In this document: positions 1-64,000 of the stretch, in pieces
Numbering within the stretch: the stretch's first letter is position 1
Layout: the number at the start of each line of letters is the position of its first letter
NCBI RefSeq assembly: GCF_014647115.1
Contig: NZ_BMOO01000002.1
Span: 124,001-188,000 of the forward strand
From: Halarchaeum rubridurum
GTDB lineage: Archaea > Halobacteriota > Halobacteria > Halobacteriales > Halobacteriaceae
Length of the DNA stretch: 64,000 nt
Direction of reading: 5' to 3'
The notes under the pieces: model-generated
Told to the model about the DNA's origin: nothing
What the model saw: only the letters and a program-made list of their open reading frames with translations
Databases searched by the model: none
Translations under genes and position numbers: made by a program

Positions 1-786
1 CTGCAAGCCGAGGGTCTCCAACCCCTCCGCGAACGGGTGGACGGCGGTAAAGATTATCGCGCCGGAGAAGGCAAAGCCGACGAGCACGAGCGCGACCCGC
101 GGAAGCCGCGGGTAGTTCTGGAAGTACGCGGGGACGCCGACGTGGGCCTCCGGCTCCTCGACGTCGCCGCGGACGACGATGAGGAGGTAGCAGACGTAGA
201 GGCCGACGAGGAAGAGCGTGTCGAGCGGGCCGATACCGCCGATGGGGACGACGAAGGCGTACGCCGTCGCGGCGAGGAGGAACGTGATCTCGATGGCGAT
301 GCTCCGGTCGAGCGTGACGGCGTCCGCGAGGAACCCCTCTCGTTTCTCGACGGCGCTGTCCTCGGCGCTCTTCGCCCGGTAGATGCTGAACAGGGCGATA
401 CCCGCCCAGCCGAGGCCGATGAGGATGCGGTTCGCGCCCGTCATGTTCGCGATGGCGAGGTTGGCGGCGTCGGCCGAGCCCGCCCCGGCCTGCCACGCGT
501 AGAGGGCGTCGACGGCGTACTCGGGCGCGACGGCGAGCACCGCGAGGACGGCGATGGCGAACGCCCGCGGGACGTCCTTCTCGGCGGTCTCGGCCGCCCA
601 CGCGAGGAGGAACGCAGCACCGAGGATGGCGACCCCGGCGACGAGCACCGCCGTCCCGGCGGCGACGTTCTCGCCGACGTGGACCGCACCGTAGCCGCCG
701 TAGCTCACGGCGAGCCAGAGCCACGGCACGGTCAGGAGGAGCGTGAGGACGACCGCGGCGAGCGGATGTCTGAGTCGAGAACGCAT
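1..786 (-). CDS. Sodium/calcium exchanger family membrane protein (CaCA), 3' end cut off
   Basis: The reading frame starts with ATG at 786 and stays open to base 1, giving 262 codons, so the C-terminus lies outside the window. It is a polytopic membrane protein. A first hydrophobic helix follows a short basic N-terminus at about residues 8-26. A second helix lies at about 38-65. The stretch VLAVAPEYAVDALYAWQAG matches the alpha-repeat signature of cation/Ca2+ exchangers, in which an acidic residue in APE(Y/L) helps bind the ion. The second half has more helices, then YRAKSAED on the cytoplasmic side. The family exchanges Na+ or H+ for Ca2+ across the cell membrane; the ion pair here is not known. 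The following 136 bases separate it from a divergent lipoprotein gene. Confidence 0.8.
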   Translation of the reverse strand, partial: MRSRLRHPLAAVVLTLLLTVPWLWLAVSYGGYGAVHVGENVAAGTAVLVAGVAILGAAFLLAWAAETAEKDVPRAFAIAVLAVLAVAPEYAVDALYAWQAGAGSADAANLAIANMTGANRILIGLGWAGIALFSIYRAKSAEDSAVEKREGFLADAVTLDRSIAIEITFLLAATAYAFVVPIGGIGPLDTLFLVGLYVCYLLIVVRGDVEEPEAHVGVPAYFQNYPRLPRVALVLVGFAFSGAIIFTAVHPFAEGLETLGLQ

Positions 787-922
787 TCGGACGGGCGGAG
801 GGCCCCCGGCCACATAAGCGACGAGGATGCCGCCGCAGCCGACGCCCGAACCCCCGTCGGGCGCACGCGGCGGGGACGCAAGCGCTTTGTTCGTCGCTTC
901 GCACAGCATCGGGTGGTCCCTC

Positions 923-1615
923 ATGGTCCCTCCCACGCGACGACGACGACTCCTCCACGTAGCCGTCGCCGGCCTCGGCGGATTGGCCGGCTGTAACGGA
1001 CTGTTCGGCGGCTCCGCCGAGTCCTCCCGCACCGTCGAATCGGGCGGCGAGCGAACGCACGACCCGGCGGACACCGTCGTCGATCCGCCGATGGTCCGCC
1101 GCCGGGTCGACGCGGACGTCCCGCCCATCCGCCCGCCGGACTTCGAGCGGGAGCGCGCCGACGGGAGCGCGCGCGAGCGGTTGTCCTTCGGCGCCGGATA
1201 CGCGGTCGTCGACTCGCGGTCGGCGGCGGCCCGGCTCGATGCGGACGACGAGGACGGAGCTGTCGCCGCGTTCGTCGACGCGACGGAGTTCGAGCGCGAG
1301 ACGCTGTTCCTCCAGACGCGGCTCGTCGCGGCGTGTTACCGCCTGCGCCTCTGTCACGTCTCGTGGGGGCCGGACGAGATCGAGACGGAGTACGTCCGGC
1401 GGCTCAGGCCGTACGATGAGCGCTGCGCGAGCGACGCGCAGGTCTTCGAGTCCCGGCTGATCCGGCTCCCGGTCGCCCTCGACGGGGACGCTATCAACTC
1501 CTTCGCCACGGGCGTCGGCACCGGCGGGTGCGGGCACGGAGCGAGAGGTGCGTCCGGCGCCGAGCGCGACGCATCGGCGGACGCCGCCGGCTCCGCGGGA
1601 GGTGACGGGCGGTGA
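923..1615 (+). CDS. Predicted lipoprotein of unknown function
   Basis: Protein of 230 residues. I chose ATG 923 rather than the upstream ATG 827 in the same frame because 923 puts an arginine cluster (RRRR) directly before a hydrophobic stretch ending in the lipobox LAGC. The mature part has no family I recognise. It is rich in Arg, Asp and Ala and contains a central section with paired cysteines (AACYRLRLC) and a Gly/Ala/Asp-rich tail. The gene overlaps the next lipoprotein gene by four bases (GTGA), so the two are probably translated together and may act together at the outer face of the membrane. Confidence 0.65.
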   Translation: MVPPTRRRRLLHVAVAGLGGLAGCNGLFGGSAESSRTVESGGERTHDPADTVVDPPMVRRRVDADVPPIRPPDFERERADGSARERLSFGAGYAVVDSRSAAARLDADDEDGAVAAFVDATEFERETLFLQTRLVAACYRLRLCHVSWGPDEIETEYVRRLRPYDERCASDAQVFESRLIRLPVALDGDAINSFATGVGTGGCGHGARGASGAERDASADAAGSAGGDGR

Positions 1616-2898
1616 GCGACGGGCGGGCGGCGACGCGCCGCGGTTTCCTCGCGGTCGTCGGCGGGAGCACCCTCGCCGGCTGTAGCGGCCTCGACCGCCT
1701 CGGGAACGACGGCGAGTCGGCGCCGACCGTCTCGGCGTACCGCTTCCGCGACGCGGCCGACGACGAGTCGACCCCGGTGGTCGCCGAGTCGATCCCGGTC
1801 GAGATAGAGGCGTCGGCGCTGCGCGCGCGCTCGCGCCGCGTCGACGACCTCCTCGGGACGGTGCCGATCCCGCTCGACGCGGGGCGGCTCCCGAACGGCG
1901 TGATCCGCGAGCGCCTCCTGGACGCGGCGGACGACGCGACGACGGCCGGGCAGCGCGCACGGTCGGCGCGAACGCGCTTCGAGGCGCTCCGACACCTCTC
2001 GCGGGCGCGCGAGCGAGCGCGATACGCGGCGGCCGGCTGGGCGTACGTCGAGACGAACCGGACGGAAGCGACGCTCCGCGCGGCCCACCGACGCGCGCGT
2101 GACGACGCCCGGACGCTGCGGGCGGACCTCGCGTATCGCGGCGCGGACCCGGTCCGCGCGGCCCTCGTCTACGCGCGGGCGGAACGGCGTCTCGCGGTCG
2201 TCGCCGACTCCGCTCCCGCCGTCCACGAGTCGAGCCCGCTCCTGCGCGTCGCCGAATGGGGGGAGCGGGCCGAGTCGGCGCGCGCGAGCACCGACGACGC
2301 GCGCTACCTGCTCGCCCGGTACGCGGCGTCGCTCCCGGACGACGCGGGGACGGTCGAAAACGCACTCACCGCGGCGGCGGACGCGCTCGCCGACGACCTC
2401 CGGGAGCGGCGCGCGGCCCTCCCGTCCGAACCGAGCGGGGACGACCGCGACGAGTTCGGCTGGCGGCTCCGCGGCCGCCTCCGCGACGACGTCGAGTCGG
2501 GCGTCCGGCGGCTGTCGGACCCCGTCGGCCCCGCTCGCGCGGTCGTCGACGCCGTCGGGGGGTTCGCGGCCGCCGGCGCGTACGAGCGCGTCCGGTCCCG
2601 ACTCGACGGGGACGGGGGCGCGTACCGCGTCGAGGACGCCGCGGACGTACGCGAAGCCCGCCAGCGCGCGCTCGACGCGATTCGGAATGCGCTCGCGGAG
2701 AGCCCGCGGCCCGCGCTCGCCCGTCCGACGCTCGCGGACGCGGCGATGTCCGTCACGTACGCCGACGACTCCCTCGCCGGTTACCGCGGGGACGTGCGGG
2801 TGCGACGCCTCCACGACCCCCTCCGTCGGTACGCCGCCGCGGCCGCGCGGGCCGAAAGCGTGCCCGCCGCGTGCCGGCGGGTCGTCGCCGCACTGTGA
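1612..2898 (+). CDS. Predicted Tat lipoprotein of unknown function, mostly alpha-helical
   Basis: Protein of 428 residues starting with GTG at 1612, which overlaps the stop codon of the upstream lipoprotein gene. The N-terminus TRRGFLAVVGGSTLAGCSG carries a twin-arginine motif and a lipobox. The remainder is very rich in Ala, Arg, Asp and Glu with heptad-like spacing and looks almost entirely helical, with no membrane segment after the signal. I do not recognise a family. It forms a two-gene unit with the gene before it, and its end faces the AIR-synthase-like gene 61 bases away. Confidence 0.65.
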   Translation: MSDGRAATRRGFLAVVGGSTLAGCSGLDRLGNDGESAPTVSAYRFRDAADDESTPVVAESIPVEIEASALRARSRRVDDLLGTVPIPLDAGRLPNGVIRERLLDAADDATTAGQRARSARTRFEALRHLSRARERARYAAAGWAYVETNRTEATLRAAHRRARDDARTLRADLAYRGADPVRAALVYARAERRLAVVADSAPAVHESSPLLRVAEWGERAESARASTDDARYLLARYAASLPDDAGTVENALTAAADALADDLRERRAALPSEPSGDDRDEFGWRLRGRLRDDVESGVRRLSDPVGPARAVVDAVGGFAAAGAYERVRSRLDGDGGAYRVEDAADVREARQRALDAIRNALAESPRPALARPTLADAAMSVTYADDSLAGYRGDVRVRRLHDPLRRYAAAAARAESVPAACRRVVAAL

Positions 2899-2959
2899 GC
2901 GGCCGCGACCCCGACGCGAATCCGCGCCGGGACGGCAATCGCTCACCCTCCGGTACGCG

Positions 2960-3919
2960 TTACTCCAGTAGCTCGTAGACCTCGTCCGTCGGCGGGGCCT
3001 CGAACCGCTCGCCGTCGAGGCTGACACCGGCGTCGCCGTCCGCGACGGTGCCGACCACGGCCGCGTCGATTCCGGCGTCCGCGCACGCGGCGAGGACGGC
3101 GTCGCTCTCGTCGGACGGGACGGCGGCGAGCAGGCCGCCCGAACAGAGGACGCGCAGGGGGTCGACGCCCGCGGCCTCGCAGAGCGCGCGGGTCTCCTCG
3201 CGCACCGGCACGTCGTCGCGCGCGACGTCGATGGTGACGTCGGCGGCGAGCGCGAGGTCGACGAGACCGGCGAGGACGCCGCCCTCCGTCGGGTCGTGCA
3301 TCGCGTTCGCGTGCGAGCGGACGGCCGCGGCGTCCGGGATGATGCTGACGTCGTCGAAGAACGCGCGAGCGCGCTCGACCGTGTCGTCGTCGACGCCGTC
3401 GAGGTGTTCGCGGTAGTCGGTGGCGAGCACGCCGGTCGCCTCGATTCCGGCGGCCTTCGTGAGGACGACGTCGTCGCCGGGTTCCGCGCCGGACGTCGGA
3501 ACGAACGAGTCGGCGCGCCCCAGCGCGGTCATGGAGACGAGCGGCCGGTCGAGGCCGACGACGCTCTCCGAGTGGCCGGCGACGACCGACTGGTCGAGGT
3601 CGCTCGCGGTCTCGTCTATCTGACCCACGACCTCGCCGAGCAGGTCGGTGTCGTGCTCGGGGAGGAGGACGGTCGAGGTGAGGTAGCGGGGGTCGCCGCC
3701 CGCGGCCGCGACCGTATTCGTGACGATGGTGACGGCGAGCTGACCGATGCGGTCGGCCGCCATCGATATCGGGTCGGTGCTGACGACGAGGGTCTCGTCG
3801 CCGACCTGCACGCCCGCGGCGTCCTCGCCCGGCCCCGGTCCGACGACGACGCGCTCGTCGTCCGCGCCCGTGCGACCGTACACTTCGTCGAGAAGTTCGT
3901 CGGCGCTGAACTTGCTCAT
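2960..3919 (-). CDS. AIR synthase-related / HypE-like protein
   Basis: Protein of 319 residues with the fold of the PurM/HypE/SelD/ThiL ATP-binding superfamily. Visible signatures are GPGPGEDAAG near residue 30 (the ATP-binding Gly/Asp loop), STDPIS, TNTVAAAGGDP in the middle of the N-terminal domain, and HDPTEGGVL in the C-terminal domain. HypE makes the thiocarbamate precursor of hydrogenase cyanide ligands, but it ends in a PRxC cysteine. This protein ends in VYELLE and has no terminal cysteine, so it is not a true HypE, and no other hydrogenase maturation gene lies in the window. The real substrate is unknown. I used ATG 3919; an upstream ATG at 4021 would add an arginine-rich tail that does not look like this family. 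Confidence 0.75.
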   Translation of the reverse strand: MSKFSADELLDEVYGRTGADDERVVVGPGPGEDAAGVQVGDETLVVSTDPISMAADRIGQLAVTIVTNTVAAAGGDPRYLTSTVLLPEHDTDLLGEVVGQIDETASDLDQSVVAGHSESVVGLDRPLVSMTALGRADSFVPTSGAEPGDDVVLTKAAGIEATGVLATDYREHLDGVDDDTVERARAFFDDVSIIPDAAAVRSHANAMHDPTEGGVLAGLVDLALAADVTIDVARDDVPVREETRALCEAAGVDPLRVLCSGGLLAAVPSDESDAVLAACADAGIDAAVVGTVADGDAGVSLDGERFEAPPTDEVYELLE

Positions 3920-4040
3920 ACGACCGTGGCGGCCGGATCGCGGTTGATACTTGTGGCCGGCAGCGCGTGGGAGCGCACGGGAACGACGCCACGAGCGATG
4001 GACCTCTCGATAAACTATCACTCGCTCGCCTATTTTTTGG

Positions 4041-5195
4041 TCAGTCGTGGATGGTACGGGCGAGAAAATCGGTCATCGCCTCGGGTCCAGCTGGGGCCCG
4101 ACCCGCGACGAGGTCGCCCGAGATCGACGTGTCACTCGTATGAGTATGGGTGACACGAACGGTCTGCTTAATCGTCGGGTCGGTGATAAGGTCATCAAAG
4201 AAGAACTCGTGGCCGAGCTCGTGGAGAAGATAGAGCGTTGCGTCCACACCCGCATCCTGAAGCGATTCATAGAGGATGACGTCCTGCAGATACGGGACGA
4301 CCCTGTCCTGTAGACCATGCATCATCTGCATGGGTGGCGTGCCCTCGTCCACGTAGGTGATCGGGTTCGCACGCTCGACTTTCGCTTCGTTCTCCGTAAT
4401 CTGTCCTCCGAGGAGGAGTGACTCCGGGGAGTTCGCCGCGTTATGTGAGATAACGCCCGAGACCCCCTCACGCTCAAACTGGTCCTGCATCCGAAGAAAG
4501 TCCGTCGGCGTGAACCACAGCATCGCCGCTTGCACGGTCCCGGACTGCTCGGTCGCCACGGTGGGAGTCGTCTGCTCGTCAGTATAGACGTCACCAGCAA
4601 CGTCCGTAACGTCATCAACGGTCGCGGTAAGCGCCGCGAGGTGCGACCCTGCCGAAGTGCCCCAAACAGCGACCTGATCGGCGTCGTAGCCGTACTGACC
4701 AGCGTTCGCACGGAGCCAGCGGACCGACGCCTTTGTGTCGAGTATCTGCGCCGGAAACGTCGCTCTGGGTGTTGGATTATCCGGGTCCGGCTCCAGCGCG
4801 GGCTCCATTCCGTCGGGAATCTCGGAGAGCCGATAGTCAACGGTGGCAACGGCGTACCCCGTCTCGGCGAGTCGCCGAAGCATCGCCGTATCTTCCTTCC
4901 GTGTACCGGCTATCCAGCCACCGCCGTGGAAATACACCAAGAGCGGGGGGTCAGACTCGGTTTGCGGGACGTAGAGATCCAGTTTCAACGCCCCTTGCCT
5001 GCGTTCGGCGTACGTAAGTCCCTCGTAGGCGGTAATATTCGATGAGTTGGTCGATTCGCCCGGCGTCGTTGATGATCGATTCGTCGTCTCGTCGTCGCCC
5101 AGCGACGAACAGCCGGCGAGTGCGAGTGTGGTCGCGACGCCACCGACTTGGGTGAGATATTGTCGTCGGGAAAACCTCGGTTCTTGTCCAGTCAC
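4041..5195 (-). CDS. Secreted alpha/beta-hydrolase (esterase/lipase-like), Tat lipoprotein
   Basis: Protein of 384 residues. The N-terminus has twin arginines at 10-11 and a lipobox LAGC ending near 29, followed by a Ser/Thr-rich linker, so it should be exported folded and anchored outside the cell. The catalytic domain starts near residue 60 and resembles the carboxylesterase / BD-FAE branch. It has an oxyanion-hole motif HGGGW at 90-94 and nucleophile Ser181 in GTSAG. The probable acid and base are the Asp in QDRVVP and the His in ELGHEF. The substrate cannot be told from sequence. The gene and the 220 bases upstream are visibly richer in A and T than everything around them, and codon third positions are less GC-biased, which suggests recent acquisition. 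Confidence 0.85.
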   Translation of the reverse strand: MTGQEPRFSRRQYLTQVGGVATTLALAGCSSLGDDETTNRSSTTPGESTNSSNITAYEGLTYAERRQGALKLDLYVPQTESDPPLLVYFHGGGWIAGTRKEDTAMLRRLAETGYAVATVDYRLSEIPDGMEPALEPDPDNPTPRATFPAQILDTKASVRWLRANAGQYGYDADQVAVWGTSAGSHLAALTATVDDVTDVAGDVYTDEQTTPTVATEQSGTVQAAMLWFTPTDFLRMQDQFEREGVSGVISHNAANSPESLLLGGQITENEAKVERANPITYVDEGTPPMQMMHGLQDRVVPYLQDVILYESLQDAGVDATLYLLHELGHEFFFDDLITDPTIKQTVRVTHTHTSDTSISGDLVAGRAPAGPEAMTDFLARTIHD

Positions 5196-5383
5196 GACAC
5201 TAACACTATATTATTCCATATTAATCATTTTGGTTACGGTGAACTTCGTATCTGAGAATGGTCGAACAAAATTCTGTTATTTTGGCCTTGCTGTGACAAG
5301 AACACCCCACAGTCACACAGCGCCGTTGAATTGCCGGGTCGAACCCAGTGTGTGGACTGAAAATCTCGGTTACGATGCCGGGG

Positions 5384-5389
5384 TTTTAA
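5384..5389 (+). promoter_or_regulatory. TATA-like element of the BCCT transporter gene
   Basis: TTTTAA in an otherwise GC-rich stretch. A start site about 26 bases downstream would fall near 5412. That is after GTG 5405 and before ATG 5423, which is one reason to prefer ATG 5423 as the translation start. Confidence 0.4.
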
Positions 5390-5422
5390 CCGCGCGCCCG
5401 GGGAGTGTGCGAGCGTTCTACG

Positions 5423-7045
5423 ATGTCACGGTCGCCACGCCGCGCGCTCGCGGAGTTCGCCGAGGAGGTGGACGTCCTCCCCTTCGTCGCGGGCGCGTCG
5501 ATATCGCTGTTGTTCGTCGCCGTCACCGCGCTGTACACGGAGACGGTCTCGACGCGGCTGACGACCGCGTACGGCGCCGTCGGGCGCGGGCTCTCGTGGC
5601 TCTACCTCGCCAGCGGCTTCCTCCTCGTCGTCCTCGCCGCCGTCCTCATGTGCAGTCGCTACGGTCGGCTCACGCTCGGCGAGGGCGACCCCGAGTACAG
5701 CTACGTCTCGTACGTGGCGATGTTCTTCTCCGCGGGGTTGTCGGCGGGCATCGTCTTCTTCGGGCCCGTCGAGGCCCTCCTGCACTACCAGACCGTCCCG
5801 CCGTACTTCGCGGACGTCGCGGGCGGGACGGAGGCGGCGATGGTGCCCGCGCTGGCGACGACGTTCTTCAACTACGGCATGACGGCGTGGGGCGGCTACC
5901 TCGCCATCGGCCTCCCCGTCGCGTACTACGCCTACAACGAGGGCGCGCCGTTCCGCGTCTCGACCGCGCTCCTGCCGCTGCTCGGCCGCGACAACCTCGA
6001 CGGCGTCGTCGGGCGGACCGTGGACGTCCTCGCCGTCGTCGCCACCATCGGCGGCGTCGCCACCGGCCTCGGCTTCATCGCCACCCAGCTCCTCACGGGC
6101 GTCACGTACGGGACGGGCGTCGAGTTCGGGCCGGCGGCGACCGTTCTGGTCATCGTCGGTATCACGGTCGTCTTCACCGTCTCGCTGCTCGCGGGCGTGA
6201 ACCGCGGCATCCGGCGGCTCTCGGACTTCAACCTCGCGCTGATGGCGCTCTTGCTCGCGGTGACGTTCGTCTTCGGGCCGACGCTCGACGTCCTCAACGT
6301 CGGCTCGACGGCGCTCGGCGTCTACCTCGCGCGGTTCTTCGAGATGAGCCTGTTCACGGGCGCGACCGGCGGCGCGGGGTACGTGAGCGCGTGGCCGGTC
6401 TTCTACGTCTCGTGGTGGATCGCGTGGGCCCCCTTCGTCGGGTTGTTCCTCGCGCGCATCTCGCGCGGCCGGACGATACGCGAGGTGCTGTTCACGAGCC
6501 TCGTCACGATGACCGGGGTGTCGGTCACCTGGTTCACCGTCGTCGGCGGGACGTCGATGTGGCTCCAGCACGCCGGCGTCGCGGAGATACTCGACCCGGT
6601 CGGACGCCTCGGAAACGGCGTCGCCGGCTACGCGCTCTTCGGCGCGCTCCCGCTCGGCGACCTCTGGAGCGCGCTGTTCATGGTGCTCGTCGTGACGTTC
6701 TTCGCCACCTCGGCGGACTCCTCCACGCTCTCCGTGGCGATGTTGACCACGGGCGGGGCGGAGAACCCCTCCGCGCTCAACCGCCTCTTCTGGGGCGTCC
6801 TGCAGGGCGTCGTCGCGGCGATCCTCGTCGTCCTCGGCGGCGCGAGCGCGCTGCGCTCCTCCGTCATCGTCACGGGCGCGCCGTTCGCCGTCATCTGCGT
6901 CGTCGCGTTCGTCTGCTTCCTCCGGCGACTCGGCCGCGACGCCGACCCGCTCGTGTTCGGACCGAACCGGACGTGGTTCCGCGCCCCGGACGATGCCGGG
7001 CGCACCGCGGGCGAGAACGGCACGAGCGGGGCTAACGACGACTGA
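5423..7045 (+). CDS. BCCT-family transporter (betaine/carnitine/choline type)
   Basis: Protein of 540 residues with about 12 membrane helices, the usual size for the family. The family signature is clear: a tryptophan-rich helix VSWWIAWAPFVGLFLARIS followed by RGRTIREV, and the early GIVFFGPVEALLHY segment, which corresponds to the substrate-binding helix. The C-terminal end is short and acidic, without the long sensor tail of the osmosensing BetP. BCCT carriers take up compatible solutes such as glycine betaine, coupled to Na+ or H+, which suits life in high salt. The exact substrate is not decided by the sequence. The 227 bases upstream are AT-rich and carry no other gene. Confidence 0.9.
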   Translation: MSRSPRRALAEFAEEVDVLPFVAGASISLLFVAVTALYTETVSTRLTTAYGAVGRGLSWLYLASGFLLVVLAAVLMCSRYGRLTLGEGDPEYSYVSYVAMFFSAGLSAGIVFFGPVEALLHYQTVPPYFADVAGGTEAAMVPALATTFFNYGMTAWGGYLAIGLPVAYYAYNEGAPFRVSTALLPLLGRDNLDGVVGRTVDVLAVVATIGGVATGLGFIATQLLTGVTYGTGVEFGPAATVLVIVGITVVFTVSLLAGVNRGIRRLSDFNLALMALLLAVTFVFGPTLDVLNVGSTALGVYLARFFEMSLFTGATGGAGYVSAWPVFYVSWWIAWAPFVGLFLARISRGRTIREVLFTSLVTMTGVSVTWFTVVGGTSMWLQHAGVAEILDPVGRLGNGVAGYALFGALPLGDLWSALFMVLVVTFFATSADSSTLSVAMLTTGGAENPSALNRLFWGVLQGVVAAILVVLGGASALRSSVIVTGAPFAVICVVAFVCFLRRLGRDADPLVFGPNRTWFRAPDDAGRTAGENGTSGANDD

Positions 7046-7157
7046 CGGGCGCGCGTCGCGCGTCGTCGGACGTCGTCACGCGTCGCCTCGACTTCACGGT
7101 ACGTTTTAGCCGCTGGACGGCGTAGCGGGCGGTGAACGACTCTATCGAGAGCAGTCC

Positions 7158-9365
7158 ATGTTTCCCGCAGCCCCCATCCGGGTCCTCTACGTCGACGCCC
7201 GGTCCGAGGTCGCCGAAACGGTCGCGGAGCGTCTCGAACGCGAGGATGAACGTTTCGCCGTCGAGACCGTCCCGAACGCGTCGACGGCGCTCGCTGTCCT
7301 CGCGGAGCACGCCGTCGACTGCGTCGTCTCCGAATACGACCTCCCCGAGTGCGACGGCCTCGACTTCCTCGACGCCGTCCGCGCCGACCACCCCGACCTC
7401 CCGTTCGTCCTCTTCACGGAGACGGGCAGCGAGGAGATAGCCAGCCGCGCGATTACGGCGGGCGTCACGGACTATCTGCGAAACGAGGACGGCGACGAGC
7501 AGTACGTCCTCCTCGCCAACCGCGTGGGACACGCCGTGGAGCGCCGACGGGCGACGGTCGAGCGCCGCGAGAACGAGCGCCGTTTCGAGGCCGTTTTCGA
7601 GGACCCCGAGATGCTCGTCGGCCTCCTCGCCCCGGACGGCACCGTCCAGCGCGTCAACGGCACGGCGATGTCGTTCGTCGACGCCGAGCGCGACGACGTG
7701 CTCGGCGCGCCGTTCTGGGAGACGGCGTGGTGGGACCCGGACGACGCGGCGAGGGTGCGGTCGTGGGTCGAACGCGCCGCCGCCGGGGAGTACGTCTCCT
7801 TCGACGCGGACGGTACCGACGCGCGCGGCGAGCCGTACAGCGTCAGCGGGACGATTCGGCCCGTGACGGTCGAGGGCGAAGTCGTCTCGCTCATCGCGTC
7901 GGCGCGCGAAATCACGGAGCGCCGCCGACAGCGCCGCGAACTCGAAGCCGAGCAGGCGTTCGTCGACCAGGCGCTCGACACGCTCACGGACATCTTCTAC
8001 GTGCTCGATACGTCGGGGCGCGTCGAGCGCTGGAACGAGCGCCTCGGCGAGGTGACGGGCTACGACGCGGACGACCTTTCGGGGACGCTCGCCACGGCGT
8101 TCTTCGACGACGAGGACGCGGCGCGCGTCGCCGCGGCAATCGAGGAGACCTTCCGAACCGGGGAGGCGACGGTCCGCGCGGACGTCGTCACCGTGGACGG
8201 CGAGGCCATCCCCCACGAACTCACGGGCGCGCGCCTGACGGACGCGGACGGCGAACTCGTCGGGCTCGTCGGCGTCGGGCGCGACCTCACGGAGCGCCGC
8301 GCCCGCGAGCGCGAGATCGAGCGGATGCGCGACCTCCTCGAACGGACGGAGCGAATCGCGGACGTCGGCGGCTGGGAGATCGACCCGGAGACCCGGGAGG
8401 TCTTCCGGACCGAGGGGGTGCGCGACCTCTACGGGGTCGAGACGGCCGACACCGTCCCGCTCGAAGCGGCGCTCGACGTCTACCACGAAGCGGACCGGGA
8501 GACCGTCGCCGAGGCCGTCGAGGCCGCCCTCTCGGACGGCGAGGCGTTCGACGTCGAAGTGCGGTGCGTGCGCCCGGACGGCGAGACGCGCTGGGTTCGT
8601 CTCCAGGGCGTCCCCGAGACGGCGGACGGGACGGTCGTCGCGCTCCGCGGCGCGATACAGGACCGAACGGCGCAGCGGCGCTACGAGCGCGAGCTCGAAC
8701 GGCAGAACGCCCGCCTCGACGAGTTCGCGAGCGTCGTCTCGCACGACCTGCGGAACCCGCTGCAGGTGGCGGACGGCTATCTCGACCTCGCGCGCGAGGA
8801 GTGCGACAGCGACCACCTCGACACCGTCTCGGGCGCGCACGACCGGATGTCCGCGCTCATCGACGACCTCCTGACGCTCGCCCGTGACGGCGAGGACGCG
8901 ACCGCCCGCGAGCCGATTTCGCTCGGCGGGTTCGTCCGGGAGTGTTGGGAGCACGTCGACACCGCGGACGCGACGCTCGACGCGGCCGTCACGGGAACGG
9001 TCCGGGCGGACCGGGGACGCCTCCAGCAGCTCGTCGAGAACCTCTTTCGAAACGCCGTCGAGCACGGTGGCGAGAGCGTGACGGTCACGGTCGGTCGCCT
9101 CGACGACGGCTTCTACGTCGCCGACGACGGGACCGGCATCCCGCCGGACGTCCGCGCGGAGATCGGCGAGGACGGCCAGGTCTCGACGTCGCGGGGACCC
9201 GGTCTCGGCCTGCGCATCGTCGGGCAGGTCGTCGCGGCGCACGACTGGGCGTTCGAGGCGACGGAGAGCGAAGCGGGCGGCGCGCGCTTCGAGATTACCG
9301 GTGTCGAGTTCGACGACGCGGCGGCCGACGACGGCGCGACCGACGACGCGGCGGTCGACGACTGA
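7158..9365 (+). CDS. Receiver-PAS-PAS-PAS histidine kinase with a degenerate receiver domain
   Basis: Protein of 735 residues, soluble. Residues 1-125 form a response-regulator receiver fold. Three PAS regions follow at roughly 140-260, 270-390 and 395-510, each ending in a coiled ITERR/LTERR/QDRTAQ linker. The kinase core has the H-box SHDLRNPLQV, N-box LFRNAVEHGG and G-boxes DDGTGIP and GPGLGL. In the receiver, the position of the phosphorylated Asp is Glu59 (VSEYDLP), the acidic pair is incomplete (VDARSE), and the conserved Lys is missing (YLRNEDG). The domain is therefore unlikely to be phosphorylated in the usual way. No cognate regulator lies beside it. The input signal is unknown. A TATA-like TTTTAG at 7104 fits a short leader before ATG 7158. 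Confidence 0.88.
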   Translation: MFPAAPIRVLYVDARSEVAETVAERLEREDERFAVETVPNASTALAVLAEHAVDCVVSEYDLPECDGLDFLDAVRADHPDLPFVLFTETGSEEIASRAITAGVTDYLRNEDGDEQYVLLANRVGHAVERRRATVERRENERRFEAVFEDPEMLVGLLAPDGTVQRVNGTAMSFVDAERDDVLGAPFWETAWWDPDDAARVRSWVERAAAGEYVSFDADGTDARGEPYSVSGTIRPVTVEGEVVSLIASAREITERRRQRRELEAEQAFVDQALDTLTDIFYVLDTSGRVERWNERLGEVTGYDADDLSGTLATAFFDDEDAARVAAAIEETFRTGEATVRADVVTVDGEAIPHELTGARLTDADGELVGLVGVGRDLTERRAREREIERMRDLLERTERIADVGGWEIDPETREVFRTEGVRDLYGVETADTVPLEAALDVYHEADRETVAEAVEAALSDGEAFDVEVRCVRPDGETRWVRLQGVPETADGTVVALRGAIQDRTAQRRYERELERQNARLDEFASVVSHDLRNPLQVADGYLDLAREECDSDHLDTVSGAHDRMSALIDDLLTLARDGEDATAREPISLGGFVRECWEHVDTADATLDAAVTGTVRADRGRLQQLVENLFRNAVEHGGESVTVTVGRLDDGFYVADDGTGIPPDVRAEIGEDGQVSTSRGPGLGLRIVGQVVAAHDWAFEATESEAGGARFEITGVEFDDAAADDGATDDAAVDD

Positions 9366-9473
9366 AGGTGGGCCGAAGGGGACACGAAGGGGATGCGGGT
9401 GCCGCCATCGGCCGGACGCGTTCCCCGCGCCACCCGCAGTTCACGCGTCACCCGTCGGCCCTCCGGCGGTTCG

Positions 9474-9479
9474 TTTAAG
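9474..9479 (+). promoter_or_regulatory. TATA-like element of the mrfB-like gene
   Basis: TTTAAG centred about 29 bases before ATG 9506, consistent with a leaderless or nearly leaderless transcript for the mrfB-mrfA-like operon. Confidence 0.35.
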
Positions 9480-9505
9480 CGCGTGCCGCTCCTCGGTGCG
9501 GGCGA

Positions 9506-10948
9506 ATGGAGGCGTCCGTCACGCTCGCCGTCTATCCGGCCGCCGCGCTCGGTGCACTCACCGACCGGGCGCTCCGGGAGTCGCTCGCGTCCCTCGACCC
9601 GGACGCCGTGCTCGCCGAGCGCCCGCGGGACGGCGCGCGACTCGACGCCGTCGCCGGCGACGCCCGCGTGCTCCGCGCGGCCCGCCTCGATACCGGGGTC
9701 GTCGCCGGCGACTCCGGTCCGCAGCTCGCGTGCGTCTCGACGCCGCGGGGTCTCGGGACCCTTCGGGGCCACGAGGAGCGGGGCGACCTCGACGCGGCCA
9801 GCGAGACGTACGTCCTCTCGGACGCGCTCGCGGTCGACGTCGACCTGACGGCGCTGGAGACGACGCTCGACGGCCGCGCGGCGTACGAGGACGCACTGCG
9901 CGAGGCGGCCCTCGACGGCTCGTACACCCACCTGACGACGAACGCGGACCCCGGCTATCGGAACGACTGGGACGGCCTCGCCGTCGCGGGCGTGTGGCCG
10001 GGCGCGAGCGAGACGAGCGCGACGCCGTCGGCCCGTCTCGCCGCCGTCTCGCTCTACGGCGACGGCACCGTGGCGAGCGAGACGTACGACCCGGGACGCT
10101 TCGGCCTTCGCGGCCTCGACGGGGTCGGACCGACGCGCGCGGCGACGCTGCGCGAGGCCGGCTACGAGACGAAGGCGGCCGTCGCGGCGAGCGACCCCGG
10201 CGACCTCCAGGCGTGCGAGGGCCTCGGCGCGACGACGGAGCGGACGATACGCTACAGCGCGAAGGCCCGACGCGAGGGCGTCGCCTACCGCACCTCCGCG
10301 GAGCGCCTGCCGGGCAACGACCCCGTCTTCATCGACATCGAGACGGACGGGCTCAGCCCCACGATGATATGGCTGATCGGCGTCTACGATAGTCGCACCG
10401 AGGCGTACCGCTCCTTCCTCGCCACCGACCCCGAGGCGAAGGGGCGGGCCGTCGCGGCGTTCGCGGAGTGGTACGCGACCCACGCGTGCGACCGGCCGCT
10501 CGTCGCGTACAACGGCGAGCGCTTCGACTTCCCGCACCTCGACGAGCATATCGAGCGCTACTGCCCCGAGCACGCCGACGCGTGGCGCGACGCGTGGACG
10601 TTCGACCTCCTCTGGTGGGCCTCGACGCGGGACAACGCGGTCCTCCCGGGGACGACGAACGCGCTCGGCGACGTCGCGGCGGCGCTCGGGTGGGAGGACG
10701 CGAACACCGGCCTGAGCGGCGCGGTCGTCGGCCAGCGCTTCCGGCGGTGGCTCGCAAACCCCTCGCGGGCGACCGAACTCGACTGGGAGCGCCACGAGCG
10801 CTACTGCGAGGACGACGTGCGTGCTCTCGCGTACGTCTACGAGGCGGTGCGCGACGCGGACCCCGTCCCGGGCGTCGCGCACAGCGACGGCCCGCGCGAG
10901 TCGGCGGCGACGACGACCACGCAGGGGACGCTCGGTGATTTCGGATGA
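9506..10948 (+). CDS. RNase H-like DEDD exonuclease, YprB/MrfB-like
   Basis: Protein of 480 residues. The N-terminal 190 residues have no family I recognise. A helix-hairpin-helix pair occupies about 202-245 (LDGVGPTRAATL, then CEGLGATTERTI). A DEDD-type exonuclease domain follows from about 272: FIDIET gives the first Asp/Glu pair (277, 279), LVAYNGERFDFPHL the second motif, and ERYCEDDVRAL the last. In Bacillus subtilis the exonuclease MrfB (YprB) and helicase MrfA (YprA) repair mitomycin C adducts. Here the helicase gene follows with a four-base overlap (ATGA), the same partnership. The N-terminal extension differs from what I know of the bacterial protein. Confidence 0.8.
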   Translation: MEASVTLAVYPAAALGALTDRALRESLASLDPDAVLAERPRDGARLDAVAGDARVLRAARLDTGVVAGDSGPQLACVSTPRGLGTLRGHEERGDLDAASETYVLSDALAVDVDLTALETTLDGRAAYEDALREAALDGSYTHLTTNADPGYRNDWDGLAVAGVWPGASETSATPSARLAAVSLYGDGTVASETYDPGRFGLRGLDGVGPTRAATLREAGYETKAAVAASDPGDLQACEGLGATTERTIRYSAKARREGVAYRTSAERLPGNDPVFIDIETDGLSPTMIWLIGVYDSRTEAYRSFLATDPEAKGRAVAAFAEWYATHACDRPLVAYNGERFDFPHLDEHIERYCPEHADAWRDAWTFDLLWWASTRDNAVLPGTTNALGDVAAALGWEDANTGLSGAVVGQRFRRWLANPSRATELDWERHERYCEDDVRALAYVYEAVRDADPVPGVAHSDGPRESAATTTTQGTLGDFG

Positions 10949-13449
10949 GCGAGGACCGACTCGCCCGGGAGCTGACGCCCGCGGCGCTCGAAGCGACGTA
11001 CCCCGACGCCGAGCCGGACCAGCTCGCGCACACCGAGACCGTCCCCGCGGCGGCGGCCGAGACCGTCCCGCCCGGCGACGTCCTCCCCGACGGGCTCGCG
11101 GACGCGCTCGATCACGACCTCTACTCGCATCAGGCGGCGGCGCTCGAGCGACTCCGAGACGGCGAGAACGTCACCGTCGCCACCTCGACGTCGTCGGGCA
11201 AGACGCTCGTCTACGCGCTCTACTACGCGCTGTTGAAGCGACGCGACCCGGACGCGCGGGCGCTCTTTTGCTACCCGACGAAGGCGTTGAGCGCCGACCA
11301 GGAGCGGGCACTGAACGACCTGTTCCGTGACCTCGGTGTGGACGCGAGCGCGGAGACGTACGACGGCGACACGAAGGCCGAGCGCAAGCCGCTCATCCGG
11401 GCGAACCGGGACGTCGTCGTCACGAACTTCTCGGGGGTCAACCACTACCTCTCGAACCACGCGAAGTGGCGCGACGTCTACGCGAACACCGACCTCGTCG
11501 TGATAGACGAGTCGCACACGTACACGGGCGTCCACGGGATGCACGTCTCGTGGGTGCTCCGGCGGCTCCGGCGCATCCTCGATCACTACGGCTCGACGCC
11601 GCAGTTCGTCTGCACGAGCGCGACCATCGGCAATCCGGGGGAACACTCGGAGGCCCTCGTCGGCCACGAGTTCGGCGTCGTCGAGCGCGACGGGAGCCCG
11701 CGGGGACGCCGCGACATCGCGTTCTGGCTGCCGCGGCGCGACGACGACGAGGGCGGAAAAAGCGGGGTGGGCGGTGGACGCGGAAACGGCGGTGGCGGCA
11801 CGGGCGTCGGCGCGGGCGACGCCCCGACGGACGCGGACGCCCCGACCGCCCGGAAGCGCGCGGGCGCGGAAGCCGCGAGCGTCGCCGGCCACCTCGGGCT
11901 CTCGGGCGTGCAGACGCTGGCGTTCCTCCGGTCGCGTCAGGGGACGGAGATCGCGGCGAAGCGGGCGCGCGAGGCGGCGCGGGACCACCCGTTGGACGCG
12001 CGCCTCGACGCGAAGCCGTACCACGCGGGGCTGAGCAAGCAAAAGCGCCGCGCGGTCGAGAACACCCTCAAGAGCGGCCGGGCGGACGCCGTCTTCACGA
12101 CGAGCGCGCTCGAACTCGGAATCGACGTCGGCGGCGTGGACGCGACCGTGCTCGCGGGCTACCCCGGCACGCGCCAGTCGTTCTGGCAGCAGATCGGGCG
12201 CGCGGGCCGCGGGACGTCGGACGCGCTCTCCGTCTTCGTCCCGCGGCGGGACGCCATCGACCGGTACATCCTCGACGACCCGGACTACCTCCTCGGCGAC
12301 GAGATCGAGGACGCGGTCGTCGACGTCTCGAACAACCACGTCTACGCGCGCCACGTCCGCTGTGCGGCCGAGGAGCTCCCGCTGACCGCCGCGGACGCGA
12401 CGTGGTTCGGCCCGCGCGAGCGCCTCGAACGCGCCGTCTCGGTCTGGCGCGACGCCGGCGAGTTCGTCGGCGACCTGGAGCGCGGCGCGCAGTACGACGG
12501 CCGCCCGCGCCCGCAGGCCTCGATCTCGCTGTACGCGACGACGGACGTCGAGTACGAGGTGCGGCGGGTCGACGGCGACATCGACATGGAGCCCATCGGC
12601 CGCGAGCGGGCGTACCGCGACTACCACCCGGGCGCGCTCGTGCTGTACGACGGCGAACAGTACGAGGTCGTGGACCTCGTGGAGGACCGCCACCGGCCGT
12701 ACGTCGAACTCGAACGCGTGCGGACGAACGAGTACACGACGACCGCCCACGAGAAGCGGATTCACGACGTCGAGGCGACGCGCTCGCGCGACCTCGGCGG
12801 GGGCTACTCGCTCCACGCCGGGACGGGCACCGTCGAGATCGACTACACGCAGTACCGCCGCCACGACATCGGCGACGGCACCGTGGAGGGGCCGTACCCC
12901 ATCGACCTGCCGCCCATCGAGTTGCGCACGCACCTGACGTGGGTCGAACTCCCCGCCGACATGGAGCGGCGGGTCATCGACGCGCTCGGCCCGGACGCGC
13001 TCCTCGACGCGGACGGCGCGCCCGCCACGGACGCCGGGTGGACGTTCGCGGGCGGCCTCCACGGCGCGGAGCACGGGATGATAAAGCTCGCGCCGCTCGA
13101 ACTCCGCCTCGACAACTCGGATATGGGCGGGCTCAGCACGCCGATGCACGCCGAGACAGGCGCGCCGACGTGGTTCATCCACGACGCCGTGGAGGGCGGC
13201 GTCGGCTTCGCACACAGCATCTACGACCACTTCGAGGGCGTCGCGGCGAAGACCCGCGAGCGCGTCGCGCGCTGCGACTGCGCGGACCCGACCGGCTGTC
13301 CCTCCTGTCTGATGTCCGCCCAGTGCGGCAACGACAACGAACCGCTCCACCGGGGCGCGACGACGGCGGTCCTCGACGCCGTGCTCTCGCGCCTCGACGC
13401 CGCGGGCGACGGCTCGGAGTCGGAGGGCTCACACGCCCGCGACGCGTAG
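10945..13449 (+). CDS. DEAD/DEAH helicase with C-terminal zinc-cysteine domain, MrfA-like
   Basis: Protein of 834 residues. The first RecA domain has Walker A TSTSSGKT at about 80-87, PTKALS (motif Ia), DESH at about 188-191 and TSATIGNP (motif III). The second has TSALELGIDVGG and motif VI QQIGRAGRG. A glycine-rich insert of some 30 residues (about 270-300) joins the two lobes. The C-terminal DUF1998 region ends with a cysteine cluster CDCADPTGCPSC...C, the zinc site described for MrfA. The domain order and the overlapping exonuclease gene upstream support a MrfA-type excision-repair helicase working with the MrfB-like nuclease. Whether it handles crosslinks or monoadducts in this organism is inference. 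Confidence 0.85.
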   Translation: MSEDRLARELTPAALEATYPDAEPDQLAHTETVPAAAAETVPPGDVLPDGLADALDHDLYSHQAAALERLRDGENVTVATSTSSGKTLVYALYYALLKRRDPDARALFCYPTKALSADQERALNDLFRDLGVDASAETYDGDTKAERKPLIRANRDVVVTNFSGVNHYLSNHAKWRDVYANTDLVVIDESHTYTGVHGMHVSWVLRRLRRILDHYGSTPQFVCTSATIGNPGEHSEALVGHEFGVVERDGSPRGRRDIAFWLPRRDDDEGGKSGVGGGRGNGGGGTGVGAGDAPTDADAPTARKRAGAEAASVAGHLGLSGVQTLAFLRSRQGTEIAAKRAREAARDHPLDARLDAKPYHAGLSKQKRRAVENTLKSGRADAVFTTSALELGIDVGGVDATVLAGYPGTRQSFWQQIGRAGRGTSDALSVFVPRRDAIDRYILDDPDYLLGDEIEDAVVDVSNNHVYARHVRCAAEELPLTAADATWFGPRERLERAVSVWRDAGEFVGDLERGAQYDGRPRPQASISLYATTDVEYEVRRVDGDIDMEPIGRERAYRDYHPGALVLYDGEQYEVVDLVEDRHRPYVELERVRTNEYTTTAHEKRIHDVEATRSRDLGGGYSLHAGTGTVEIDYTQYRRHDIGDGTVEGPYPIDLPPIELRTHLTWVELPADMERRVIDALGPDALLDADGAPATDAGWTFAGGLHGAEHGMIKLAPLELRLDNSDMGGLSTPMHAETGAPTWFIHDAVEGGVGFAHSIYDHFEGVAAKTRERVARCDCADPTGCPSCLMSAQCGNDNEPLHRGATTAVLDAVLSRLDAAGDGSESEGSHARDA

Positions 13450-13458
13450 CGCCCGACG

Positions 13459-13758
13459 ATGGCAGAGACGACACCCGAGACGGTCACGGGAACGGTCATC
13501 CACGCCGTCCCCCCGGACGACCGCGACGACCACGACCTCGACCCCGCGCTCGCCGAGCGCGCCGACGGCCGCTACATCGTCGTCTGTCGCCGCGGCGGCT
13601 CGCCCTCCCTGCTCGGGCGCGTCTGGTCGCTCCTCCGCGGCGGCTCCATCGACGCGATCACCGTCGTCACGGCCGAGGCGTACGAGGAGGGCGACCGTCT
13701 CGACGTCACGGCGGTGCCCACCGGAATCGAGGGCGTCTACGACGCGACCGAGGCCTGA
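13459..13758 (+). CDS. Small acidic protein of unknown function
   Basis: Protein of 99 residues starting 10 bases after the helicase gene on the same strand, so probably in the same transcript. It contains a predicted beta-rich stretch (GRYIVVCRRGG) followed by SLLGRVWSLLRGGSIDAITVVTAEAYEEGD. It has no signal peptide, membrane helix or metal motif. I do not recognise a family. Its position suggests, but does not show, a link to the repair genes before it. Confidence 0.6.
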   Translation: MAETTPETVTGTVIHAVPPDDRDDHDLDPALAERADGRYIVVCRRGGSPSLLGRVWSLLRGGSIDAITVVTAEAYEEGDRLDVTAVPTGIEGVYDATEA

Positions 13759-13772
13759 ATCGACGCCCACCG

Positions 13773-13777
13773 TTTAG
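13773..13777 (+). promoter_or_regulatory. TATA-like element of the zinc dehydrogenase gene
   Basis: TTTAG 27 bases before ATG 13802. The spacing fits a leaderless transcript starting at the ATG and supports that start. Confidence 0.35.
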
Positions 13778-13801
13778 TGGCGGCGCGCCGAAGCACCACC
13801 C

Positions 13802-14872
13802 ATGCGTGCCGCTGTGTACCACGGCCGGGAGGACGTTCGCGTCGAGGAGATCGAGGAGCCGACGGTCGGCGACGGCGACGTGCTGGTGGACGTCGCGGCC
13901 TGCGGCATCTGCGGGTCCGACCTCCACGAGTACGCCGCCGGCCCGATAACCGTGCCGGACGCGGAGCCACACCCGGTCACGGGCGAGCGCGCGCCGCTCC
14001 CGATGGGACACGAGTTCGGCGGGAGGGTCGCGGCCGTCGGGAGCGACGTCACCGACGTCGCGGTCGGGGACACGGTCGCGGTCAACCCCGTCCTCTACTG
14101 CGGCGACTGTCGCTACTGCACGGGCGGGAACTACCACCTCTGCGAGTCGCTGGGCTTCGTCGGGCTCTCCGGGAACGGGGGCGGCTTCGCCGAGCAGGTC
14201 GCCGTCCCGCGGGAGAAGGTCGTCGCGTTCCCCGACTCCGTCCCCGCCGAGCACGCCGCGCTCGTCGAACCGTTCAGCGTCGGCCTCCACGCCGTCCGGA
14301 ACGCCGACTTCGAGGCGGGCGACGACGTCGCCGTGTTCGGCGCGGGCCCCATCGGGCTCACGGTCGTCCAAGCCGCCGTCGCGGCCGGCGCGCGGACCGT
14401 CTACGCCGTCGAGCCGCAGGAGACGCGCCGAGACCTCGCCGGCGAGGTCGGCGCGGACGTCACGCTCGACCCGAGCGCGATGGACGCGCTCGACGCCCTC
14501 CTCAACGCGACGGACGGCGGCGTCGACGCGACGTTCGAGGTCGCGGGCATCGAGGCGACCGTCCGGGACGCCATCGCCGCCGCGAAACACGACGGCTCCG
14601 TGACCGTCGTCAGCCTCTTCGAGGAGGACGTCGCCCTCGACCCGAACGAGATCGTCCTCGGCGAGCGCTCCGTCGGCGGGTCGGCCGCGTACGAGGCCGG
14701 ACCGCGCGGCGGCGTCGAGTTCGACGCCGTCCCCGACATGTTCGCGGACGGGACGCTCGACCCCGAACCCCTCGTCAGCGACCGGATAGCGCTCGACGAC
14801 GTCGTCGCCGCGGGGTTCGAGGCGCTCCTCGACCCCGAGCGCGACGCCGTGAAGGTCCTCGTCGAGCCGTGA
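13802..14872 (+). CDS. Zinc-dependent medium-chain dehydrogenase (butanediol/threonine/sorbitol dehydrogenase-like)
   Basis: Protein of 356 residues, full length for the family. The catalytic zinc ligands are in CGICGSD (about residue 37) and GHEFGG. The structural zinc loop has four cysteines in CGDCRYCTGGNYHLC. The nucleotide-binding fold starts at FGAGPIGLTVVQAA near residue 180, and the Glu of AVEPQE after the second strand suits NAD+ rather than NADP+. The family oxidises secondary alcohols or polyols; the best general match is the 2,3-butanediol dehydrogenase group. The next gene on the same strand encodes an FAH-type hydrolase 71 bases on, so the two may share a catabolic route. That is inference. 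Confidence 0.85.
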   Translation: MRAAVYHGREDVRVEEIEEPTVGDGDVLVDVAACGICGSDLHEYAAGPITVPDAEPHPVTGERAPLPMGHEFGGRVAAVGSDVTDVAVGDTVAVNPVLYCGDCRYCTGGNYHLCESLGFVGLSGNGGGFAEQVAVPREKVVAFPDSVPAEHAALVEPFSVGLHAVRNADFEAGDDVAVFGAGPIGLTVVQAAVAAGARTVYAVEPQETRRDLAGEVGADVTLDPSAMDALDALLNATDGGVDATFEVAGIEATVRDAIAAAKHDGSVTVVSLFEEDVALDPNEIVLGERSVGGSAAYEAGPRGGVEFDAVPDMFADGTLDPEPLVSDRIALDDVVAAGFEALLDPERDAVKVLVEP

Positions 14873-14943
14873 GGAGGGTGAGGTGAGGGGGGTAAGGTCA
14901 CCGCGGAGCGAGCGTTCTTGTGGCTGGTCGCACAACGGCCGAT

Positions 14944-15669
14944 ATGCGACTCGCTCGCGCGCGAACGGCGGACGGCATCGTGACCGGGACGTACGACGAC
15001 GGCGTCCTCGAAACCGAGAGCGACGCGTACGACCTCACCGGCGACGACGCGACGGTGCTCGCGCCGACGGAGCCCTCCGCGCTCTACTGCGTCGGGCGGA
15101 ACTACGCGGCGACGCTCGACCAGATGGACTACGAGCGCCCCGAGGAGCCGGACTTCTTCATCAAGCCGCCGGCGGCCGTGCTCGCCCCCGAACGGCCGAT
15201 TCCCTACCCGTCGTTCTCCGAGGAGGTCACGTACGCGGGTGAACTCGCCGCCGTCATCGACGAGCGATGCCGGGACGTCGCCGAGACGAACGTGGACGAC
15301 GTCGTTCGGGGGTACACCATCATGAACGACGTGGACGCCCTCGACCAGCCGGGACGCACCGCGCGCAAGGCCTTCGACGGCTCCGGCCCGCTCGGGCCGT
15401 GGATCGAGACCGACCTCGACCCCGCCGGCGTCGAGATGCACACCGAAATCAACGGCGAGGAGCGCCAGCGCTCCGACACCGACCACATGCTCTTCTCGCC
15501 CCGGGAAGTCGTCTCCTTCCTCTCGGAGCGTTTCACCCTCCGGCCGGGCGACGTCGTCGCGTTCGGGAGCCCGGCGAACCCCGGCCTGATCGAGCCCGGC
15601 GACGAGGTCGAAATCACCTACGAGGGCGTCGGCACCCTGCGGAACACGGTCGCCGCGCCGAAGCAGTAG
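14944..15669 (+). CDS. Fumarylacetoacetate hydrolase family protein
   Basis: Protein of 241 residues, the size of the short FAH-family hydrolases, decarboxylases and isomerases that act on 2-oxo acids. Family signatures are YCVGRNYAATLDQM, FFIKPPAAV, and EVTYAGELAAVID, where a Glu helps bind the metal. The C-terminal GDVVAFGSPANPGLIEPGD replaces the usual GTPxGVG turn. The enzyme probably uses Mg2+ or Mn2+. I chose ATG 14944; an in-frame start at 14920 adds eight residues of no evident value. The stop lies 24 bases from the end of the convergent AEC transporter gene. Confidence 0.85.
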   Translation: MRLARARTADGIVTGTYDDGVLETESDAYDLTGDDATVLAPTEPSALYCVGRNYAATLDQMDYERPEEPDFFIKPPAAVLAPERPIPYPSFSEEVTYAGELAAVIDERCRDVAETNVDDVVRGYTIMNDVDALDQPGRTARKAFDGSGPLGPWIETDLDPAGVEMHTEINGEERQRSDTDHMLFSPREVVSFLSERFTLRPGDVVAFGSPANPGLIEPGDEVEITYEGVGTLRNTVAAPKQ

Positions 15670-15693
15670 TGAGGGCGGGCCCCGCGAAGACGC

Positions 15694-16602
15694 TCACAGG
15701 ACGAACTGGAGGAGGGCGAAGACGGCGAGGAGGGCGCTGACGGTGGTGGCGAAGACGTTCGCGGAGGCGAGGCGGGTGTCGCCGCCGAGCTGGGTCGCGT
15801 AGATGAACGTCGAGATGGCGGTCGGCATGGCGAGCATGACGACGCCGGTCCGCACGGCGAGGGGGTCGCGCACGAGGAGCGAGAAGACGCCGAAGGCGAG
15901 CAGCGGCATGCAGGCGACCTTGAGCGCGACGACGGCACCGACGGTCGGGACGTCGATACCGTCGGGGTCGAGGGAGAGCGAGGCCGCGACGGAGAGGAGC
16001 GCGGCGGGGAGGGCGAGGTCCGAGAGCCACCCGAGGGCGGTCGCGGCGACGCCGGGGACGGGGAGGTCGAGCGCGGCGAAGCCGAGGCCGACGACGAGCG
16101 TGACGATGACGGGGTTGCGCGCGATGCCGAGGAGTTCGTCGCGGAGGTCGGCCTCAGCGTCGTTTATCGTCATGAGGACGAGGACGGTGAGCGGAATCTG
16201 GACGAGCGCGCCGACGCCGAGGAGGATGCTCGCCTTCGCGGCGGCGGCCGCGCCGAGCGTGATGGTGACGATGGGGAGGCCGAGGAACCCGAAGTTGCTG
16301 TGGTACGACTGGACGATGGCGACGCTGCGCTTCGCGGGCGCATCGACGCGCCGGTGGATGACCCACGCGACGAGGGCGACGGCGAGTTCGACGAGGACGA
16401 ACGCGGCGATCATGCGCGGCGAGAAGACCTCGGCGAGGTCCGTCGTCGCGGTGGAGTCGAAGACGAGCGCGGGGAGCGCGACGTAGAAGGCGAATCGCGT
16501 CAGGTAGTCCGCGCGCGTGGCCGTGAGGAGGCCGAGGCGGCGGGCGACGAGTCCGGCGCCGAGGAGGCCGAACATGTAGAGGAGGTTGGAGGCCAGCGAC
16601 AC
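15694..16602 (-). CDS. AEC family transporter (auxin efflux carrier-like permease)
   Basis: Protein of 302 residues with about ten membrane helices arranged as two repeats of five. It shows typical AEC features: a long first half ending in an SNFGFLGLPIV helix, and a polar or acidic loop (NDAEADLRDE) in the middle. The C-terminal half has an LPAALLSVAASL helix and MPTAISTFIYATQLGGD near the end. Prokaryotic members export or take up organic acids such as malate or malonate; the substrate here is unknown. Its promoter side faces the tandem-repeat region and the siderophore-binding protein gene. Confidence 0.85.
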   Translation of the reverse strand: MSLASNLLYMFGLLGAGLVARRLGLLTATRADYLTRFAFYVALPALVFDSTATTDLAEVFSPRMIAAFVLVELAVALVAWVIHRRVDAPAKRSVAIVQSYHSNFGFLGLPIVTITLGAAAAAKASILLGVGALVQIPLTVLVLMTINDAEADLRDELLGIARNPVIVTLVVGLGFAALDLPVPGVAATALGWLSDLALPAALLSVAASLSLDPDGIDVPTVGAVVALKVACMPLLAFGVFSLLVRDPLAVRTGVVMLAMPTAISTFIYATQLGGDTRLASANVFATTVSALLAVFALLQFVL

Positions 16603-16654
16603 GTCGGGACGATGGGGTCGCGGGTGCTTTCGCGTTTCGGATGCGAGGCGGGGG

Positions 16655-16788
16655 TGTGGCGTCGTGCGGCGCGGTGGGACGGCGCGGGCGGTTGTGGCGT
16701 CGTGCGGCGCGGTGGGACGGCGCGGGCGGTTGTGGCGTCGTGCGGCGCGGTGGGACGGCGCGGGCGGTTGTGGCGTCGTGCGGCGCGG
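16655..16788. repeat. 38-bp tandem repeat, three full copies and a partial fourth
   Basis: Identical 38-base units start at 16655, 16693 and 16731. A fourth copy, starting at 16769, breaks off after 20 bases at 16788. The repeat fills most of the 189-base gap between the AEC transporter start (16602) and the end of the binding-protein gene (16792), and it stops four bases short of that gene. All copies are exactly identical in the bases shown, so the array is young. It has no spacers and is not a CRISPR. All three forward frames read through it without a stop, but a coding role is not supported. Confidence 0.9.
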
Positions 16789-16791
16789 GCG

Positions 16792-17991
16792 TCAGTTCCC
16801 GGCGACGATGTCGGCGACGCGCCCGCGGTCGAAGAGCTGTTCGTCGGCGGGAATAGCGGGGTAGGGTTCGCCGTCGGTGTAGCCCGGCCACTCGCCGAAG
16901 ACGTCCGGGTAGAGCTGTTTGGCCGTCATCTCGATCTGGAAGAGGTTCATGAGGGGGCCCTGATAGCGCATCCCCTGCGCGTAGACGCGGTCGTTTTGCA
17001 CGGCGGAGAGGTCGCTGCCGACGGGGTGCGAGCGGAGCCGTTCGCGGACGTCCGCCATGTCGTAACGCGAGGTCATCCCCCAGAGGTGGAGGATGACGTC
17101 GGGGTCGGCCTCGGCCATCGTCTCGTAGCCGACGGAGCCCCAGAGGCCGTCCCACTCCGCGTCGCCGAAGGCGTCCGTGGCGGCGAGCGGCCGGGTGTCG
17201 GCGAGCCAGAAGCCCGGGCGGTTGAGGTGGTAGGTCCAGAACTGGCCGTCGCCAAGGGTGACGCGGACGGCGGTGGGGCGTTCCCCCTCGGGCGGGAGGT
17301 TCGCCTCGATGTGGTCGATGAGGTCGGCGTGGACGGCGTTCAACTGCTCGAAACGCGCGCGCTCCCGGAAGACCTCGGCGACGCGCCCGAAGAGCTCCCA
17401 GAGCGTGTAGTACTCGTAGGCGTCGGCGTAGGCCTCGGGGGGCGCGTTGTGCGTGCCGCTGTAGAAGTTGCCGAAGAACGGCCCGACGTTCTCGACGACG
17501 TCGTCGACGTCGGCACGGCTCCAGTTCTGCTGCGTGCTCGCCCACGCGGGCCCGAGGAGGTGGACGTCGCTGTCGAGTTTGTAGAAGAACTCCTTCGTGA
17601 AGTTGTCGTAGGGGTTCGGGAGGCCCTCCCAGTCGAAGGCGACGCCGTCGAGGCGCTCGTAGTAGTAGTTCATCGTCGTCCCGGACATCTCGGGGACGAA
17701 CAGCGAGTTGACGGCGTCGCCGTGGCCGAGCGCGACGAGCATGTCCGCGTACTGCGGGTACATCGTGAAGACGTTCTCCGGCACCTCGTCGAACTCGACC
17801 TCGCCGACGGGCGCGATGCTCGCCGTGTACGAGTCGCTCGTCGTCGTAGTGGACCTCTCAGTACTCGTGCCGGTCGTCTCGTCGGTGTCGTCGCCACTCC
17901 CGCCCGTACAGCCGGCGACGAGGGCGCTCCCGACGGCGCCCGCGCCGGCGAGGTACGCGCGACGCGTCCTGCGTGGCGTGCGGTCTCCCAT
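16792..17991 (-). CDS. ABC transporter substrate-binding lipoprotein, ferric-siderophore type
   Basis: Protein of 399 residues. The N-terminus RRTRRAYLAGAGAVGSALVA ends in the lipobox AGC, then a Thr/Ser-rich linker. The body looks like the helical-backbone binding proteins of the FhuD/FepB/BtuF group: an N-terminal lobe with MYPQYADMLVALGHGD, and a C-terminal lobe with ADPDVILHLWG and VQNDRVYAQG. These proteins deliver ferric siderophores, haem or cobalamin to an ABC importer. No permease or ATPase for it is adjacent. An iron-box palindrome sits two bases before the start codon, so the gene is likely induced by iron starvation, which favours a siderophore ligand. Confidence 0.82.
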   Translation of the reverse strand: MGDRTPRRTRRAYLAGAGAVGSALVAGCTGGSGDDTDETTGTSTERSTTTTSDSYTASIAPVGEVEFDEVPENVFTMYPQYADMLVALGHGDAVNSLFVPEMSGTTMNYYYERLDGVAFDWEGLPNPYDNFTKEFFYKLDSDVHLLGPAWASTQQNWSRADVDDVVENVGPFFGNFYSGTHNAPPEAYADAYEYYTLWELFGRVAEVFRERARFEQLNAVHADLIDHIEANLPPEGERPTAVRVTLGDGQFWTYHLNRPGFWLADTRPLAATDAFGDAEWDGLWGSVGYETMAEADPDVILHLWGMTSRYDMADVRERLRSHPVGSDLSAVQNDRVYAQGMRYQGPLMNLFQIEMTAKQLYPDVFGEWPGYTDGEPYPAIPADEQLFDRGRVADIVAGN

Positions 17992-17993
17992 GT

Positions 17994-18009
17994 TTTAGGT
18001 AAGCCTAAA
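17994..18009. promoter_or_regulatory. Iron-box palindrome A, TTTAGG-N4-CCTAAA (spacer TAAG)
   Basis: Perfect half-sites six bases each with a four-base spacer, ending two bases before ATG 17991 of the siderophore-binding gene. A TATA-like CGTTAAGC on the minus strand lies about 27 bases from the ATG, so the box sits between TATA and start. A bound repressor there would block initiation. Half-sites resemble the TTAGG...CCTAA operators of DtxR-family iron repressors. Confidence 0.75.
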
Positions 18010-18036
18010 CGAACGCTTAACGCTTCCGGGTTCGGC

Positions 18037-18681
18037 TCAGGCCGGCCCGAAGCTCTCGATGGCGGCCTCCGTGGGGTCGCGCCCGGCGTCTTCGAGGAGC
18101 GCCCGCACCTCGGCGACGAAGTCGTCGAAGCCGAAGACGTAGACGGCGGGCGTCGGGACGGGGAGGTAGTCGCCGTCGAGGGCGGCGAGGTCGTCAAGGC
18201 TGTCGACGACGGCGACGGTCGCGCCGGCGTCGGCGAGCGCGTCGAGGCGCGCGCCGTGGGGCGGTGCCTCGCCCCGGTAGACGACGGTTGCGTCGTGACC
18301 GCTCTCGACCGCGCGCTCGGCGACGCCGACCGCGGGACCGATGCCCGGCCCGGCGGCGTAGACGGCGACGTCGCCCTCCCCGCGGTACTCGACGTTCCCG
18401 AGGGGGCCGTCTATCTCGACCTCGTCGCCCACCTCGCGTTCCGCGAGCCACGTCCCGAGCGATTCGTCCGGGGACTCGTCCTCGGGGTAGCCGACGGTGA
18501 TCTCGAACGTCTCGGCCACCGCCGGCGACGAAATCGTGTAGTAGCCGGCGTCGTCGTCGCCGGGGCGACGGACGAGGACGAACTGACCGGGGGCGGCGTC
18601 GAACGACCCCGGAGCGTCGAGTTCGATGGCGACCGTCTGCGGGCCGACGTCGGCGACGGCCGCGACCGTGAGCGTTGGCAT
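18037..18681 (-). CDS. FAD-binding oxidoreductase (ferredoxin-NADP reductase fold)
   Basis: Protein of 214 residues. The N-terminal beta-barrel (about 1-95) has PGQFVLVRRP and GYYTISSPA, the position of the RxYS flavin motif with a tyrosine in place of the arginine. The C-terminal nucleotide-binding lobe begins with VAVYAAGPGIGPAVGVAERA. It has no iron-sulfur cluster domain. Single-domain reductases of this type pass electrons from NAD(P)H to a separate partner such as ferredoxin, a cytochrome or a ferric chelate. It lies directly upstream of the siderophore-binding gene on the same strand, 45 bases apart, with the iron box between them. A role in releasing iron is possible but unproven. Confidence 0.78.
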   Translation of the reverse strand: MPTLTVAAVADVGPQTVAIELDAPGSFDAAPGQFVLVRRPGDDDAGYYTISSPAVAETFEITVGYPEDESPDESLGTWLAEREVGDEVEIDGPLGNVEYRGEGDVAVYAAGPGIGPAVGVAERAVESGHDATVVYRGEAPPHGARLDALADAGATVAVVDSLDDLAALDGDYLPVPTPAVYVFGFDDFVAEVRALLEDAGRDPTEAAIESFGPA

Positions 18682-18829
18682 GGGTCGCGGTAGGGTCGAA
18701 CGTGGGATAAACGACGCGTCTCGGGCGAGACCAGCCGCGGGGGTGACTGTGGCGTCGACGGTCGACGTCCGGACGCCACGGGCGGGCCGTCGTGGCCCCT
18801 CGGACGGCCAATACTGTTGCCCGTCAGGC

Positions 18830-18834
18830 TTTTA
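18830..18834 (+). promoter_or_regulatory. TATA-like element of the membrane histidine kinase gene
   Basis: TTTTA about 28 bases before GTG 18860. The spacing supports GTG 18860 as the start of a leaderless message rather than the far upstream in-frame ATG at 18626. Confidence 0.4.
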
Positions 18835-18859
18835 CCGACATATCTGGATAATCAGGCTA

Positions 18860-20749
18860 GTGAAACCGACACCGGGTGAGGGCTGGCTCGCCGCCTCCAC
18901 CCTCCGGCGACGGGCGGCCGTCCTCGCCGTCGCCGCCCTCGGCGTCGTCCTGCTCGGCCCCCCGCTCTTCGACGTCTGGGACGACTGGACGAACCCGCCG
19001 TTCAAACCGCTCTGGACGACCCTCATCGAAAACGGCATCGGCGTCGTCCTCGCCGGCACGCTGGCCGCGGGGGGCGTCTGGCTCTCCCGACAGGACTGGG
19101 AGGACGAGTACGTCTACGGGGCCGCGGAGTGGGTCATCGCCATCGTCGTCGGCCACGCCGTCGTCATGGGGTGGATACTCTTCGTGCAGGTCTACCTCCA
19201 GGGCGACCTCAAACCGTACGTCATCGCCATGGACGGCATCGTCCTGAGCGCGGACGTCGCGCTCGGCGTCGGCATCTACAACGCCCGGAGCAAGCGCAAC
19301 CGGGACCGCCTCGAAGCCGAGCGCGACCGGCTCTCCGCGCTCTACGAGAACAGCAGCGACCCCATCGCCACCGTCCGGTTCAACGGCGACGCGGCCGTCG
19401 AAGCCGCCAACGACGCCTTCCGCGAGCGCCTCGACGCGAGCGCCGACGACATCCTCGCCGACGCCCCGCGCGACCTGCGCGCCGCGGCCGTCCGCGAGCA
19501 CGGCATCGACGGGACGCTGGAGTACGACTGGGACGCCGGCGACGGCCGGGACTACCGCGTCAACGTGACGCCCGTCGACGCCGACGACGAGGACGTCCGC
19601 GTCCACCTCCGCATTGCCGACATCACGGAGCAGACCGAGTTGGCGCGCGAGGCCGAGGCGCGCGAACGCCTCGAACACCTCCACCGCGTCGCCTCCGACC
19701 TCGCCACGGTCGACACCGTCGACTCCGCGTACGAGCGGACGCTCAACGCCCTCCGCTCCGCGGTCGCGTTCGACGAGGCGTGCGTCGTCGTCGACGGCGA
19801 GGTCGTCGCCGGCCGCGACGCCGGGACGTGGCTCGACCGCGAGAGCATCGAGCGCGTCCAGACCGGGGCCGTCCCCTCGGACGGCGGGGCGATCACGCGC
19901 ACCGTCGAGGACGGCCGAACGGTCCTCACCGTCCCCGTCGGCGACGACGCCGTCCTCCAGGCGGGCGTGGACGAACCGTCGCTGCGCGACTCGCAGATCA
20001 CCGCCGCCGAACTCCTCGGGACGCACCTCCGCGAGACCCGCCAGCGCCTCGACCGCGAGGAGCGCCTGCGCGACCAGCGCGAGCGCCTCGAACTCCTCAA
20101 CCGGACGTTCCGCCACGACCTGATGAACGACGCGAACGTCATCGACGCCCGCGCGTCCCTCCTGGAGGAGTTCGTGGACGACGAGGGCGAGGCGTACCTC
20201 GAAACGGTCGAGGAGCGCGCCGACGAGATGAGCGAGCGTATCGAGACGATGCGCTCGCTGATGAAGGCCGTCGAGGGCGAGGACCACGACCTCACGCCGA
20301 AACCCGCCGCGGAGGTGCTGAAGTCGCAGGTGGACGACGCCCGCGAGACCTACCGGGGCGCGGCCTTCGAGGTCGACACCCCGCTCCCCGCGGTCGACGT
20401 CCTCGCCGACGACCTGCTCGCCGACGTCTTCCAGAACCTCCTCGCCAACGCCGTCGAGCACAACACGGCCGACGCCCCGCACGTCCGCGTGAGCGCCGAA
20501 CGCGACGGCGACGACCTCCTCGTCACCGTCGCCGACAACGGTTCGGGGGTCGCCCCGGAGCGGCGCGACGCCGTCTTCGACCTCGGCGAGAAGGGCGAGG
20601 CGAGCAACGGGACGGGAATCGGCCTCAACATCTGCCGGCGTATCGTCGACTCGTACGGGGGGGACATCACGGTCGCCGACGCGGACGCCGACGCGGACGA
20701 CCTCGGCGGCGCGGCCTTCACCGTCCGTCTCCCGGTCGCGGACGACTAG
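18860..20749 (+). CDS. Membrane-bound PAS-GAF-type histidine kinase
   Basis: Protein of 629 residues. About four membrane helices occupy residues 15-150 (for example VLAVAALGVVLLGPPLF and WVIAIVVGHAVVMGWILFV), joined by short loops. A coiled segment (RDRLEAERDRLSALYENSSD) leads to a PAS domain around 165-265. A GAF-like region covers about 290-405 (VASDLATVDTVDSAYERTL and following). The kinase core has the haloarchaeal H-box NRTFRHDLMND, N-box LLANAVEHN and G-boxes VADNGSGV and GTGIGLNIC. It has no receiver, so it must phosphorylate a separate regulator; none is nearby. The stop overlaps the stop of the convergent DUF1616 gene by four bases. Confidence 0.85.
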   Translation: MKPTPGEGWLAASTLRRRAAVLAVAALGVVLLGPPLFDVWDDWTNPPFKPLWTTLIENGIGVVLAGTLAAGGVWLSRQDWEDEYVYGAAEWVIAIVVGHAVVMGWILFVQVYLQGDLKPYVIAMDGIVLSADVALGVGIYNARSKRNRDRLEAERDRLSALYENSSDPIATVRFNGDAAVEAANDAFRERLDASADDILADAPRDLRAAAVREHGIDGTLEYDWDAGDGRDYRVNVTPVDADDEDVRVHLRIADITEQTELAREAEARERLEHLHRVASDLATVDTVDSAYERTLNALRSAVAFDEACVVVDGEVVAGRDAGTWLDRESIERVQTGAVPSDGGAITRTVEDGRTVLTVPVGDDAVLQAGVDEPSLRDSQITAAELLGTHLRETRQRLDREERLRDQRERLELLNRTFRHDLMNDANVIDARASLLEEFVDDEGEAYLETVEERADEMSERIETMRSLMKAVEGEDHDLTPKPAAEVLKSQVDDARETYRGAAFEVDTPLPAVDVLADDLLADVFQNLLANAVEHNTADAPHVRVSAERDGDDLLVTVADNGSGVAPERRDAVFDLGEKGEASNGTGIGLNICRRIVDSYGGDITVADADADADDLGGAAFTVRLPVADD

Positions 20750-21603
20750 TCGACCCAGACGTGCGTCTCGTGGTCGGCGTTCGCCGCGGTCGGCGACGCC
20801 GGCGCGTCGCCCTCGGAGAGCAGGGCGACGACCCGCGTTCGCCCGGGCCCGTCCGCGACCTTGATGGCCTCGTGGCGCGTCGCGCCCGCGGGCACCGTGA
20901 ACCGCTCCCGGAGCCGTTCGTCCCGCGAGAGCACGCGCGTCGCGTTCCCGGCGGCGACGCGCTGACGCTGGACGACGAGCGTGTACGTCGCCGCCGACGT
21001 CCCGTAGTTCGTGACGCCGACGCGCACCGTCTCGTTCACCCCCGGGTCGGCCGCGACGCGCTCCCCGTCCGGGGTCGTGAGCGAGAGCGACGCGCCGCCC
21101 GTCGCGGGCGTGAGCACCGCGTGCCCGACACTCGCCGCGGCGAGCACCACCAGCGCGACGAACGCGACGTCGAGCGCGCCCCACGAACGGGACGTGCTAC
21201 CTACGTCGGGGGAGCGTGCCGAGGAGTCGGCGGGCGCGTCCGCGTCCGCCTCCGGACGTGTCGACTCGCCCGCGACGCGGCGGCGGGCGGCGACGGCGGC
21301 CGCGAGGTACGTCACGGCGGTCAGCGCGACGGCGAGCGGGAGCGCGCCGAACGGTATCGCGGTCATCGAGAGGAGGAGCCCGCAGAGCGGCGTGAGGACG
21401 GCGCTCGCGGCGACGGCGAGCGCGAGGTGGGTCGCGTCCGCGCGGCGGTCGGGGAGGAGCGCGGCGACGACCGCGTAGCCCGGGGCGAGGAGGGCGAGCG
21501 CGAGACCGAGCGGGACGCGGAGCGCGCCGCCGAGAGGTGAGAGGAGGACGACCGCGTCGGCGAGGAGCCCCAGCGCGACGACGGCGAGGAGGTCGCGCGG
21601 CAT
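20746..21603 (-). CDS. DUF1616-type membrane protein
   Basis: Protein of 285 residues. Four hydrophobic helices occupy the first 110 residues (from LLAVVALGLLADAVVLL to ALTAVTYLAAAVAA). A cytoplasmic-looking acidic linker and a fifth helix (FVALVVLAAASVGHAVL) precede a C-terminal beta-rich domain of about 110 residues outside the cell. This layout matches haloarchaeal DUF1616 proteins, which often sit in cell-surface polysaccharide clusters. It follows the ABC genes on the same strand after 72 bases. I preferred ATG 21603 to ATG 21627 because it leaves the usual MPRDLL start. Function unknown. Confidence 0.7.
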   Translation of the reverse strand: MPRDLLAVVALGLLADAVVLLSPLGGALRVPLGLALALLAPGYAVVAALLPDRRADATHLALAVAASAVLTPLCGLLLSMTAIPFGALPLAVALTAVTYLAAAVAARRRVAGESTRPEADADAPADSSARSPDVGSTSRSWGALDVAFVALVVLAAASVGHAVLTPATGGASLSLTTPDGERVAADPGVNETVRVGVTNYGTSAATYTLVVQRQRVAAGNATRVLSRDERLRERFTVPAGATRHEAIKVADGPGRTRVVALLSEGDAPASPTAANADHETHVWVD

Positions 21604-21675
21604 GCGACGGGCGGCGCGAAGCGGCATACGTGCCCGACAGAGCCCGTACGCGCAAGTGCGTTGCGCTCCGCCGCG

Positions 21676-22341
21676 TCAGTCGCGCGCGAGCGTCCCGTCC
21701 CGGAGGACGTAGCGGTCGTCGAAGCGCTCGGCGAGCCGTGGGTCGTGGCTCACGACGAGCAGCGCGGTGTCGAAGTCGTCCCGGACCGCGTCGAGCGTCT
21801 CCAGCACGGCGTCGGTCGTGGCGGGGTCGAGCTGGCCCGTCGGTTCGTCCGCGAGGACGACGCTCGGGCGGTTGGCGAGCGCGCGGGCGATGGCGACGCG
21901 CTGGCGCTCGCCGCCGGAGAGCGCGGGCGGGCGACGCGACGCGAGGTCCGCGATCCCGAGGCGCTCGAAGAGGGTGTCGAGCCACGCCTCGTCGGTCGCG
22001 CCCGCGTGCTCCTGCGGGACGCGCGCGTTCTCGTAGGCAGTGAGGTCGTCGAGGAGCCGGAAGGACTGGAAGACGAAGCCGAGGTGGTCGCGCCTGAGTG
22101 CCGCGCGCTCGCGCTCGGGGAGCGCCGTCGCGTCCCGGCCGCGCACGCGGAGCGTCCCCGAATCCGGGGTCGTCAACAGCCCGAGCACCTCGAACAGCGT
22201 CGATTTGCCCGCGCCGCTCGCCCCGCGGACGAGCGTTCGGGCGTCCGCCGGGACGCGAAGCGAGAGCCCGTCGAGAATCGCCCGGCCGCCGCGCGTCAGC
22301 GTCAGGTCGCGGGCGTCGAGCACGGGTGGCGCGTCGCTCAC
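21676..22341 (-). CDS. ABC transporter ATP-binding protein (LolD/MacB type)
   Basis: Protein of 221 residues, one nucleotide-binding domain. Walker A is GASGAGKST near residue 40, the Q-loop region is FVFQSFRLLDDLTAYEN, the signature is LSGGERQRVAIARAL, and Walker B is VVLADEPTGQLD followed by the switch His in VVSHDPR. The QSFRLLDDLT and EPTGQLD sequences are typical of ATPases that pair with FtsX-like permeases. It starts with GTG at 22341, overlapping the preceding membrane protein gene by four bases, so the three genes from 26875 down to 21676 form one translationally coupled operon. Confidence 0.9.
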   Translation of the reverse strand: MSDAPPVLDARDLTLTRGGRAILDGLSLRVPADARTLVRGASGAGKSTLFEVLGLLTTPDSGTLRVRGRDATALPERERAALRRDHLGFVFQSFRLLDDLTAYENARVPQEHAGATDEAWLDTLFERLGIADLASRRPPALSGGERQRVAIARALANRPSVVLADEPTGQLDPATTDAVLETLDAVRDDFDTALLVVSHDPRLAERFDDRYVLRDGTLARD

Positions 22342-23990
22342 GGCGACACCCCGGCGCGACACGTCCCCGGTGCCCAGCGGACGACGGCGCGGTCCGTGCC
22401 GCCGTCGTAGACGACGCTCCCGTTCATCAGCCACGCCTCGTACGCGGAGCGGTTTAGCCGGACCGGTCCGGTCGCCGTCGGGGCGCCGACGGTCGTCCAC
22501 GCGTCGCGGGCGACGGTCGGGCAGTCGGGCGGTGGGGCGTCGCCCCGGAGCCACGCCGTCACGGGCGCGCGCGTCACGTTCGCCGCGCGGTAGTTGTCCG
22601 CGACGAGCGCGACGTGGTCGTCGGCGGCCCACGTCCCGTCGAGGTGCGTCGTGGCGAACGTCGCGGCGTCGAACGTCCCGGGCTCGGTGATGGGCTCGAA
22701 GGGGAAGGCCTGTAAGCCGAGGAACGGGAGCGGCGCGGAGACGAGGAGCGCGAGGACGACACCACAGGCGGCGACGCGGCCGAGACGCGGGCGGCGGTGG
22801 ACGAGCGCGGCCAGCCCCGCGGCCGCGGCGACGAGCACGCCGAGGTGGAAGAACCCCGTCGCGCGGACGACGAGGTCGAGGTAGCGCGGCGTGCTCCCGG
22901 CGGTGAGCCCGAAGCCGAGCGCGGCGAGTGGCCCGAGGACGACGGCGAGAACGGCGATGCCGCGGTCGGTGGCGAGGCGCGGCACGCCGAGCGCGGCGGC
23001 GGCGAGCACGGCGAGGAGCGGGAGCGTGAGACAGAGGAGGAGCGTCGAGGTCGTCGCGCGAGCGGGGTAGAGCGCGACGAGCGCGTTCGCGGCGAGGAGG
23101 GCGAGCCCGCCGGCGAACGCGGCGAGCGGGACGGCGCGCTGGACGCGCGGGCCGCTCGCGTCGAGCCAGCGCGCGAGGGCGACGACGAACACGAGCCACG
23201 CGGCGAACAGCCCGAGAGAGGCGACGGCGGTGTCGGCCTTCGGGAGGTCGACGGCCTCGTAGTAGCCGAGGGTGAGCGCCCAGAAGGCGACGACGCCGAG
23301 CGCACCGGCCGCGAATCGGCGGCGGGTCGGTCGGCGCGCGAGCGCGAGCGCGGCGACGGTCGTCAAGACGAGGCCGGCGACGAGCGCGCTGAGGTTGTGC
23401 GCGACGGGCATCGCCGCGCCCGCGGCGACGGCGAGCGCGACCCAGCGTCGCCGGCCGGTGACGTGCGCGCGGCCGAGCGCGAGGACGAGGACGGCGAGGA
23501 GCGCGAGGCCGTACACCTCGCCGCTGACCGACATCGTGCGGAAGAGAGAGGGACCCTCGACGGCGAGCCCGAGGCCGGCGAACGCCGCCGCGGCACGGCC
23601 GTGCGCGTCGGGGAGGTCGGCGGTGAGGTCGCGGACGAAGACGACGGCGACGAAGGACGGGACGACGGCGAGGCAGGCGACGACGGCCTGCGCGACGAAG
23701 AGGGGGTCGACGCCGGTGAGTTCGCTCGCGGCGGCGAGCAGCGTCACGAAGAGGTACTGGTCGGCCGCGGGGGCGGCGGCCGCGGCGGGGTCGAGCGGGA
23801 CGCCGCCGGCCGCGAGGAGCCGCTCCGCGCTGCTGGCGAAGACGAACGCGTCCGTATTGTACGGGAGCGCCGAGACGTGGAGCGAGGAGAGGCGCGCGGC
23901 GAGCCCGACGGCGACGACGGCCGCGAGGAGGGGGACGTCGGGGCGCCCGCTCGTCTCGGCCGCGGAGCCGTCGGTATCGGCGTCGATCAT
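22338..23990 (-). CDS. Large polytopic membrane protein, glycosyltransferase-like (GT-C-like layout)
   Basis: Protein of 550 residues with about 12-13 membrane helices in the first 420 residues, then an extracellular C-terminal section of about 110 residues (from PFEPITEPGTFDAATFATTHL). The first extracellular loop (ALPYNTDAFVFASSAERLLA) contains a conserved-looking Asp and is placed like the catalytic loop of GT-C enzymes. GT-C enzymes transfer sugars from polyprenyl carriers outside the cell. I do not recognise a specific family. Its gene lies between the permease and ATPase genes of an ABC system with four-base overlaps on both sides. It probably belongs to the same complex or pathway. Confidence 0.7.
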   Translation of the reverse strand: MIDADTDGSAAETSGRPDVPLLAAVVAVGLAARLSSLHVSALPYNTDAFVFASSAERLLAAGGVPLDPAAAAAPAADQYLFVTLLAAASELTGVDPLFVAQAVVACLAVVPSFVAVVFVRDLTADLPDAHGRAAAAFAGLGLAVEGPSLFRTMSVSGEVYGLALLAVLVLALGRAHVTGRRRWVALAVAAGAAMPVAHNLSALVAGLVLTTVAALALARRPTRRRFAAGALGVVAFWALTLGYYEAVDLPKADTAVASLGLFAAWLVFVVALARWLDASGPRVQRAVPLAAFAGGLALLAANALVALYPARATTSTLLLCLTLPLLAVLAAAALGVPRLATDRGIAVLAVVLGPLAALGFGLTAGSTPRYLDLVVRATGFFHLGVLVAAAAGLAALVHRRPRLGRVAACGVVLALLVSAPLPFLGLQAFPFEPITEPGTFDAATFATTHLDGTWAADDHVALVADNYRAANVTRAPVTAWLRGDAPPPDCPTVARDAWTTVGAPTATGPVRLNRSAYEAWLMNGSVVYDGGTDRAVVRWAPGTCRAGVSP

Positions 23991-26875
23991 CGGTCACCTC
24001 CGAAGAGCTGCGAGGGGTCGCGGCGCGCGTCCCGAACGGCGACCGCGCCGGCACCGACGAGCGCGAGCGCGAACGTCCCGGCGGCGACGGGGACGACGGT
24101 CCAGAGGGGGACGCTCGGCGCGACCCGGACGCCGAACGCGGTCAACAGCCCGGCCCACGAGAGCGCGCGGAGCGCCAGCCACGCGAGGACGACGCCGGCG
24201 ACGGTCGCCGGGAGCGCGATGCGCGCGGCGTCGGCGAGCACCGTCCGCACGACCCAGCGTGGGGCCGCGCCGAGCGCGCGGTGGACGCCGAGGTCGCGCC
24301 GGCGCGCCTGCACGGCGTCCGCGAACGTGGCGACGACGCTCCCGACGGTCATCAGGACGCCGAGGCCGAGGAGAGTCGCCAGCACCAACCCGAGGTTCCC
24401 GAAGGCCCGCGCGAGAATCCCGCCGGTCCCGACGCCGCCCGCGTCGCGGCCGCTCGCCGCGAGCGCGTTCGCCAGCCGCGCGTCGCCGGTCACCCGATAG
24501 CGCGCGCGCGCCGTCGCGTTCCCGACGCGCGCCGTGACGTCGTACGAACCGGGCGGCCGACGCGCGAGCGCCGCCGTCACGGTCCGTTCCGCGCCAGGGT
24601 CGAGGGCGACGGTGGTCGTCCGCTCGACGCCCGGTCCCTCGACCAGCGCGGCGCGTTCGAGCGGCGTCCGCCACGGGTTCGTGACGCGGAGGGTCGCGCG
24701 CGGCGCGCCGAAGACGCTCACGCGATCCGGCACCGTCAGGCGGACGCCGGGAGCGCGCGCCGCCCCGTCGACGACCCGGACGGTCCGCGTCGCGCTACGC
24801 TCGCCAGCCACCACCCGTAGCTCGTAGCGGCCGGGCGTCGCCGGGAGGCGCACGCGCGTCTCGCCGTCGGCGCCCGTCACGTTCGTCGCGCTCGTCCCGT
24901 TCGGGCGCGGGCCGACCGCCACGCGCGCGCCGTCGACGCGCTCGCCCGCGACGGTCCCGACCGTGACGCCGAGCGACGCGTTCGGCGGGCCGCGTTCGGG
25001 GAGCGGCGCGAGCGTCAGCGTCCCGGGCGCGACGACGCGCACGCGCCTGGTGGCACCGGCGATGCGCGCGGTGTGCGTCCCGGCCGCCGTCGCGGCGAGG
25101 TCGACGGAGACGACGCGGCGCTCGCCGGCGTCGAGCGCGACCGTCCGCGTCTCGCGCGCTCCGTCGAAGGACGCGCTGATCGTCCGAGTCGCCGCGGCGT
25201 CGCCGACGTTGCGGAGGCGCACCCGGAGCGTGACCGGTTCGCCGCGCGCGACGCGCTCGGGGGCGCTCGCACCGAGGACGGCTATCGTGCCGTTCGCGGC
25301 GCGCGCGCCGCCGTAGCGGACGACGTTCGCCGCGCCGTCGGGGACGCCCTCCAGGTGGCGGGCGAGCGGGAGCGAGACGAGGAGGTGGTCGTCGGCCGCG
25401 CCGGGCGCGTCGTAGATGCCGACGATGTCGACAGTGGCGACGGCGGAAACCGTGCTCCCGCCGAGCGCGAGCGAATCGCCGGGCGCGACGCCGAGCGTCC
25501 GCGCGAGGTCGGCACCGACGACCGCCTCGTCGCTCGCGGCCGGTGCGCGGCCGGCGACGAGGTCGGCGTCCGACACCGCACGATAGGCGTCGAAGTCGAC
25601 GCCGCGCGCGGGGAACGCCCGGCCGTCGTGGGCGAGGAAGAGCAGTATCTCGGGGCTCGCGGCGACGCCGGAGCGCCGGAGTTCGTCGGCGTACGCGACC
25701 GGGACGTGGCTGTCGACGGGGTGGACCGCGCCGGGTTCGGTGACGACGCCGCCCGCGCCGCCGGTCGCGCCGAGGCTACCGAGGACGCCGCCGAGCGCGG
25801 CGACGACGAGCACGAACGCGACGAAGACGGTGAGCGTCGCCGTGGTCGGCACGACCGCCCGCGCGGGGAGGAGGGCCGGCCCGCCGGGCCAGCCGCGCGC
25901 GTCGCTCGCCGCGTCGGTGTCGTCGTCGAGCGGCGCGCCCCGGACGACGGGGCGGGCGGCGAGCGCGCCCGCGAGGGCGCCGACGCAGACGAGCGCGAGG
26001 AGGAGCGCGCCGACGAGCGCGGCGGCGCGCGCGTCGACGGTGATCGGGAGGCCGACCGGGAGGCCGAGTCGGACGGCGGCCGTCGCGGCGGCGTTCGGGG
26101 CGATGACGCCGAGCGCGTAGCCGAGTACCGCACCCGCGAGCGTCAGGAGGCCGGCGCGGGCGGCGACGAGCAGGCGAATGCGGCGCGCCGAGGCGCCCGT
26201 CGCGCGGAGGGCGACGAGCGTCGAGCGGCGCTCGCGGACGGTCATCCGCGTGACGCTGAAGGCGACGACGCCGACGAGGACGGCGACGCCGGCGCAGACG
26301 ACGCCGAGCGTTTCGAGGACGCCCGCCGTCCCCGCGAGGAAGAACGCCAGCGCGCCGACGAGCGGCGCACCGCGCGGAGGGACGGCCGAATCGGCCCCCC
26401 GGACGACGAGCGCGCGGTCCGCGCCGAGGTCGCGCGCCGTCGCGGCGTCCGTGACGAGCCACCCGTCCGGGAACGGGTCGTCGACCGCCCGCTCGGCGCT
26501 CGCGCGCGTCAGCGTCGCGTCCGGGCCGGCGAGGGTGAGCGGCCCACCCGCGAGCGGGCCGGCGACGCCGTCCGGCGGGTCGAGACCGAGCGGGTTCGCC
26601 GCGGGGACGCCGACGACGGTGTGGCGTTCGCCGGCGACGCGCGCCTCGGTGAGCGGGAAGACGGCGGCGTCCGCGGGCGCGTCGGCGGGGACGTCGTTCG
26701 TGAGGACGACCGCGGCGTCGGCGCCGTGCTCGGCCGCCATCGCGGTCGCCTGCCCGGAGACGGCGAGGAGGACGAGCACCGTGCCGACGAGGAACGCCGC
26801 GGTCACGGCGACGACGAGGACGGCGAGGCGGTCCCGGACGGACCACCGCGTCAGGAGCGCGCGCCGGTAGCTCAC
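23987..26875 (-). CDS. FtsX-like ABC transporter permease with inserted extracellular Ig-like domains
   Basis: Protein of 962 residues from GTG 26875. A first membrane helix lies at about 16-41. An extracellular domain follows (MacB_PCD-like, about 42-220). The first FtsX block has three helices (about 225-360: TRMTVRERRSTLVALRATGA is the conserved cytoplasmic loop). A further helix near 400 leads to a very large second extracellular part, about 425-830. Inside it are at least two CARDB-like repeats (PVTLRVRLRNVGDAAATRTI; TLRVTNPWRTPLERAALVEG) and one carboxypeptidase-regulatory-like domain (GADGETRVRLPATPGRYELRV). The second FtsX block ends the protein (AVQARRRDLGVHRALGAAPR). With the ATPase it should form a MacB/LolCDE-like machine that acts on surface substrates; the substrate is unknown. 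Confidence 0.85.
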   Translation of the reverse strand: MSYRRALLTRWSVRDRLAVLVVAVTAAFLVGTVLVLLAVSGQATAMAAEHGADAAVVLTNDVPADAPADAAVFPLTEARVAGERHTVVGVPAANPLGLDPPDGVAGPLAGGPLTLAGPDATLTRASAERAVDDPFPDGWLVTDAATARDLGADRALVVRGADSAVPPRGAPLVGALAFFLAGTAGVLETLGVVCAGVAVLVGVVAFSVTRMTVRERRSTLVALRATGASARRIRLLVAARAGLLTLAGAVLGYALGVIAPNAAATAAVRLGLPVGLPITVDARAAALVGALLLALVCVGALAGALAARPVVRGAPLDDDTDAASDARGWPGGPALLPARAVVPTTATLTVFVAFVLVVAALGGVLGSLGATGGAGGVVTEPGAVHPVDSHVPVAYADELRRSGVAASPEILLFLAHDGRAFPARGVDFDAYRAVSDADLVAGRAPAASDEAVVGADLARTLGVAPGDSLALGGSTVSAVATVDIVGIYDAPGAADDHLLVSLPLARHLEGVPDGAANVVRYGGARAANGTIAVLGASAPERVARGEPVTLRVRLRNVGDAAATRTISASFDGARETRTVALDAGERRVVSVDLAATAAGTHTARIAGATRRVRVVAPGTLTLAPLPERGPPNASLGVTVGTVAGERVDGARVAVGPRPNGTSATNVTGADGETRVRLPATPGRYELRVVAGERSATRTVRVVDGAARAPGVRLTVPDRVSVFGAPRATLRVTNPWRTPLERAALVEGPGVERTTTVALDPGAERTVTAALARRPPGSYDVTARVGNATARARYRVTGDARLANALAASGRDAGGVGTGGILARAFGNLGLVLATLLGLGVLMTVGSVVATFADAVQARRRDLGVHRALGAAPRWVVRTVLADAARIALPATVAGVVLAWLALRALSWAGLLTAFGVRVAPSVPLWTVVPVAAGTFALALVGAGAVAVRDARRDPSQLFGGDR

Positions 26876-27037
26876 GGCGGCCACACCCCCCGTCGTCCCG
26901 CGTCGCCGGTCATCACCCGGTGGTGGGCGACCGGGCGGCGTAAGTGCCCGGGTTCGGGACGGACGCGAAGGGCTTTCGGTGCCGCTCGTCGTGGAGTGAC
27001 GACGCCGGTCCGCGAGTCGGGCCGGTCCCCACCCACC

Positions 27038-28147
27038 ATGGCCACCGCCCGCGACCCGCGCGTCCTCCACGTGTGCAAGCACTACCACCCCACGACCGGC
27101 GGAATCGAGAACGTCGTGCGGAGCCTCGTGACCGGAATCGACGACGCCGACTTCCGCGTGCTCACCGCCCGCGAGGGGCGGGGCCGCGGCCGCGTCGACG
27201 CCGTGGACGGCGCGCGCGTCGTCCGCGCGGGGAGCCTCGGGTCCGCGCTCTCGACGCCGCTCGCGCCGGCGTTCCCGCTCCACCTCCGCCGCGAGCGCCG
27301 GTGGGCCGACGTCGTCCACTACCACCTGCCGTTCCCCGTCGGCCCCGCGAGCGCCCTGCTCGACCCGCGCGACGAGACGCCGAGCGTCGTGACCTTCCAC
27401 GACGACATCGTCGGGAAGGGGCCGGCCGTCTACCCGTACGCGCCGGTGTTGCACCGCTTCCTCGACGCCGCCGACCGCCTGCTCGTCACCTCGCCGAACA
27501 TGCGCGAGGAGTGCGCACGCGTTGCGCCGTATCGGGACAAGACCGATGTCGTCCCGCTCGGCATCGAGACGGACGACGTGCCGCACGGGGGGCGACGACC
27601 CGAGGGGCGAGCGCTCCTCTTCGTCGGCCGGCTCGTCCCGTTCAAGGGCGTGCGCCACCTCGTCGCGGCGATGGCGCACCTCGACGACGCGACGCTCACC
27701 GTGGTCGGCGCGGGCCCGGAGCGGGCGGCGCTTGAGGCGCGGGCGGCGGCGCGGGGCGTCGCGGACCGCGTGACGTTCGCCGGCTACGTCTCCGAGGACC
27801 GCCTCGAACGCCACTACCGGGAGGCGGACGTCTTCGTCCTCCCGTCGGTCGGCGCGAACGAGTCGTTCGGCATCGTCCAACTCGAAGCGATGGCGCACGG
27901 GCTCCCCGTCGTCAACACGGCGCTCCCCACCGGGGTGCCGTACGTCAGCGTCGACGGCGAGACGGGATACACCGTCGAACCCGGCGACCCGGCGGCCATC
28001 GCGGACGCCGCGGACGCCCTGCTCGCCGACCCCGCGCGCTACGAGCGCTTCTCGGCGAGCGCCCGCGAGCGCGTCCACGAGCGGTTCACGCGCGAGGGGA
28101 TGCTGGACGCGACGGCAGCGGTCTACCGGTCGCTCGCCGAGCGGTGA
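27038..28147 (+). CDS. GT4-family glycosyltransferase
   Basis: Protein of 369 residues with the GT-B fold. The N-terminal lobe begins RVLHVCKHYHPTTGGIENVV, typical of GT4 enzymes. The donor-binding lobe has LLFVGRLVPFKGVRHLV and the E-x7-E motif in SVGANESFGIVQLEAMAHG. GT4 enzymes transfer a sugar from a nucleotide donor with retention of configuration, usually on the cytoplasmic face of the membrane. The gene diverges from the ABC permease gene over 162 bases. The neighbourhood suggests a part in surface glycan or glycolipid synthesis. ATG 27038 was chosen because the upstream open frame is arginine-rich antisense of the permease. Confidence 0.88.
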   Translation: MATARDPRVLHVCKHYHPTTGGIENVVRSLVTGIDDADFRVLTAREGRGRGRVDAVDGARVVRAGSLGSALSTPLAPAFPLHLRRERRWADVVHYHLPFPVGPASALLDPRDETPSVVTFHDDIVGKGPAVYPYAPVLHRFLDAADRLLVTSPNMREECARVAPYRDKTDVVPLGIETDDVPHGGRRPEGRALLFVGRLVPFKGVRHLVAAMAHLDDATLTVVGAGPERAALEARAAARGVADRVTFAGYVSEDRLERHYREADVFVLPSVGANESFGIVQLEAMAHGLPVVNTALPTGVPYVSVDGETGYTVEPGDPAAIADAADALLADPARYERFSASARERVHERFTREGMLDATAAVYRSLAER

Positions 28148-28211
28148 GCGAGCGGGTGGGTCGATGACCGGCGGAGCGGGCAGGGAGAGGACGGCTCGGA
28201 CGGACCGGCCG

Positions 28212-28436
28212 CTATCGACGCGTCGACGTCCGTTCGTCGGCGACGAACCGATAGACGGCGTAGCACGCGAGCACGACGAGGCCGAGCGCGACGAGCGTAC
28301 CGCGGACGTCGACGGAGAGCCACGCGCGCTCGCCGACGAACGTCCCCACGAGGCCGAGTCCGGCGGTCCCGAGGAGGACGAGCGCGCCGCCGAGCCACAT
28401 GACGAGTCTGTCGAGGGGGCGGGTGTGTCGCGTCAT
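28212..28436 (-). CDS. Small two-helix membrane protein
   Basis: Protein of 74 residues. Two hydrophobic helices (LVMWLGGALVLLGTAGLGLVGTF and TLVALGLVVLACYAVYRFV) are joined by a short polar loop. It starts two bases after the DoxX gene on the same strand, so the two are almost certainly cotranscribed behind iron box B. No family is recognised. The gene is hidden inside a longer open frame; the ATG at 28436 gives a sensible basic N-terminus MTRHTRP. Confidence 0.6.
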   Translation of the reverse strand: MTRHTRPLDRLVMWLGGALVLLGTAGLGLVGTFVGERAWLSVDVRGTLVALGLVVLACYAVYRFVADERTSTRR

Positions 28437-28438
28437 AG

Positions 28439-28975
28439 TCAGCCGAGGAGGGCGCGGAGCCACGGGCGGTGCTCGACGAGCGCGGTGCGTTCGAGGAGGG
28501 CGTCGACGCCGCGGATGCGGCCGGCGCCGAAGACGATCAGCTGGGCGAAGAGGACGACCCGCAGGAGCTCGCCGGTGACGTAGGTGCCGGCGAAGCCGAC
28601 GCTGGAGAGGTAGAATATCGCGGCGAGGAACGCCCCGCAGAAGGACGCGAGGCGGGTGAACGCCCCGAGGAGGACGCCGAGCCCGATGAGCACCTCGCCG
28701 ACCGGGATGGCGACGTTCGTGAACGCGAGCAGGAGCGGCGTGTGCCCGACCCAGGCGAGGAAGCCGTGGAGCCACCCGGGTGCGGCGGTGGTGCCGGCGA
28801 GGAGCCACTGGCTGGCGGCGAACGGCCGCGCGCCGGCGTCCCAGAGGTACGCGAACTTCTCCAGGCCGGCGTGGAGCATCCACCAGCCGAGCAACAGCCG
28901 CGTGAGGAGGAGCACGTACCCCTGCCACGAGTCGGCGGCGACGCGCGTCGTCCCGGTCCCCGTGGTCGCTACCAT
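28439..28975 (-). CDS. DoxX-family membrane protein
   Basis: Protein of 178 residues with four membrane helices. Family features include LLLTRLLLGWWMLHAGLEKF in the first helix, FLAWVGHTPLLLAFTNV, then PVGEVLIGLGVLLGAFTRLA with the conserved Glu, and a last helix near FAGTYVTGELLRVVLFAQL. DoxX/DoxD proteins are linked to quinone or thiosulfate oxidation in some archaea and to oxidative-stress complexes in bacteria; the role here is unknown. ATG 28975 starts just before the first helix. An in-frame GTG at 29098 would add 41 arginine-rich residues. Iron box B lies 128 bases upstream. Confidence 0.82.
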   Translation of the reverse strand: MVATTGTGTTRVAADSWQGYVLLLTRLLLGWWMLHAGLEKFAYLWDAGARPFAASQWLLAGTTAAPGWLHGFLAWVGHTPLLLAFTNVAIPVGEVLIGLGVLLGAFTRLASFCGAFLAAIFYLSSVGFAGTYVTGELLRVVLFAQLIVFGAGRIRGVDALLERTALVEHRPWLRALLG

Positions 28976-29100
28976 CGCGCACCACCCACCGTCGCCGGCG
29001 AGGCCCGCCGTCCACCGCGAGCGCGGGGCACGTGGCGAGCTCGCCCGCCCGGGGCACCCACGCCGGGGAGTCGATTCGGCTCGTCGCTGCTGTCGCACAT
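28969..29100 (-). CDS. Possible 43-residue leader ORF between iron box B and the DoxX gene
   Basis: ATG at 29100 lies three bases after iron box B, the same spacing as in front of the siderophore-binding gene. It opens a frame beginning MCDSSDEPNRLPG that ends at 28969, overlapping the DoxX start by seven bases. A TATA-like TATTATT on the minus strand near 29121-29127 would place a leaderless start near this ATG. The sequence matches no known peptide, and its Gly/Arg-rich second half may be non-coding. It is listed because position, not sequence, supports it. Confidence 0.25.
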   Translation of the reverse strand: MCDSSDEPNRLPGVGAPGGRARHVPRARGGRRASPATVGGARW

Positions 29101-29103
29101 ATT

Positions 29104-29119
29104 TTTAGGTTGGCCTAAA
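29104..29119. promoter_or_regulatory. Iron-box palindrome B, TTTAGG-N4-CCTAAA (spacer TTGG)
   Basis: Perfect half-sites, upstream of the DoxX gene and the small membrane protein gene that follows it. It lies in the 189-base gap between the DoxX start and the end of the halocyanin gene, in an AT-rich patch (ATTTTTAGG ... AAAGAATAA) within very GC-rich DNA. Confidence 0.75.
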
Positions 29120-29164
29120 GAATAATAGGCGTTCGGATCGGACGAGCGGGACGACGGGCGGCGG

Positions 29165-29602
29165 TCAGTTGGAGCCGTTCGTCGCGGTGTCGTTCCCACC
29201 CGAGTCGGAGGATTCGGTGACGAGGATGTCCGCGACCATCCCCATGTTGACGTGCGGTTCGCAGACGACGTGGTAGCTCCCCGGCACTGTGAACTCGTGC
29301 TCGTAGGTGTGACCCTGACCGTAGATATCGGGTTCGCCCGCCCACTCCGACGCCGCGGGCTTCTCTTCCACGACGATGTTGTGGTTGCCCGTCTGCCAGA
29401 CGAAGCGGACGGTCGTCCCCGCGTCGATGGTCAGCGTCTCGTCGGTGCCGGGACGGAAGGCGTAGTCCACGAGGTCGCACTGGACGGTGTCCGGCGGCAG
29501 CGTCGTCGTCTCCTCGCTCCCACCGCCACCACTCCCCCCACAGCCGGCGAGCGCGGAGGCGGCCGCCACGCCGACGCCCGCGATGTACGTTCGACGGTCC
29601 AT
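29165..29602 (-). CDS. Halocyanin-like blue copper lipoprotein
   Basis: Protein of 145 residues. MDRRTYIAGVGVAAASALAG precedes the lipobox cysteine at 21, then a Gly/Ser linker. The cupredoxin domain (about 38-130) has the four type-1 copper ligands: His74 in TGNHN, Cys114 and His117 in CEPH, and Met122 in NMGM. It is a small mobile or membrane-anchored electron carrier on the outer face of the membrane. Iron box C lies 12 bases before the start, and the minus-strand TTTAGG of the box doubles as the TATA region at about -26. Iron-responsive control of a copper protein would let the cell replace an iron-containing carrier when iron is scarce; that is inference. Confidence 0.9.
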   Translation of the reverse strand: MDRRTYIAGVGVAAASALAGCGGSGGGGSEETTTLPPDTVQCDLVDYAFRPGTDETLTIDAGTTVRFVWQTGNHNIVVEEKPAASEWAGEPDIYGQGHTYEHEFTVPGSYHVVCEPHVNMGMVADILVTESSDSGGNDTATNGSN

Positions 29603-29614
29603 ATCGGACGGTCG

Positions 29615-29630
29615 ATTAGGACGGCCTAAA
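29615..29630. promoter_or_regulatory. Iron-box palindrome C, ATTAGG-N4-CCTAAA (spacer ACGG)
   Basis: One mismatch from the consensus, in the first half-site. It ends 12 bases from the halocyanin ATG at 29602, and its CCTAAA half coincides with the expected TATA position about 26 bases upstream. Repressor binding would exclude the basal transcription factors. Confidence 0.7.
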
Positions 29631-29725
29631 GCGTGCCGATGCGGGGCCGACCCGGTCAGGGGACGGGCTCGCGGGGGACGAACCGCAGGTATATACTCGG
29701 GTCGCGCGTAGCCCGGACGTCCGCG

Positions 29726-30994
29726 ATGCTGTCCGCGATTCTCTCCGTCGGCCTCCTCTACGCCGTCCTCGCGCGCTCGCGCTCGCGGCTCTACCGGCGC
29801 GCCGGCGGCGTCGCCCTCGCCGGCCACGTCTTCGTCGCCGTCGTCGTCCTCCCCGCCGTCCCCTACGACTGGGACGTCGCGCTCTTCCACGCCAACGCGC
29901 TCCGTCTCCTCGCCGGCGGCGCGAGCGACCCGTTCTCCGCGGTCGACGCCTTCGCGGTCGTGCAGGCGCTCGTCTACGCCGTCTTCGGCACCGACACGAC
30001 GGCGCTCGCGGTCGTCAACGGCCTGTTCGCCGTCCTCACGCCCCTCCCGCTCTGTGCGCTCGCCGAGCGGCTCTACCCCGACCGGGAGGGCACCGACGGC
30101 CTCCTCCTGCTCGCCCTCTTCTGCCCGCTTCCCTTCCTCTTCGCCAGCCTCCCGATGCGGGACGCGCTCTCGACGCTCCTCGCCGTCCTGCTCCTCGCCG
30201 TCGTCGTCCGCGCGGCGACCGACCGCGCGCCGTTCGTCGCGCTCCTCGCCCCGCCGCTCTGGGGCGCGCTCTTCCTCCTCCGCGAGGAGCTCGCCCTGCT
30301 CGGGCTCCTCGCCGGCTGCGCCGCGGGCCTCGTCGTCGCCGCCGAGCGGGTCGCGGGCGTCCGCTCCCTCCGCGCGCTCCTCCCGCTCGCGGTGCCCGTC
30401 GGCCTCGTCGGCGTCGCGCTGTTCGCGCTCGTCTTCCCCGTCGACGCGCTCGACGCGCGCCTCCGGTACCGCGCGATGGGGAGCGCCGCCTACCTCGACC
30501 ACGTGACGTACGACACGTGGCTCGACGTCCTCCTCGCCGCGCCGATCCGCGCGCTCTACTTCCAGTTCGCCCCGTTCCCGCTCCACGTCGGCTCCGCGTT
30601 CGACCTGCTCGCGGCCGCGGCCCTCCCGCTCGTCGTCGCGCTCGCCGTCGCGGCGTACCGGTGTCTCACCCGGTACGAGACGGAGCCGGCCGCGGCGCTC
30701 GCGCTCCTCGTCTTCTACGGCGGCGGCGTCGTCGGCTACGGGCTCATCGACGCGAACTTCGGGACGACCGTCAGACACCGCGCGGTCTTCGTCTTCGTCC
30801 TCGGCGTCTTCGCCGCACCCGCCCTCCAGCGGTGGGTCGACTCACTCCGCGAGCGCGTCGAGACGGCGCTGGACGACGAGCGCGACGAGCGCCGCGAGGA
30901 GGAGGAAGCTGAGGAACTTGACCGCCGCGCCGAGCGACGACGCGAGCACGGAGACGACGCTGACGAGCACGAACGCGGCGAGCCCGCCGAGTAG
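29726..30994 (+). CDS. Polytopic membrane protein, GT-C-like, function unknown
   Basis: Protein of 422 residues with about 10-11 membrane helices up to residue 370. The first large loop (PYDWDVALFHANALRLLAGG) contains an acidic pair after the first helices, as in GT-C glycosyltransferases. A cytoplasmic tail of about 50 residues at the C-terminus is almost only Glu, Arg and Asp. That tail (30842-30994) lies antisense to the coding region of the next gene, so its true end could be different, but no earlier stop exists. I chose ATG 29726, which starts directly with a hydrophobic segment. It diverges from the halocyanin gene. Confidence 0.65.
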   Translation: MLSAILSVGLLYAVLARSRSRLYRRAGGVALAGHVFVAVVVLPAVPYDWDVALFHANALRLLAGGASDPFSAVDAFAVVQALVYAVFGTDTTALAVVNGLFAVLTPLPLCALAERLYPDREGTDGLLLLALFCPLPFLFASLPMRDALSTLLAVLLLAVVVRAATDRAPFVALLAPPLWGALFLLREELALLGLLAGCAAGLVVAAERVAGVRSLRALLPLAVPVGLVGVALFALVFPVDALDARLRYRAMGSAAYLDHVTYDTWLDVLLAAPIRALYFQFAPFPLHVGSAFDLLAAAALPLVVALAVAAYRCLTRYETEPAAALALLVFYGGGVVGYGLIDANFGTTVRHRAVFVFVLGVFAAPALQRWVDSLRERVETALDDERDERREEEEAEELDRRAERRREHGDDADEHERGEPAE

Positions 30995-31150
30995 GACACG
31001 CTCGTCGGCGCAGAGCGCGTAGACGGTGCTGTTCGCGGTCCAGCGCCCGAGCGCGCGGAGGACGCGGTAGGTCGTCGACGACCGAATCGCCGCCGCGAGG
31101 TCCACACGGGCACGTCGCGCGCCGCGGACAAAACCGTACACGGTTCTCAC
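30842..31150 (-). CDS. Small membrane protein coupled to a glycosyltransferase gene
   Basis: Protein of 102 residues from GTG 31150, overlapping the glycosyltransferase stop by four bases. The first 55 residues are basic and polar (VYGFVRGARRARVDLAA; STTYRVLRALGRWTANS). Two closely spaced hydrophobic stretches follow (LLGGLAAFVLVSVVSVLASSL and FLSFLLLAALVALVV). The four-base overlap and conserved-looking helices support a real gene. Its last 153 bases overlap the 3' end of the convergent membrane-protein gene, which is unusual. No family is recognised. Confidence 0.6.
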   Translation of the reverse strand: MRTVYGFVRGARRARVDLAAAIRSSTTYRVLRALGRWTANSTVYALCADERVLLGGLAAFVLVSVVSVLASSLGAAVKFLSFLLLAALVALVVQRRLDALAE

Positions 31151-32379
31151 CGCGACCCCGCCCGCACCCGTTCGAGCAGGGCCTCGATTCGGTCGGTGAC
31201 GCGCTCCCACGTGTAGCCCGCGTCGAGGGCGTGCGCGCGACACGCCGCGCTCGCCGCCGCGCGTGCCTCGTCGCCCGTCCGGTGCCACGCGGCGAGCGCG
31301 TCCGCGAGCGCGTCCGAGTCGCCCGGCGGGACGAGCAGGCGCTCCGGAATCGCCGCCTCGTCTTCGAGCGGGCCGAGGATTTCGGGCGTCGCGCCCGCCG
31401 TCGTCCCGACGACCGGCGTCCCGGCCGCGAGCGCCTCCACCGTGGCGAGCCCGAACCCCTCGTGGGCGAGCGTCGGGAGGACGAAGACGTCGGCGCGCGC
31501 GTACGTCGCGGGGAGGTCCGACTCCGGGACGTAGCCCGCGAGCGTCACGCGGTCCGCGACGCCCCGCGCCGCCGCCCGTGCCTCGAGCGCCTCGCGCAGC
31601 GGCCCGTCGCCGCCGACCGTCAGCCCGACGTCCGCGCCGGAGTCGACGACCGACGCGAACGCGTCGACGAGCGTGTCGAGGCCCATCCGCGGCGTGAGGC
31701 GGCGGACCGTGAGGAACTCGGTTCGGCGTCGGTCGGCGGGCGCGGGAGGGACGGCACCACTCGCGTCGTCCGCCCCGTCGCCGTCGGCCGCGTGCGGCGC
31801 GAACCGCTCGGCGTCCGCGCCGCCCGGGAGCACCGTTATCGGCGGGGCGTCGGGGTGGGCGGCCGCGACGCGTTCGCGCATGAACTCGCTGAGGACGACC
31901 GCCGCGTCGCTGCGCGCGAGCGTCCGGCCCTCGATTCGGCCCCTGAGGGCGCGGTTCGCCCACTGCCACGGAACACCGAGCCCCGACGCGTCGGGCGCGC
32001 GCTCGGCGTACTCCGTCGCCCAGAGGCCGTGGACCGTGTAGGTCCGCGGGACGGCGTCCGAGAGCGCCAGATCGACGCCGAAGGAGCTCAACGCGCCGTG
32101 GAAGCAGACGACGTCGAGGGGCGCGTCGCGCTCGACGGCGCGCACCCGCCGCGCGACGGCGCGCAGCGTCCACGGGAGGCGGGGAATCGACGCCCGGTAG
32201 CGGTGGACGTCCATCCCCGCGACCGTCTCGCGCGCCGGGGCGTCGCCGCGTCGCCGCGTGAGCACGGACACCCGGTGACCGCGCGCGGCCAGCCGCCGCC
32301 CGACCTCGTAGTTGTACCGGCCCGAGCCGGTGGCTTCGGGCTCCGGGAAGAGGTTGTTCGTCGCGGCGAGCACGTGCAT
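31147..32379 (-). CDS. GT4-family glycosyltransferase
   Basis: Protein of 410 residues, GT-B fold. The N-terminal lobe has NNLFPEPEATGSGRYNYEVGRRLAARGH with the glycine-rich acceptor loop. The C-terminal lobe has LTVRRLTPRMGLDTLVDAF, where RRLTPRMG takes the place of the usual GRLxxxKG. It continues with GGDGPLREALEA, and the E-x7-E donor motif is in AHEGFGLATVEALAAG. ATG 32379 gives the family-typical MHVLAATNN start. It is translationally coupled to the small membrane protein gene after it and diverges from the sulfatase-like gene over 133 bases. The sugar and acceptor are unknown. Confidence 0.88.
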   Translation of the reverse strand: MHVLAATNNLFPEPEATGSGRYNYEVGRRLAARGHRVSVLTRRRGDAPARETVAGMDVHRYRASIPRLPWTLRAVARRVRAVERDAPLDVVCFHGALSSFGVDLALSDAVPRTYTVHGLWATEYAERAPDASGLGVPWQWANRALRGRIEGRTLARSDAAVVLSEFMRERVAAAHPDAPPITVLPGGADAERFAPHAADGDGADDASGAVPPAPADRRRTEFLTVRRLTPRMGLDTLVDAFASVVDSGADVGLTVGGDGPLREALEARAAARGVADRVTLAGYVPESDLPATYARADVFVLPTLAHEGFGLATVEALAAGTPVVGTTAGATPEILGPLEDEAAIPERLLVPPGDSDALADALAAWHRTGDEARAAASAACRAHALDAGYTWERVTDRIEALLERVRAGSR

Positions 32380-32512
32380 ACCCGACGGCACACCGGGCGC
32401 GCGGGTGAGCCTTTCGCTCGGCCGGGGCTCGTCGGAGACGGGTCGGCACGCATCACGCGCCGCGCGACGAGACGACGAAAGACTGATTCGCGCGTCCGAC
32501 CGAGGGCGGGGT

Positions 32513-33445
32513 ATGGACGCCCGTTCGCGCCTGTCGCGTGCGCTCGGTACCCCGCGGCTCTTCTTGCGCCACGCGAACCGGCTCTACCACCGCCGCTGTG
32601 GCCTGCGGAGCCACGACACCGCCGGCGACGACCCCTTCGACGCCGACTGGGACACGCTCGTGCTCCTCGACGGCTGTCGCTACGACACGTTCGCGCGCCG
32701 CGCCGACCTCCCGGGGACGCTCGAACGCCGACGCTCGCCAGCGGCCTCGACAGTCGAGTTCCTCCGCGCGGCCGTCGACGGCCGCGACCTCCGCGACACC
32801 GTCTACGTCACCGCGAACCCACAGCTCCGCCAGCACGACGACGTCGAGGCGAACTTCCACACCGTCGTCGACGTCTGGCGCGAGGACGGCTGGGACGACG
32901 AGACCGGGACGGTGCTCCCGGAGACGATGACGGCGTACGCCCGCGAGGCCGCCCGCGACTACCCGGAGAAGCGCCTCGTCGTCCACTACATGCAGCCCCA
33001 CTACCCCTTCGTCGAGGCCGACACGACGTTCGACAAGGGCCACCTCGACGGGTCCGTCGGCGGCGAGAACGTCTGGAACCGCCTGCTCGCCGGTGACGTC
33101 GACGTCGCGCCCGACGAGGTCAGACGGTTCTACGCGGAGAACCTCGACCGCGCGCTCCCGCACGTCGCCGCGCTCCTCGACGCCCTCGACGGCCGGACGG
33201 TCGTCACCGCCGACCACGGCAACATGCTCGGCGAGCGCTCGTTTCCCATCCCGTTCCGCGAGTGGGGCCACCCGCGCGGAATCTACACGGACGAGCTCGT
33301 CGCCGTCCCGTGGCTCGTCGTCGAGGGCGACGAGCGCCGCACGATCACCCGTGGTGAGCAGACGGCCGACGGCGAGCGCGAGGGCGAGCGCGCCGACGAC
33401 GCGGTCGTGCGAGAGCGCCTGCGCGACCTCGGTTACGCCGAATGA
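32513..33445 (+). CDS. Sulfatase / alkaline-phosphatase-superfamily-like protein
   Basis: Protein of 310 residues. The core shows metal-site signatures of the superfamily: WDTLVLLDGCRYDTF near residue 48 (the first Asp motif with Cys or Thr as potential nucleophile), HYMQPHYPF near 165, and VVTADHGNMLGE near 235 followed by EWGHP. These correspond to the DxxR, His and DHGxxxGE sites of sulfatases and phosphoglycerol transferases. No signal peptide or membrane helix is visible, so it probably acts inside the cell. It overlaps the next glycosyltransferase gene by four bases, so transfer or removal of sulfate or phosphate groups on a glycan precursor is likely. The exact reaction is unknown. Confidence 0.75.
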   Translation: MDARSRLSRALGTPRLFLRHANRLYHRRCGLRSHDTAGDDPFDADWDTLVLLDGCRYDTFARRADLPGTLERRRSPAASTVEFLRAAVDGRDLRDTVYVTANPQLRQHDDVEANFHTVVDVWREDGWDDETGTVLPETMTAYAREAARDYPEKRLVVHYMQPHYPFVEADTTFDKGHLDGSVGGENVWNRLLAGDVDVAPDEVRRFYAENLDRALPHVAALLDALDGRTVVTADHGNMLGERSFPIPFREWGHPRGIYTDELVAVPWLVVEGDERRTITRGEQTADGEREGERADDAVVRERLRDLGYAE

Positions 33446-34692
33446 CCCTCGACCTCGGCTTCCTCCACCCGACGTATCCCGCGAGCGAGGGGACGGGCGC
33501 GTCGCACAGCGCCACCCGAATCGTCGCCGAGGTGGCGGCGCGCGGCCACGACGTCACCGTCTACTGCCGCGAGGCACCCGGGGACGACGCGGCCGCGCCC
33601 GCGGGCACGACGCTCCGCTCGCTCGACCGCTCGGGCTACCCCTACCACACCGGCCAGCAGTTCGACCGCGCGCTCCGCGACGCCCGCGACGACCTCGCCG
33701 GTCACGACGTCGTCCACAGCTACGTCATGAACGCCCTCCCGGCGCTCGGCGCCCTCGCGCGCGAGACGGACACCGCGACCGTCCTAACGCTGAACGCCTA
33801 CGGGGCCGTCTGCCCGAAGAACGACCTCCGGTACATGGACCGCGAGCCCTGCGCGTCGAACGGCCCGGCGAAGTGCGCGGCGTGCGCGCTCGCCACGAGC
33901 CCCGGCCACGACGAGTACGGCGCGGCGTACCGCGCCGCGAGCCGCCTGGGGTACCTCGACCTCGTCCGCCGCGGCGAGCGCGTCGCCGACGACATCGACG
34001 CCTACCACGCCCTCTCGGGGCACATCGAGGCGACGTACGGGGAGTTCGGCTTCCCCACGGAGCGCTTCGCGGTCGTCCCGAACCTCCTCGACGAGCGCTT
34101 CGACCGCCCCCACGAGAGCGGCTTCGAGCCGCCGTACGACCTCCTCTACGTCGGCTCGCTCGACGAGCACAAGGGCGTCGACCGTCTCGTCCCCGTCCTC
34201 GCGCGGCTGAACGAGCGCGCCGGGGCGGACTACCGGCTGACCGTCGTCGGCGACGGCGGCCTGCGCTCCGACATCGAGGCGCGGGCGGCCGAGGCGGGGC
34301 TCGGGGACGCCGTGACGTGCACCGGCTGGGTGGCGAACGAGGACCTCCCCGGGGTCTTCGCGCGCCACGACTGCTTCCTCTACCCCGGCCGGTGGGACGA
34401 GCCGTTCGGACGGGTGTTCCTCGAAGCTCTCGGGACCGGCACCCCCGTGGTGGCGACGGACGTCGGGAGCGTCGCGGACATCGTCGGCGCGGGCGGGCGC
34501 GTCGTCGACGGCGGCGCGGACGCGCTCGCCGCGGGCGTCCGGGAGCTCGCCGCCGACGGGTTCGAGCGGGCGTCGCGGGCCGCGCGCGAGCGCGTCGACG
34601 ACTACCGGCCCGAGGCGGTCGTCCCGCAGTTCCTCGCGCTCTACGAGCGGGCGCGCGAGCGGGCGGCAGAGAGGGCGACGGAAGCGTCGTAG
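33442..34692 (+). CDS. GT4-family glycosyltransferase
   Basis: Protein of 416 residues, GT-B fold. Notable parts are the N-terminal HPTYPASEGTGASHSATRIV loop, a cysteine-bearing segment CPKNDLRYMDREPCASNGPAKCAAC (residues about 115-145) that could bind zinc, DLLYVGSLDEHKGVDRLV, and the donor motif RWDEPFGRVFLEALGTG. Four closely spaced cysteines in the acceptor lobe occur in a subset of GT4 enzymes and are not needed for catalysis in most. It is coupled to the sulfatase-like gene. The stop lies 34 bases from the end of the convergent ABC exporter gene. Confidence 0.87.
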   Translation: MTLDLGFLHPTYPASEGTGASHSATRIVAEVAARGHDVTVYCREAPGDDAAAPAGTTLRSLDRSGYPYHTGQQFDRALRDARDDLAGHDVVHSYVMNALPALGALARETDTATVLTLNAYGAVCPKNDLRYMDREPCASNGPAKCAACALATSPGHDEYGAAYRAASRLGYLDLVRRGERVADDIDAYHALSGHIEATYGEFGFPTERFAVVPNLLDERFDRPHESGFEPPYDLLYVGSLDEHKGVDRLVPVLARLNERAGADYRLTVVGDGGLRSDIEARAAEAGLGDAVTCTGWVANEDLPGVFARHDCFLYPGRWDEPFGRVFLEALGTGTPVVATDVGSVADIVGAGGRVVDGGADALAAGVRELAADGFERASRAARERVDDYRPEAVVPQFLALYERARERAAERATEAS

Positions 34693-34726
34693 CGAGCGGA
34701 GTTCTCTACTCGACCGGGTCGGGGCG

Positions 34727-36529
34727 CTAGTCGCGGCGTTGTGCGCCGTAGAGGTCGGCGTAGACGCCGTCGCCCTCCACGAGCTCCGCATGCTGGCCGG
34801 ATTCGACGACCCGGCCGTCCGCGAGCGCGTAGATGCGGTCGGCGTTGCGGACGGTCGAGAGCCGGTGGGCGACCGTGAGGACGACGTAGTCGCGCTCCAT
34901 CGACTCGATGGCGCGCTGGACGTCGCGTTCGAGCCGGGAGTCGAGGTCGCTCGTCGCCTCGTCGAGCACGAGCACGTCCGCGTCCGCGAGGAGGGCGCGG
35001 GCGAGCGCGACGCGCTGTTTCTGCCCGCCGGAGAGCCGGACGCCGTCGTCGCCGAGTCGCGTCTCGTACCCGTTCGGGAGGTCGTCGAGGAACTCGTCGA
35101 CGCGCGCGAGCTCGCAGACGCGTTCGAGGGCCGCGTCCGTCGCGTCGCGGTCGGCGAGCGTGAGGTTGTAGCGCAGCGTGTCGTCGAAGACGTACGGGTC
35201 CTGGCGGACGACGGCGACGTGCTCGCGCCACCCGTCGATGGGCATCTCGGTGATGGGCGTCCCGTTCGCGCGTATCGCGCCGCCGTCGGGGTCGTAGAGG
35301 CGCGCGAGGAGGGAGACGATGGTGGACTTCCCCGCGCCCGAGGAGCCGACGAACGCGACGAACTCCCCGGCCTCGACGGTGAAGCTCACGCCGTCGAGGA
35401 CCGGCGCGCCGTCGTCGTAGGCGAACGTCACGTCGTCGAACGACACCGAGGTCACGCGCTCGGGGACGGCCGCCGTCCCGTCGTCGGGTTCGGCGTGGCG
35501 GTCGAGCTCCTCGGTGAACGCCCGCGTGCGAACGAGGTGCGGGAGGTCGTTCTCGACCTGATAGCGGAGTTCGTGGGCGCGACTCGCCTTCGGGCCGAGG
35601 CGGAACGCCGCGAAGAGGAAGAGCCCGAGCGAGCCGAGGCTCAGTTCGGCGTACGTGAGCGCGGCGTAGACGAGACCGAAGACGGAGACGGCGACGGCGA
35701 ACTGATAGCAGTTCGTGATCGCCGCCTCGTTGCGCCGCAGGGTGATTCGGGCGTCGGTGTAGCGCTCGACCGCCGCGCGGAAGGTGTCGTACACCTCCTC
35801 GCGGAGGCCGAAGAGCCGGACGTCGCGGATGCCCTGTGTCCCGGCCTGAGCGGCCGACTGACGTTGCTCGTTCGCGTCCGCGACGGCCGCGCCGACGTCG
35901 TAGCCGGAGTCGACGACGCGGTGGACGACGAGCGTCACGCCCCCGAGGACGACGGCGGTGGCGACGGTGAGCGTCGGGGAGACGAGGAGCGCGATGAGTC
36001 CGTAGGCGAACGCGAGCATCGACTGCTCGACGAAGAGGACGACGCGTTTGATGACGCGGCCGGCGTAGAACGTCTGCGTGACGAGGGCGTTCAGCACGTC
36101 GTCGGAGCCCGCCTCGTCGTAGTAGGCGATGCGGGCGTCGAGGGCGCGCTCGAACGCGCGCAACTGGAGGTCCCGGACGTAGTACGTCCGCAGCGCCTCG
36201 CGGAGCCACGCGACGAGGAAGCTCGACGCGAAGCGGACGGCCATCACGACGGCGACGCCGGCGACGGCCGTGCCGAGCGTGAGCGGAACGCCGACCGCGC
36301 GGTACGCCCGGACGAAGAGGCCACCGATGCCGTCCGTCGCGGGCTGTCCCTCGGTGCCGACGAGCTCGATAATCGGGAGGATGAAGCTCAGCCCGACGCC
36401 TTCGAGGACCGCCGCGAGGAGGCCGAGGGCGACGATTCCGGCGGTGAGACGGGGGCTGTACGCGGCGACGCCGAGGAGCGCGTCGAGTTTCTCCCGGCGC
36501 GTCGCGCCCGGGGCGTCGTCGTCGCTCAT
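34727..36529 (-). CDS. ABC exporter, fused membrane and ATP-binding domains (MsbA-like)
   Basis: Protein of 600 residues, a half-transporter. Six membrane helices occupy about 25-320 (LTAGIVALGLLAAVLEGVGLSF as the first). The ATPase domain has Walker A GSSGAGKST, Q-loop VRQDPYVFDDTLRYN, signature LSGGQKQRVALARALL, Walker B VLVLDEATSDLD and switch His in VAHRL. It should work as a homodimer exporting lipids, glycolipids or other hydrophobic compounds. Its neighbours are glycosyltransferases, so a lipid-linked sugar is one candidate. The siderophore operon begins 1.4 kb away, so siderophore export is another possibility, but no iron box precedes this gene. ATG 36529 starts the acidic MSDDDAPG N-terminus. 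Confidence 0.9.
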   Translation of the reverse strand: MSDDDAPGATRREKLDALLGVAAYSPRLTAGIVALGLLAAVLEGVGLSFILPIIELVGTEGQPATDGIGGLFVRAYRAVGVPLTLGTAVAGVAVVMAVRFASSFLVAWLREALRTYYVRDLQLRAFERALDARIAYYDEAGSDDVLNALVTQTFYAGRVIKRVVLFVEQSMLAFAYGLIALLVSPTLTVATAVVLGGVTLVVHRVVDSGYDVGAAVADANEQRQSAAQAGTQGIRDVRLFGLREEVYDTFRAAVERYTDARITLRRNEAAITNCYQFAVAVSVFGLVYAALTYAELSLGSLGLFLFAAFRLGPKASRAHELRYQVENDLPHLVRTRAFTEELDRHAEPDDGTAAVPERVTSVSFDDVTFAYDDGAPVLDGVSFTVEAGEFVAFVGSSGAGKSTIVSLLARLYDPDGGAIRANGTPITEMPIDGWREHVAVVRQDPYVFDDTLRYNLTLADRDATDAALERVCELARVDEFLDDLPNGYETRLGDDGVRLSGGQKQRVALARALLADADVLVLDEATSDLDSRLERDVQRAIESMERDYVVLTVAHRLSTVRNADRIYALADGRVVESGQHAELVEGDGVYADLYGAQRRD

Positions 36530-36671
36530 GCGCCCGCCGGTCGAGCCCCGCGACGGCGGACGCACGCCCGCGTAGACGAAACGCCTTTGTCGCGTCCGGC
36601 GAAGGGTCCGATATTCGACTTCCCGCACATGCACGCGTTCACAGTCTGGGTGGGTTTCGGCCGGGGGAACT

Positions 36672-37775
36672 ATGAGGCTTGTCGATGAGGACGGCCGGCT
36701 GTTCGGCCGCGTCAACGTCGTCGACGCCGCCGTCGTCCTCGTCGTCCTCGCCGCCGTCGTCGCTGGCGCCGTCGCGGTCGTCCCGCTCGGTGGTGGGGGT
36801 GAGCCCGCGACGCGCTACGCGACCGTCGACCTCGGGACACAGTCGCCCGCGACGGCCGAGCGCATCGATGCCGGCGACCGCTCCGCGGACGAACGCGTCG
36901 TCGTCACGGACACGTACGTCGGTCCCGCCGGGGACGGCGCGAACGCGTCCGTCGTCGTCCGCGTTCGGGTGAACGGCACGCTGCGCGACGGCGGCGACGA
37001 ACGCGTCTTCGAGCGCGACGGCGAGCCGCTGCGCCGCGGCGATGGCTTCGCGTTCGAGACGTCGAGCTACGCCGTCGCGGGCGACGTCCTGCGCGTCGAG
37101 GAGGCGGGGACGACGCTGCCCGTGGGTTCGCTCCCGGTCCTCCTCGAAGCGACGCTGTCGCCGGCCACCGCGGACGCCGTCGCGGTCGGCGACGCGTTCC
37201 GACTCGACGACCGGCGGATCGCGCGCGTCACGGGCGTCACGACCGCCCCGGTCGAGAACGGGACGGCGCGGCGGGCGCTGCTCGGCGTGCGCCTGCACAC
37301 CCTGAACCGCTCCGGGAGCACGTACTTCGGGGCGACGCCCGTGCGGCTCGGCGGGTTGCTGCGCTTCGACACCGACCAGTACGCCCTGCGCGGGACGGTG
37401 ACGCGGTGGGGGAACGCCTCGCCGCCGGGATCGCCGACGACGACGACCGCGGTCGTCTCGCTCGCGGACGTCGACCCGGCGGTCGCGGACGGCCTCCGGG
37501 CCGGGCTGACCGAGCGCCGCGACGGCCGGACGACGGCGCGAATCACGGCCGTCCGCACGGAGAACGCGACGGTGGTGCTCACGAGCGACGACGGCCACAT
37601 CTACGAGCGCGAACACCCCGAGAACGTGGACGTCCACCTCACCGTCGACCTCCGGACGCGCGCGACCGCGGACGGCCTCCGGTTTCACACGCGCGCGCTC
37701 CGCGAGGGGACGCGCGTGACGTTCGACTTCCGGACGGTGACGGTCGACGGCACCGTCACGCGCATCCGCGGGTAG
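36672..37775 (+). CDS. DUF4330-family membrane-anchored protein
   Basis: Protein of 367 residues. The start MRLVDEDGRLFGRVNVVDAA followed by one membrane helix (VVLVVLAAVVAGAVAVVPL) is the hallmark of DUF4330 proteins. The rest is an extracellular region of about 320 residues rich in beta-strand patterns, with repeated units around ATVDLGTQSPATAER and HTLNRSGSTYFGATPVRLGG. Members are widespread in haloarchaea and cyanobacteria and have no known function. It diverges from the ABC exporter over 142 bases and ends 51 bases before iron box D. Confidence 0.8.
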   Translation: MRLVDEDGRLFGRVNVVDAAVVLVVLAAVVAGAVAVVPLGGGGEPATRYATVDLGTQSPATAERIDAGDRSADERVVVTDTYVGPAGDGANASVVVRVRVNGTLRDGGDERVFERDGEPLRRGDGFAFETSSYAVAGDVLRVEEAGTTLPVGSLPVLLEATLSPATADAVAVGDAFRLDDRRIARVTGVTTAPVENGTARRALLGVRLHTLNRSGSTYFGATPVRLGGLLRFDTDQYALRGTVTRWGNASPPGSPTTTTAVVSLADVDPAVADGLRAGLTERRDGRTTARITAVRTENATVVLTSDDGHIYEREHPENVDVHLTVDLRTRATADGLRFHTRALREGTRVTFDFRTVTVDGTVTRIRG

Positions 37776-37826
37776 GGGGCCGAAGCACCTCACACAATCG
37801 GTGCGCGGGTCCCGAGCGCAACCCTT

Positions 37827-37842
37827 TTCAGGTCAGCCTAAA
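37827..37842. promoter_or_regulatory. Iron-box palindrome D, TTCAGG-N4-CCTAAA (spacer TCAG)
   Basis: One mismatch from the consensus. It is the only candidate operator before the siderophore operon and lies 88 bases before ATG 37931. The box is followed by an A-rich run (CCTAAAAAATACTGG) and preceded by TTTT, so it overlaps the likely promoter. Confidence 0.7.
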
Positions 37843-37859
37843 AAATACTGGTGAGAACC

Positions 37860-37934
37860 GTGAACGGAGCATCGACACCGGCCCGTCGCGCCGGCGGGCG
37901 GCGAGCGGGTGGACGCACCCGCGGGGCGACATGA
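37860..37934 (+). CDS. Possible 24-residue leader ORF of the siderophore operon
   Basis: A short frame from GTG 37860 (or GTG 37851 nine bases earlier) ends in TGA at 37932-37934, which overlaps the ATG of the acetyltransferase gene as ATGA. The predicted peptide is Arg/Gly-rich and has no similarity I know. Only the promoter distance and the ATGA overlap support it. It could instead be untranslated leader. Confidence 0.2.
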   Translation: MNGASTPARRAGGRRAGGRTRGAT

Positions 37935-38512
37935 CCTGTCCCCGGGAGACCGTCGGGTCGACGTACAGCTACCGGACGGTCGCCGACTCGGGCGCCGAAC
38001 TCGGCTTCCGCGAGGTGTCGCTCGACCGGGACCTCGGTCGGCTACACGCGTGGCTGAACAGCGACCACGTGCTGCCCTACTGGCAGCAGGACGACCCGCT
38101 TCCCCAGGTCCGCGACACGATACGCGAACGCGCCGCCGACGAGACCCAGACGCTCTACGTCGGCTACCGCGACCACGTCCCGATGAGCTACTGGGAGTCC
38201 TACTGGGCGGCCCACGACCGCCTCGCCGACCACTACGACGCCGACCCCGGCGACCAGGGCATCCACCTGCTCATCGGCCCGACGGAGTACCTCGGACGTG
38301 GCTACGCCGCGCCGCTCATCCGCGCGATGGTCGACTTCCAGTTCCAACACCCCGAGACGACCCGAGTCGTCACGGAGCCGGACGCCCGCAACGAACGCGC
38401 CATCCGCGCGTTCGCGGCCGCGGGGTTCGAGCGCCGCGGCGAGATCGAGTTCCCCGACAAGACCGCCCAGTTCATGGTCCGAGAACGCGAGACGGGCGCG
38501 GCCGATGAGTGA
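37931..38512 (+). CDS. Siderophore-type N-acyltransferase (IucB-like, Acetyltransf_8 GNAT)
   Basis: Protein of 193 residues. The C-terminal GNAT domain carries the hallmarks of the siderophore acyltransferase branch (IucB, MbtK): IHLLIGPTEYLGRGYAAPLI with His112, TEPDARNERAIRAFAAAGF with Asp151, and the closing FPDKTAQF. His and Asp at these places act on the hydroxylamine substrate in characterised members. IucB acetylates N6-hydroxylysine to make a hydroxamate. This gene is the first in an operon with a flavin N-monooxygenase (eight-base overlap), the standard hydroxamate pair. The acyl donor and the amine (lysine, ornithine, diaminobutane or diaminopropane derivative) are not decided by sequence. 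Iron box D lies upstream. Confidence 0.85.
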   Translation: MTCPRETVGSTYSYRTVADSGAELGFREVSLDRDLGRLHAWLNSDHVLPYWQQDDPLPQVRDTIRERAADETQTLYVGYRDHVPMSYWESYWAAHDRLADHYDADPGDQGIHLLIGPTEYLGRGYAAPLIRAMVDFQFQHPETTRVVTEPDARNERAIRAFAAAGFERRGEIEFPDKTAQFMVRERETGAADE

Positions 38513-39869
38513 GGACGCGTACGACCTCGTCGGCGTCGGCGTCGGCCCGTTCAACCTCGGGCTCGCCGCCCTCCTCGACGACGTCGATGCGGACTGCGAC
38601 GCCGCCTTCCTCGAACAGCGTGCCGCGTTCGACTGGCACGAGGACATGCTCATCGAGGGAACGACGCTCGAAGTGCCGTTCCTCGCCGACCTCGTCACGA
38701 TGGTCGACCCGACGAACCCGTACAGCTACCTCAACTATCTGCGCGCACAGAACCGCCTCTACGAGTTCTACTTCTACGAGGAGTTCTTCCTCCCGCGTCG
38801 CGAGTACAACGACTACTGTCGGTGGGTGGCCGAGCGCCTCCCGTCGCTTCGCTTCGGCCGACGCGTCACCGAAATCGGCGTCGCAGCGGACGGCGAGACG
38901 TATCGGCTCGCGGCCGTCGACCCCGAGACGGGCGAGCGCGAGACGTACCTGGCGGAGAACGTCGTCGTCGGCATCGGCACGCGCCCGCACGTCCCGGACC
39001 GGTTCGCGGACGTCCTCGGCGACGACGTCTTCCACACGGCGAGCTACCTCGGCAACCGGGAGCGGTGTCTGGACGCCGAGCGCGTCACGGTCGTCGGCTC
39101 CGGGCAGAGCGCCGCCGAGGTCGTCCGCGACCTCCTCGAACGCCAGCCCGAGGGCGGCTACGCGCTCGACTGGCTCACCCGCTCGCGCGGCTTCTTCCAG
39201 ATGGCCGACGCCAAGCTCGGCCACATGATCTACACGCCCGACTACACGGACTACTTCTACGACCTCGATCAGGAGACGAAGGACGAACTCCGTGAGGGTC
39301 AGGACCTCCTCTACAAGGGAATAGACGAGCGCACGAGCGCCGAAATCTACGACCTGCTCTACGAGGGGTCGGTGGGCGACGCCGAGCCTGACGTCGGGAT
39401 GCTCGCCGCGACCGAGGTGCGCGAACTCGGTCCCGCGCCCGACGGCGAGGGGTACGCCCTCCTCTGCGAGCAGTGGCAGGAGAACGAGCGTTTCGTCCAG
39501 GAGAGCGACGTCGTCGTCCTCGGGACGGGGTACGAGCGCGTCGAGCCGCCGTTCGCCGCGGGGCTCGCCGACCGCCTCGCGCGCGACGACGCGGGGCGAC
39601 TCGACGTCACCCGCGACTTCCGGCTGACGGGGACGGACCTCCCCGGGGAACTCTACGTCCAGAACGCCGAAATCCACACGCACGGAATCAACGCGCCCGA
39701 CCTCGGGCTCGGTCCGTACCGGAACGCGGTGATCCTCGACGACCTGCTCGCCGACTCGCCCTACGGCACCGAACTCGCCGACGTCTTCCAGAGCTTCTCC
39801 GTCGACGACTACCTCGAACGCCGCGAGAGCGCCCGCCGGGTCGCGTCCCCCCCAAACCCCGACGCCTAG
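38505..39869 (+). CDS. Flavin-dependent amine N-hydroxylase (lysine/ornithine N-monooxygenase, IucD-like)
   Basis: Protein of 454 residues, usual for the class. The FAD site is GVGVGPFNLGLAALL near residue 9, and HEDMLIEGTTLEVPFLADLV with DPTNPYSYLNYL matches the conserved substrate-side region. The NADPH site is VVGSGQSAAEVVRDLL near 190, and VVLGTGYERVEPPF is the DxxxL/FATGY-type C-terminal motif. The enzyme adds oxygen to a primary amine side chain, giving an N-hydroxy amine that the IucB-like enzyme can acylate. Haloarchaeal and bacterial IucD act on lysine, but diamine hydroxylases look alike, so the substrate is open. The stop is one base before the next gene. Confidence 0.9.
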   Translation: MSEDAYDLVGVGVGPFNLGLAALLDDVDADCDAAFLEQRAAFDWHEDMLIEGTTLEVPFLADLVTMVDPTNPYSYLNYLRAQNRLYEFYFYEEFFLPRREYNDYCRWVAERLPSLRFGRRVTEIGVAADGETYRLAAVDPETGERETYLAENVVVGIGTRPHVPDRFADVLGDDVFHTASYLGNRERCLDAERVTVVGSGQSAAEVVRDLLERQPEGGYALDWLTRSRGFFQMADAKLGHMIYTPDYTDYFYDLDQETKDELREGQDLLYKGIDERTSAEIYDLLYEGSVGDAEPDVGMLAATEVRELGPAPDGEGYALLCEQWQENERFVQESDVVVLGTGYERVEPPFAAGLADRLARDDAGRLDVTRDFRLTGTDLPGELYVQNAEIHTHGINAPDLGLGPYRNAVILDDLLADSPYGTELADVFQSFSVDDYLERRESARRVASPPNPDA

Positions 39870-39870
39870 C

Positions 39871-41775
39871 ATGGTCGGGCTCTCGGGGGTCGTCGGTGCG
39901 GATGCCGGCGCGGTCGAGGTCGACACCGTCCCCGCCACCGTCGACGACGAGGTGCGCGCCACCCACCGGGCGGACGGCGTCGCGGTCCGCACGGCGTTCC
40001 ACCGAGGCGCGAGCGTCGAACAGCCCGTCACCGCGCCCGACGGCGCGCTCGTCTGGGTCTGGGGCGAGGTGTACGCCGTCGGGACGGGCGACGACCGCGA
40101 GCGCGTCGACCCGCGCGAGACCGCGCGCGTCTGCGCCGCCGAATCGGCCGCGCACGGCCGGTCGTTCCCCGACCGCCTCGACGGGGAGTTCGCCGGCGTC
40201 CGCTACGACCCCGAGACGGGGCGCGCCACGCTCTTCACGGACCGCCTCGGCGCGCGCCCGCTCTACTACGCCGTGGGCGACGACGCCCTCGCCTTCTCGA
40301 CGAGCGTCCAGCGCGTCCCGGAGGTCGACGGCGCGACGTTCGCCTTCGATTCCGACTTCCTCGCCGAGTACCTCTACGCGCGCCGGACGTTCGGCGCGCG
40401 GACGCCGATAGCGGGAGTCGACCAGCTCGCGCCCGCGACGACCGTCGCGTACGACCCGACGGACGGTCGTCTCGACGAGCGGCGCTACTGGGCGCCCCGA
40501 TACCGGCCGGTGGAGCGCCCGCTCTCGCACTACGTGGACGAGCTCGCGGAGCGCTTCGCGGCCGCCGTCGCCGACCGCACGGCGGACGACCGGACCGCGG
40601 GCCTGCTGTTGAGCGGCGGGAGCGACTCGCGGGCGGTGCTCGCGGCCGCGGGAACGGACGCGCGCGCTGGCGTGGGAGCGGACGCGACGGAGAGCGAGAG
40701 CACGAGCGCGGGCCGAGGGGAGCGTATCCGCACCTACCACATGAACGACGGGTGGAACCGCGAGGCGCGAATCGCGCGGCGCATCGCCGACGCGGCGGAC
40801 GCGCCGTTCACGCTCCTCGAACGCGGGCCGTCGTACCACGAGACGCTCCTGGAGCGCGCCGCGCCGATTCAGGAGTTCATCGGACCGTTCAACACCGGGC
40901 ACGCGCTCGGGTTCGCGGACCGGCTCGCGGGCGACGTCGACGTCCTGCTCACCGGCCTCTACAGCGACTCGCTCTTCGGGCCGTGGAGTATCCCCTCACC
41001 CGAGATTCCGCTGCCGTACGGCGCGAGCCTCCCGCTCCCCCTCGCCGACCTCCCCGGAAGCGTCGACGAGTACGCCGCCGCGCAGGCGGCCTCGCAGCCG
41101 GCGCGCGACCCGGACTACCTCGACGCGCCGCCGCTCGCCGACCTCGTTCGCGAGCACGTCCGCGAGGGCGTCACGTCGCTCGACCACCACGGCGTCGTCC
41201 ACCCGGACGTCGAGTCTCTCGTCCTGAGCGAGTTCTACTACCCGATCACGAACGGCATCGGCTTCGACCTCTACAGCGCGCTCCAAATCGCACCGACGCG
41301 CAACCCCTTCCTCGACCGGCGGCTCGTCGACCTCCACCTCGAAATCCCCCTGCGATACCGCCTCAGACACGACCTCGTCGCGCTCGCGCTCGAACGCCTC
41401 GACGAGGCGCTGGCGGCGATTCCGCACCCGAGCACGCGACTCCCGCTCACCGCGCCGCACCTCGCGCACGTCGCCGCCGCGCCCGCGTCGAGTCTCGTCG
41501 ACAGGCTCCGCGACGGCGGCGACTCGTATCTGACGTGGGGGCCGTGGCAGGACAAGGACGCGTTGCTCCGCGGGCACGACTTCGTCGGCGACGCGCTCCG
41601 CGAACACGACGCCGTCCTCCGCGGGCTCCCGGGCGTCGACGCCGACGCCGCGTGGGAGACGTATCGGCGTCACCGCGCGGGCGAGGTCGACGCGGCCGAG
41701 GAGCTCTATCGCCTCCTCACGGTCGCGTCGATGCCGATGGCGGCGCGACTCGTCGGCGACGGCGGCGAAAAGTAG
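39871..41775 (+). CDS. Asparagine-synthetase-like ATP-dependent amide ligase without glutaminase cysteine
   Basis: Protein of 634 residues with two domains. Residues 1-200 have the Ntn-hydrolase fold of asparagine synthetase B (GATase_7-like: LDGEFAGVRYD, FTDRLGARPLYYA), but the catalytic Cys2 of MCG is replaced (MVGLSGVVG), so it cannot use glutamine. Residues 215-634 form the synthetase domain with the PPi-loop LLLSGGSDSRAV at 246-256, which activates a carboxylate with ATP. Loss of Cys is also seen in beta-lactam synthetase and lasso-peptide cyclase, which join an amine to an activated acid. As third gene in the hydroxamate operon, it is the best candidate for assembling hydroxamate units by amide bonds. 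Substrates are unknown, and I know of no described siderophore route that uses this enzyme type. Confidence 0.8.
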   Translation: MVGLSGVVGADAGAVEVDTVPATVDDEVRATHRADGVAVRTAFHRGASVEQPVTAPDGALVWVWGEVYAVGTGDDRERVDPRETARVCAAESAAHGRSFPDRLDGEFAGVRYDPETGRATLFTDRLGARPLYYAVGDDALAFSTSVQRVPEVDGATFAFDSDFLAEYLYARRTFGARTPIAGVDQLAPATTVAYDPTDGRLDERRYWAPRYRPVERPLSHYVDELAERFAAAVADRTADDRTAGLLLSGGSDSRAVLAAAGTDARAGVGADATESESTSAGRGERIRTYHMNDGWNREARIARRIADAADAPFTLLERGPSYHETLLERAAPIQEFIGPFNTGHALGFADRLAGDVDVLLTGLYSDSLFGPWSIPSPEIPLPYGASLPLPLADLPGSVDEYAAAQAASQPARDPDYLDAPPLADLVREHVREGVTSLDHHGVVHPDVESLVLSEFYYPITNGIGFDLYSALQIAPTRNPFLDRRLVDLHLEIPLRYRLRHDLVALALERLDEALAAIPHPSTRLPLTAPHLAHVAAAPASSLVDRLRDGGDSYLTWGPWQDKDALLRGHDFVGDALREHDAVLRGLPGVDADAAWETYRRHRAGEVDAAEELYRLLTVASMPMAARLVGDGGEK

Positions 41776-41794
41776 TCGAGACGACGGACCGAGA

Positions 41795-41810
41795 GCGGGT
41801 TCGCGCCCGC
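41795..41810. terminator. Possible hairpin between convergent genes
   Basis: GCGGG, six-base loop, CCCGC, then a pyrimidine-rich run with several T residues, 20 bases after the ligase stop. It could end the siderophore operon transcript. The stem is short and the DNA is GC-rich throughout, so chance is a fair alternative. Confidence 0.3.
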
Positions 41811-41874
41811 GCTTTCGTCTCCGTTCCCGTTTCCGTTCCCGTTCCCGTCCGCATCCCCGTTCTCGTCCCCGTCA
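41811..41874. repeat. Degenerate pyrimidine-rich hexamer repeat (TTCCCG-like)
   Basis: About ten imperfect copies of a T/C-rich hexamer (CCGTTC, CCGTTT, CCGTCC and similar) fill the gap between the siderophore ligase gene and the convergent ABC transporter ATPase gene. The run continues three bases into the last codons of the ATPase gene. It may have grown by slippage and may help end transcription from either side. Confidence 0.6.
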
Positions 41875-43020
41875 GCGTTCGAACCACTGGAGCGGGTGGT
41901 CCGCGACGACGTCGACGGTGACGGGCTGACCGACCTCGAAGAGCTCCGTGTGGTTGTGCATGCAGCGGACGCTGTCGCCCTCGGTGGTCTCGACGCGATA
42001 GACGAACGACGGGCCCTGATACTGGCGCTGCGTGAGACGACCGTCCGCGGTCGTCCCGTCGGCGGCGGGGCGTGCCTGCAGGTCGTCGGGGCGGACGAGC
42101 ACGTCGACCGTCGTGCCGTCGGGGAGGTCGAGTCCGGGGAAGTGCGTGGCGTCGAGGCGGCCGATGTCGGTCTCGACGGCGTCGCCGTCGACGCGGCCCG
42201 TGAGGAAGCCGGCCTGCCCGAGGAAGGACGCGACGAAGCGCGACGACGGGCGCTCGAAGATTCGCTCGGGGCGGCCGATCTGCTGGAGGCGGCCGTCGTT
42301 CATCACGCCGACGCGGTCGGCGATGGAGAGCGCCTCCTCCTGGTCGTGCGTCACCCAGATGGCGGTGACGCCGGTCTCGTCGATGATGCGGCGCATCTCC
42401 TCGCGCATCGAGACACGGAGCGCGACGTCGAGGTTCGAGAGCGGTTCGTCAAGGAGGAGGACGTCCGGCTCGGGGGCGAGCGAGCGCGCGAGCGCGATAC
42501 GCTGTTTCTGCCCGCCGGAGAGTTCCTCGGGGTGGTGGTCGGCGTGGTCGCCGAGGCCGACGAGGTCGAGCAGTTCGTCGACGCGCGCCTCGCGCTCCGC
42601 GGCCGGCCGGTCGCCGATGCCGAACGCGACGTTCTCGGCGGCGCTCAGGTGGGGGAAGAGCGCGAAGTCCTGGAAGACGAGGCCGATGTCGTGCTCCTCG
42701 GGCGGGACGAAGACGCCGCCCTCGGGGTCGGCGAGCGTCCGGTCGTCGAGGGTTATCGTGCCGGCGTCGGCGCGTTCGAGGCCCGCGACCATCCGCAGGG
42801 TCGTGGTCTTGCCACAGCCCGAGGGGCCGAGGAGCGCGAGGATTTCGCCGTCGGCCACGGACATCGAGAGGGCGTCGACGGCGGTCTCGGGGCCGTACGT
42901 CTTCGTGAGCCCGGAGAGGTCGAGGACGGTCCCCGTGGCCGCGGCGTCGTCGGCGTCGCTGTCGTCCGCTGCGGGCGATGCGTCGGATGCGTCGGTGCGG
43001 TTGTGAGTCGTGCGTGACAT
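41872..43020 (-). CDS. ABC transporter ATP-binding protein, ferric-iron type (FbpC-like)
   Basis: Protein of 382 residues. After an acidic N-terminal extension of about 30 residues comes the nucleotide-binding domain: Walker A GPSGCGKTT, Q-loop LVFQDFALFPHLSAAENV, signature LSGGQKQRIALARSLA, Walker B VLLLDEPLSNLD and switch His in THDQEEA. A C-terminal TOBE-type domain (about 280-382) ends with VRCMHNHTELFEVGQPVTVDVV. This architecture is shared by iron(III), spermidine/putrescine and thiamine importers. Gene order (binding protein, fused permease, ATPase) and iron box E before the first gene favour iron. The acidic extension is probably a halophilic addition. Confidence 0.9.
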   Translation of the reverse strand: MSRTTHNRTDASDASPAADDSDADDAAATGTVLDLSGLTKTYGPETAVDALSMSVADGEILALLGPSGCGKTTTLRMVAGLERADAGTITLDDRTLADPEGGVFVPPEEHDIGLVFQDFALFPHLSAAENVAFGIGDRPAAEREARVDELLDLVGLGDHADHHPEELSGGQKQRIALARSLAPEPDVLLLDEPLSNLDVALRVSMREEMRRIIDETGVTAIWVTHDQEEALSIADRVGVMNDGRLQQIGRPERIFERPSSRFVASFLGQAGFLTGRVDGDAVETDIGRLDATHFPGLDLPDGTTVDVLVRPDDLQARPAADGTTADGRLTQRQYQGPSFVYRVETTEGDSVRCMHNHTELFEVGQPVTVDVVADHPLQWFER

Positions 43021-43023
43021 GGA

Positions 43024-44670
43024 TTATTTCTCCTGCGAGAGGATGACGACCATCGAGAGCGCGGAGACGACGATGAGGACGAACGCGGGGATGGCGGCCG
43101 CGCCGTAGCTTCCGGACTCGCGGACCGCCCAGATGTAGGTGACGAGGGTGTCGAACCCCGTCGGCTGGAGCAGCAGCGTCGCCGGGAGCTCCTTCATCGT
43201 CGTGAGGAAGACGAGCGCGGCACCCGCGAACACGCCGGGGGCGATGAGGGGGAGCGCCACCCGGCGAAACGCGCCGAGCGGGGACTCCCCGAGGAGGCGC
43301 GCGGCCTCGGTCAGCTCGCGGTCGACGCGCATCACCGAGGAGCGCGTGGCACCGACGGACTGGGGGAGGAAGCGCACGACGTACGCGAATATCAACAGCG
43401 GGAGCGTCTGGTAGAGCGTCGGCAGGTACGAGGCGGCCCCGATGACCGACGAGAGGTCGTCGACGGCGGCACCGTAGGAGACGCCGAAGAACACCAGCGC
43501 GAGGCCGAGGACGATGCCGGGCATCGCGTAGCCGATGTAGGTCGCGCGGTCGATGAGCTCCGCGACCGTCGAGCGGTGGCGGGCGGCGAGGTAGGCGACG
43601 GGGATCGCCGCGAGCGCGCACGCCACCGCCGCGGCCACGGAGACGAGCACGGAGTTGCTCGCGTACGACCACTCGAAGACGAGTCGCGTCCGACCGATGG
43701 CGGAGCTGCCGCGGCGGAACCAGACGAACAGCACGCCGAGGGGGACGACCAGACACATCGTGACGACGCTCGCGCAGAAGGCGAGCGCGGGGGCCTTCCA
43801 GCGGCCGAGCGCGACGGTCGTGTCGCTCGTACTCGCGCGCGTGCCGACGTACGCGCCCTGCGTGGAGTCGCCGACGCGGGACTGCAACGCGAGGATGACC
43901 GCGGTGATGGTGAGGAGCTGAAGGGAGAGCATCGCGGCCGTCTCGCGGCCGAAGCCGTTGAACTCCACCCAGATGGCCTGCGTGAGCACTTCGAGGCGGA
44001 GGAGGTTCGGCGTCCCGAAGTCAGAGAGCGCGTAGAGCGCGACGAGCAGCGCCCCCGAGGCGATTCCGGGGACGAGCTGCGGGAGGGTGACGCGGCGGAA
44101 GGCCTCGATACGCGAGACGCCGAGGGTGCGTGCGGCCTCGACGAGCGACTCGTCGAAGGAGAGCAGCGACGCCCGCGTGGTGATGAACACGTAGGGGAAC
44201 GTGTAGAGCGTGAGGACGAGGGCGACGCCGCCGAAGCCGTAGACGGACGGGACGGAGTCGACCCCGAGGGGCGCGAGCAGGTCGGCGATGTAGCCGCTGG
44301 GGCCGAACGCGGAGATGTAGGTGAACGCCCCGAGATAGCTGGGGATGACGAGCGGGAGCGCGACGGCGATGGTCCAAAAGCGCCGGAACGGGAGGTCCGT
44401 CCGGACGGTGAGGAAGGCGAGGGGGACACCGAGGACGACGGAGGCCCCGGTGACGACGGCGACGAGCGCGATGCTCGTGGCGAACGTCGAGGGGTGGGTC
44501 AGGAGCGACGGCCCGCCCTCGGCTTCGAGGACGCGGAGGAGTATCCACGCGATTGGGGACAGCACCGCCGCGGCAATCGCGCCGCTCAGCAGGACGAGCG
44601 CGGTCGGGAGCCCCGAGTCTCGCGAGCGCGCGCGAGCGAACGGTGCCACGAGCCGGTCGAGGGCCGACAT
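43024..44670 (-). CDS. ABC transporter permease, two fused halves (FbpB/SfuB-like)
   Basis: Protein of 548 residues with about 12 membrane helices in two homologous halves. Each half carries an EAA-type loop: SLVEAARTLGVSRIEAFRRVTLP in the first and ELTEAARLLGESPLGAFRRVALPL in the second, where the ATPase docks. Fused double permeases are typical of ferric-iron importers of the FbpB/SfuB group and of the related ThiP. It lies one base after the binding-protein gene and three bases before the ATPase gene, a compact operon. Confidence 0.9.
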   Translation of the reverse strand: MSALDRLVAPFARARSRDSGLPTALVLLSGAIAAAVLSPIAWILLRVLEAEGGPSLLTHPSTFATSIALVAVVTGASVVLGVPLAFLTVRTDLPFRRFWTIAVALPLVIPSYLGAFTYISAFGPSGYIADLLAPLGVDSVPSVYGFGGVALVLTLYTFPYVFITTRASLLSFDESLVEAARTLGVSRIEAFRRVTLPQLVPGIASGALLVALYALSDFGTPNLLRLEVLTQAIWVEFNGFGRETAAMLSLQLLTITAVILALQSRVGDSTQGAYVGTRASTSDTTVALGRWKAPALAFCASVVTMCLVVPLGVLFVWFRRGSSAIGRTRLVFEWSYASNSVLVSVAAAVACALAAIPVAYLAARHRSTVAELIDRATYIGYAMPGIVLGLALVFFGVSYGAAVDDLSSVIGAASYLPTLYQTLPLLIFAYVVRFLPQSVGATRSSVMRVDRELTEAARLLGESPLGAFRRVALPLIAPGVFAGAALVFLTTMKELPATLLLQPTGFDTLVTYIWAVRESGSYGAAAIPAFVLIVVSALSMVVILSQEK

Positions 44671-44671
44671 C

Positions 44672-45952
44672 CTACAGCGCGCCCACCTCTCGGAGCAGCT
44701 CGAGGGTCGGCTGGACGTTCGCCAGCGTGCTCAGGTCGAGTTCGGGCGGATTGAGCTGGTCGATGGTCGGGAGGTTGCCGATGGGCGGCACGCTGGAGAG
44801 GAGCGGATAACCGAAGCCGCGGGTCCCGAGGAACTCCTGGAGCTCGATGGAGAGGAGGTGGTGGATGAAGTTCGCGGCCGTCTCGGGGTTGGAGCTGTTC
44901 TTGATGACCTGCGCGCCGGAGCAGTTGACGAGCGCGCCGGCGTCGTTCTGCGTGAAGGCGAGTTCGAGCGGGGCGTCGGGACGCTCCTCGTAGACCAGCC
45001 GCGAGTAGTAGTGATTCGAGAAGCCGGCGGAGAGTTCGCCCGTGGCGACGGCGTTCGCCACCTGGAACTCGTTTCCGTACTTCCTGACGCCGTGGGCCTG
45101 CATCGCTTCGAGCCACTGCTTGGTCGCCTCGCGGCCGTTGAGCTCGCGCATCGCGGTGATGAACGCCTGGAACGCGCCGTAGGTCGGTGCCCACCCCATC
45201 TCGTCCTCGAACCGGGGGTCGTCGGGGAACGCGGCGACCTCGTTCGGTATCTCGTCGGCGTCGAAGGCGTTCGTGTTGAACGGAATCGAGCGCGCCCGGC
45301 CCATGATTCCGACCCACTCGTCGGTCGGGTGGTAGGTGTCCGGGACCGATTGGGTGACGTGGTCGGGGAGGGTGACCGTCGCGCCGTTCTCGGCGACGAC
45401 GCCGACGGAGCCGGCGTCGATGGCCCAGAAGACGTCCGCGGGGCTCTGGCCGGCGTTCGCCTCCTCGATGATGGTGTTGGCGAGCTGCGAGGAGGAGGCC
45501 GGGCGGATGTAGACGGTGAAGTCCCGGTAGAGGTTCTGGATGCGCTGCATCGCCTCCTGATAGAGGCCGCCCTCACCGCCGCCGAGGTAGACCGTTATCT
45601 CCCCGCGGAGGTTGGGGAGGTCGAGCACCGACAGCCCGGTGTACTCGTTGGGGCGCTCGCCGACCTGCGGGCCGTCGCCGCGCCACTCGTCCATGTGGAA
45701 GAGTTCGTCCTCCGTGTACGTCTTGGGCGCGGGGACGTCCGACGTCGAGGTCGACGTCGCGGAGTCGCCGTCCGCGCTCGTCTCGCTCGTCGTTTCGCCG
45801 CCGCCACCGCCGCCGCTACAGCCGGCGAGTCCGAGGAGACCCGCGCTCGCCCCGACGGCCTGCAGGAACGAGCGGCGGTCACCGACGGCGCTGCGGACGC
45901 GAGAGCGCCCGCTCCGGTCGTCGTCGATTCCGTCGCGCGTAGATGGGTCCAT
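44672..45952 (-). CDS. Ferric-iron-type ABC substrate-binding lipoprotein (FbpA-like)
   Basis: Protein of 426 residues. DRRSFLQAVGASAGLLG precedes the lipobox LAGC near residue 46, followed by Gly and Ser/Thr/Asp linkers. The binding domain resembles group-D proteins of the FbpA/spermidine type: EITVYLGGGEGGLYQEAMQR, then VYIRPASSSQLANTIIEE, DVFWAIDAGSVGVVAENGA and, near the end, GAQVIKNSSNPETAANFIHHLLS. The usual C-terminal tyrosine pair of classical FbpA is not obvious, so the metal may be held by other residues or as a chelate. Iron box E 11 bases before the start fits iron import. I chose ATG 45952, because the upstream part of the frame lies in the promoter. Confidence 0.85.
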   Translation of the reverse strand: MDPSTRDGIDDDRSGRSRVRSAVGDRRSFLQAVGASAGLLGLAGCSGGGGGGETTSETSADGDSATSTSTSDVPAPKTYTEDELFHMDEWRGDGPQVGERPNEYTGLSVLDLPNLRGEITVYLGGGEGGLYQEAMQRIQNLYRDFTVYIRPASSSQLANTIIEEANAGQSPADVFWAIDAGSVGVVAENGATVTLPDHVTQSVPDTYHPTDEWVGIMGRARSIPFNTNAFDADEIPNEVAAFPDDPRFEDEMGWAPTYGAFQAFITAMRELNGREATKQWLEAMQAHGVRKYGNEFQVANAVATGELSAGFSNHYYSRLVYEERPDAPLELAFTQNDAGALVNCSGAQVIKNSSNPETAANFIHHLLSIELQEFLGTRGFGYPLLSSVPPIGNLPTIDQLNPPELDLSTLANVQPTLELLREVGAL

Positions 45953-45963
45953 GTCGTAATGTG

Positions 45964-45979
45964 TTTTGGGTCGCCTAAA
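45964..45979. promoter_or_regulatory. Iron-box palindrome E, TTTTGG-N4-CCTAAA (spacer GTCG)
   Basis: One mismatch in the half-site nearest the gene. It overlaps a minus-strand TATTTTAG centred about 27 bases before the FbpA-like ATG (45952), so it covers the TATA element of the ferric-iron transporter operon. Confidence 0.7.
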
Positions 45980-46166
45980 ATAGCTTTCCGATTGGGGACG
46001 TGCGCCCGGAGCACGTGACGGGCGCGCGGGCCTCGGGGCGAGTATCGCCAAGACGCGACGGCCGCGGACGACCCGCCCCGAGGCCCGCGATTTCGTGGCG
46101 GAGGGGGTGTCGGCGAGGCCGACGTACCGCCAGGGGGCGGTCGGGCGCGAAACAGCACCCTTTTAA

Positions 46167-46182
46167 TTTAGGTGTGCCTAAA
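46167..46182. promoter_or_regulatory. Iron-box palindrome F, TTTAGG-N4-CCTAAA (spacer TGTG)
   Basis: Perfect half-sites, 21 bases before ATG 46204 of the sugar transferase gene. A TTTTAATTTA stretch at 46161-46170 is a likely TATA element that runs into the box. Boxes E and F flank the 251-base gap between two divergent genes, one beside each gene. Confidence 0.75.
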
Positions 46183-46203
46183 CGGAGCGAAGACGAAGCG
46201 CCG

Positions 46204-47637
46204 ATGCACGACGCGACACACACACGCCGGGCACTTCGAGTCCTCGGAACGACGCTGTTCACGACGCTCGCCGTCCTCCTCGCCAACGCCGCGCCGGTCC
46301 AGACCGCCCTCGCCCGACTTCCCGGGTCCCGGTTCGTCGCGCTCTCCTTCGGCGGCGTCGGCCTGCTCGCCCGCCTCGGCGCGGCGCTCATCGTCACGGT
46401 GCTCGTCGTCCACGCGCTCCGCGAACCGGGCGCGCGACGGCCCCACGAGACCGCCGCCGCGACGCTCCGCGCGCTCGGCGTCGCCGCGCTCGCGCTCGCA
46501 GCGCTCGGCTATCTCGACGTCCCGTACCGACTCCCGCGGACCACGCTCGTCGGCACCGTCGCCGTCCTCGCCGTCCTCCTCCCCGCGTGGTTCGTCGCCC
46601 TCGACCGGGGGCGGAACCGGGAGGGGGGAACGTTGGTCGTCGGTGCCGACCCGCGCCAGATTTCGACCGCGCTGGAGGCGACCACGCGCCCCGTCGTCGG
46701 CTACGCGTCCGCCGTCTCGTGGCCCAGCGGGCCGGCCGCCGACAGGCAGGTCGACACGGACGGCGGCGACGACTCCGTGGCGACCACGCTCGCCGAGCAC
46801 GAGCGCCTCGGCGGGCTCTCCCGGCTCGACGACCTGCTCGCGGACGCTGACGTCGACACCGTCGTCCCCGCCCTCCCGCACGCCGACCGCGCGGAGTTCT
46901 TCGGCATCCTCGACGTCTGCCGGCGACACGGCGTCGCGGTCTCCGTCCCCGAAGACCACGGCGGCGACGTCCTCCTCGCGGCGGACGGGAGCCCCGAGCG
47001 CCAGCCCGGGTTCGACCGCATCGACCTCGAACCGTGGGGCGTCGGCGCTCGACTCGGCAAGCGCGCCTTCGACGTCTGTTTCGCCGCGCTCGTCCTCTGT
47101 GCGACGCTCCCCGTCCTCGCCCTCGCGGCACTGGCGGTCACGTCGGAGGACGGCGGGCCGGTCTTCTACACGCAGGAGCGCACGACCCTGTTCGGCGACA
47201 CCTTCGACGTCTACAAGTTCCGGACGATGCGCCCGGCGAGCGAGTCCGCGACACCCGGCGACGACGGCGACCGCATCACTCGCGTCGGGCGGCTGTTGCG
47301 ACGGACGCACGTCGACGAGCTCCCGCAGTTCTGGGCCGTCCTCCGCGGTCGGATGAGCGTCGTCGGTCCGCGCGCGGCGTGGACGGACGAGGAGGAACTC
47401 CTCCTCGCGGAGACGAGCGCGTGGCGCAAGCGCTGGTTCGTCAAGCCGGGGCTCACGGGGCTCGCACAGCTCCACGACGCGTCGAGCGAGGTGCCAAAGG
47501 AGAAGGTTCGCTACGACGTCGAGTACATCCGCCGGCGCTCGCTCGCGCTCGACGCGGCCATCGTCGCGCGACAGCTGTGGCGGGTCCTCGCCGAAGTCGG
47601 AGCCCTCGCCGCCGACGCGTGCCGGCGCGACGACTGA
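46204..47637 (+). CDS. Polyprenyl-phosphate sugar transferase (bacterial initiating glycosyltransferase type)
   Basis: Protein of 477 residues. Four N-terminal membrane helices (about 10-140) are followed by a CoA-binding-like cytoplasmic domain. A fifth helix (KRAFDVCFAALVLCATLPVLAL) precedes the catalytic bac_transf domain with GPVFYTQERTTLFGDTFDVYKFRTM, DELPQFWAVLRGRMSVVGPR and VKPGLTGLAQLH. Enzymes of this family move a sugar-1-phosphate onto a polyprenyl phosphate to start a surface glycan. The presence of a perfect iron box before it is unexpected and suggests iron-dependent surface glycosylation or capsule synthesis. The lipid carrier in archaea would be dolichyl phosphate. Confidence 0.88.
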   Translation: MHDATHTRRALRVLGTTLFTTLAVLLANAAPVQTALARLPGSRFVALSFGGVGLLARLGAALIVTVLVVHALREPGARRPHETAAATLRALGVAALALAALGYLDVPYRLPRTTLVGTVAVLAVLLPAWFVALDRGRNREGGTLVVGADPRQISTALEATTRPVVGYASAVSWPSGPAADRQVDTDGGDDSVATTLAEHERLGGLSRLDDLLADADVDTVVPALPHADRAEFFGILDVCRRHGVAVSVPEDHGGDVLLAADGSPERQPGFDRIDLEPWGVGARLGKRAFDVCFAALVLCATLPVLALAALAVTSEDGGPVFYTQERTTLFGDTFDVYKFRTMRPASESATPGDDGDRITRVGRLLRRTHVDELPQFWAVLRGRMSVVGPRAAWTDEEELLLAETSAWRKRWFVKPGLTGLAQLHDASSEVPKEKVRYDVEYIRRRSLALDAAIVARQLWRVLAEVGALAADACRRDD

Positions 47638-47820
47638 ACGCGCGGGCCGGACCGGATACGGGTGGGAGGGCGAACACGGGAACTGACGAGTGCAGTACCA
47701 TGTGGACGTGACGGGCACGAGAGCTGAGAACGCGGAGAGCGAGCGGCGGAAGTGAAGAGGCGGCGAAAGAACGGGGGAGGCGAGCGCGGGAAGGCGCGAG
47801 TCGCGCGTGCAGGGGGAACG

Positions 47821-47858
47821 GAGGTGAGGTGGGGTGAGGTGGGGTGAGGTGAGGAGGT
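47821..47858. repeat. G-rich decamer tandem repeat (GGTGAGGTGG-like)
   Basis: About four decamers in tandem, two identical and two imperfect, at the end of a 231-base gap between the sugar transferase stop (47637) and the end of the next gene (47869). The whole gap is strongly purine-rich on the plus strand and holds no gene. The G-runs could form a quadruplex or serve as a termination region for the convergent transcripts. Confidence 0.6.
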
Positions 47859-47868
47859 GCGCGCGGCT

Positions 47869-49299
47869 TCAGTTGCCGCCGGCGACCGGCGAGAGGGCGG
47901 CTTCGAGGTCGCTCACCGTACTCGAGAGTTCGTCGGCGGTCGAGACGGTATCGAGGTTCGTCCGGAGCGTGTCGAGTGCGCTCCCCGCGGCGTCCCGCGT
48001 CTCGGCGTCGAGGTCGGACTCGATGGCGGCGTAGTGGGTCTCGACGCGGCGGAGGAAGCCGCGGGCGTCCCAGTACTCGCCGTAGAGGTCGACGGTCTCG
48101 CCCTCGGGGACGGCCGCGCTGTACTCCTCCTCGATGCGGCCGGCGAGCGCGAGGATGAGCGCGGCGCTGAACGACGTCGTCCCGCGGAACTCGTCGGAGA
48201 CGGCGCTCGCCATCGCGTCGTCGAGCAGGTCGAACGTCTCGCCGGTCAGGGAGTCGGTGTACGCGTCGGCGTCGAGGGAGTGCCCGCGTTCGACCGCGGA
48301 CGTCATGTGTGCGAGGACGTCGTCCGCGAGGCCGGCGTCGGACGCGTAGAGCGGCGGGAGCACCGTCATGGCGTAGTCGGGGGCGTGGCGGGCGTGGAAC
48401 GCCATCCCGGAGCTGTCACCGAGCTGCTTGAGCTTGCTCGCGGAGAGCAGGTGGCCCTTGACCTCCTCGACGTTCCGGGCGTAGGTGAGGGCGTCCTCGC
48501 GGCCCTCGACGCTCGCGCTCGGGAAGCCGAGCGCGCCCTCCGCGGAGGCGCGAATCCGGAGCGTCGTCTCGCGGACCGTCACGTTCGAAACCTCGTCCTC
48601 GATCTGCGAGCGAATCGCGCCGACGGCGTCGCCCGTCGCGTCGACGAACGCCGACTCGTTCCCGTCGTAGAGCGTCTGGATGCGGACGGCGAAGCCCCAC
48701 GCGTCCCAGTACTCGCCGGCGGACGCGAGTGCGCCGCCCTCGGTGACGACGCCGCGACCGTACTCCTCGTTGAGGCGGCGCGCGAGCGCGTTCATCACGC
48801 GGCCGGTGAACGACGTCGTCCCGCGGAGGTCGCCCGAGACGACCGCTGCGGACGCCCGGTCGAGCAGCGAGAAGACGTCGTCGTGGACGTAGTCGTCGTA
48901 CGCGCCGGCGTCCATCGAACGGCAGTGCTCCAGCATGTCGGCAAGCGTAGCGCGCAGCTCCATGGCGAGCTGCGGGTCGGCGTCGCGGAGGCGCGGCATG
49001 ATGGCCGCGTAGTAGTCGCCGGCGTGCTTCGCGTGGAACGCGGCGGTCGCGCCGTCCGCGGCGTCGCCGGCGTCGTCGTTCTCGGAGAGGAGGTACGCGG
49101 ACGCCTCGAGGTGGCCCTTGACCTCCTCGACGTTGCGCTGATAGGGTACCGCCCGTTCGACGCCCGTCAGCGGCGCGTCGCCGCTCGACGCCTGCGCGCT
49201 CGCGTCGCCGATGGCGTTCGATTCGCTCGCTCCGTACCCGACGAGGGCCGTCCCCGTCGCCAATCCAACGGTCTTCAGGAAGGTCCGTCGCTGTGTCAT
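47869..49299 (-). CDS. Tat-secreted protein with two DUF5059-like helical repeats, iron-box controlled
   Basis: Protein of 476 residues. A twin-arginine signal (TQRRTFLKTVGLATGTALV) ends near residue 38 with no lipobox, so the mature protein is probably released. Two homologous domains follow, about 50-255 and 272-470. Each has RNVEEVKGHL, a His-rich motif (FHAKHAGDYY; FHARHAPDYA), an LLD segment (VFSLLDRAS; TFDLLDDAM), RGTTSF, EEY and EYWDA-GF blocks. This pattern matches my memory of haloarchaeal DUF5059 proteins, some of which carry a copper domain; that domain is absent here. Paired histidines could bind a metal. Iron box G lies five bases before the ATG, which suggests a role in iron scavenging outside the membrane. 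Function unknown. Confidence 0.75.
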   Translation of the reverse strand: MTQRRTFLKTVGLATGTALVGYGASESNAIGDASAQASSGDAPLTGVERAVPYQRNVEEVKGHLEASAYLLSENDDAGDAADGATAAFHAKHAGDYYAAIMPRLRDADPQLAMELRATLADMLEHCRSMDAGAYDDYVHDDVFSLLDRASAAVVSGDLRGTTSFTGRVMNALARRLNEEYGRGVVTEGGALASAGEYWDAWGFAVRIQTLYDGNESAFVDATGDAVGAIRSQIEDEVSNVTVRETTLRIRASAEGALGFPSASVEGREDALTYARNVEEVKGHLLSASKLKQLGDSSGMAFHARHAPDYAMTVLPPLYASDAGLADDVLAHMTSAVERGHSLDADAYTDSLTGETFDLLDDAMASAVSDEFRGTTSFSAALILALAGRIEEEYSAAVPEGETVDLYGEYWDARGFLRRVETHYAAIESDLDAETRDAAGSALDTLRTNLDTVSTADELSSTVSDLEAALSPVAGGN

Positions 49300-49304
49300 A
49301 CGGG

Positions 49305-49320
49305 TTTAGGCTAGCCTAAA
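49305..49320. promoter_or_regulatory. Iron-box palindrome G, TTTAGG-N4-CCTAAA (spacer CTAG)
   Basis: Perfectly symmetric even in the spacer, so the full 16 bases form an uninterrupted palindrome. It ends five bases before ATG 49299. A T-rich minus-strand stretch just beyond it (49318-49326) gives the TATA element at about 25 bases. Confidence 0.8.
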
Positions 49321-49421
49321 AATTACTAAAGTGTTACGATACTGAGAGCGAAAAGCCGCGCGTCCGCCTCGCGGCGGGAACGCTCGCGGCCGCGGCTATC
49401 GTCCGATACTTACCAACCGGT

Positions 49422-49455
49422 TAAAAAGCTGTCGAGGTCGTCGAGGGTCGCCTCG
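49422..49455 (-). terminator. Probable terminator of the formaldehyde-dehydrogenase-like gene
   Basis: On the minus strand, soon after the stop codon at 49461, a CGAGG-CGAC-CCTCG hairpin is followed about 14 bases later by TTTTTAA. A U-run after a stem in the transcript fits an intrinsic-type terminator. Confidence 0.4.
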
Positions 49456-49460
49456 GGCCC

Positions 49461-50636
49461 TCAGGGCTTGAGGAGGACCTTGAGAACGTCCTCGTCGCGG
49501 TCGTCGAAGCGTTCGTAGAGGTCGGGAGCCTCGTCGAGACCGGCCTCGTGGGTGACGACGAAGCTCGGGTCGGCGACGTCCTCCGCGATGAGGTCGCGGA
49601 GGTAGCGGTTGTACTTCTTCACGTCACACTGGCCGGTGCCGAGCTGTTGGCCCTTCTCGAAGAGCTTCCCGAAGTCGATGCCGAGGCGACCCTGCGCGGC
49701 CATCTCGTCGGGCGCGCCCGGGTCGGAGGGGACGTAGAGGCCGACGATGCCGAGTTGGCCCTTCGGCTTCACGACGTCGATGAGCTGATTGAGGACGACC
49801 GCCGGGTTCTCGCGGGCGGGGTCGTAGGCGTCGCTCCCGACGTCCGTGTCCGGGTCGAGGGCCTGATACCCGACGGCGTCGACGCCCTTGTCGACCTCAC
49901 CGCCGAAGTCGGCCTCTATCTGTTTGACCGGGTCGCCCTCCTCGAAGTTGATCGGGGTCGCGCCGGCGTGCTCGGCGGCGAGGTCGAGGCGCGCGTCCAC
50001 GCGGTCGACGATGTATATCTTGGACGCGCCCTTTATCTTCGCGCTGTAGGCGGCCATCTGGCCGACGGGGCCGGCACCGAAGATGGCGACGGACTCGCCG
50101 GGCTGGAGGTCGGCGAGTTCGGTGCCGTGCCAGCCGGTCGGGAAGATGTCGGCGAGGAGCGCGAAGCTCTCCTCGTACTCGTCCTCCGGTTCGCCGGGGA
50201 GTTTGAGGGCGTTGAAGTCCGCGTAGGGGATGCGGAGCTTCTCCGCCTGGCCGCCCTGATAGGGGCCCATGCCGACGTAGCCGTACGCGCCGCCGGCGGG
50301 GACGCCGCCGTCGGGGTTGACGTTGAGGCAGAAGCCGGTCTTCCCCTCCTCGCAGTTCTTACAGTGCCCGCAGGCGACGTTGAATGGGACGACGACGCGG
50401 TCGCCCACTTCGAGGTCGTCGACGCCGTCGCCGACCTTCTCGATGACGCCCATGTTCTCGTGGCCGAACACGATTCCCGGTTCGGCGTCCGTCCGACCCT
50501 CGTACATGTGCAGGTCCGACCCGCAGATGCAGGTCGTCGTGATGTCGAGAATCGCGTCGTTCGGTCCCTGTAGCTCCGGTTCGTCCACGTCCTGGACCTC
50601 GACGTGGTGCTCCCCTTGGTAAACAACTCCTTTCAT
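49461..50636 (-). CDS. Zinc-dependent dehydrogenase, glutathione-independent formaldehyde dehydrogenase-like
   Basis: Protein of 391 residues. Catalytic zinc ligands lie in TCICGSDLHMYEG and FGHENMG. The structural zinc loop is CGHCKNCEEGKTGFC. A long insert with PDGGVPAGGAYGYVGMGPYQGGQAEKL and the PTGWHGTELA segment are marks of the Pseudomonas-type formaldehyde dismutase/dehydrogenase group. The NAD-binding fold starts AIFGAGPVGQMAAYSA near residue 188. The substrate may be formaldehyde or another small aldehyde or alcohol. It diverges from the KaiC-like gene and is followed by a probable terminator. Confidence 0.85.
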   Translation of the reverse strand: MKGVVYQGEHHVEVQDVDEPELQGPNDAILDITTTCICGSDLHMYEGRTDAEPGIVFGHENMGVIEKVGDGVDDLEVGDRVVVPFNVACGHCKNCEEGKTGFCLNVNPDGGVPAGGAYGYVGMGPYQGGQAEKLRIPYADFNALKLPGEPEDEYEESFALLADIFPTGWHGTELADLQPGESVAIFGAGPVGQMAAYSAKIKGASKIYIVDRVDARLDLAAEHAGATPINFEEGDPVKQIEADFGGEVDKGVDAVGYQALDPDTDVGSDAYDPARENPAVVLNQLIDVVKPKGQLGIVGLYVPSDPGAPDEMAAQGRLGIDFGKLFEKGQQLGTGQCDVKKYNRYLRDLIAEDVADPSFVVTHEAGLDEAPDLYERFDDRDEDVLKVLLKP

Positions 50637-50751
50637 GGTACGCGTCGATATGATAGACAGTCACGATAGAAATAGATGTACCCTGACGGCGGCGAGCGCC
50701 CCTTTCCGGACCGAGCCGGAAGGGACGGTCCCGAGTCGAGAGCCAATATCG

Positions 50752-50757
50752 TTTTAC
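50752..50757 (+). promoter_or_regulatory. TATA-like element of the KaiC-like gene
   Basis: TTTTAC centred about 26 bases before ATG 50780. This supports ATG 50780 over the in-frame GTG at 50762 and suggests a leaderless transcript. Confidence 0.4.
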
Positions 50758-50779
50758 GCCCGTGGCGCCGTACGACGGT

Positions 50780-52234
50780 ATGAACAGGGGGTTGGACGCG
50801 ATAAGCACCGGCGTGTCCGGACTGGACGAGCTCCTCCACGGGGGCGTCGTCCGCGGGCGCATGTACCTCGTCCGCGGGAAGCCCGGCACGGGGAAGACCC
50901 TCCTCGGCATGGAGTTCCTCAGCGACGGCCTCGACGACGGCGAGACCGTCCTCTTCATCCACGGTGAGGAGTCGCGCGACGACATCGTCGCCAACGCGGC
51001 CGCGCTCGGCATCGACCTCGACGACGCCGCGTTCCTCGACCTCGGCCCCGAGTCGGACTTCTTCAGCCAGGACCGGACGTACGACCTCGTGGACCCGCAG
51101 GACGTCGAGAGCGAGCAGTTCATCGACGACATCCGCGACGCCATCGAGGACCTCGACCCCGCGCGAGTCTGCATCGACCCCATCACGCAGCTCCAGTACG
51201 TCGAGACGAGCGACTATCAGTTCCGCAAGCGGCTCATCTCCCTGATGCGCTTCCTGAAGGACCGCGGGACGACCGTCCTCGCCACGCGCACGCAGTACGA
51301 CTCGGCGCCGAGCGACGACGAGATCGCGTCGCTCAGCGACGGCATCATCGAGTTCGAACGCGGCGGCGGCGGTCGGCGCGCACGCGTCCCGAAACACCGC
51401 GGCGTCGGCCAGCAGGACGGCACGCACGGCATGGAGATACGCGAGGGCGGCATCGAGGTGTACCCGAGTCTCGTCCCGCCGCTCCACGGCGACGAACTCG
51501 GCGGCGGACTCGTCACGAGCGGCGTCCCCGACCTCGACGAACTGCTCGGCGGCGGCATCGAGCGCGGGACGGCGACGTTCGTCAGCGGCCCGACCGGCAT
51601 CGGGAAGTCGACGACCGGCGCGCAGTTCGTCGCGCAGGCCGCCGCCGACGGCCTCGCCCCCGTCGCCTACCTCTTCGAGGAATCCCTCGAAACCTTCACG
51701 AAACGCTCCGAGGCGCTCGGGCTCCCCATCACCGAACTCCGCGAGCGCGGCGACCTCACGGTCGAGCCCGTCGAGCCGCTCACGCTCTCCGCCGAGGAGT
51801 TCGCCCGCCGCGTCCAGCGTCAGGTCGAGGAGGCGGGCTCGCAGGTCGTCATGATCGACGGCATCGACGGCTACAAGGTCGCCCTCCAGGGCGACGAGCA
51901 GGCGCTCGCCGAGAAGCTCCACGCGCTCGTGCGCTACCTCACGAACATGGACGTGACCGTCATCCTGCTCGACGAAATCAAGGACATCACGGGCCTCCCG
52001 ACCGCGACCGGCGCGAACGTCAGCTACATTGCGGACAACATCGTCCTCCTGAGCTACGTCGAGATGGACGGCGAACTCAGACGCGTCCTCGGCGTCCTCA
52101 AGAAGCGCGTCAGCGACTTCGACCCGACCATCCACGAGTTCGACATCACCGACGGGGGCATCCGCATCGCCGGCCCCGTCGAGGGCGTCCAAGGCGTCCT
52201 CGAAGGGAGCCCCACGCGTATCGACGAGCGCTGA
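50780..52234 (+). CDS. KaiC-like double-domain ATPase
   Basis: Protein of 484 residues with two RecA/KaiC domains. The first (1-230) starts STGVSGLDELLHGG, with Walker A GKPGTGKT and Walker B-like ARVCIDPITQL. The second (about 245-470) starts TSGVPDLDELLGGG, with Walker A GPTGIGKST and Walker B QVVMIDGIDGY. KaiC paralogues in haloarchaea are ATPases thought to act in signalling or transcription rather than as a full clock, and no kaiA or kaiB is present. It is followed after one base, or 52 by the start I prefer, by a histidine kinase gene, so the two are one operon and probably partners. Confidence 0.88.
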   Translation: MNRGLDAISTGVSGLDELLHGGVVRGRMYLVRGKPGTGKTLLGMEFLSDGLDDGETVLFIHGEESRDDIVANAAALGIDLDDAAFLDLGPESDFFSQDRTYDLVDPQDVESEQFIDDIRDAIEDLDPARVCIDPITQLQYVETSDYQFRKRLISLMRFLKDRGTTVLATRTQYDSAPSDDEIASLSDGIIEFERGGGGRRARVPKHRGVGQQDGTHGMEIREGGIEVYPSLVPPLHGDELGGGLVTSGVPDLDELLGGGIERGTATFVSGPTGIGKSTTGAQFVAQAAADGLAPVAYLFEESLETFTKRSEALGLPITELRERGDLTVEPVEPLTLSAEEFARRVQRQVEEAGSQVVMIDGIDGYKVALQGDEQALAEKLHALVRYLTNMDVTVILLDEIKDITGLPTATGANVSYIADNIVLLSYVEMDGELRRVLGVLKKRVSDFDPTIHEFDITDGGIRIAGPVEGVQGVLEGSPTRIDER

Positions 52235-52286
52235 CGTGGCGGTCCGCGAGCACGAATCGGGCGACGACGCGACGCGGGAGGGAGCC

Positions 52287-53684
52287 ATGACGAACCGAAT
52301 CCAACTGCTGGTCGACGACGAGGGGAATCGCGCGGCGCTCAGGTCGCTCCTCGAGCAGCGCTACGCGGTCGTCGTGGACGACGAAGGCGACCTCCGCGAC
52401 GTCGACCTCCACGTCGTCGACGACCGGACGCTCCCGACGTACCGCGACCGGCTCCTCGAACACAGCCACGCGGTCCACCCGACGTTCGCGCCGACGCTGC
52501 TCGTCCGCCGCGAGGACACCCGTATCGACGTCGACCTCTCGCTCCCGGACGCGGACGGCGGCCCCGCCATCGTCGACGACGTCGTCGAGGCCCCCGTCGA
52601 CAAGGCCTCGCTCTTTCGCCGCCTGGAGAACCTCCTCGTCCGGCGCAACCAGTCCATCGCGCTCGCGCGGCGCTACGAGGAGAGCGAGACGCGCTTCGAG
52701 GGGCTCTTTCAGGCGATTCCGGACCCCGCGTTCGTCCTCGACGCCGAGCGCGCGATCACCGAGGTGAACGACGCGTTCCTCGACGCGACCGGCCTGACGT
52801 ACGCCGCCGTGGTCGACCGACGACCGGACGACCTCCCGGTCTTCGACGACGACGCCGTCGCGCGACTCCACGACCGCCTCGACGCGACCGGCTCGGACGG
52901 TGACGGAACGAGCGCCGCGGAGACGCTCACGTACCGCGACGCCGACGGCGACACACGTCACGCCGAGCTCCGCGTGCGCAACGACACCGTCGCGGGCGAA
53001 CCCACCGCGGTCGTCGTCATGCACGACGTCACGGCGATCCACGAGACGAACAGGCAACTGGAGGAGTTCGCGAGCATCGTCACCCACGACCTGCGAAACC
53101 CCCTCCAGGTCGCCAAGGCCCGCCTCCCGATGGTCGAGCCCGCGGTCGACGAGGACGCCCCGGCCGCCGACCACCTCGACGTCATCGACGGCTCGCTCGA
53201 CCGCATCGACTCCCTCGTCGACGGCGTCCGCTCGCTCGTCCGCGAGACCGACGTCGAGGAGCGCCGACCCGTCGCCTTCCGCGACGTCGTCGAGCGCGCG
53301 TGGCGGACCGTCGAGACCGACGACGACGCGCCCGTCCTCGACGTCGACGGTGAGCCGACGGTCGAGGCCGACCCCGCGCGCCTCCAGCAGCTCCTGGAGA
53401 ATCTCTTTCGGAACGCCCACGACCACGGCGGTGACGACGTCACCGTCAGGGTCGGCCTCGACGACGGCGGCTTCTACGTCGCCGACGACGGCCCCGGCAT
53501 CCCCCCCGAGGAGCGCGCGGACGTCCTCGAAACCGGCTACACGACGAGCAACGACGGCACCGGCCTCGGTCTCAAGATCGTCTCGGAGATCGCCGACGCC
53601 CACGGCTGGGACCTCACCATCGCCGAGAGCGCGGCCGGCGGCGCGCGCTTCGAAATCGGCGGCGTCGACGTGACGGACTCCTGA
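52287..53684 (+). CDS. Receiver-like/PAS histidine kinase paired with the KaiC-like protein
   Basis: Protein of 465 residues. Residues 1-125 form a receiver-like domain (LLVDDEGNRAAL, HVVDDRTLP, then EAPVDKASLFRRLENLL). A PAS domain covers about 130-250 (FQAIPDPAFVLDAERAITEVN). The kinase core has the H-box THDLRNPLQVAKA, N-box LFRNAHDHGG, and G-boxes ADDGPGIPP and GTGLGLKIV. The H-box closely resembles that of the kinase at 7158. I prefer ATG 52287; GTG 52236 lies one base after the KaiC-like stop and would add 17 residues. The pair resembles the KaiC-plus-kinase units found near light and redox sensors in haloarchaea. Confidence 0.85.
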   Translation: MTNRIQLLVDDEGNRAALRSLLEQRYAVVVDDEGDLRDVDLHVVDDRTLPTYRDRLLEHSHAVHPTFAPTLLVRREDTRIDVDLSLPDADGGPAIVDDVVEAPVDKASLFRRLENLLVRRNQSIALARRYEESETRFEGLFQAIPDPAFVLDAERAITEVNDAFLDATGLTYAAVVDRRPDDLPVFDDDAVARLHDRLDATGSDGDGTSAAETLTYRDADGDTRHAELRVRNDTVAGEPTAVVVMHDVTAIHETNRQLEEFASIVTHDLRNPLQVAKARLPMVEPAVDEDAPAADHLDVIDGSLDRIDSLVDGVRSLVRETDVEERRPVAFRDVVERAWRTVETDDDAPVLDVDGEPTVEADPARLQQLLENLFRNAHDHGGDDVTVRVGLDDGGFYVADDGPGIPPEERADVLETGYTTSNDGTGLGLKIVSEIADAHGWDLTIAESAAGGARFEIGGVDVTDS

Positions 53685-53705
53685 CCGTCCACTCGCCGAC
53701 CCGGG

Positions 53706-54452
53706 CTACGGGACGTCCCGATAGACGATTTCCATGGGGACGCGGCGTTCGGGGTCGCGCGGGGGGTCGTCGGGGAGCGTGCGGAGCGTCCCGCGGTCCG
53801 TCCACCCGGTGAGAGCGAGGCACATCGCGTCGAGGAGGTCGTCGCGGTTGTCGGCGCGGAAGCGCCGGCCGTGTGCGGGCGGGTCGTCGATACGCTCGGC
53901 GACGAGGCGCTCGTAGGCGGCGCGGGCGTCGTCGTACCGGTCGAGGACGTCGAGACGCGCCTCGACGCCCGCGTCGTCGGTCTTCGCGGGGGCAATCGGG
54001 CCGTCGCCGAGGCCGGCGAAACAGACCTCCGGGTGGGCTTCGCGGACGACGCCGCGGGCGTCGGGGTGTTCGGCGAGGAGGACGTCCGCGTCGCGGACCT
54101 GCGGGAGGACGTTCCACGTCTGCGTGGTGAGCGACCCGTCCGTGCGCGCCTCGACGCGACGCTTCGCCGCGGCGTACGTGGGCGCGTCGAGCGCGGCGCG
54201 CGGCGGGGCGAGGAAGACGCGGCGGCGCTGGCTCCCGAGGACCTCGCGGGCGCGCTCGTCGCAGGCGCGTCGGCCGCGTTCGGGGAGGCCGACCGGGACG
54301 TCGACGAGGACGGCGTCGGCGTCGCGGTGGGCGTGCCAGACGGAGAGGAGCGAGGGGTGGAGGCGCGTGTCCCACCCCGCGCCGTCGCGGACGGCGGCGA
54401 CCCAGCCGTTCACCCCCCAGTCGACGCCGACGGCGGTGGCGGATGCGGGCAT
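53706..54452 (-). CDS. DUF429 protein (predicted RNase H-like nuclease)
   Basis: Protein of 248 residues. The start GVDWGVNGWVAAV and the later VLVDVPVGLPE place two acidic residues where RNase H-like folds have their first catalytic Asp and second strand Asp. HPEVCFAGLGDG and FRADNRDDLLDAMCLALTG supply the conserved Glu and final Asp pair of DUF429. No biochemical role is established for the family. It is convergent with the kinase gene (21 bases) and divergent from the Bat-like regulator gene. Confidence 0.8.
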   Translation of the reverse strand: MPASATAVGVDWGVNGWVAAVRDGAGWDTRLHPSLLSVWHAHRDADAVLVDVPVGLPERGRRACDERAREVLGSQRRRVFLAPPRAALDAPTYAAAKRRVEARTDGSLTTQTWNVLPQVRDADVLLAEHPDARGVVREAHPEVCFAGLGDGPIAPAKTDDAGVEARLDVLDRYDDARAAYERLVAERIDDPPAHGRRFRADNRDDLLDAMCLALTGWTDRGTLRTLPDDPPRDPERRVPMEIVYRDVP

Positions 54453-54509
54453 ACGGCCACTCGTGGCGCGGCGCTCTTACGTCTGCGCGTTCGACGGTGG
54501 GACGTCGAG

Positions 54510-56111
54510 ATGGCACCCCGACACGGGATGGACGACGACCCGCCGCTCCCGGACGCGGTGAAGGAGCGCGCGATGGACGAAGCGCCGGTGGGTATCACGA
54601 TGACCGACCCGACCCGGCCGGACAACCCGCTCGTCTACGTCAACGACGCCTTCGAGCGTATCACCGGCTACGCGCGCGAGGACGTCCTCGGGCGGAACTG
54701 CCGGTTCCTGCAGGGGCCGGAGACGGACGCGGCGCGCGTGGACGAGATGCGCCGCGCGGTCGCGGCGGGCGAGCCGACGGTCGTCGAACTCCGGAACTAC
54801 CGGGCGGACGGCGAGCCGTTCTGGAACGAGGTGAAGATCGCGCCGATCCGCGACGACGACGGCGACGTCCGCTACTTCGTCGGGTTCCAGCGCGACGTCA
54901 CGGAGCGCACGCGCTCGGAGCGCGCGGTGAGACGCGAGCGGGCGAACCTCGAACACGTCCTGGACCGCGTCGACGGGCTGTTGGGCGACGTGACGGAGGC
55001 GGTCGTGAACGCGGAGAGCCGGGAGGCCATCGAGCGGCAGGTCTGCGAGCGCCTCGCGGCGGTGGAGACGTACGCGCTCGCGTGGCTCGGCGACGTCGAC
55101 CTCGCGGAGGGCGTCGTCCGGCCGCGTGCGTGGGCGGGAGACGCCGACGGCGTGCGGGCGGCCGACCTCGCGGTGGCGCGCGACGACACGGCCCACCCCG
55201 TGGTGCGCGCGCTCGACGAGGGGCGCGTCGCGCTCGGCGACGGGGAGACGGCCGTCCCGACGGGCATCGACGCGGTCGACGGCGTCGCCGCGGTGCCGTT
55301 ACGCTATCGCGGGACGACGTACGGGGTGCTCGCGGTGTACGCGACCGACGCCGACGCGTTGAACGAACGCGAGACGGCGGTACTGGAGTCACTCGGCCGG
55401 ACGGTGGCGACGGCGCTGAACGCCCACGAGTCGCGCCGACTCGCCGCCACGGACCAGGTGGTGTCGGTGGCCTTCGACGTGCGGGACCGCGAACTGTTCT
55501 TCGTCGACCTCGCGGCGCGCCTCCCGGGGTCGCTGACGTACCGCGGGGAGGTGTACCGCGGGGAGACGCCGGTGCTCTTCTTCACGGCGGACGCCGACGC
55601 CGAGCGCGTCCTCGCGGCCGCCGCGGAGTCGCCGGGAATCGAGGACGCGACCGTGGTCGGCGGGGCGGACGAGGCACCGCTGTTCGAGTTCCGCCTACCG
55701 GCGTCGTCGTTCCCGGACGACCTCGCGGCCCGCGGCGTCCGAATCGAGGGAGTCAGCGCCGCTGACGGCGGGGCGCGCGTCGAACTCGAACTCCCGATGA
55801 GCGTGGACACCAGGTCGGTCGTCGAGCGCGTCCGCGAGCGCTACGACGACGTCGAACTCGTCCGCTATCGGGAGACGGAGCGCCCGCCGACGACGGAGCG
55901 CGACTTCGTCGCCGCCGTCGAGGAGCGCCTGACCGACCGCCAGCACGCGGCGCTCAAGCGCGCGTACCTCTCCGGCTACTACGACGCGACGCGGACGGCG
56001 ACGGGCGACGAGCTCGCGGCGGCGATGGGCGTCTCCCGGGCGACCTTCCACCAGCACCTCCGGGCCGCGGAGCGGAAGGTGTTCGCCGCCATCTTCGACC
56101 GGGATACCTGA
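54510..56111 (+). CDS. LOV-GAF-HTH_10 transcription regulator, Bat-like, probable blue-light sensor
   Basis: Protein of 533 residues. Residues 25-135 form a LOV-type PAS domain with GRNCRFLQ. The flavin-adduct cysteine is Cys64, and Asn96 (RNY), Asn106 (FWN) and Gln127 (GFQ) stand at exactly the spacings (32, 10 and 21 residues) of phototropin LOV domains. A GAF domain covers about 165-310, then a bacterio-opsin-activator-type middle domain, and an HTH_10 DNA-binding domain at the end (LTDRQHAALKRAYLSGYYD ... GVSRATFHQHL). It probably binds FMN and DNA in the cytoplasm. The carotenoid operon begins 99 bases after it, its likely target. ATG 54528 is an alternative start; a weak TCTTAC at 54475 favours 54510. 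Confidence 0.88.
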   Translation: MAPRHGMDDDPPLPDAVKERAMDEAPVGITMTDPTRPDNPLVYVNDAFERITGYAREDVLGRNCRFLQGPETDAARVDEMRRAVAAGEPTVVELRNYRADGEPFWNEVKIAPIRDDDGDVRYFVGFQRDVTERTRSERAVRRERANLEHVLDRVDGLLGDVTEAVVNAESREAIERQVCERLAAVETYALAWLGDVDLAEGVVRPRAWAGDADGVRAADLAVARDDTAHPVVRALDEGRVALGDGETAVPTGIDAVDGVAAVPLRYRGTTYGVLAVYATDADALNERETAVLESLGRTVATALNAHESRRLAATDQVVSVAFDVRDRELFFVDLAARLPGSLTYRGEVYRGETPVLFFTADADAERVLAAAAESPGIEDATVVGGADEAPLFEFRLPASSFPDDLAARGVRIEGVSAADGGARVELELPMSVDTRSVVERVRERYDDVELVRYRETERPPTTERDFVAAVEERLTDRQHAALKRAYLSGYYDATRTATGDELAAAMGVSRATFHQHLRAAERKVFAAIFDRDT

Positions 56112-56122
56112 CCAGTCAGGTA
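56105..56122. promoter_or_regulatory. Perfect 8+2+8 inverted repeat at the end of the Bat-like gene
   Basis: TACCTGAC-CA-GTCAGGTA overlaps the Bat-like stop codon and is followed by CGGGGGTTTTG. It could be a terminator stem for the regulator gene, or an operator in the 99-base gap before crtB. The perfect symmetry over 16 paired bases is well above what the surrounding GC-rich DNA shows. Confidence 0.55.
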
Positions 56123-56164
56123 CGGGGGTTTTGTTCGCGGGTGGAGTATCGGGTGACGAGAGCC

Positions 56165-56178
56165 ACCGACCGGTCGGT
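56165..56178. promoter_or_regulatory. Perfect 14-bp palindrome before crtB
   Basis: ACCGACC-GGTCGGT lies 32 bases before ATG 56211, where the BRE/TATA region of a leaderless transcript would be. No good TATA element is visible, which suits a promoter that needs an activator. It is a candidate site for the Bat-like regulator. Confidence 0.45.
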
Positions 56179-56210
56179 CACGACCGGACGCCCGTGGGTC
56201 GATTGTCACC

Positions 56211-57236
56211 ATGATCTCCCCCGACGACGTCGCCACGAGCAAGGCGATACAGCAGCGGACCGGCAAGACCTTCGCCGCCGCGACCCGCGTCCTCCCCGAA
56301 CGCGCCCGGCGCGCCACCTACGTCCTCTACGCGTTCTTCCGCGTCGCCGACGAGGTGGTCGACGACCCGCAGGGTGCCACCCCGGCCGAGCAACGCCGCG
56401 AGCTCGCCCGCCTCCGCGCGGCCGCCCTCGGCGAGACGGAGACGGACGACCCCGTCCTCGGCGCCTTTCGCGACCTCGTCGAGGCCTACGACATCGCCGA
56501 CGAGGAGATCGAGACCTTCCTCAACGCCATGGAGATGGACGTCGACACCCGGCGCTACGAGACCCACGACGAACTGGAGACCTACCTCCGCGGCTCCGCC
56601 GTCGCCGTCGGCAACATGATGCTGACCGTGATGGCTGACATCGAGGGAATGGACGACGAGACGGTCGAGCGCGCCCGCCCGCACGCGAAGGCGCTCGGCG
56701 AGGCCTTCCAGCTCACGAACTTCCTGCGCGACGTCCGCGAGGACGTCCGCGACTACGGCCGCATCTACATCCCGCGCGAGACGCTCGAACGCTACGACGT
56801 CCCGGAGGCGGAGATACGCGCGTGTGCGTTCTCGGAGCGGTTCGCGGCGGCGATGCGCGCCGAACTCCGGCGCACCGAACGCCGCTACCGGGAGGGCGTC
56901 GCCGGCATCCGCTACCTCCCCGAGTCCTGCCAGTTCGGCGTGCTGTGCGCGGCGGTGCTCTACGCCGACCACCACCGCCTCATCCGCCAGCGGGGGTACG
57001 ACACGCTGAGCGAGCGCCCGACCCTCTCGACGCCCCGCCGGCTCGCGCTCGTCGCGCGGACGTGGTACCACTGGAAGCGTACCGGCGACCCCGAGGCGGC
57101 GTTCTACGCCGCGAGCGTCGTCGACGCGACTAACGAGGCGGGACCGAGTCGGACGCGCCCCGGCAACGAGTCGGTGCGGACGCGCGCGCGTTCGGCCGCC
57201 TCCGCTCTCACCTCCTTCCTGGGGGTGCGCGAGTGA
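56211..57236 (+). CDS. crtB: Phytoene synthase
   Basis: Protein of 341 residues of the squalene/phytoene synthase family. The two Asp-rich motifs that bind the diphosphates through Mg2+ are visible: FFRVADEVVDD near residue 42 and FLRDVREDVRDYGRIYIP near 170. It joins two geranylgeranyl diphosphates to give phytoene, the first committed carotenoid. A C-terminal Arg/Ser/Ala-rich tail of about 30 residues is probably variable. It is the first gene of a four-gene operon (crtB, crtI/crtD, lyeJ, cruF) with overlapping stops and starts, which makes the C50 pigment bacterioruberin. Confidence 0.93.
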   Translation: MISPDDVATSKAIQQRTGKTFAAATRVLPERARRATYVLYAFFRVADEVVDDPQGATPAEQRRELARLRAAALGETETDDPVLGAFRDLVEAYDIADEEIETFLNAMEMDVDTRRYETHDELETYLRGSAVAVGNMMLTVMADIEGMDDETVERARPHAKALGEAFQLTNFLRDVREDVRDYGRIYIPRETLERYDVPEAEIRACAFSERFAAAMRAELRRTERRYREGVAGIRYLPESCQFGVLCAAVLYADHHRLIRQRGYDTLSERPTLSTPRRLALVARTWYHWKRTGDPEAAFYAASVVDATNEAGPSRTRPGNESVRTRARSAASALTSFLGVRE

Positions 57237-58825
57237 GCCGGTCGGTCACGGTCGTTGGGGGCGGCTTCGGCGGCCTCTCCGCGGCCTGCTACCTCGCGGA
57301 CGCCGGCTGCGACGTGACGGTCGTCGAGCGAAACGACCAGCTCGGCGGGCGCGCGAGCGTCCTCGAACGCGACGGCTTCCGCTTCGACATGGGGCCGTCG
57401 TGGTACCTGATGCCCGACGTCTTCGAGCGCTTCTTCGGCTACTTCGGGCGCGAGCCCGAGGACTACTACGGCCTCACCCACCTCGACCCGCACTACCGGG
57501 TGTTCTTCAAGGACGGCGAGGGGGCGCGCGACCCGCCGAGCGAGGCCGGGAGCGGGACCGACGCGGACGCCGCGACGGACGGCGCGGGCGCGATGGCCGG
57601 CGGCCGAGCGCGAGCGATGGCTGGGAACGCGAACGCGGAGCGCGTCGACGTCGACGGCGACATCGAGCGGACGAAGGCGCTCTTCGAGTCCTACGAGGAC
57701 GGTGCGGGCGAGGCCTTCGAGCGCTACCTCGCCAAATCCGAGGAGACCTACGAGGTCGGCATGGAGCACTTCGTCTACACGGACCGCCCGAACTTCCGGG
57801 ACTACGTCGACTGGGACGTCGTCCGGAACGCCCGCGGCCTCGGGCTCCTCGGGACGATGCAGGAGCACGTCGCGGACTACTTCGAGCACCCGCGCCTCCA
57901 GCAGCTCGTCCAGTACACGCTCGTCTTCCTCGGCGGGTCGCCCTCGAACACGCCCGCGCTCTACAACCTCATGAGCCACGTCGACTTCAACCTCGGCGTC
58001 CACTACCCGGAGGGCGGCCTCGCGTCCGTCGTCGACGCGCTCGCCTCGCTCGGCGACGACCTGGGCGTGACGTACCGCACGGGCACGCCCGTCGCGGCGA
58101 TACGCGGCGAGCGCGGCGACATGCGCGCCGAGCTCGCCAACGGCGAAATCCTCCGCTCCGACGCCGTCGTCTCCGACGCCGACTATGCCCACACCGAGCA
58201 GGAACTCCTCGACCCCGACGACCGCCAGTACGACGCCGACTACTGGGAGTCGCGCACCTACGCGCCCTCGGCGTACCTCCTCTACCTCGGCGTCGAGGGC
58301 GACCTCGACCCGCTCGCCCACCACACGCTCGTCCTCCCGGACGCGTGGGACGAGCACTTCGACGCCATCTTCGACGACCCGGCGTGGCCAGACGACCCCG
58401 CCTACTACCTCTGTGCGCCCTCGGAGACGGACGACGCCGTCGCGCCCGACGGCCACAGCGCGCTGTTCGCACTCGTCCCCATCGCGCCCGGCCTCGACGA
58501 CGGCGAGGCGGTTCGCGCCGACTACCGCGACCTGCTCCTCGACGACGTCGCCGAACACACCGGCCTCGACCTCCGCGAGCGCATCGTCGTCGAGGAGGAC
58601 TTCTGCGTGTCCGACTTCGCCGAGCGGTACAACGCCACCGAGGGGAGCGCGCTCGGGCTCGCGCACACGCTCCGGCAGACCGGCCCGCTGCGCCCCGACC
58701 ACCGCTCGTCGGCGCTCGACGGCCTCTACTTCACCGGCGGCTTCACGCGGCCCGGCATCGGCGTCCCGATGTGCCTCATCAGCGGCGAACACGCCGCGAG
58801 GGCGGTGTGCGACGACCTCGCGTGA
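57233..58825 (+). CDS. Carotenoid desaturase (phytoene desaturase CrtI or 3,4-desaturase CrtD)
   Basis: Protein of 530 residues. The N-terminal dinucleotide site is VVGGGFGGLSAACYLADAG and continues with ERNDQLGGRAS and DMGPSWYLMP. The C-terminus has GLYFTGGFTRPGIGVPMCLI, typical of CrtI-type FAD enzymes. Residues about 98-140 are an insert rich in Gly, Ala and Asp (AGSGTDADAATDGAG...), absent from most homologues. In Haloarcula japonica a CrtD desaturase gene precedes lyeJ and cruF, so this gene may be crtD, crtI or serve both steps; sequence alone does not decide. It overlaps both neighbours by four bases. Confidence 0.9.
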   Translation: MSRSVTVVGGGFGGLSAACYLADAGCDVTVVERNDQLGGRASVLERDGFRFDMGPSWYLMPDVFERFFGYFGREPEDYYGLTHLDPHYRVFFKDGEGARDPPSEAGSGTDADAATDGAGAMAGGRARAMAGNANAERVDVDGDIERTKALFESYEDGAGEAFERYLAKSEETYEVGMEHFVYTDRPNFRDYVDWDVVRNARGLGLLGTMQEHVADYFEHPRLQQLVQYTLVFLGGSPSNTPALYNLMSHVDFNLGVHYPEGGLASVVDALASLGDDLGVTYRTGTPVAAIRGERGDMRAELANGEILRSDAVVSDADYAHTEQELLDPDDRQYDADYWESRTYAPSAYLLYLGVEGDLDPLAHHTLVLPDAWDEHFDAIFDDPAWPDDPAYYLCAPSETDDAVAPDGHSALFALVPIAPGLDDGEAVRADYRDLLLDDVAEHTGLDLRERIVVEEDFCVSDFAERYNATEGSALGLAHTLRQTGPLRPDHRSSALDGLYFTGGFTRPGIGVPMCLISGEHAARAVCDDLA

Positions 58826-59655
58826 CCCGACTCGACGTCCGGCGCGTCCTCGCGCGCTCGCGGCCGCGCTTCTGGCTCTACCTCGCCGGCCCGGCGCTCG
58901 TCGGCGTCGCCTACGCCGCCGACGGGGTCGCCGACCTCCGCTCGCTCCCCGCGCTCGCGCTCGTCGCGTACTTCCTCGTGCCCGCGAACGTCTACCTCTA
59001 CGGCGTCAACGACGTCTACGACGCCGACGTCGACGCGGAGAACCCGAAGAAGGAGAACAAAGAGGTGCGCTATCGCGGGGAGCGCGGCGTCGTCGCGCTC
59101 GTCGCGCTCACGGGCGTCCTCGGCCTCGGGCTCGCCGCGTGGCTCCCGCGCGCCGCCCCGTGGATACTGGGGTTCCTCGCGCTCGGATGGGCGTACAGCG
59201 CGCCCCCGCGTCTGAAGACGAAGCCGCCGCTCGACTCGCTCTCGAACGGCCTCTACGTCCTGCCGGGCGTCGCCGCGTACGCCGCCGTCGGCGGGGCGCT
59301 CCCGCCGCTCCTCGCCGTCGCCGGCGGCTGGCTGTGGACGATGGCGATGCACACCTTCTCCGCGATTCCCGACATCGCCCCCGACCGACGCGCCGGCATC
59401 GACACGACCGCGACCGTCCTCGGCGAGCGACGCGCGCTCGCCTACTGCGGGGCGTGCTGGCTCTGCGCCGCGGGCGCGTTCGCGCTCCTCGACCTCCGCG
59501 CGGGCTTCCTCTTCGGGCTCTACCCGGTGCTCGCGCTCGCGCTCGACCTCGGGGACGTGGACCTCTCGCGGGCCTACTGGTGGTTCCCCGCCCTCAACAC
59601 GGTCGTCGGGGGGGTCCTCGCCTGCGCCGGCCTGTGGGGTGTCCTGCGTGGATAG
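58822..59655 (+). CDS. lyeJ: Lycopene elongase (UbiA-family prenyltransferase)
   Basis: Protein of 277 residues from GTG 58822, with eight to nine membrane helices. The two Asp-rich UbiA motifs are NDVYDADVDAENPKKE (about residue 62) and PDIAPDRRAGIDTTATVLGE (about 180). LyeJ adds two C5 prenyl units to lycopene ends, giving C50 dihydrobisanhydrobacterioruberin on the way to bacterioruberin. The assignment rests on the UbiA motifs plus its place between the desaturase and cruF genes, which is the conserved haloarchaeal order. Confidence 0.92.
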   Translation: MTRLDVRRVLARSRPRFWLYLAGPALVGVAYAADGVADLRSLPALALVAYFLVPANVYLYGVNDVYDADVDAENPKKENKEVRYRGERGVVALVALTGVLGLGLAAWLPRAAPWILGFLALGWAYSAPPRLKTKPPLDSLSNGLYVLPGVAAYAAVGGALPPLLAVAGGWLWTMAMHTFSAIPDIAPDRRAGIDTTATVLGERRALAYCGACWLCAAGAFALLDLRAGFLFGLYPVLALALDLGDVDLSRAYWWFPALNTVVGGVLACAGLWGVLRG

Positions 59656-60475
59656 CGCGACGCTCTCCGCGCGCCTCGACGCCCTCGTCGCCGCGAACCG
59701 ACCGGGTATCGCCGTCGTCGCGCCGCTGGTCGGCGCGGCGTCGCTCGTCGGCGGCTCGCTCGGCTACGTCCCGCGGTGGCTCGCGTTCAACGCCGTCCTC
59801 CTCCTCTGTGGCACCGCGATGCTCCGCCTCCCGCTCGTCGCCGCCGTCCTCCCCGAACTCGACCGGCGGGCGCTCGCCGCGCTCGGCGCGCTCTGCGGCT
59901 ACACCTACCTCATCGAGTACGTCGGCGTGACGACCGGCTGGCCGTACGGCGCGTTCAGCTACGGCGTCGAGCTCGGGCCGATGGTCGCGGGCGTCCCCCT
60001 CGCGCTCCCGCTGTTCTTCCTCCCGCTCGTCTGCAACGCCTACCTCCTCACCGTGTTGTTGCTCGGCGAACGCGCCGCGAACCCCCTGCTCAGACTGCCG
60101 GCGACGGTCGCCGTCGTCCTCCTCGTCGACTGCGTGCTCGACCCCGGCGCGGTCGCGCTCGGCTTCTGGGCGTACGCGGAGGGCGGCGTCTACTACGGCG
60201 TCCCGCTCTCGAACTTCGCGGGCTGGGTGCTCTCCGGGAGCGTCGCCGTCGTCGCGCTCGACGTCGCCTTCGACCACCGCGCGCTCCGCGCGCGCCTCGA
60301 CGCCTGCCCGTTCGCCCTCGACGACCTCGTGAGCTTCGTCGTCCTCTGGGGGCTCGTCAACCTCGTCTACGCGAACTGGCTGCCCGTGCTCTGCACCGCC
60401 GCGCTCGTCGCGGGACTCCTCACCACCGACCGCTTCGACCTCGCGTTCGCGCGCGGCGACGGCGTCGACGGGTAG
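59648..60475 (+). CDS. cruF: Bisanhydrobacterioruberin hydratase (carotenoid hydratase, CruF)
   Basis: Protein of 275 residues with about seven membrane helices. Family features are GYTYLIEYVGVTTGWPYGAF, where the Glu and Trp/Pro are conserved in CruF, and ELGPMVAGVPLALPLFFLPL. The enzyme hydrates terminal double bonds of bisanhydrobacterioruberin to give bacterioruberin, the red membrane pigment. It overlaps lyeJ by eight bases from GTG 59648; GTG 59639 is an alternative start. Its stop touches that of the convergent UspA gene. Confidence 0.9.
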   Translation: MDSATLSARLDALVAANRPGIAVVAPLVGAASLVGGSLGYVPRWLAFNAVLLLCGTAMLRLPLVAAVLPELDRRALAALGALCGYTYLIEYVGVTTGWPYGAFSYGVELGPMVAGVPLALPLFFLPLVCNAYLLTVLLLGERAANPLLRLPATVAVVLLVDCVLDPGAVALGFWAYAEGGVYYGVPLSNFAGWVLSGSVAVVALDVAFDHRALRARLDACPFALDDLVSFVVLWGLVNLVYANWLPVLCTAALVAGLLTTDRFDLAFARGDGVDG

Positions 60476-60931
60476 TTACTCCGCCGCGTCCGCCTCGGTC
60501 TTCACGACTATCGCCGGCCGGTTCGCCAACCGGAGCACGCGGTCCGTGACGCTCCCGAGGAGCGCGCGGTACTCGTCCGGGCGCTGTCGCGTCCCGAGCA
60601 CGAGGAGGTCGGCGTCCACCTCGTCCGCGTGGGCGACCACCGCCTCCGCGGGGTCACCGTGGCGGAGGTCCCCCGTGACGTCCACGCCCGCGGCTTCGGC
60701 CTCCCGACGCACCGCGTCGATGGCCTCCTCGCCCGCCTCTTCGAGGCCGTGCTCGGGCCCCTCGGCCTCGTCGACGTACTCGTCGCCGCTGTACGCCGTG
60801 TAGACGGATTCGTCGACGACGTAGACGACGCGCAGGGCGGCGTCGTGCGCTTGCGCGAGTTCGATGGCGTGCGAGGTGGCGTCCGCGGACGCGACGGTGC
60901 CGTCGGTCGCCAGCAGGATGGTGTCGTACAT
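60476..60931 (-). CDS. Universal stress protein, UspA family
   Basis: Protein of 151 residues, single Usp domain. The N-terminal MYDTILLATDGTVASADATS and the C-terminal LLVLGTRQRPDEYRALLGSV with the final RPAIVVK strand define the family. The ATP-binding pattern G-x2-G-x9-G-S/T is imperfect because GTRQ replaces GTHG, so nucleotide binding is uncertain. An acidic loop at about 48-70 (GDEYVDEAEGPEHGLEEAG) is typical of halophiles. It has no evident functional link to the carotenoid or haem genes on either side. Confidence 0.9.
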   Translation of the reverse strand: MYDTILLATDGTVASADATSHAIELAQAHDAALRVVYVVDESVYTAYSGDEYVDEAEGPEHGLEEAGEEAIDAVRREAEAAGVDVTGDLRHGDPAEAVVAHADEVDADLLVLGTRQRPDEYRALLGSVTDRVLRLANRPAIVVKTEADAAE

Positions 60932-61019
60932 GCGGGCGGTGGGTTCGACGGGGGGATACGTAACGTTCGGGGTCGCGCGGGAACAACAGAGTTACTTGCC
61001 GCGTGGCGCTCACTCCTGT

Positions 61020-62024
61020 ATGGAGAAGCTTCTCGTGCGGGCGGTCCGGGGGGAAGACGTCGAGCGCCCGCCCGTCTGGCTGATGCGCCAGGCGGGACGG
61101 CACATCCCCGAGTACCGCGAGATACGCGAGGAGTACAGCTTCCTGGAGGCCATCAAGACCCCGGAGGTCGCGGAGCGGATCACCCTCCTCCCCTGGGAGC
61201 ACTACCGCCCGGACGGCGTCGTGATGTTCTCGGACATCCTCACCGTCCTCGAACCGCTGGGCTTCGACTACCGCATCGAGAGCGGCGTCGGCCCCGTTAT
61301 CGAGGACCCCTTCACGGGCCCCGCGGACGTCCCCGAGGACTACGCGCCGATTCCGGACGAACTCGGCTACGTCGGCGACCTCCTCGGCCGCCTCGAACGC
61401 GCCGTCGGCGACGAGGCGGCGCTCATCGGCTTCGCCGGCGGGCCGTTCACCCTCGCCTCCTACATCGTCGCCGGCGGCTCCTCGCGCCACGACGAGATTC
61501 GACAGTTCCGCGCGCGCCACCCCGAGGCCTTCGCGGCGCTCCTCGACGTCATCGCGGACGCCGTCCTCGACTCCCTGCAGTACCAGGTCGAGCAGGGCGC
61601 GGACGTCGTCCAGCTCTTCGACACCTACGCGGGCGAGCTCTCGCCCGCGGACTACCGCGAGTTCCTCCAGCCGCTCCACCGCCGTATCTGCGCGGGCGTC
61701 GACGCGCCCGTCATCCTCTTCGTGCGCAACATGGCGGGCCGCCTCGACGCGCTCGCCGACGCCGACCCCGACGCCGTGAGCCTCGACTGGACGGTCGACA
61801 TCGCCGACGCCCGCGAGGAACTCGGCGACGTCGCCGTGCAGGGCAACCTCGACCCGCAGTACCTCTTCGGCGACGAGGCGTTCGTCCGCGCGGAGACGGA
61901 GCGGGTCATCAAGGCCGCCGGCCCGCGCGGACACGTCCTCAACCTTGGCCACGGCGTCCACGCCGACACGCCGATGGAGAGCGTCCGGGCGTTCGTCGAG
62001 ACGGCGAAGGAGTGGGAGTACTGA
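61020..62024 (+). CDS. hemE: Uroporphyrinogen decarboxylase
   Basis: Protein of 334 residues, full length. The signature region RPPVWLMRQAGRHIPEYREI is near the start, and FSDILTVLEPLGF holds the conserved Asp. GFAGGPFTLASYIVAGGSS and the C-terminal GNLDPQYLF with NLGHGVHADTP also match. HemE turns uroporphyrinogen III into coproporphyrinogen III in the cytoplasm. TTAC about 27 bases before the ATG fits a leaderless start. It faces the convergent hemY and hemH genes with a 16-base gap, giving a compact late-haem set. Confidence 0.94.
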   Translation: MEKLLVRAVRGEDVERPPVWLMRQAGRHIPEYREIREEYSFLEAIKTPEVAERITLLPWEHYRPDGVVMFSDILTVLEPLGFDYRIESGVGPVIEDPFTGPADVPEDYAPIPDELGYVGDLLGRLERAVGDEAALIGFAGGPFTLASYIVAGGSSRHDEIRQFRARHPEAFAALLDVIADAVLDSLQYQVEQGADVVQLFDTYAGELSPADYREFLQPLHRRICAGVDAPVILFVRNMAGRLDALADADPDAVSLDWTVDIADAREELGDVAVQGNLDPQYLFGDEAFVRAETERVIKAAGPRGHVLNLGHGVHADTPMESVRAFVETAKEWEY

Positions 62025-62040
62025 CCGACCGAAAACGAGG

Positions 62041-63387
62041 TTACGCGAGGTCGTCGGCGACGCGCTCGGCCTCCCGGACCCGCCCGGGGACGCCGACGCG
62101 TGCCGTGTAGTTCGTGGCGAGCGTGAGCCCCGCAGGGAGGGCGAGGCGGTCGAGCGCCGCCCACGACTCGTCGTACGCGGGGAGGGCGCGCCGGTCGACC
62201 CAGACGTCCCGGACGTGCGCGGCGGCGTCCATCACGGCCTCGAATTCGTCGGCGGCGATGTCGCCGATGTCGTCGGGGGCCGCCTCGACGATCCGCTCGT
62301 CCTCCATCCCGCCGAGGAAGGCCGTGTACTGCCCGGTGCGCCCGAAGAGGCTGTGGTGCCACGAGACGCCGAGCGTCCGCAGCGACTCGGTGCGTCGCAC
62401 CTGGTAGCCGAAGCCGTCGCGGCGCGCGTCCGAGTACATCGTCACGACGGCGAGCGGGTTGTACCGGAGTTCGGCGAGCGCGGCCGCCGAATCGGGCGCG
62501 ACGCCCTCCAAGAGATCGGCGGCGGCGGGCGCGGGGACGGTGAGCACGACGTCGTCCGCGAGAATCTCCCCGTCGGGCGTCGACACCGCATAGCGCTCGC
62601 CGTCGCGCTCGATTCCGGTCGCGGGCGTGTCGAGGCGCACGCGGTCGGCGTGGCGTTCGGCGAGCGCGCGCGGGAGGCGCTGGAGGCCGCCCGCGATGGT
62701 GACCGGCGGCGGGGCCTCCCGCTCGCCGGTCGCGCGCCGGAGGAGCGGGCGGAGGAGGTTGCCGTGTTCGTCCTGCATCCGCAACAGCGCCGGGAGGGCG
62801 CGCTTCACGGGCATCCGGTCGGGGTCGGAACCGTACGTCCCGCCGTAGATGGGCTCGACGAGGTTGCGGTAGGCCGTGGTGCCGAAGGCCCGCCGAATCG
62901 CGCGCCCGACGGACTCGTCGGGACGAACGTCGCCCGTGAGCGGTTCGGCGAGGACGCGGAGTTTCGCGTGCCACGGCAGGAGGTCGGTGCGGAGGAAGGT
63001 GGAGAGGTCGAAGGGGACCTCGCGGAGCGCCCCGTCCGCGTAGACGTAGAGCGGGAGATCGTCGTCGGCGACGACGAGGTCCGCGCGGAGCCCCGCGGCC
63101 TCGACGAGCGCCTCGATTCCGTCGGTCAGCCGGATGCGGTTCGGGCCGCGTTCGGCGACGAGGCCGTCGTCGAGGGGTTTCGAGTCGATGACGCCGCCGG
63201 CCTCGTCGCCGGCTTCGAGCGTGACGCAGGGGACGCCGCGCTCGGCGAGGGCGTGCGTGAGCGCGAGGCCGGTTATCCCAGCGCCGATAACGACGACGTC
63301 GGTGTCGGTCGCGGCGTCCGACCCGCCGTCGGTCGCGGCGTCGCGCGCATCGGCGTCGCTCGCACTCGCGCCCGCGCCTGCGGGCAC
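62041..63387 (-). CDS. hemY: Protoporphyrinogen/coproporphyrinogen oxidase, FAD-dependent (HemY/HemG type)
   Basis: Protein of 448 residues. After an Ala/Asp-rich N-terminus of about 30 residues comes the FAD motif VVVIGAGITGLALTHAL. ERGPNRIRLTDGIEALVEA, FGTTAYRNLVEPIYGGTYGSDP and PVTIAGGLQRLPRALAE are typical HemY blocks, and TNYTARVGVPGRVREAERVA is the C-terminal FAD-binding end. The enzyme oxidises a porphyrinogen to a porphyrin with oxygen as acceptor. I start it at GTG 63387, two bases after the ferrochelatase stop, which implies coupling; GTG 63423 is another choice. The HemY group includes coproporphyrinogen oxidases of the coproporphyrin-dependent route. Confidence 0.88.
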   Translation of the reverse strand: MPAGAGASASDADARDAATDGGSDAATDTDVVVIGAGITGLALTHALAERGVPCVTLEAGDEAGGVIDSKPLDDGLVAERGPNRIRLTDGIEALVEAAGLRADLVVADDDLPLYVYADGALREVPFDLSTFLRTDLLPWHAKLRVLAEPLTGDVRPDESVGRAIRRAFGTTAYRNLVEPIYGGTYGSDPDRMPVKRALPALLRMQDEHGNLLRPLLRRATGEREAPPPVTIAGGLQRLPRALAERHADRVRLDTPATGIERDGERYAVSTPDGEILADDVVLTVPAPAAADLLEGVAPDSAAALAELRYNPLAVVTMYSDARRDGFGYQVRRTESLRTLGVSWHHSLFGRTGQYTAFLGGMEDERIVEAAPDDIGDIAADEFEAVMDAAAHVRDVWVDRRALPAYDESWAALDRLALPAGLTLATNYTARVGVPGRVREAERVADDLA

Positions 63388-63389
63388 GG

Positions 63390-64000
63390 TTACTCGGACT
63401 CGGCGCGCGGCGCGTTCAGACACATCGCGCCCTCCTCGGCTGCGCACTGACACTCCCGGAGCTGGTAGTACTCGGGGTCGACGTCGGCCGCGAACGGCTC
63501 GACGAGGTCGGCGAGCAGCTCCGCGAAGCGCGGGTCGTCGTGCGGGACCGGCACCCGGTAGAGCTCCTTGCCCGCCTCCTCGACCTCCTCGCGGAGCTCG
63601 ATGTCGAGTTCGGAGAGCGTCTCGGACTGCTCGTGCATGAAGCTCACCGGCTCGACGACGACGCGCTCGGCGTCGATTTCGACGGCGACGTCCTCCGTCT
63701 CGGGTTCGGTCCACGGGATGTCGCGGTTCTCGTGGTTCTGGTAGCCGACGGTGTACTCCGAAACGCCGAGGAGGTGGGCGAGCGCCGTCGTGAACTCGTC
63801 GACGTAGACGTCGTAGCGCGAGCCCTCCTCGAGGTAGTGCGTCGGCGTCCCGTGTGCGGAGAAGAGGACGGCCGTGTCGTCGTCGTCGAGGTCGAGGCCC
63901 TCGCGCTCGGCGTACGCGCGGACGTTGTCAGCGCGCAGGCGGGTGTACGCCGGGTGGCGGTGCCAGCCGGAGACCCGCTCGACGGGGACGTCCCAGTCGG
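63390..64000 (-). CDS. hemH: Ferrochelatase, 5' part outside the window
   Basis: About 203 codons are present and the frame is still open at base 64000, so the N-terminus is missing. Family blocks are AVLFSAHGTPTHYLEEGS with the catalytic His, VGYQNHENRDIPWTEPETEDV, and VVVEPVSFMHEQSETLSELD with the Glu that helps bind iron. Near the C-terminus lie three or four cysteines (CQCAAEEGAMC), which could hold an iron-sulfur cluster as in several bacterial enzymes. It inserts Fe2+ into a porphyrin (proto- or coproporphyrin). Translation probably continues into hemY. Confidence 0.92.
   Translation of the reverse strand, partial: DWDVPVERVSGWHRHPAYTRLRADNVRAYAEREGLDLDDDDTAVLFSAHGTPTHYLEEGSRYDVYVDEFTTALAHLLGVSEYTVGYQNHENRDIPWTEPETEDVAVEIDAERVVVEPVSFMHEQSETLSELDIELREEVEEAGKELYRVPVPHDDPRFAELLADLVEPFAADVDPEYYQLRECQCAAEEGAMCLNAPRAESE

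What the first reader, a model, noticed from the sequence alone, without database searches (positions are those of the whole stretch)
37827..41775. Hydroxamate siderophore operon that uses an asparagine-synthetase-like ligase instead of an NRPS or IucA/IucC synthetase
Three tightly packed genes encode an IucB-like N-acyltransferase (His112, Asp151 present), an IucD-like amine N-hydroxylase and an asparagine-synthetase B fold protein. The last lacks the glutaminase Cys2 (MVGLSG in place of MCG) but keeps the ATP/PPi loop LLSGGSDS. The first two make an N-acyl-N-hydroxy amine. By analogy with beta-lactam synthetase and lasso cyclase, the third could adenylate a carboxylate and join it to an amine, doing the assembly step. 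I know of no described siderophore pathway with this enzyme type. Ferric-iron and ferric-siderophore uptake genes lie close by, and an iron-box palindrome precedes the operon.
Basis: partly seen in the sequence, partly recalled or inferred. Interest (0 to 1): 0.88.

Follow-up and report, generated by a model that had tools for sequence, protein, structure and literature searches.

The report
Iron-chelator operon with asparagine-synthetase-like ligase
A salt-loving archaeon carries an iron-controlled gene set that seems to build an iron-grabbing compound with an enzyme from the asparagine-synthetase family where its relatives use the usual siderophore synthetase, and the set always sits inside a larger cluster for surface sugars and iron import, so iron-chelating chemistry may be built in a way, and perhaps in a place, not described before.

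Summary
At 37931-41775 three tightly packed genes encode a siderophore-type N-acyltransferase (PF13523), a diamine-type N-hydroxylase (PF13434) and an AsnB-fold protein without the glutaminase Cys2. A strong DtxR/SirR-type palindrome lies upstream. The window comes from Halarchaeum; its 99.9%-complete genome has no IucA/IucC (PF04183) and no NRPS condensation domain.

Comparison across haloarchaea strengthens the interpretation. The trio occurs in eight genomes from six families. Of 80 genomes with the hydroxylase, the only five lacking IucA/IucC are trio genomes; in all 73 non-trio genomes the hydroxylase lies near an IucA/IucC gene. The two other trio genomes tested keep IucA/IucC away from any hydroxylase.

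The trio is part of a bigger iron-boxed cluster: glycosyltransferases, initiating sugar-phosphate transferase, ABC exporter, DUF4330 and an FbpA-type Fe(III) importer. Iron boxes precede this AsnB clade, not 23 distant relatives.

Most likely the AsnB-like enzyme adenylates a carboxylate and joins it to an N-acyl-N-hydroxydiamine, replacing the NIS synthetase. The carboxylate may be a small acid such as citrate (soluble siderophore) or a glycan uronic acid (surface-borne chelator). The chemistry is inferred; no product is shown. I found no described siderophore pathway with this enzyme class in the open papers searched.

The parts
37826..37843 (+). DtxR/SirR-type iron box upstream of the GNAT-IucD-AsnB operon
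   Evidence: PWM score 31; palindrome present upstream of GNAT in all 8 loci
37931..38512 (+). IucB/MbtK-type hydroxylamine N-acyltransferase (GNAT), 193 aa
   Evidence: PF13523 3.6e-53; PDB relatives BH2621, MbtK, DfoC; His112, Asp151
38505..39869 (+). IucD/DesB-type diamine N-hydroxylase, 454 aa
   Evidence: PF13434 1.4e-111; closest PDB SsDesB, DfoA, putrescine hydroxylase; D399 = SsDesB D391, no SidA K107 equivalent
39871..41775 (+). AsnB/beta-lactam-synthetase-fold ligase without Cys2, 634 aa; proposed amide-forming assembly enzyme
   Evidence: PF00733 + GATase_7; MVGLSG N-terminus, GLLLSGGSDSR loop; PDB profile hits hydroxyamidotransferase, AsnB, beta-LS, CarA
41872..43020 (-). Fe(III) ABC importer ATPase
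   Evidence: ABC_tran + TOBE_2; adjacent in 8/8 loci
43024..44670 (-). Fe(III) ABC importer permease
   Evidence: BPD_transp_1; adjacent in 8/8 loci
44672..45952 (-). FbpA/HitA-type Fe(III)-binding protein
   Evidence: PDB hits down to 6e-49, nearly all iron-binding proteins; 8/8 loci
45963..45980 (-). iron box of the Fe(III) importer operon
   Evidence: present in 8/8 loci
46166..46183 (+). iron box of the initiating sugar-phosphate transferase
   Evidence: also in L001, L003, L035, L038
46204..47637 (+). initiating polyprenyl-phosphate sugar-phosphate transferase (Bac_transf, WcaJ-like)
   Evidence: PF02397 4.3e-54; TIGR03025 8e-76, below cut-off
36672..37775 (+). DUF4330 membrane protein
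   Evidence: PF14221 2e-26; in cluster in 6/8 loci, iron-boxed in L002 and L039
34727..36529 (-). MsbA/PglK-like ABC exporter (putative glycan flippase)
   Evidence: ABC_tran 1e-31, ABC_membrane 9e-9; 7/8 loci
33442..34692 (+). GT4 glycosyltransferase
   Evidence: PF00534; 8/8 loci
32513..33445 (+). sulfatase/alkaline-phosphatase-like protein by eye, no Pfam hit
   Evidence: 8/8 loci; related genes in 304 of 391 haloarchaeal genomes
31147..32379 (-). GT4 glycosyltransferase
   Evidence: PF00534; 6/8 loci
29726..30994 (+). PMT-like polytopic glycosyltransferase (weak match)
   Evidence: PF13231 1.1e-5, at the cut-off; seen in 4 loci
27056..28129 (+). GT4 glycosyltransferase, outer part of the cluster
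   Evidence: PF00534 1.9e-39; also in L035, L037

Best explanation
This is an iron-starvation-induced pathway for a hydroxamate iron chelator. (1) A diamine, probably 1,3-diaminopropane from the Dat-Ddc pair elsewhere in this genome, is N-hydroxylated by the IucD/DesB-like enzyme. (2) The GNAT acylates the hydroxylamine, giving an N-acyl-N-hydroxydiamine with one free amine. (3) The AsnB-fold enzyme, which has lost the glutaminase nucleophile, adenylates a carboxylate with ATP and couples it to that free amine, doing the job that IucA/IucC-type NIS synthetases do in other haloarchaea. (4) The acid partner is either a small acid such as citrate or succinate, or a uronic acid on a lipid-linked glycan made by the neighbouring glycosyltransferases and flipped to the surface by the ABC exporter; sequence alone does not decide between them. 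(5) Iron is handed to the adjacent FbpA-type Fe(III) importer. Supported by comparison: gene identities, iron boxes, replacement of IucA/IucC, co-conserved glycan and importer genes. Inferred: the ligase reaction, its substrates, the product and the hand-over of iron.
For: Trio intact and contiguous in 8 genomes of six families, 54-93% identity. No PF04183 and no PF00668 in the genome. Of 80 hydroxylase genomes only 5 lack PF04183 and all 5 are trio genomes (one-sided Fisher p = 8.7e-7, not corrected for shared ancestry). All 73 non-trio hydroxylases lie near IucA/IucC, 72 within 5 kb. In the two remaining trio genomes tested, IucA/IucC has no GNAT or IucD relative within the 19 kb fetched. 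Hydroxylase closest to SsDesB, DfoA and the putrescine hydroxylase, with D391 kept and the carboxylate-binding Lys absent (PMC8009421). Dat above NCBIfam cut-off, Ddc below it, adjacent in this genome. Ligase keeps the PP-loop and lacks Cys2, as do its relatives with a readable N-terminus. Iron boxes before GNAT and the Fe-binding protein in 8/8 loci; 23 distant AsnB-like genes have none (best 9.2 against 23-31 bits). Glycan and Fe(III)-importer genes co-conserved; in L003 and L038 the ligase stop codon overlaps a GT2 start codon.
Against: No biochemistry, metabolite or expression data. The replacement of IucA/IucC rests on perhaps 5-6 independent lineages. Ddc is absent from four other trio genomes, so their diamine is unknown, and SsDesB does not use 1,3-diaminopropane (PMC8009421). 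I could not place the catalytic Lys and Glu of AsnB or beta-lactam synthetase in this family with confidence, and the structure prediction failed. Other assembly enzymes (ATP-grasp ligases, stand-alone adenylation domains) were not searched for in the genome. Citrate and uronic-acid acceptors cannot be told apart from sequence.
Confidence: 0.68

Rival explanations
1. The product is an ordinary soluble citrate- or succinate-hydroxamate siderophore (schizokinen- or desferrioxamine-like) joined by the AsnB-like ligase. The glycan genes are co-located for another iron-starvation response. This is a sub-case of the best explanation, opposed to the glycan-bound product.
For: Exact replacement of IucA/IucC; Dat-Ddc as in the Haloferax schizokinen route (PMC7407949); an iron-boxed Peripla_BP_2 siderophore-type binding protein at 16792-17991.
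Against: Glycan genes stay with the trio through rearrangement in six families; iron boxes before the sugar-phosphate transferase and DUF4330; a GT2 translationally coupled to the ligase in two loci; the co-conserved importer is FbpA-type, not siderophore-type.
Confidence: 0.35
2. The ligase is a glycan-tailoring amide synthase of a large haloarchaeal family, and the GNAT and hydroxylase finish a monomeric hydroxamate without it.
For: Distant haloarchaeal relatives without Cys2 are common (ligase relatives in 68 of 391 genomes), some beside Wzx-type flippases, phosphodiesterases and FemAB-like acyltransferases; a lone iron-boxed paralogue exists in L036.
Against: The ligase starts 1 nt after the hydroxylase stop codon in the window and stays contiguous in 8/8 loci; its clade alone is iron-boxed; trio genomes otherwise lack a hydroxylase-linked synthetase, and a single bidentate hydroxamate is a poor chelator (general knowledge).
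Confidence: 0.2
3. The ligase is an ordinary glutamine- or ammonia-dependent asparagine synthetase that happens to lie next to a siderophore operon.
For: Best general NCBIfam match is TIGR01536 asparagine synthase (2.4e-25).
Against: TIGR01536 score 89.5 against a cut-off of 267; Cys2 missing in the homologues with a readable N-terminus; iron box and 8/8 operon conservation.
Confidence: 0.03

Closest known systems
Haloferax volcanii iuc operon (schizokinen-type, NIS synthetases IucA/IucC; PMC7407949)
   Same: Iron-regulated haloarchaeal operon with a diamine hydroxylase and hydroxylamine acetyltransferase; Dat and Ddc also occur in Halarchaeum
   Different: The citrate-amine ligation is assigned to IucA/IucC there; here an AsnB-fold N-type ATP pyrophosphatase takes that place and Dat-Ddc are unlinked
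Desferrioxamine pathway (DesB/DfoA hydroxylase, DesC/DfoC acyltransferase, DesD NIS ligase)
   Same: Hydroxylase is closest to DesB/DfoA and keeps the diamine marker; DfoC acyltransferase is related to the GNAT
   Different: DesD is a PF04183 enzyme (general knowledge); none here
TsnB9/SaHAT hydroxyamidotransferase (PDB 7ylz; PMC13418202)
   Same: AsnB-fold enzyme that activates a free carboxylate with ATP in hydroxamate biosynthesis; best PDB sequence match of the ligase
   Different: Transfers the hydroxyamino group of glutamyl hydroxamate to make a terminal hydroxamic acid; not a siderophore pathway; only moderate similarity over part of the protein
Beta-lactam synthetase / CarA / lasso cyclase
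   Same: AsnB fold without glutaminase function, adenylates a carboxylate and forms an amide with a substrate amine
   Different: Intramolecular cyclisation; unrelated substrates; low sequence similarity

Membership tests
NIS (IucA/IucC) siderophore synthetases | PF04183 domain in the assembly enzyme or genome | tested here: not met
   No PF04183 match in the genome; controls E. coli and Haloferax ring
NRPS siderophore pathway | Condensation domain PF00668 | tested here: not met
   No match in the genome; controls ring
Glutamine-dependent asparagine synthetase B | N-terminal nucleophile Cys2 | tested here: not met
   MVG at the N-terminus; another residue in place of Cys in relatives with a readable N-terminus
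N-type ATP pyrophosphatases of the AsnB/beta-lactam synthetase fold | PP-loop SGGxDS and Asn_synthase domain | tested here: met
   PF00733 1e-16; SGGSDSR conserved; PDB profile hits to AsnB, beta-LS, CarA
Beta-lactam-synthetase-like amide synthases | ATP-dependent amide formation with a substrate amine, no glutamine | not testable with these tools
   Needs enzyme assay
Alkyl diamine N-hydroxylases (DesB/DfoA/FbsI) | Asp at SsDesB D391 and no Lys at SidA K107 | tested here: met
   D399 and Ala in FLADLVT by pairwise alignments against PMC8009421
Hydroxamate siderophore pathways | N-hydroxylase plus hydroxylamine acyltransferase under iron control | tested here: inconclusive
   Both genes and iron boxes present; regulator binding and iron response not tested
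Hydroxamate siderophore pathways | Secreted iron-binding product | not testable with these tools
   Needs CAS assay and LC-MS

The most novel reading that the evidence does not exclude
The ligase attaches N-acyl-N-hydroxydiamine units to carboxyl groups of a lipid-linked glycan, so that iron-starved cells display a hydroxamate-bearing glycan or glycolipid on their surface that passes Fe(III) to the FbpA-type importer: a cell-bound siderophore made by a new assembly enzyme class.
Probability: 0.33. Interest if true: 0.93.

Novelty: new variant of a known kind. Interest (0 to 1): 0.76.

Why it matters
Hydroxamate siderophores are normally assembled by NRPSs or NIS synthetases, and adenylating enzymes of the AsnB fold are treated as a separate class from NIS synthetases (PMC6594144). 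A natural replacement of one by the other, visible as near mutual exclusion across haloarchaeal genomes, would add an assembly enzyme to siderophore biosynthesis, give genome miners a signature they now miss, and assign a function to one clade of a large haloarchaeal family annotated only as asparagine synthase-related. If the acceptor is a glycan, it would be a new form of iron acquisition at an archaeal cell surface.

Tried and rejected
AlphaFold2 model of the ligase with four sequences (window plus the three search for related loci orthologues, the ones allowed): mean pLDDT 34.8, discarded, so no fold search was run. Ordinary asparagine synthetase: rejected on Cys2, score and context. IucA/IucC or NRPS elsewhere in the genome: not found. 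IucA/IucC of the two other trio genomes as a hidden partner of the hydroxylase: no GNAT or IucD relative within the 19 kb fetched. The idea that the sulfatase-like and DUF4330 genes are found only with the trio: rejected, relatives occur in 304 and 161 of 391 genomes. But seven loci with near sulfatase-like relatives show neither trio nor Fe importer nor iron boxes, nor the full cluster. Literature searches for an AsnB-type siderophore ligase or a glycan-bound hydroxamate gave nothing relevant; only open-licence papers were searched.
Full report
Observation. On the + strand the GNAT gene (37931-38512) overlaps the hydroxylase gene (38505-39869) by 8 nt, and the AsnB-like gene (39871-41775) starts 1 nt after the hydroxylase stop codon. 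Pfam gives PF13523 (3.6e-53), PF13434 (1.4e-111), and PF00733 (1e-16) with a GATase_7 domain. The ligase begins MVGLSG, so the glutaminase Cys2 is missing, and it keeps GLLLSGGSDSR. A palindrome TTTCAGGTCAGCCTAAAA lies at 37826-37843.

Organism and relatives. The nearest relative of the ligase (87%) is in Halarchaeum nitratireducens, in the same genus as the window's genome G000 (2.81 Mb, 99.88% complete). With the window and H. nitratireducens that is eight genomes in six families. In all eight, GNAT, hydroxylase and ligase are contiguous and in the same order.

Replacement of IucA/IucC. The genome has no PF04183 and no PF00668 match, while control genomes do. The hydroxylase family occurs in 84 of 391 sampled genomes of the class. 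Eighty of these were tested for PF04183: 75 have it, and the five without are G000, G380, G031, G097 and G195, all trio genomes. By chance p = 8.7e-7, but relatedness is not corrected for. In the 73 non-trio genomes the hydroxylase lies within 5 kb of an IucA/IucC gene in 72 and at 9.7 kb in the other. The two remaining trio genomes of the sample, G087 and G161, have IucA/IucC elsewhere, but without a GNAT or hydroxylase relative in the 19 kb around them. So in this sample the diamine hydroxylase is linked either to an NIS synthetase or to the AsnB-like ligase, never to both. H. pelagicum itself was not tested for PF04183.

Substrate of the hydroxylase. The closest solved structures are SsDesB (6xbb), DfoA (5o8p) and a putrescine N-hydroxylase (7us3), far ahead of ornithine and lysine hydroxylases. 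SsDesB is explained to reject ornithine because it lacks the Lys that binds the carboxylate and has D391 in the pocket (PMC8009421). The window protein has Ala at the Lys position and Asp399 at the D391 position. The likely product after acylation is an N-acyl-N-hydroxydiamine with a free amine and, if the acyl group is acetyl, no carboxylate of its own. A separate acid and a ligase are then needed. Halarchaeum has adjacent Dat (NF005393, above cut-off) and Ddc (best match L-2,4-diaminobutyrate decarboxylase, below cut-off) genes elsewhere, as in the Haloferax schizokinen route to 1,3-diaminopropane (PMC7407949). Four other trio genomes have no such Ddc, so the diamine may differ; SsDesB itself does not use 1,3-diaminopropane.

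The ligase. A profile of 18 relatives finds the hydroxyamidotransferase 7ylz (8e-22), AsnB, beta-lactam synthetase and CarA in the PDB. Relatives with a readable N-terminus read M-x-G with x not Cys, so loss of Cys2 is general in this haloarchaeal family, which is annotated only as asparagine synthase or asparagine synthase-related. The trio clade, with the iron-boxed second copies in G031 and G087, is monophyletic (support 1.000). Iron boxes of 23-31 bits stand before the trio and these copies; 23 distant relatives reach at most 9.2 bits within 450 bp. Adenylation of a carboxylate and amide formation is the expected chemistry of the fold (PMC6594144). The identity of the acid is not known, and I could not place the catalytic Lys or Glu of AsnB or beta-lactam synthetase with confidence.

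The larger cluster. The eight loci share more than the trio. The Fe(III) importer, one GT4 and the sulfatase-like gene are in 8/8; the ABC exporter in 7/8; DUF4330 and the second GT4 in 6/8; the initiating sugar-phosphate transferase and a GT2 in 5/8 of the stretches fetched. Order changes between lineages but the genes stay together. Iron boxes precede the GNAT and the Fe-binding protein in 8/8 loci, the sugar-phosphate transferase in 5, and DUF4330 in 2. The binding protein is FbpA/HitA-type (6e-49), a class that binds ferric ion rather than siderophore complexes (general knowledge). In L003 and L038 the ligase stop codon overlaps a GT2 start codon. Relatives of single glycan genes are widespread. 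Seven loci with near sulfatase-like relatives hold other glycan genes but neither trio nor Fe importer nor iron boxes.

Interpretation. I conclude that an AsnB-fold ligase very probably does the amide-forming step of an iron-regulated hydroxamate pathway in place of an NIS synthetase (about 0.68). Whether the acid is a small molecule or a glycan carboxylate is open, and I split that 0.68 about evenly. The cluster favours a link to a surface glycan; the replacement pattern and Dat-Ddc favour a citrate-like acid.

Limits. Everything is comparative. The genome sample is 391 genomes of the class. Only open-licence papers were searched. The structure model failed. The PWM was built from sites in these loci, so its scores overstate significance; the independent facts are the palindrome in all loci and its absence before distant relatives.

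Noticed in passing
window 47869-49299 (-): Secreted two-repeat protein with no Pfam, NCBIfam or PDB match and a near-perfect iron box 13 bp upstream (49304-49321); among the loci read it occurs only in the two Halarchaeum loci.
   Followed up: partly
window 16792-17991 (-): Peripla_BP_2 ferric-siderophore-type binding protein with an iron box 10 bp upstream at 17993-18010; it could take up the product or foreign siderophores.
   Followed up: partly
window 28439-28975 (-): DoxD/DoxX-like membrane protein with a strong iron box at 29103-29120.
   Followed up: no
L034:8139-9962 and L036:9101-10927: Second iron-boxed AsnB-like paralogues in G031 and G087, forming their own subclade (support 1.000); two ligases per genome may mean two coupling steps, as with IucA and IucC.
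   Followed up: partly
L011-L033, L046-L059: A large haloarchaeal AsnB-like family without Cys2 but with a conserved SGGSDSR loop, some members beside Wzx flippases, PF01663 phosphodiesterases and PF13480 FemAB-like proteins; function unknown.
   Followed up: partly
window 21676-26884 (-): FtsX-type ABC exporter module (ATPase, 550-aa membrane protein, 965-aa permease), conserved at the far side of the cluster also in L034; may belong to it.
   Followed up: no
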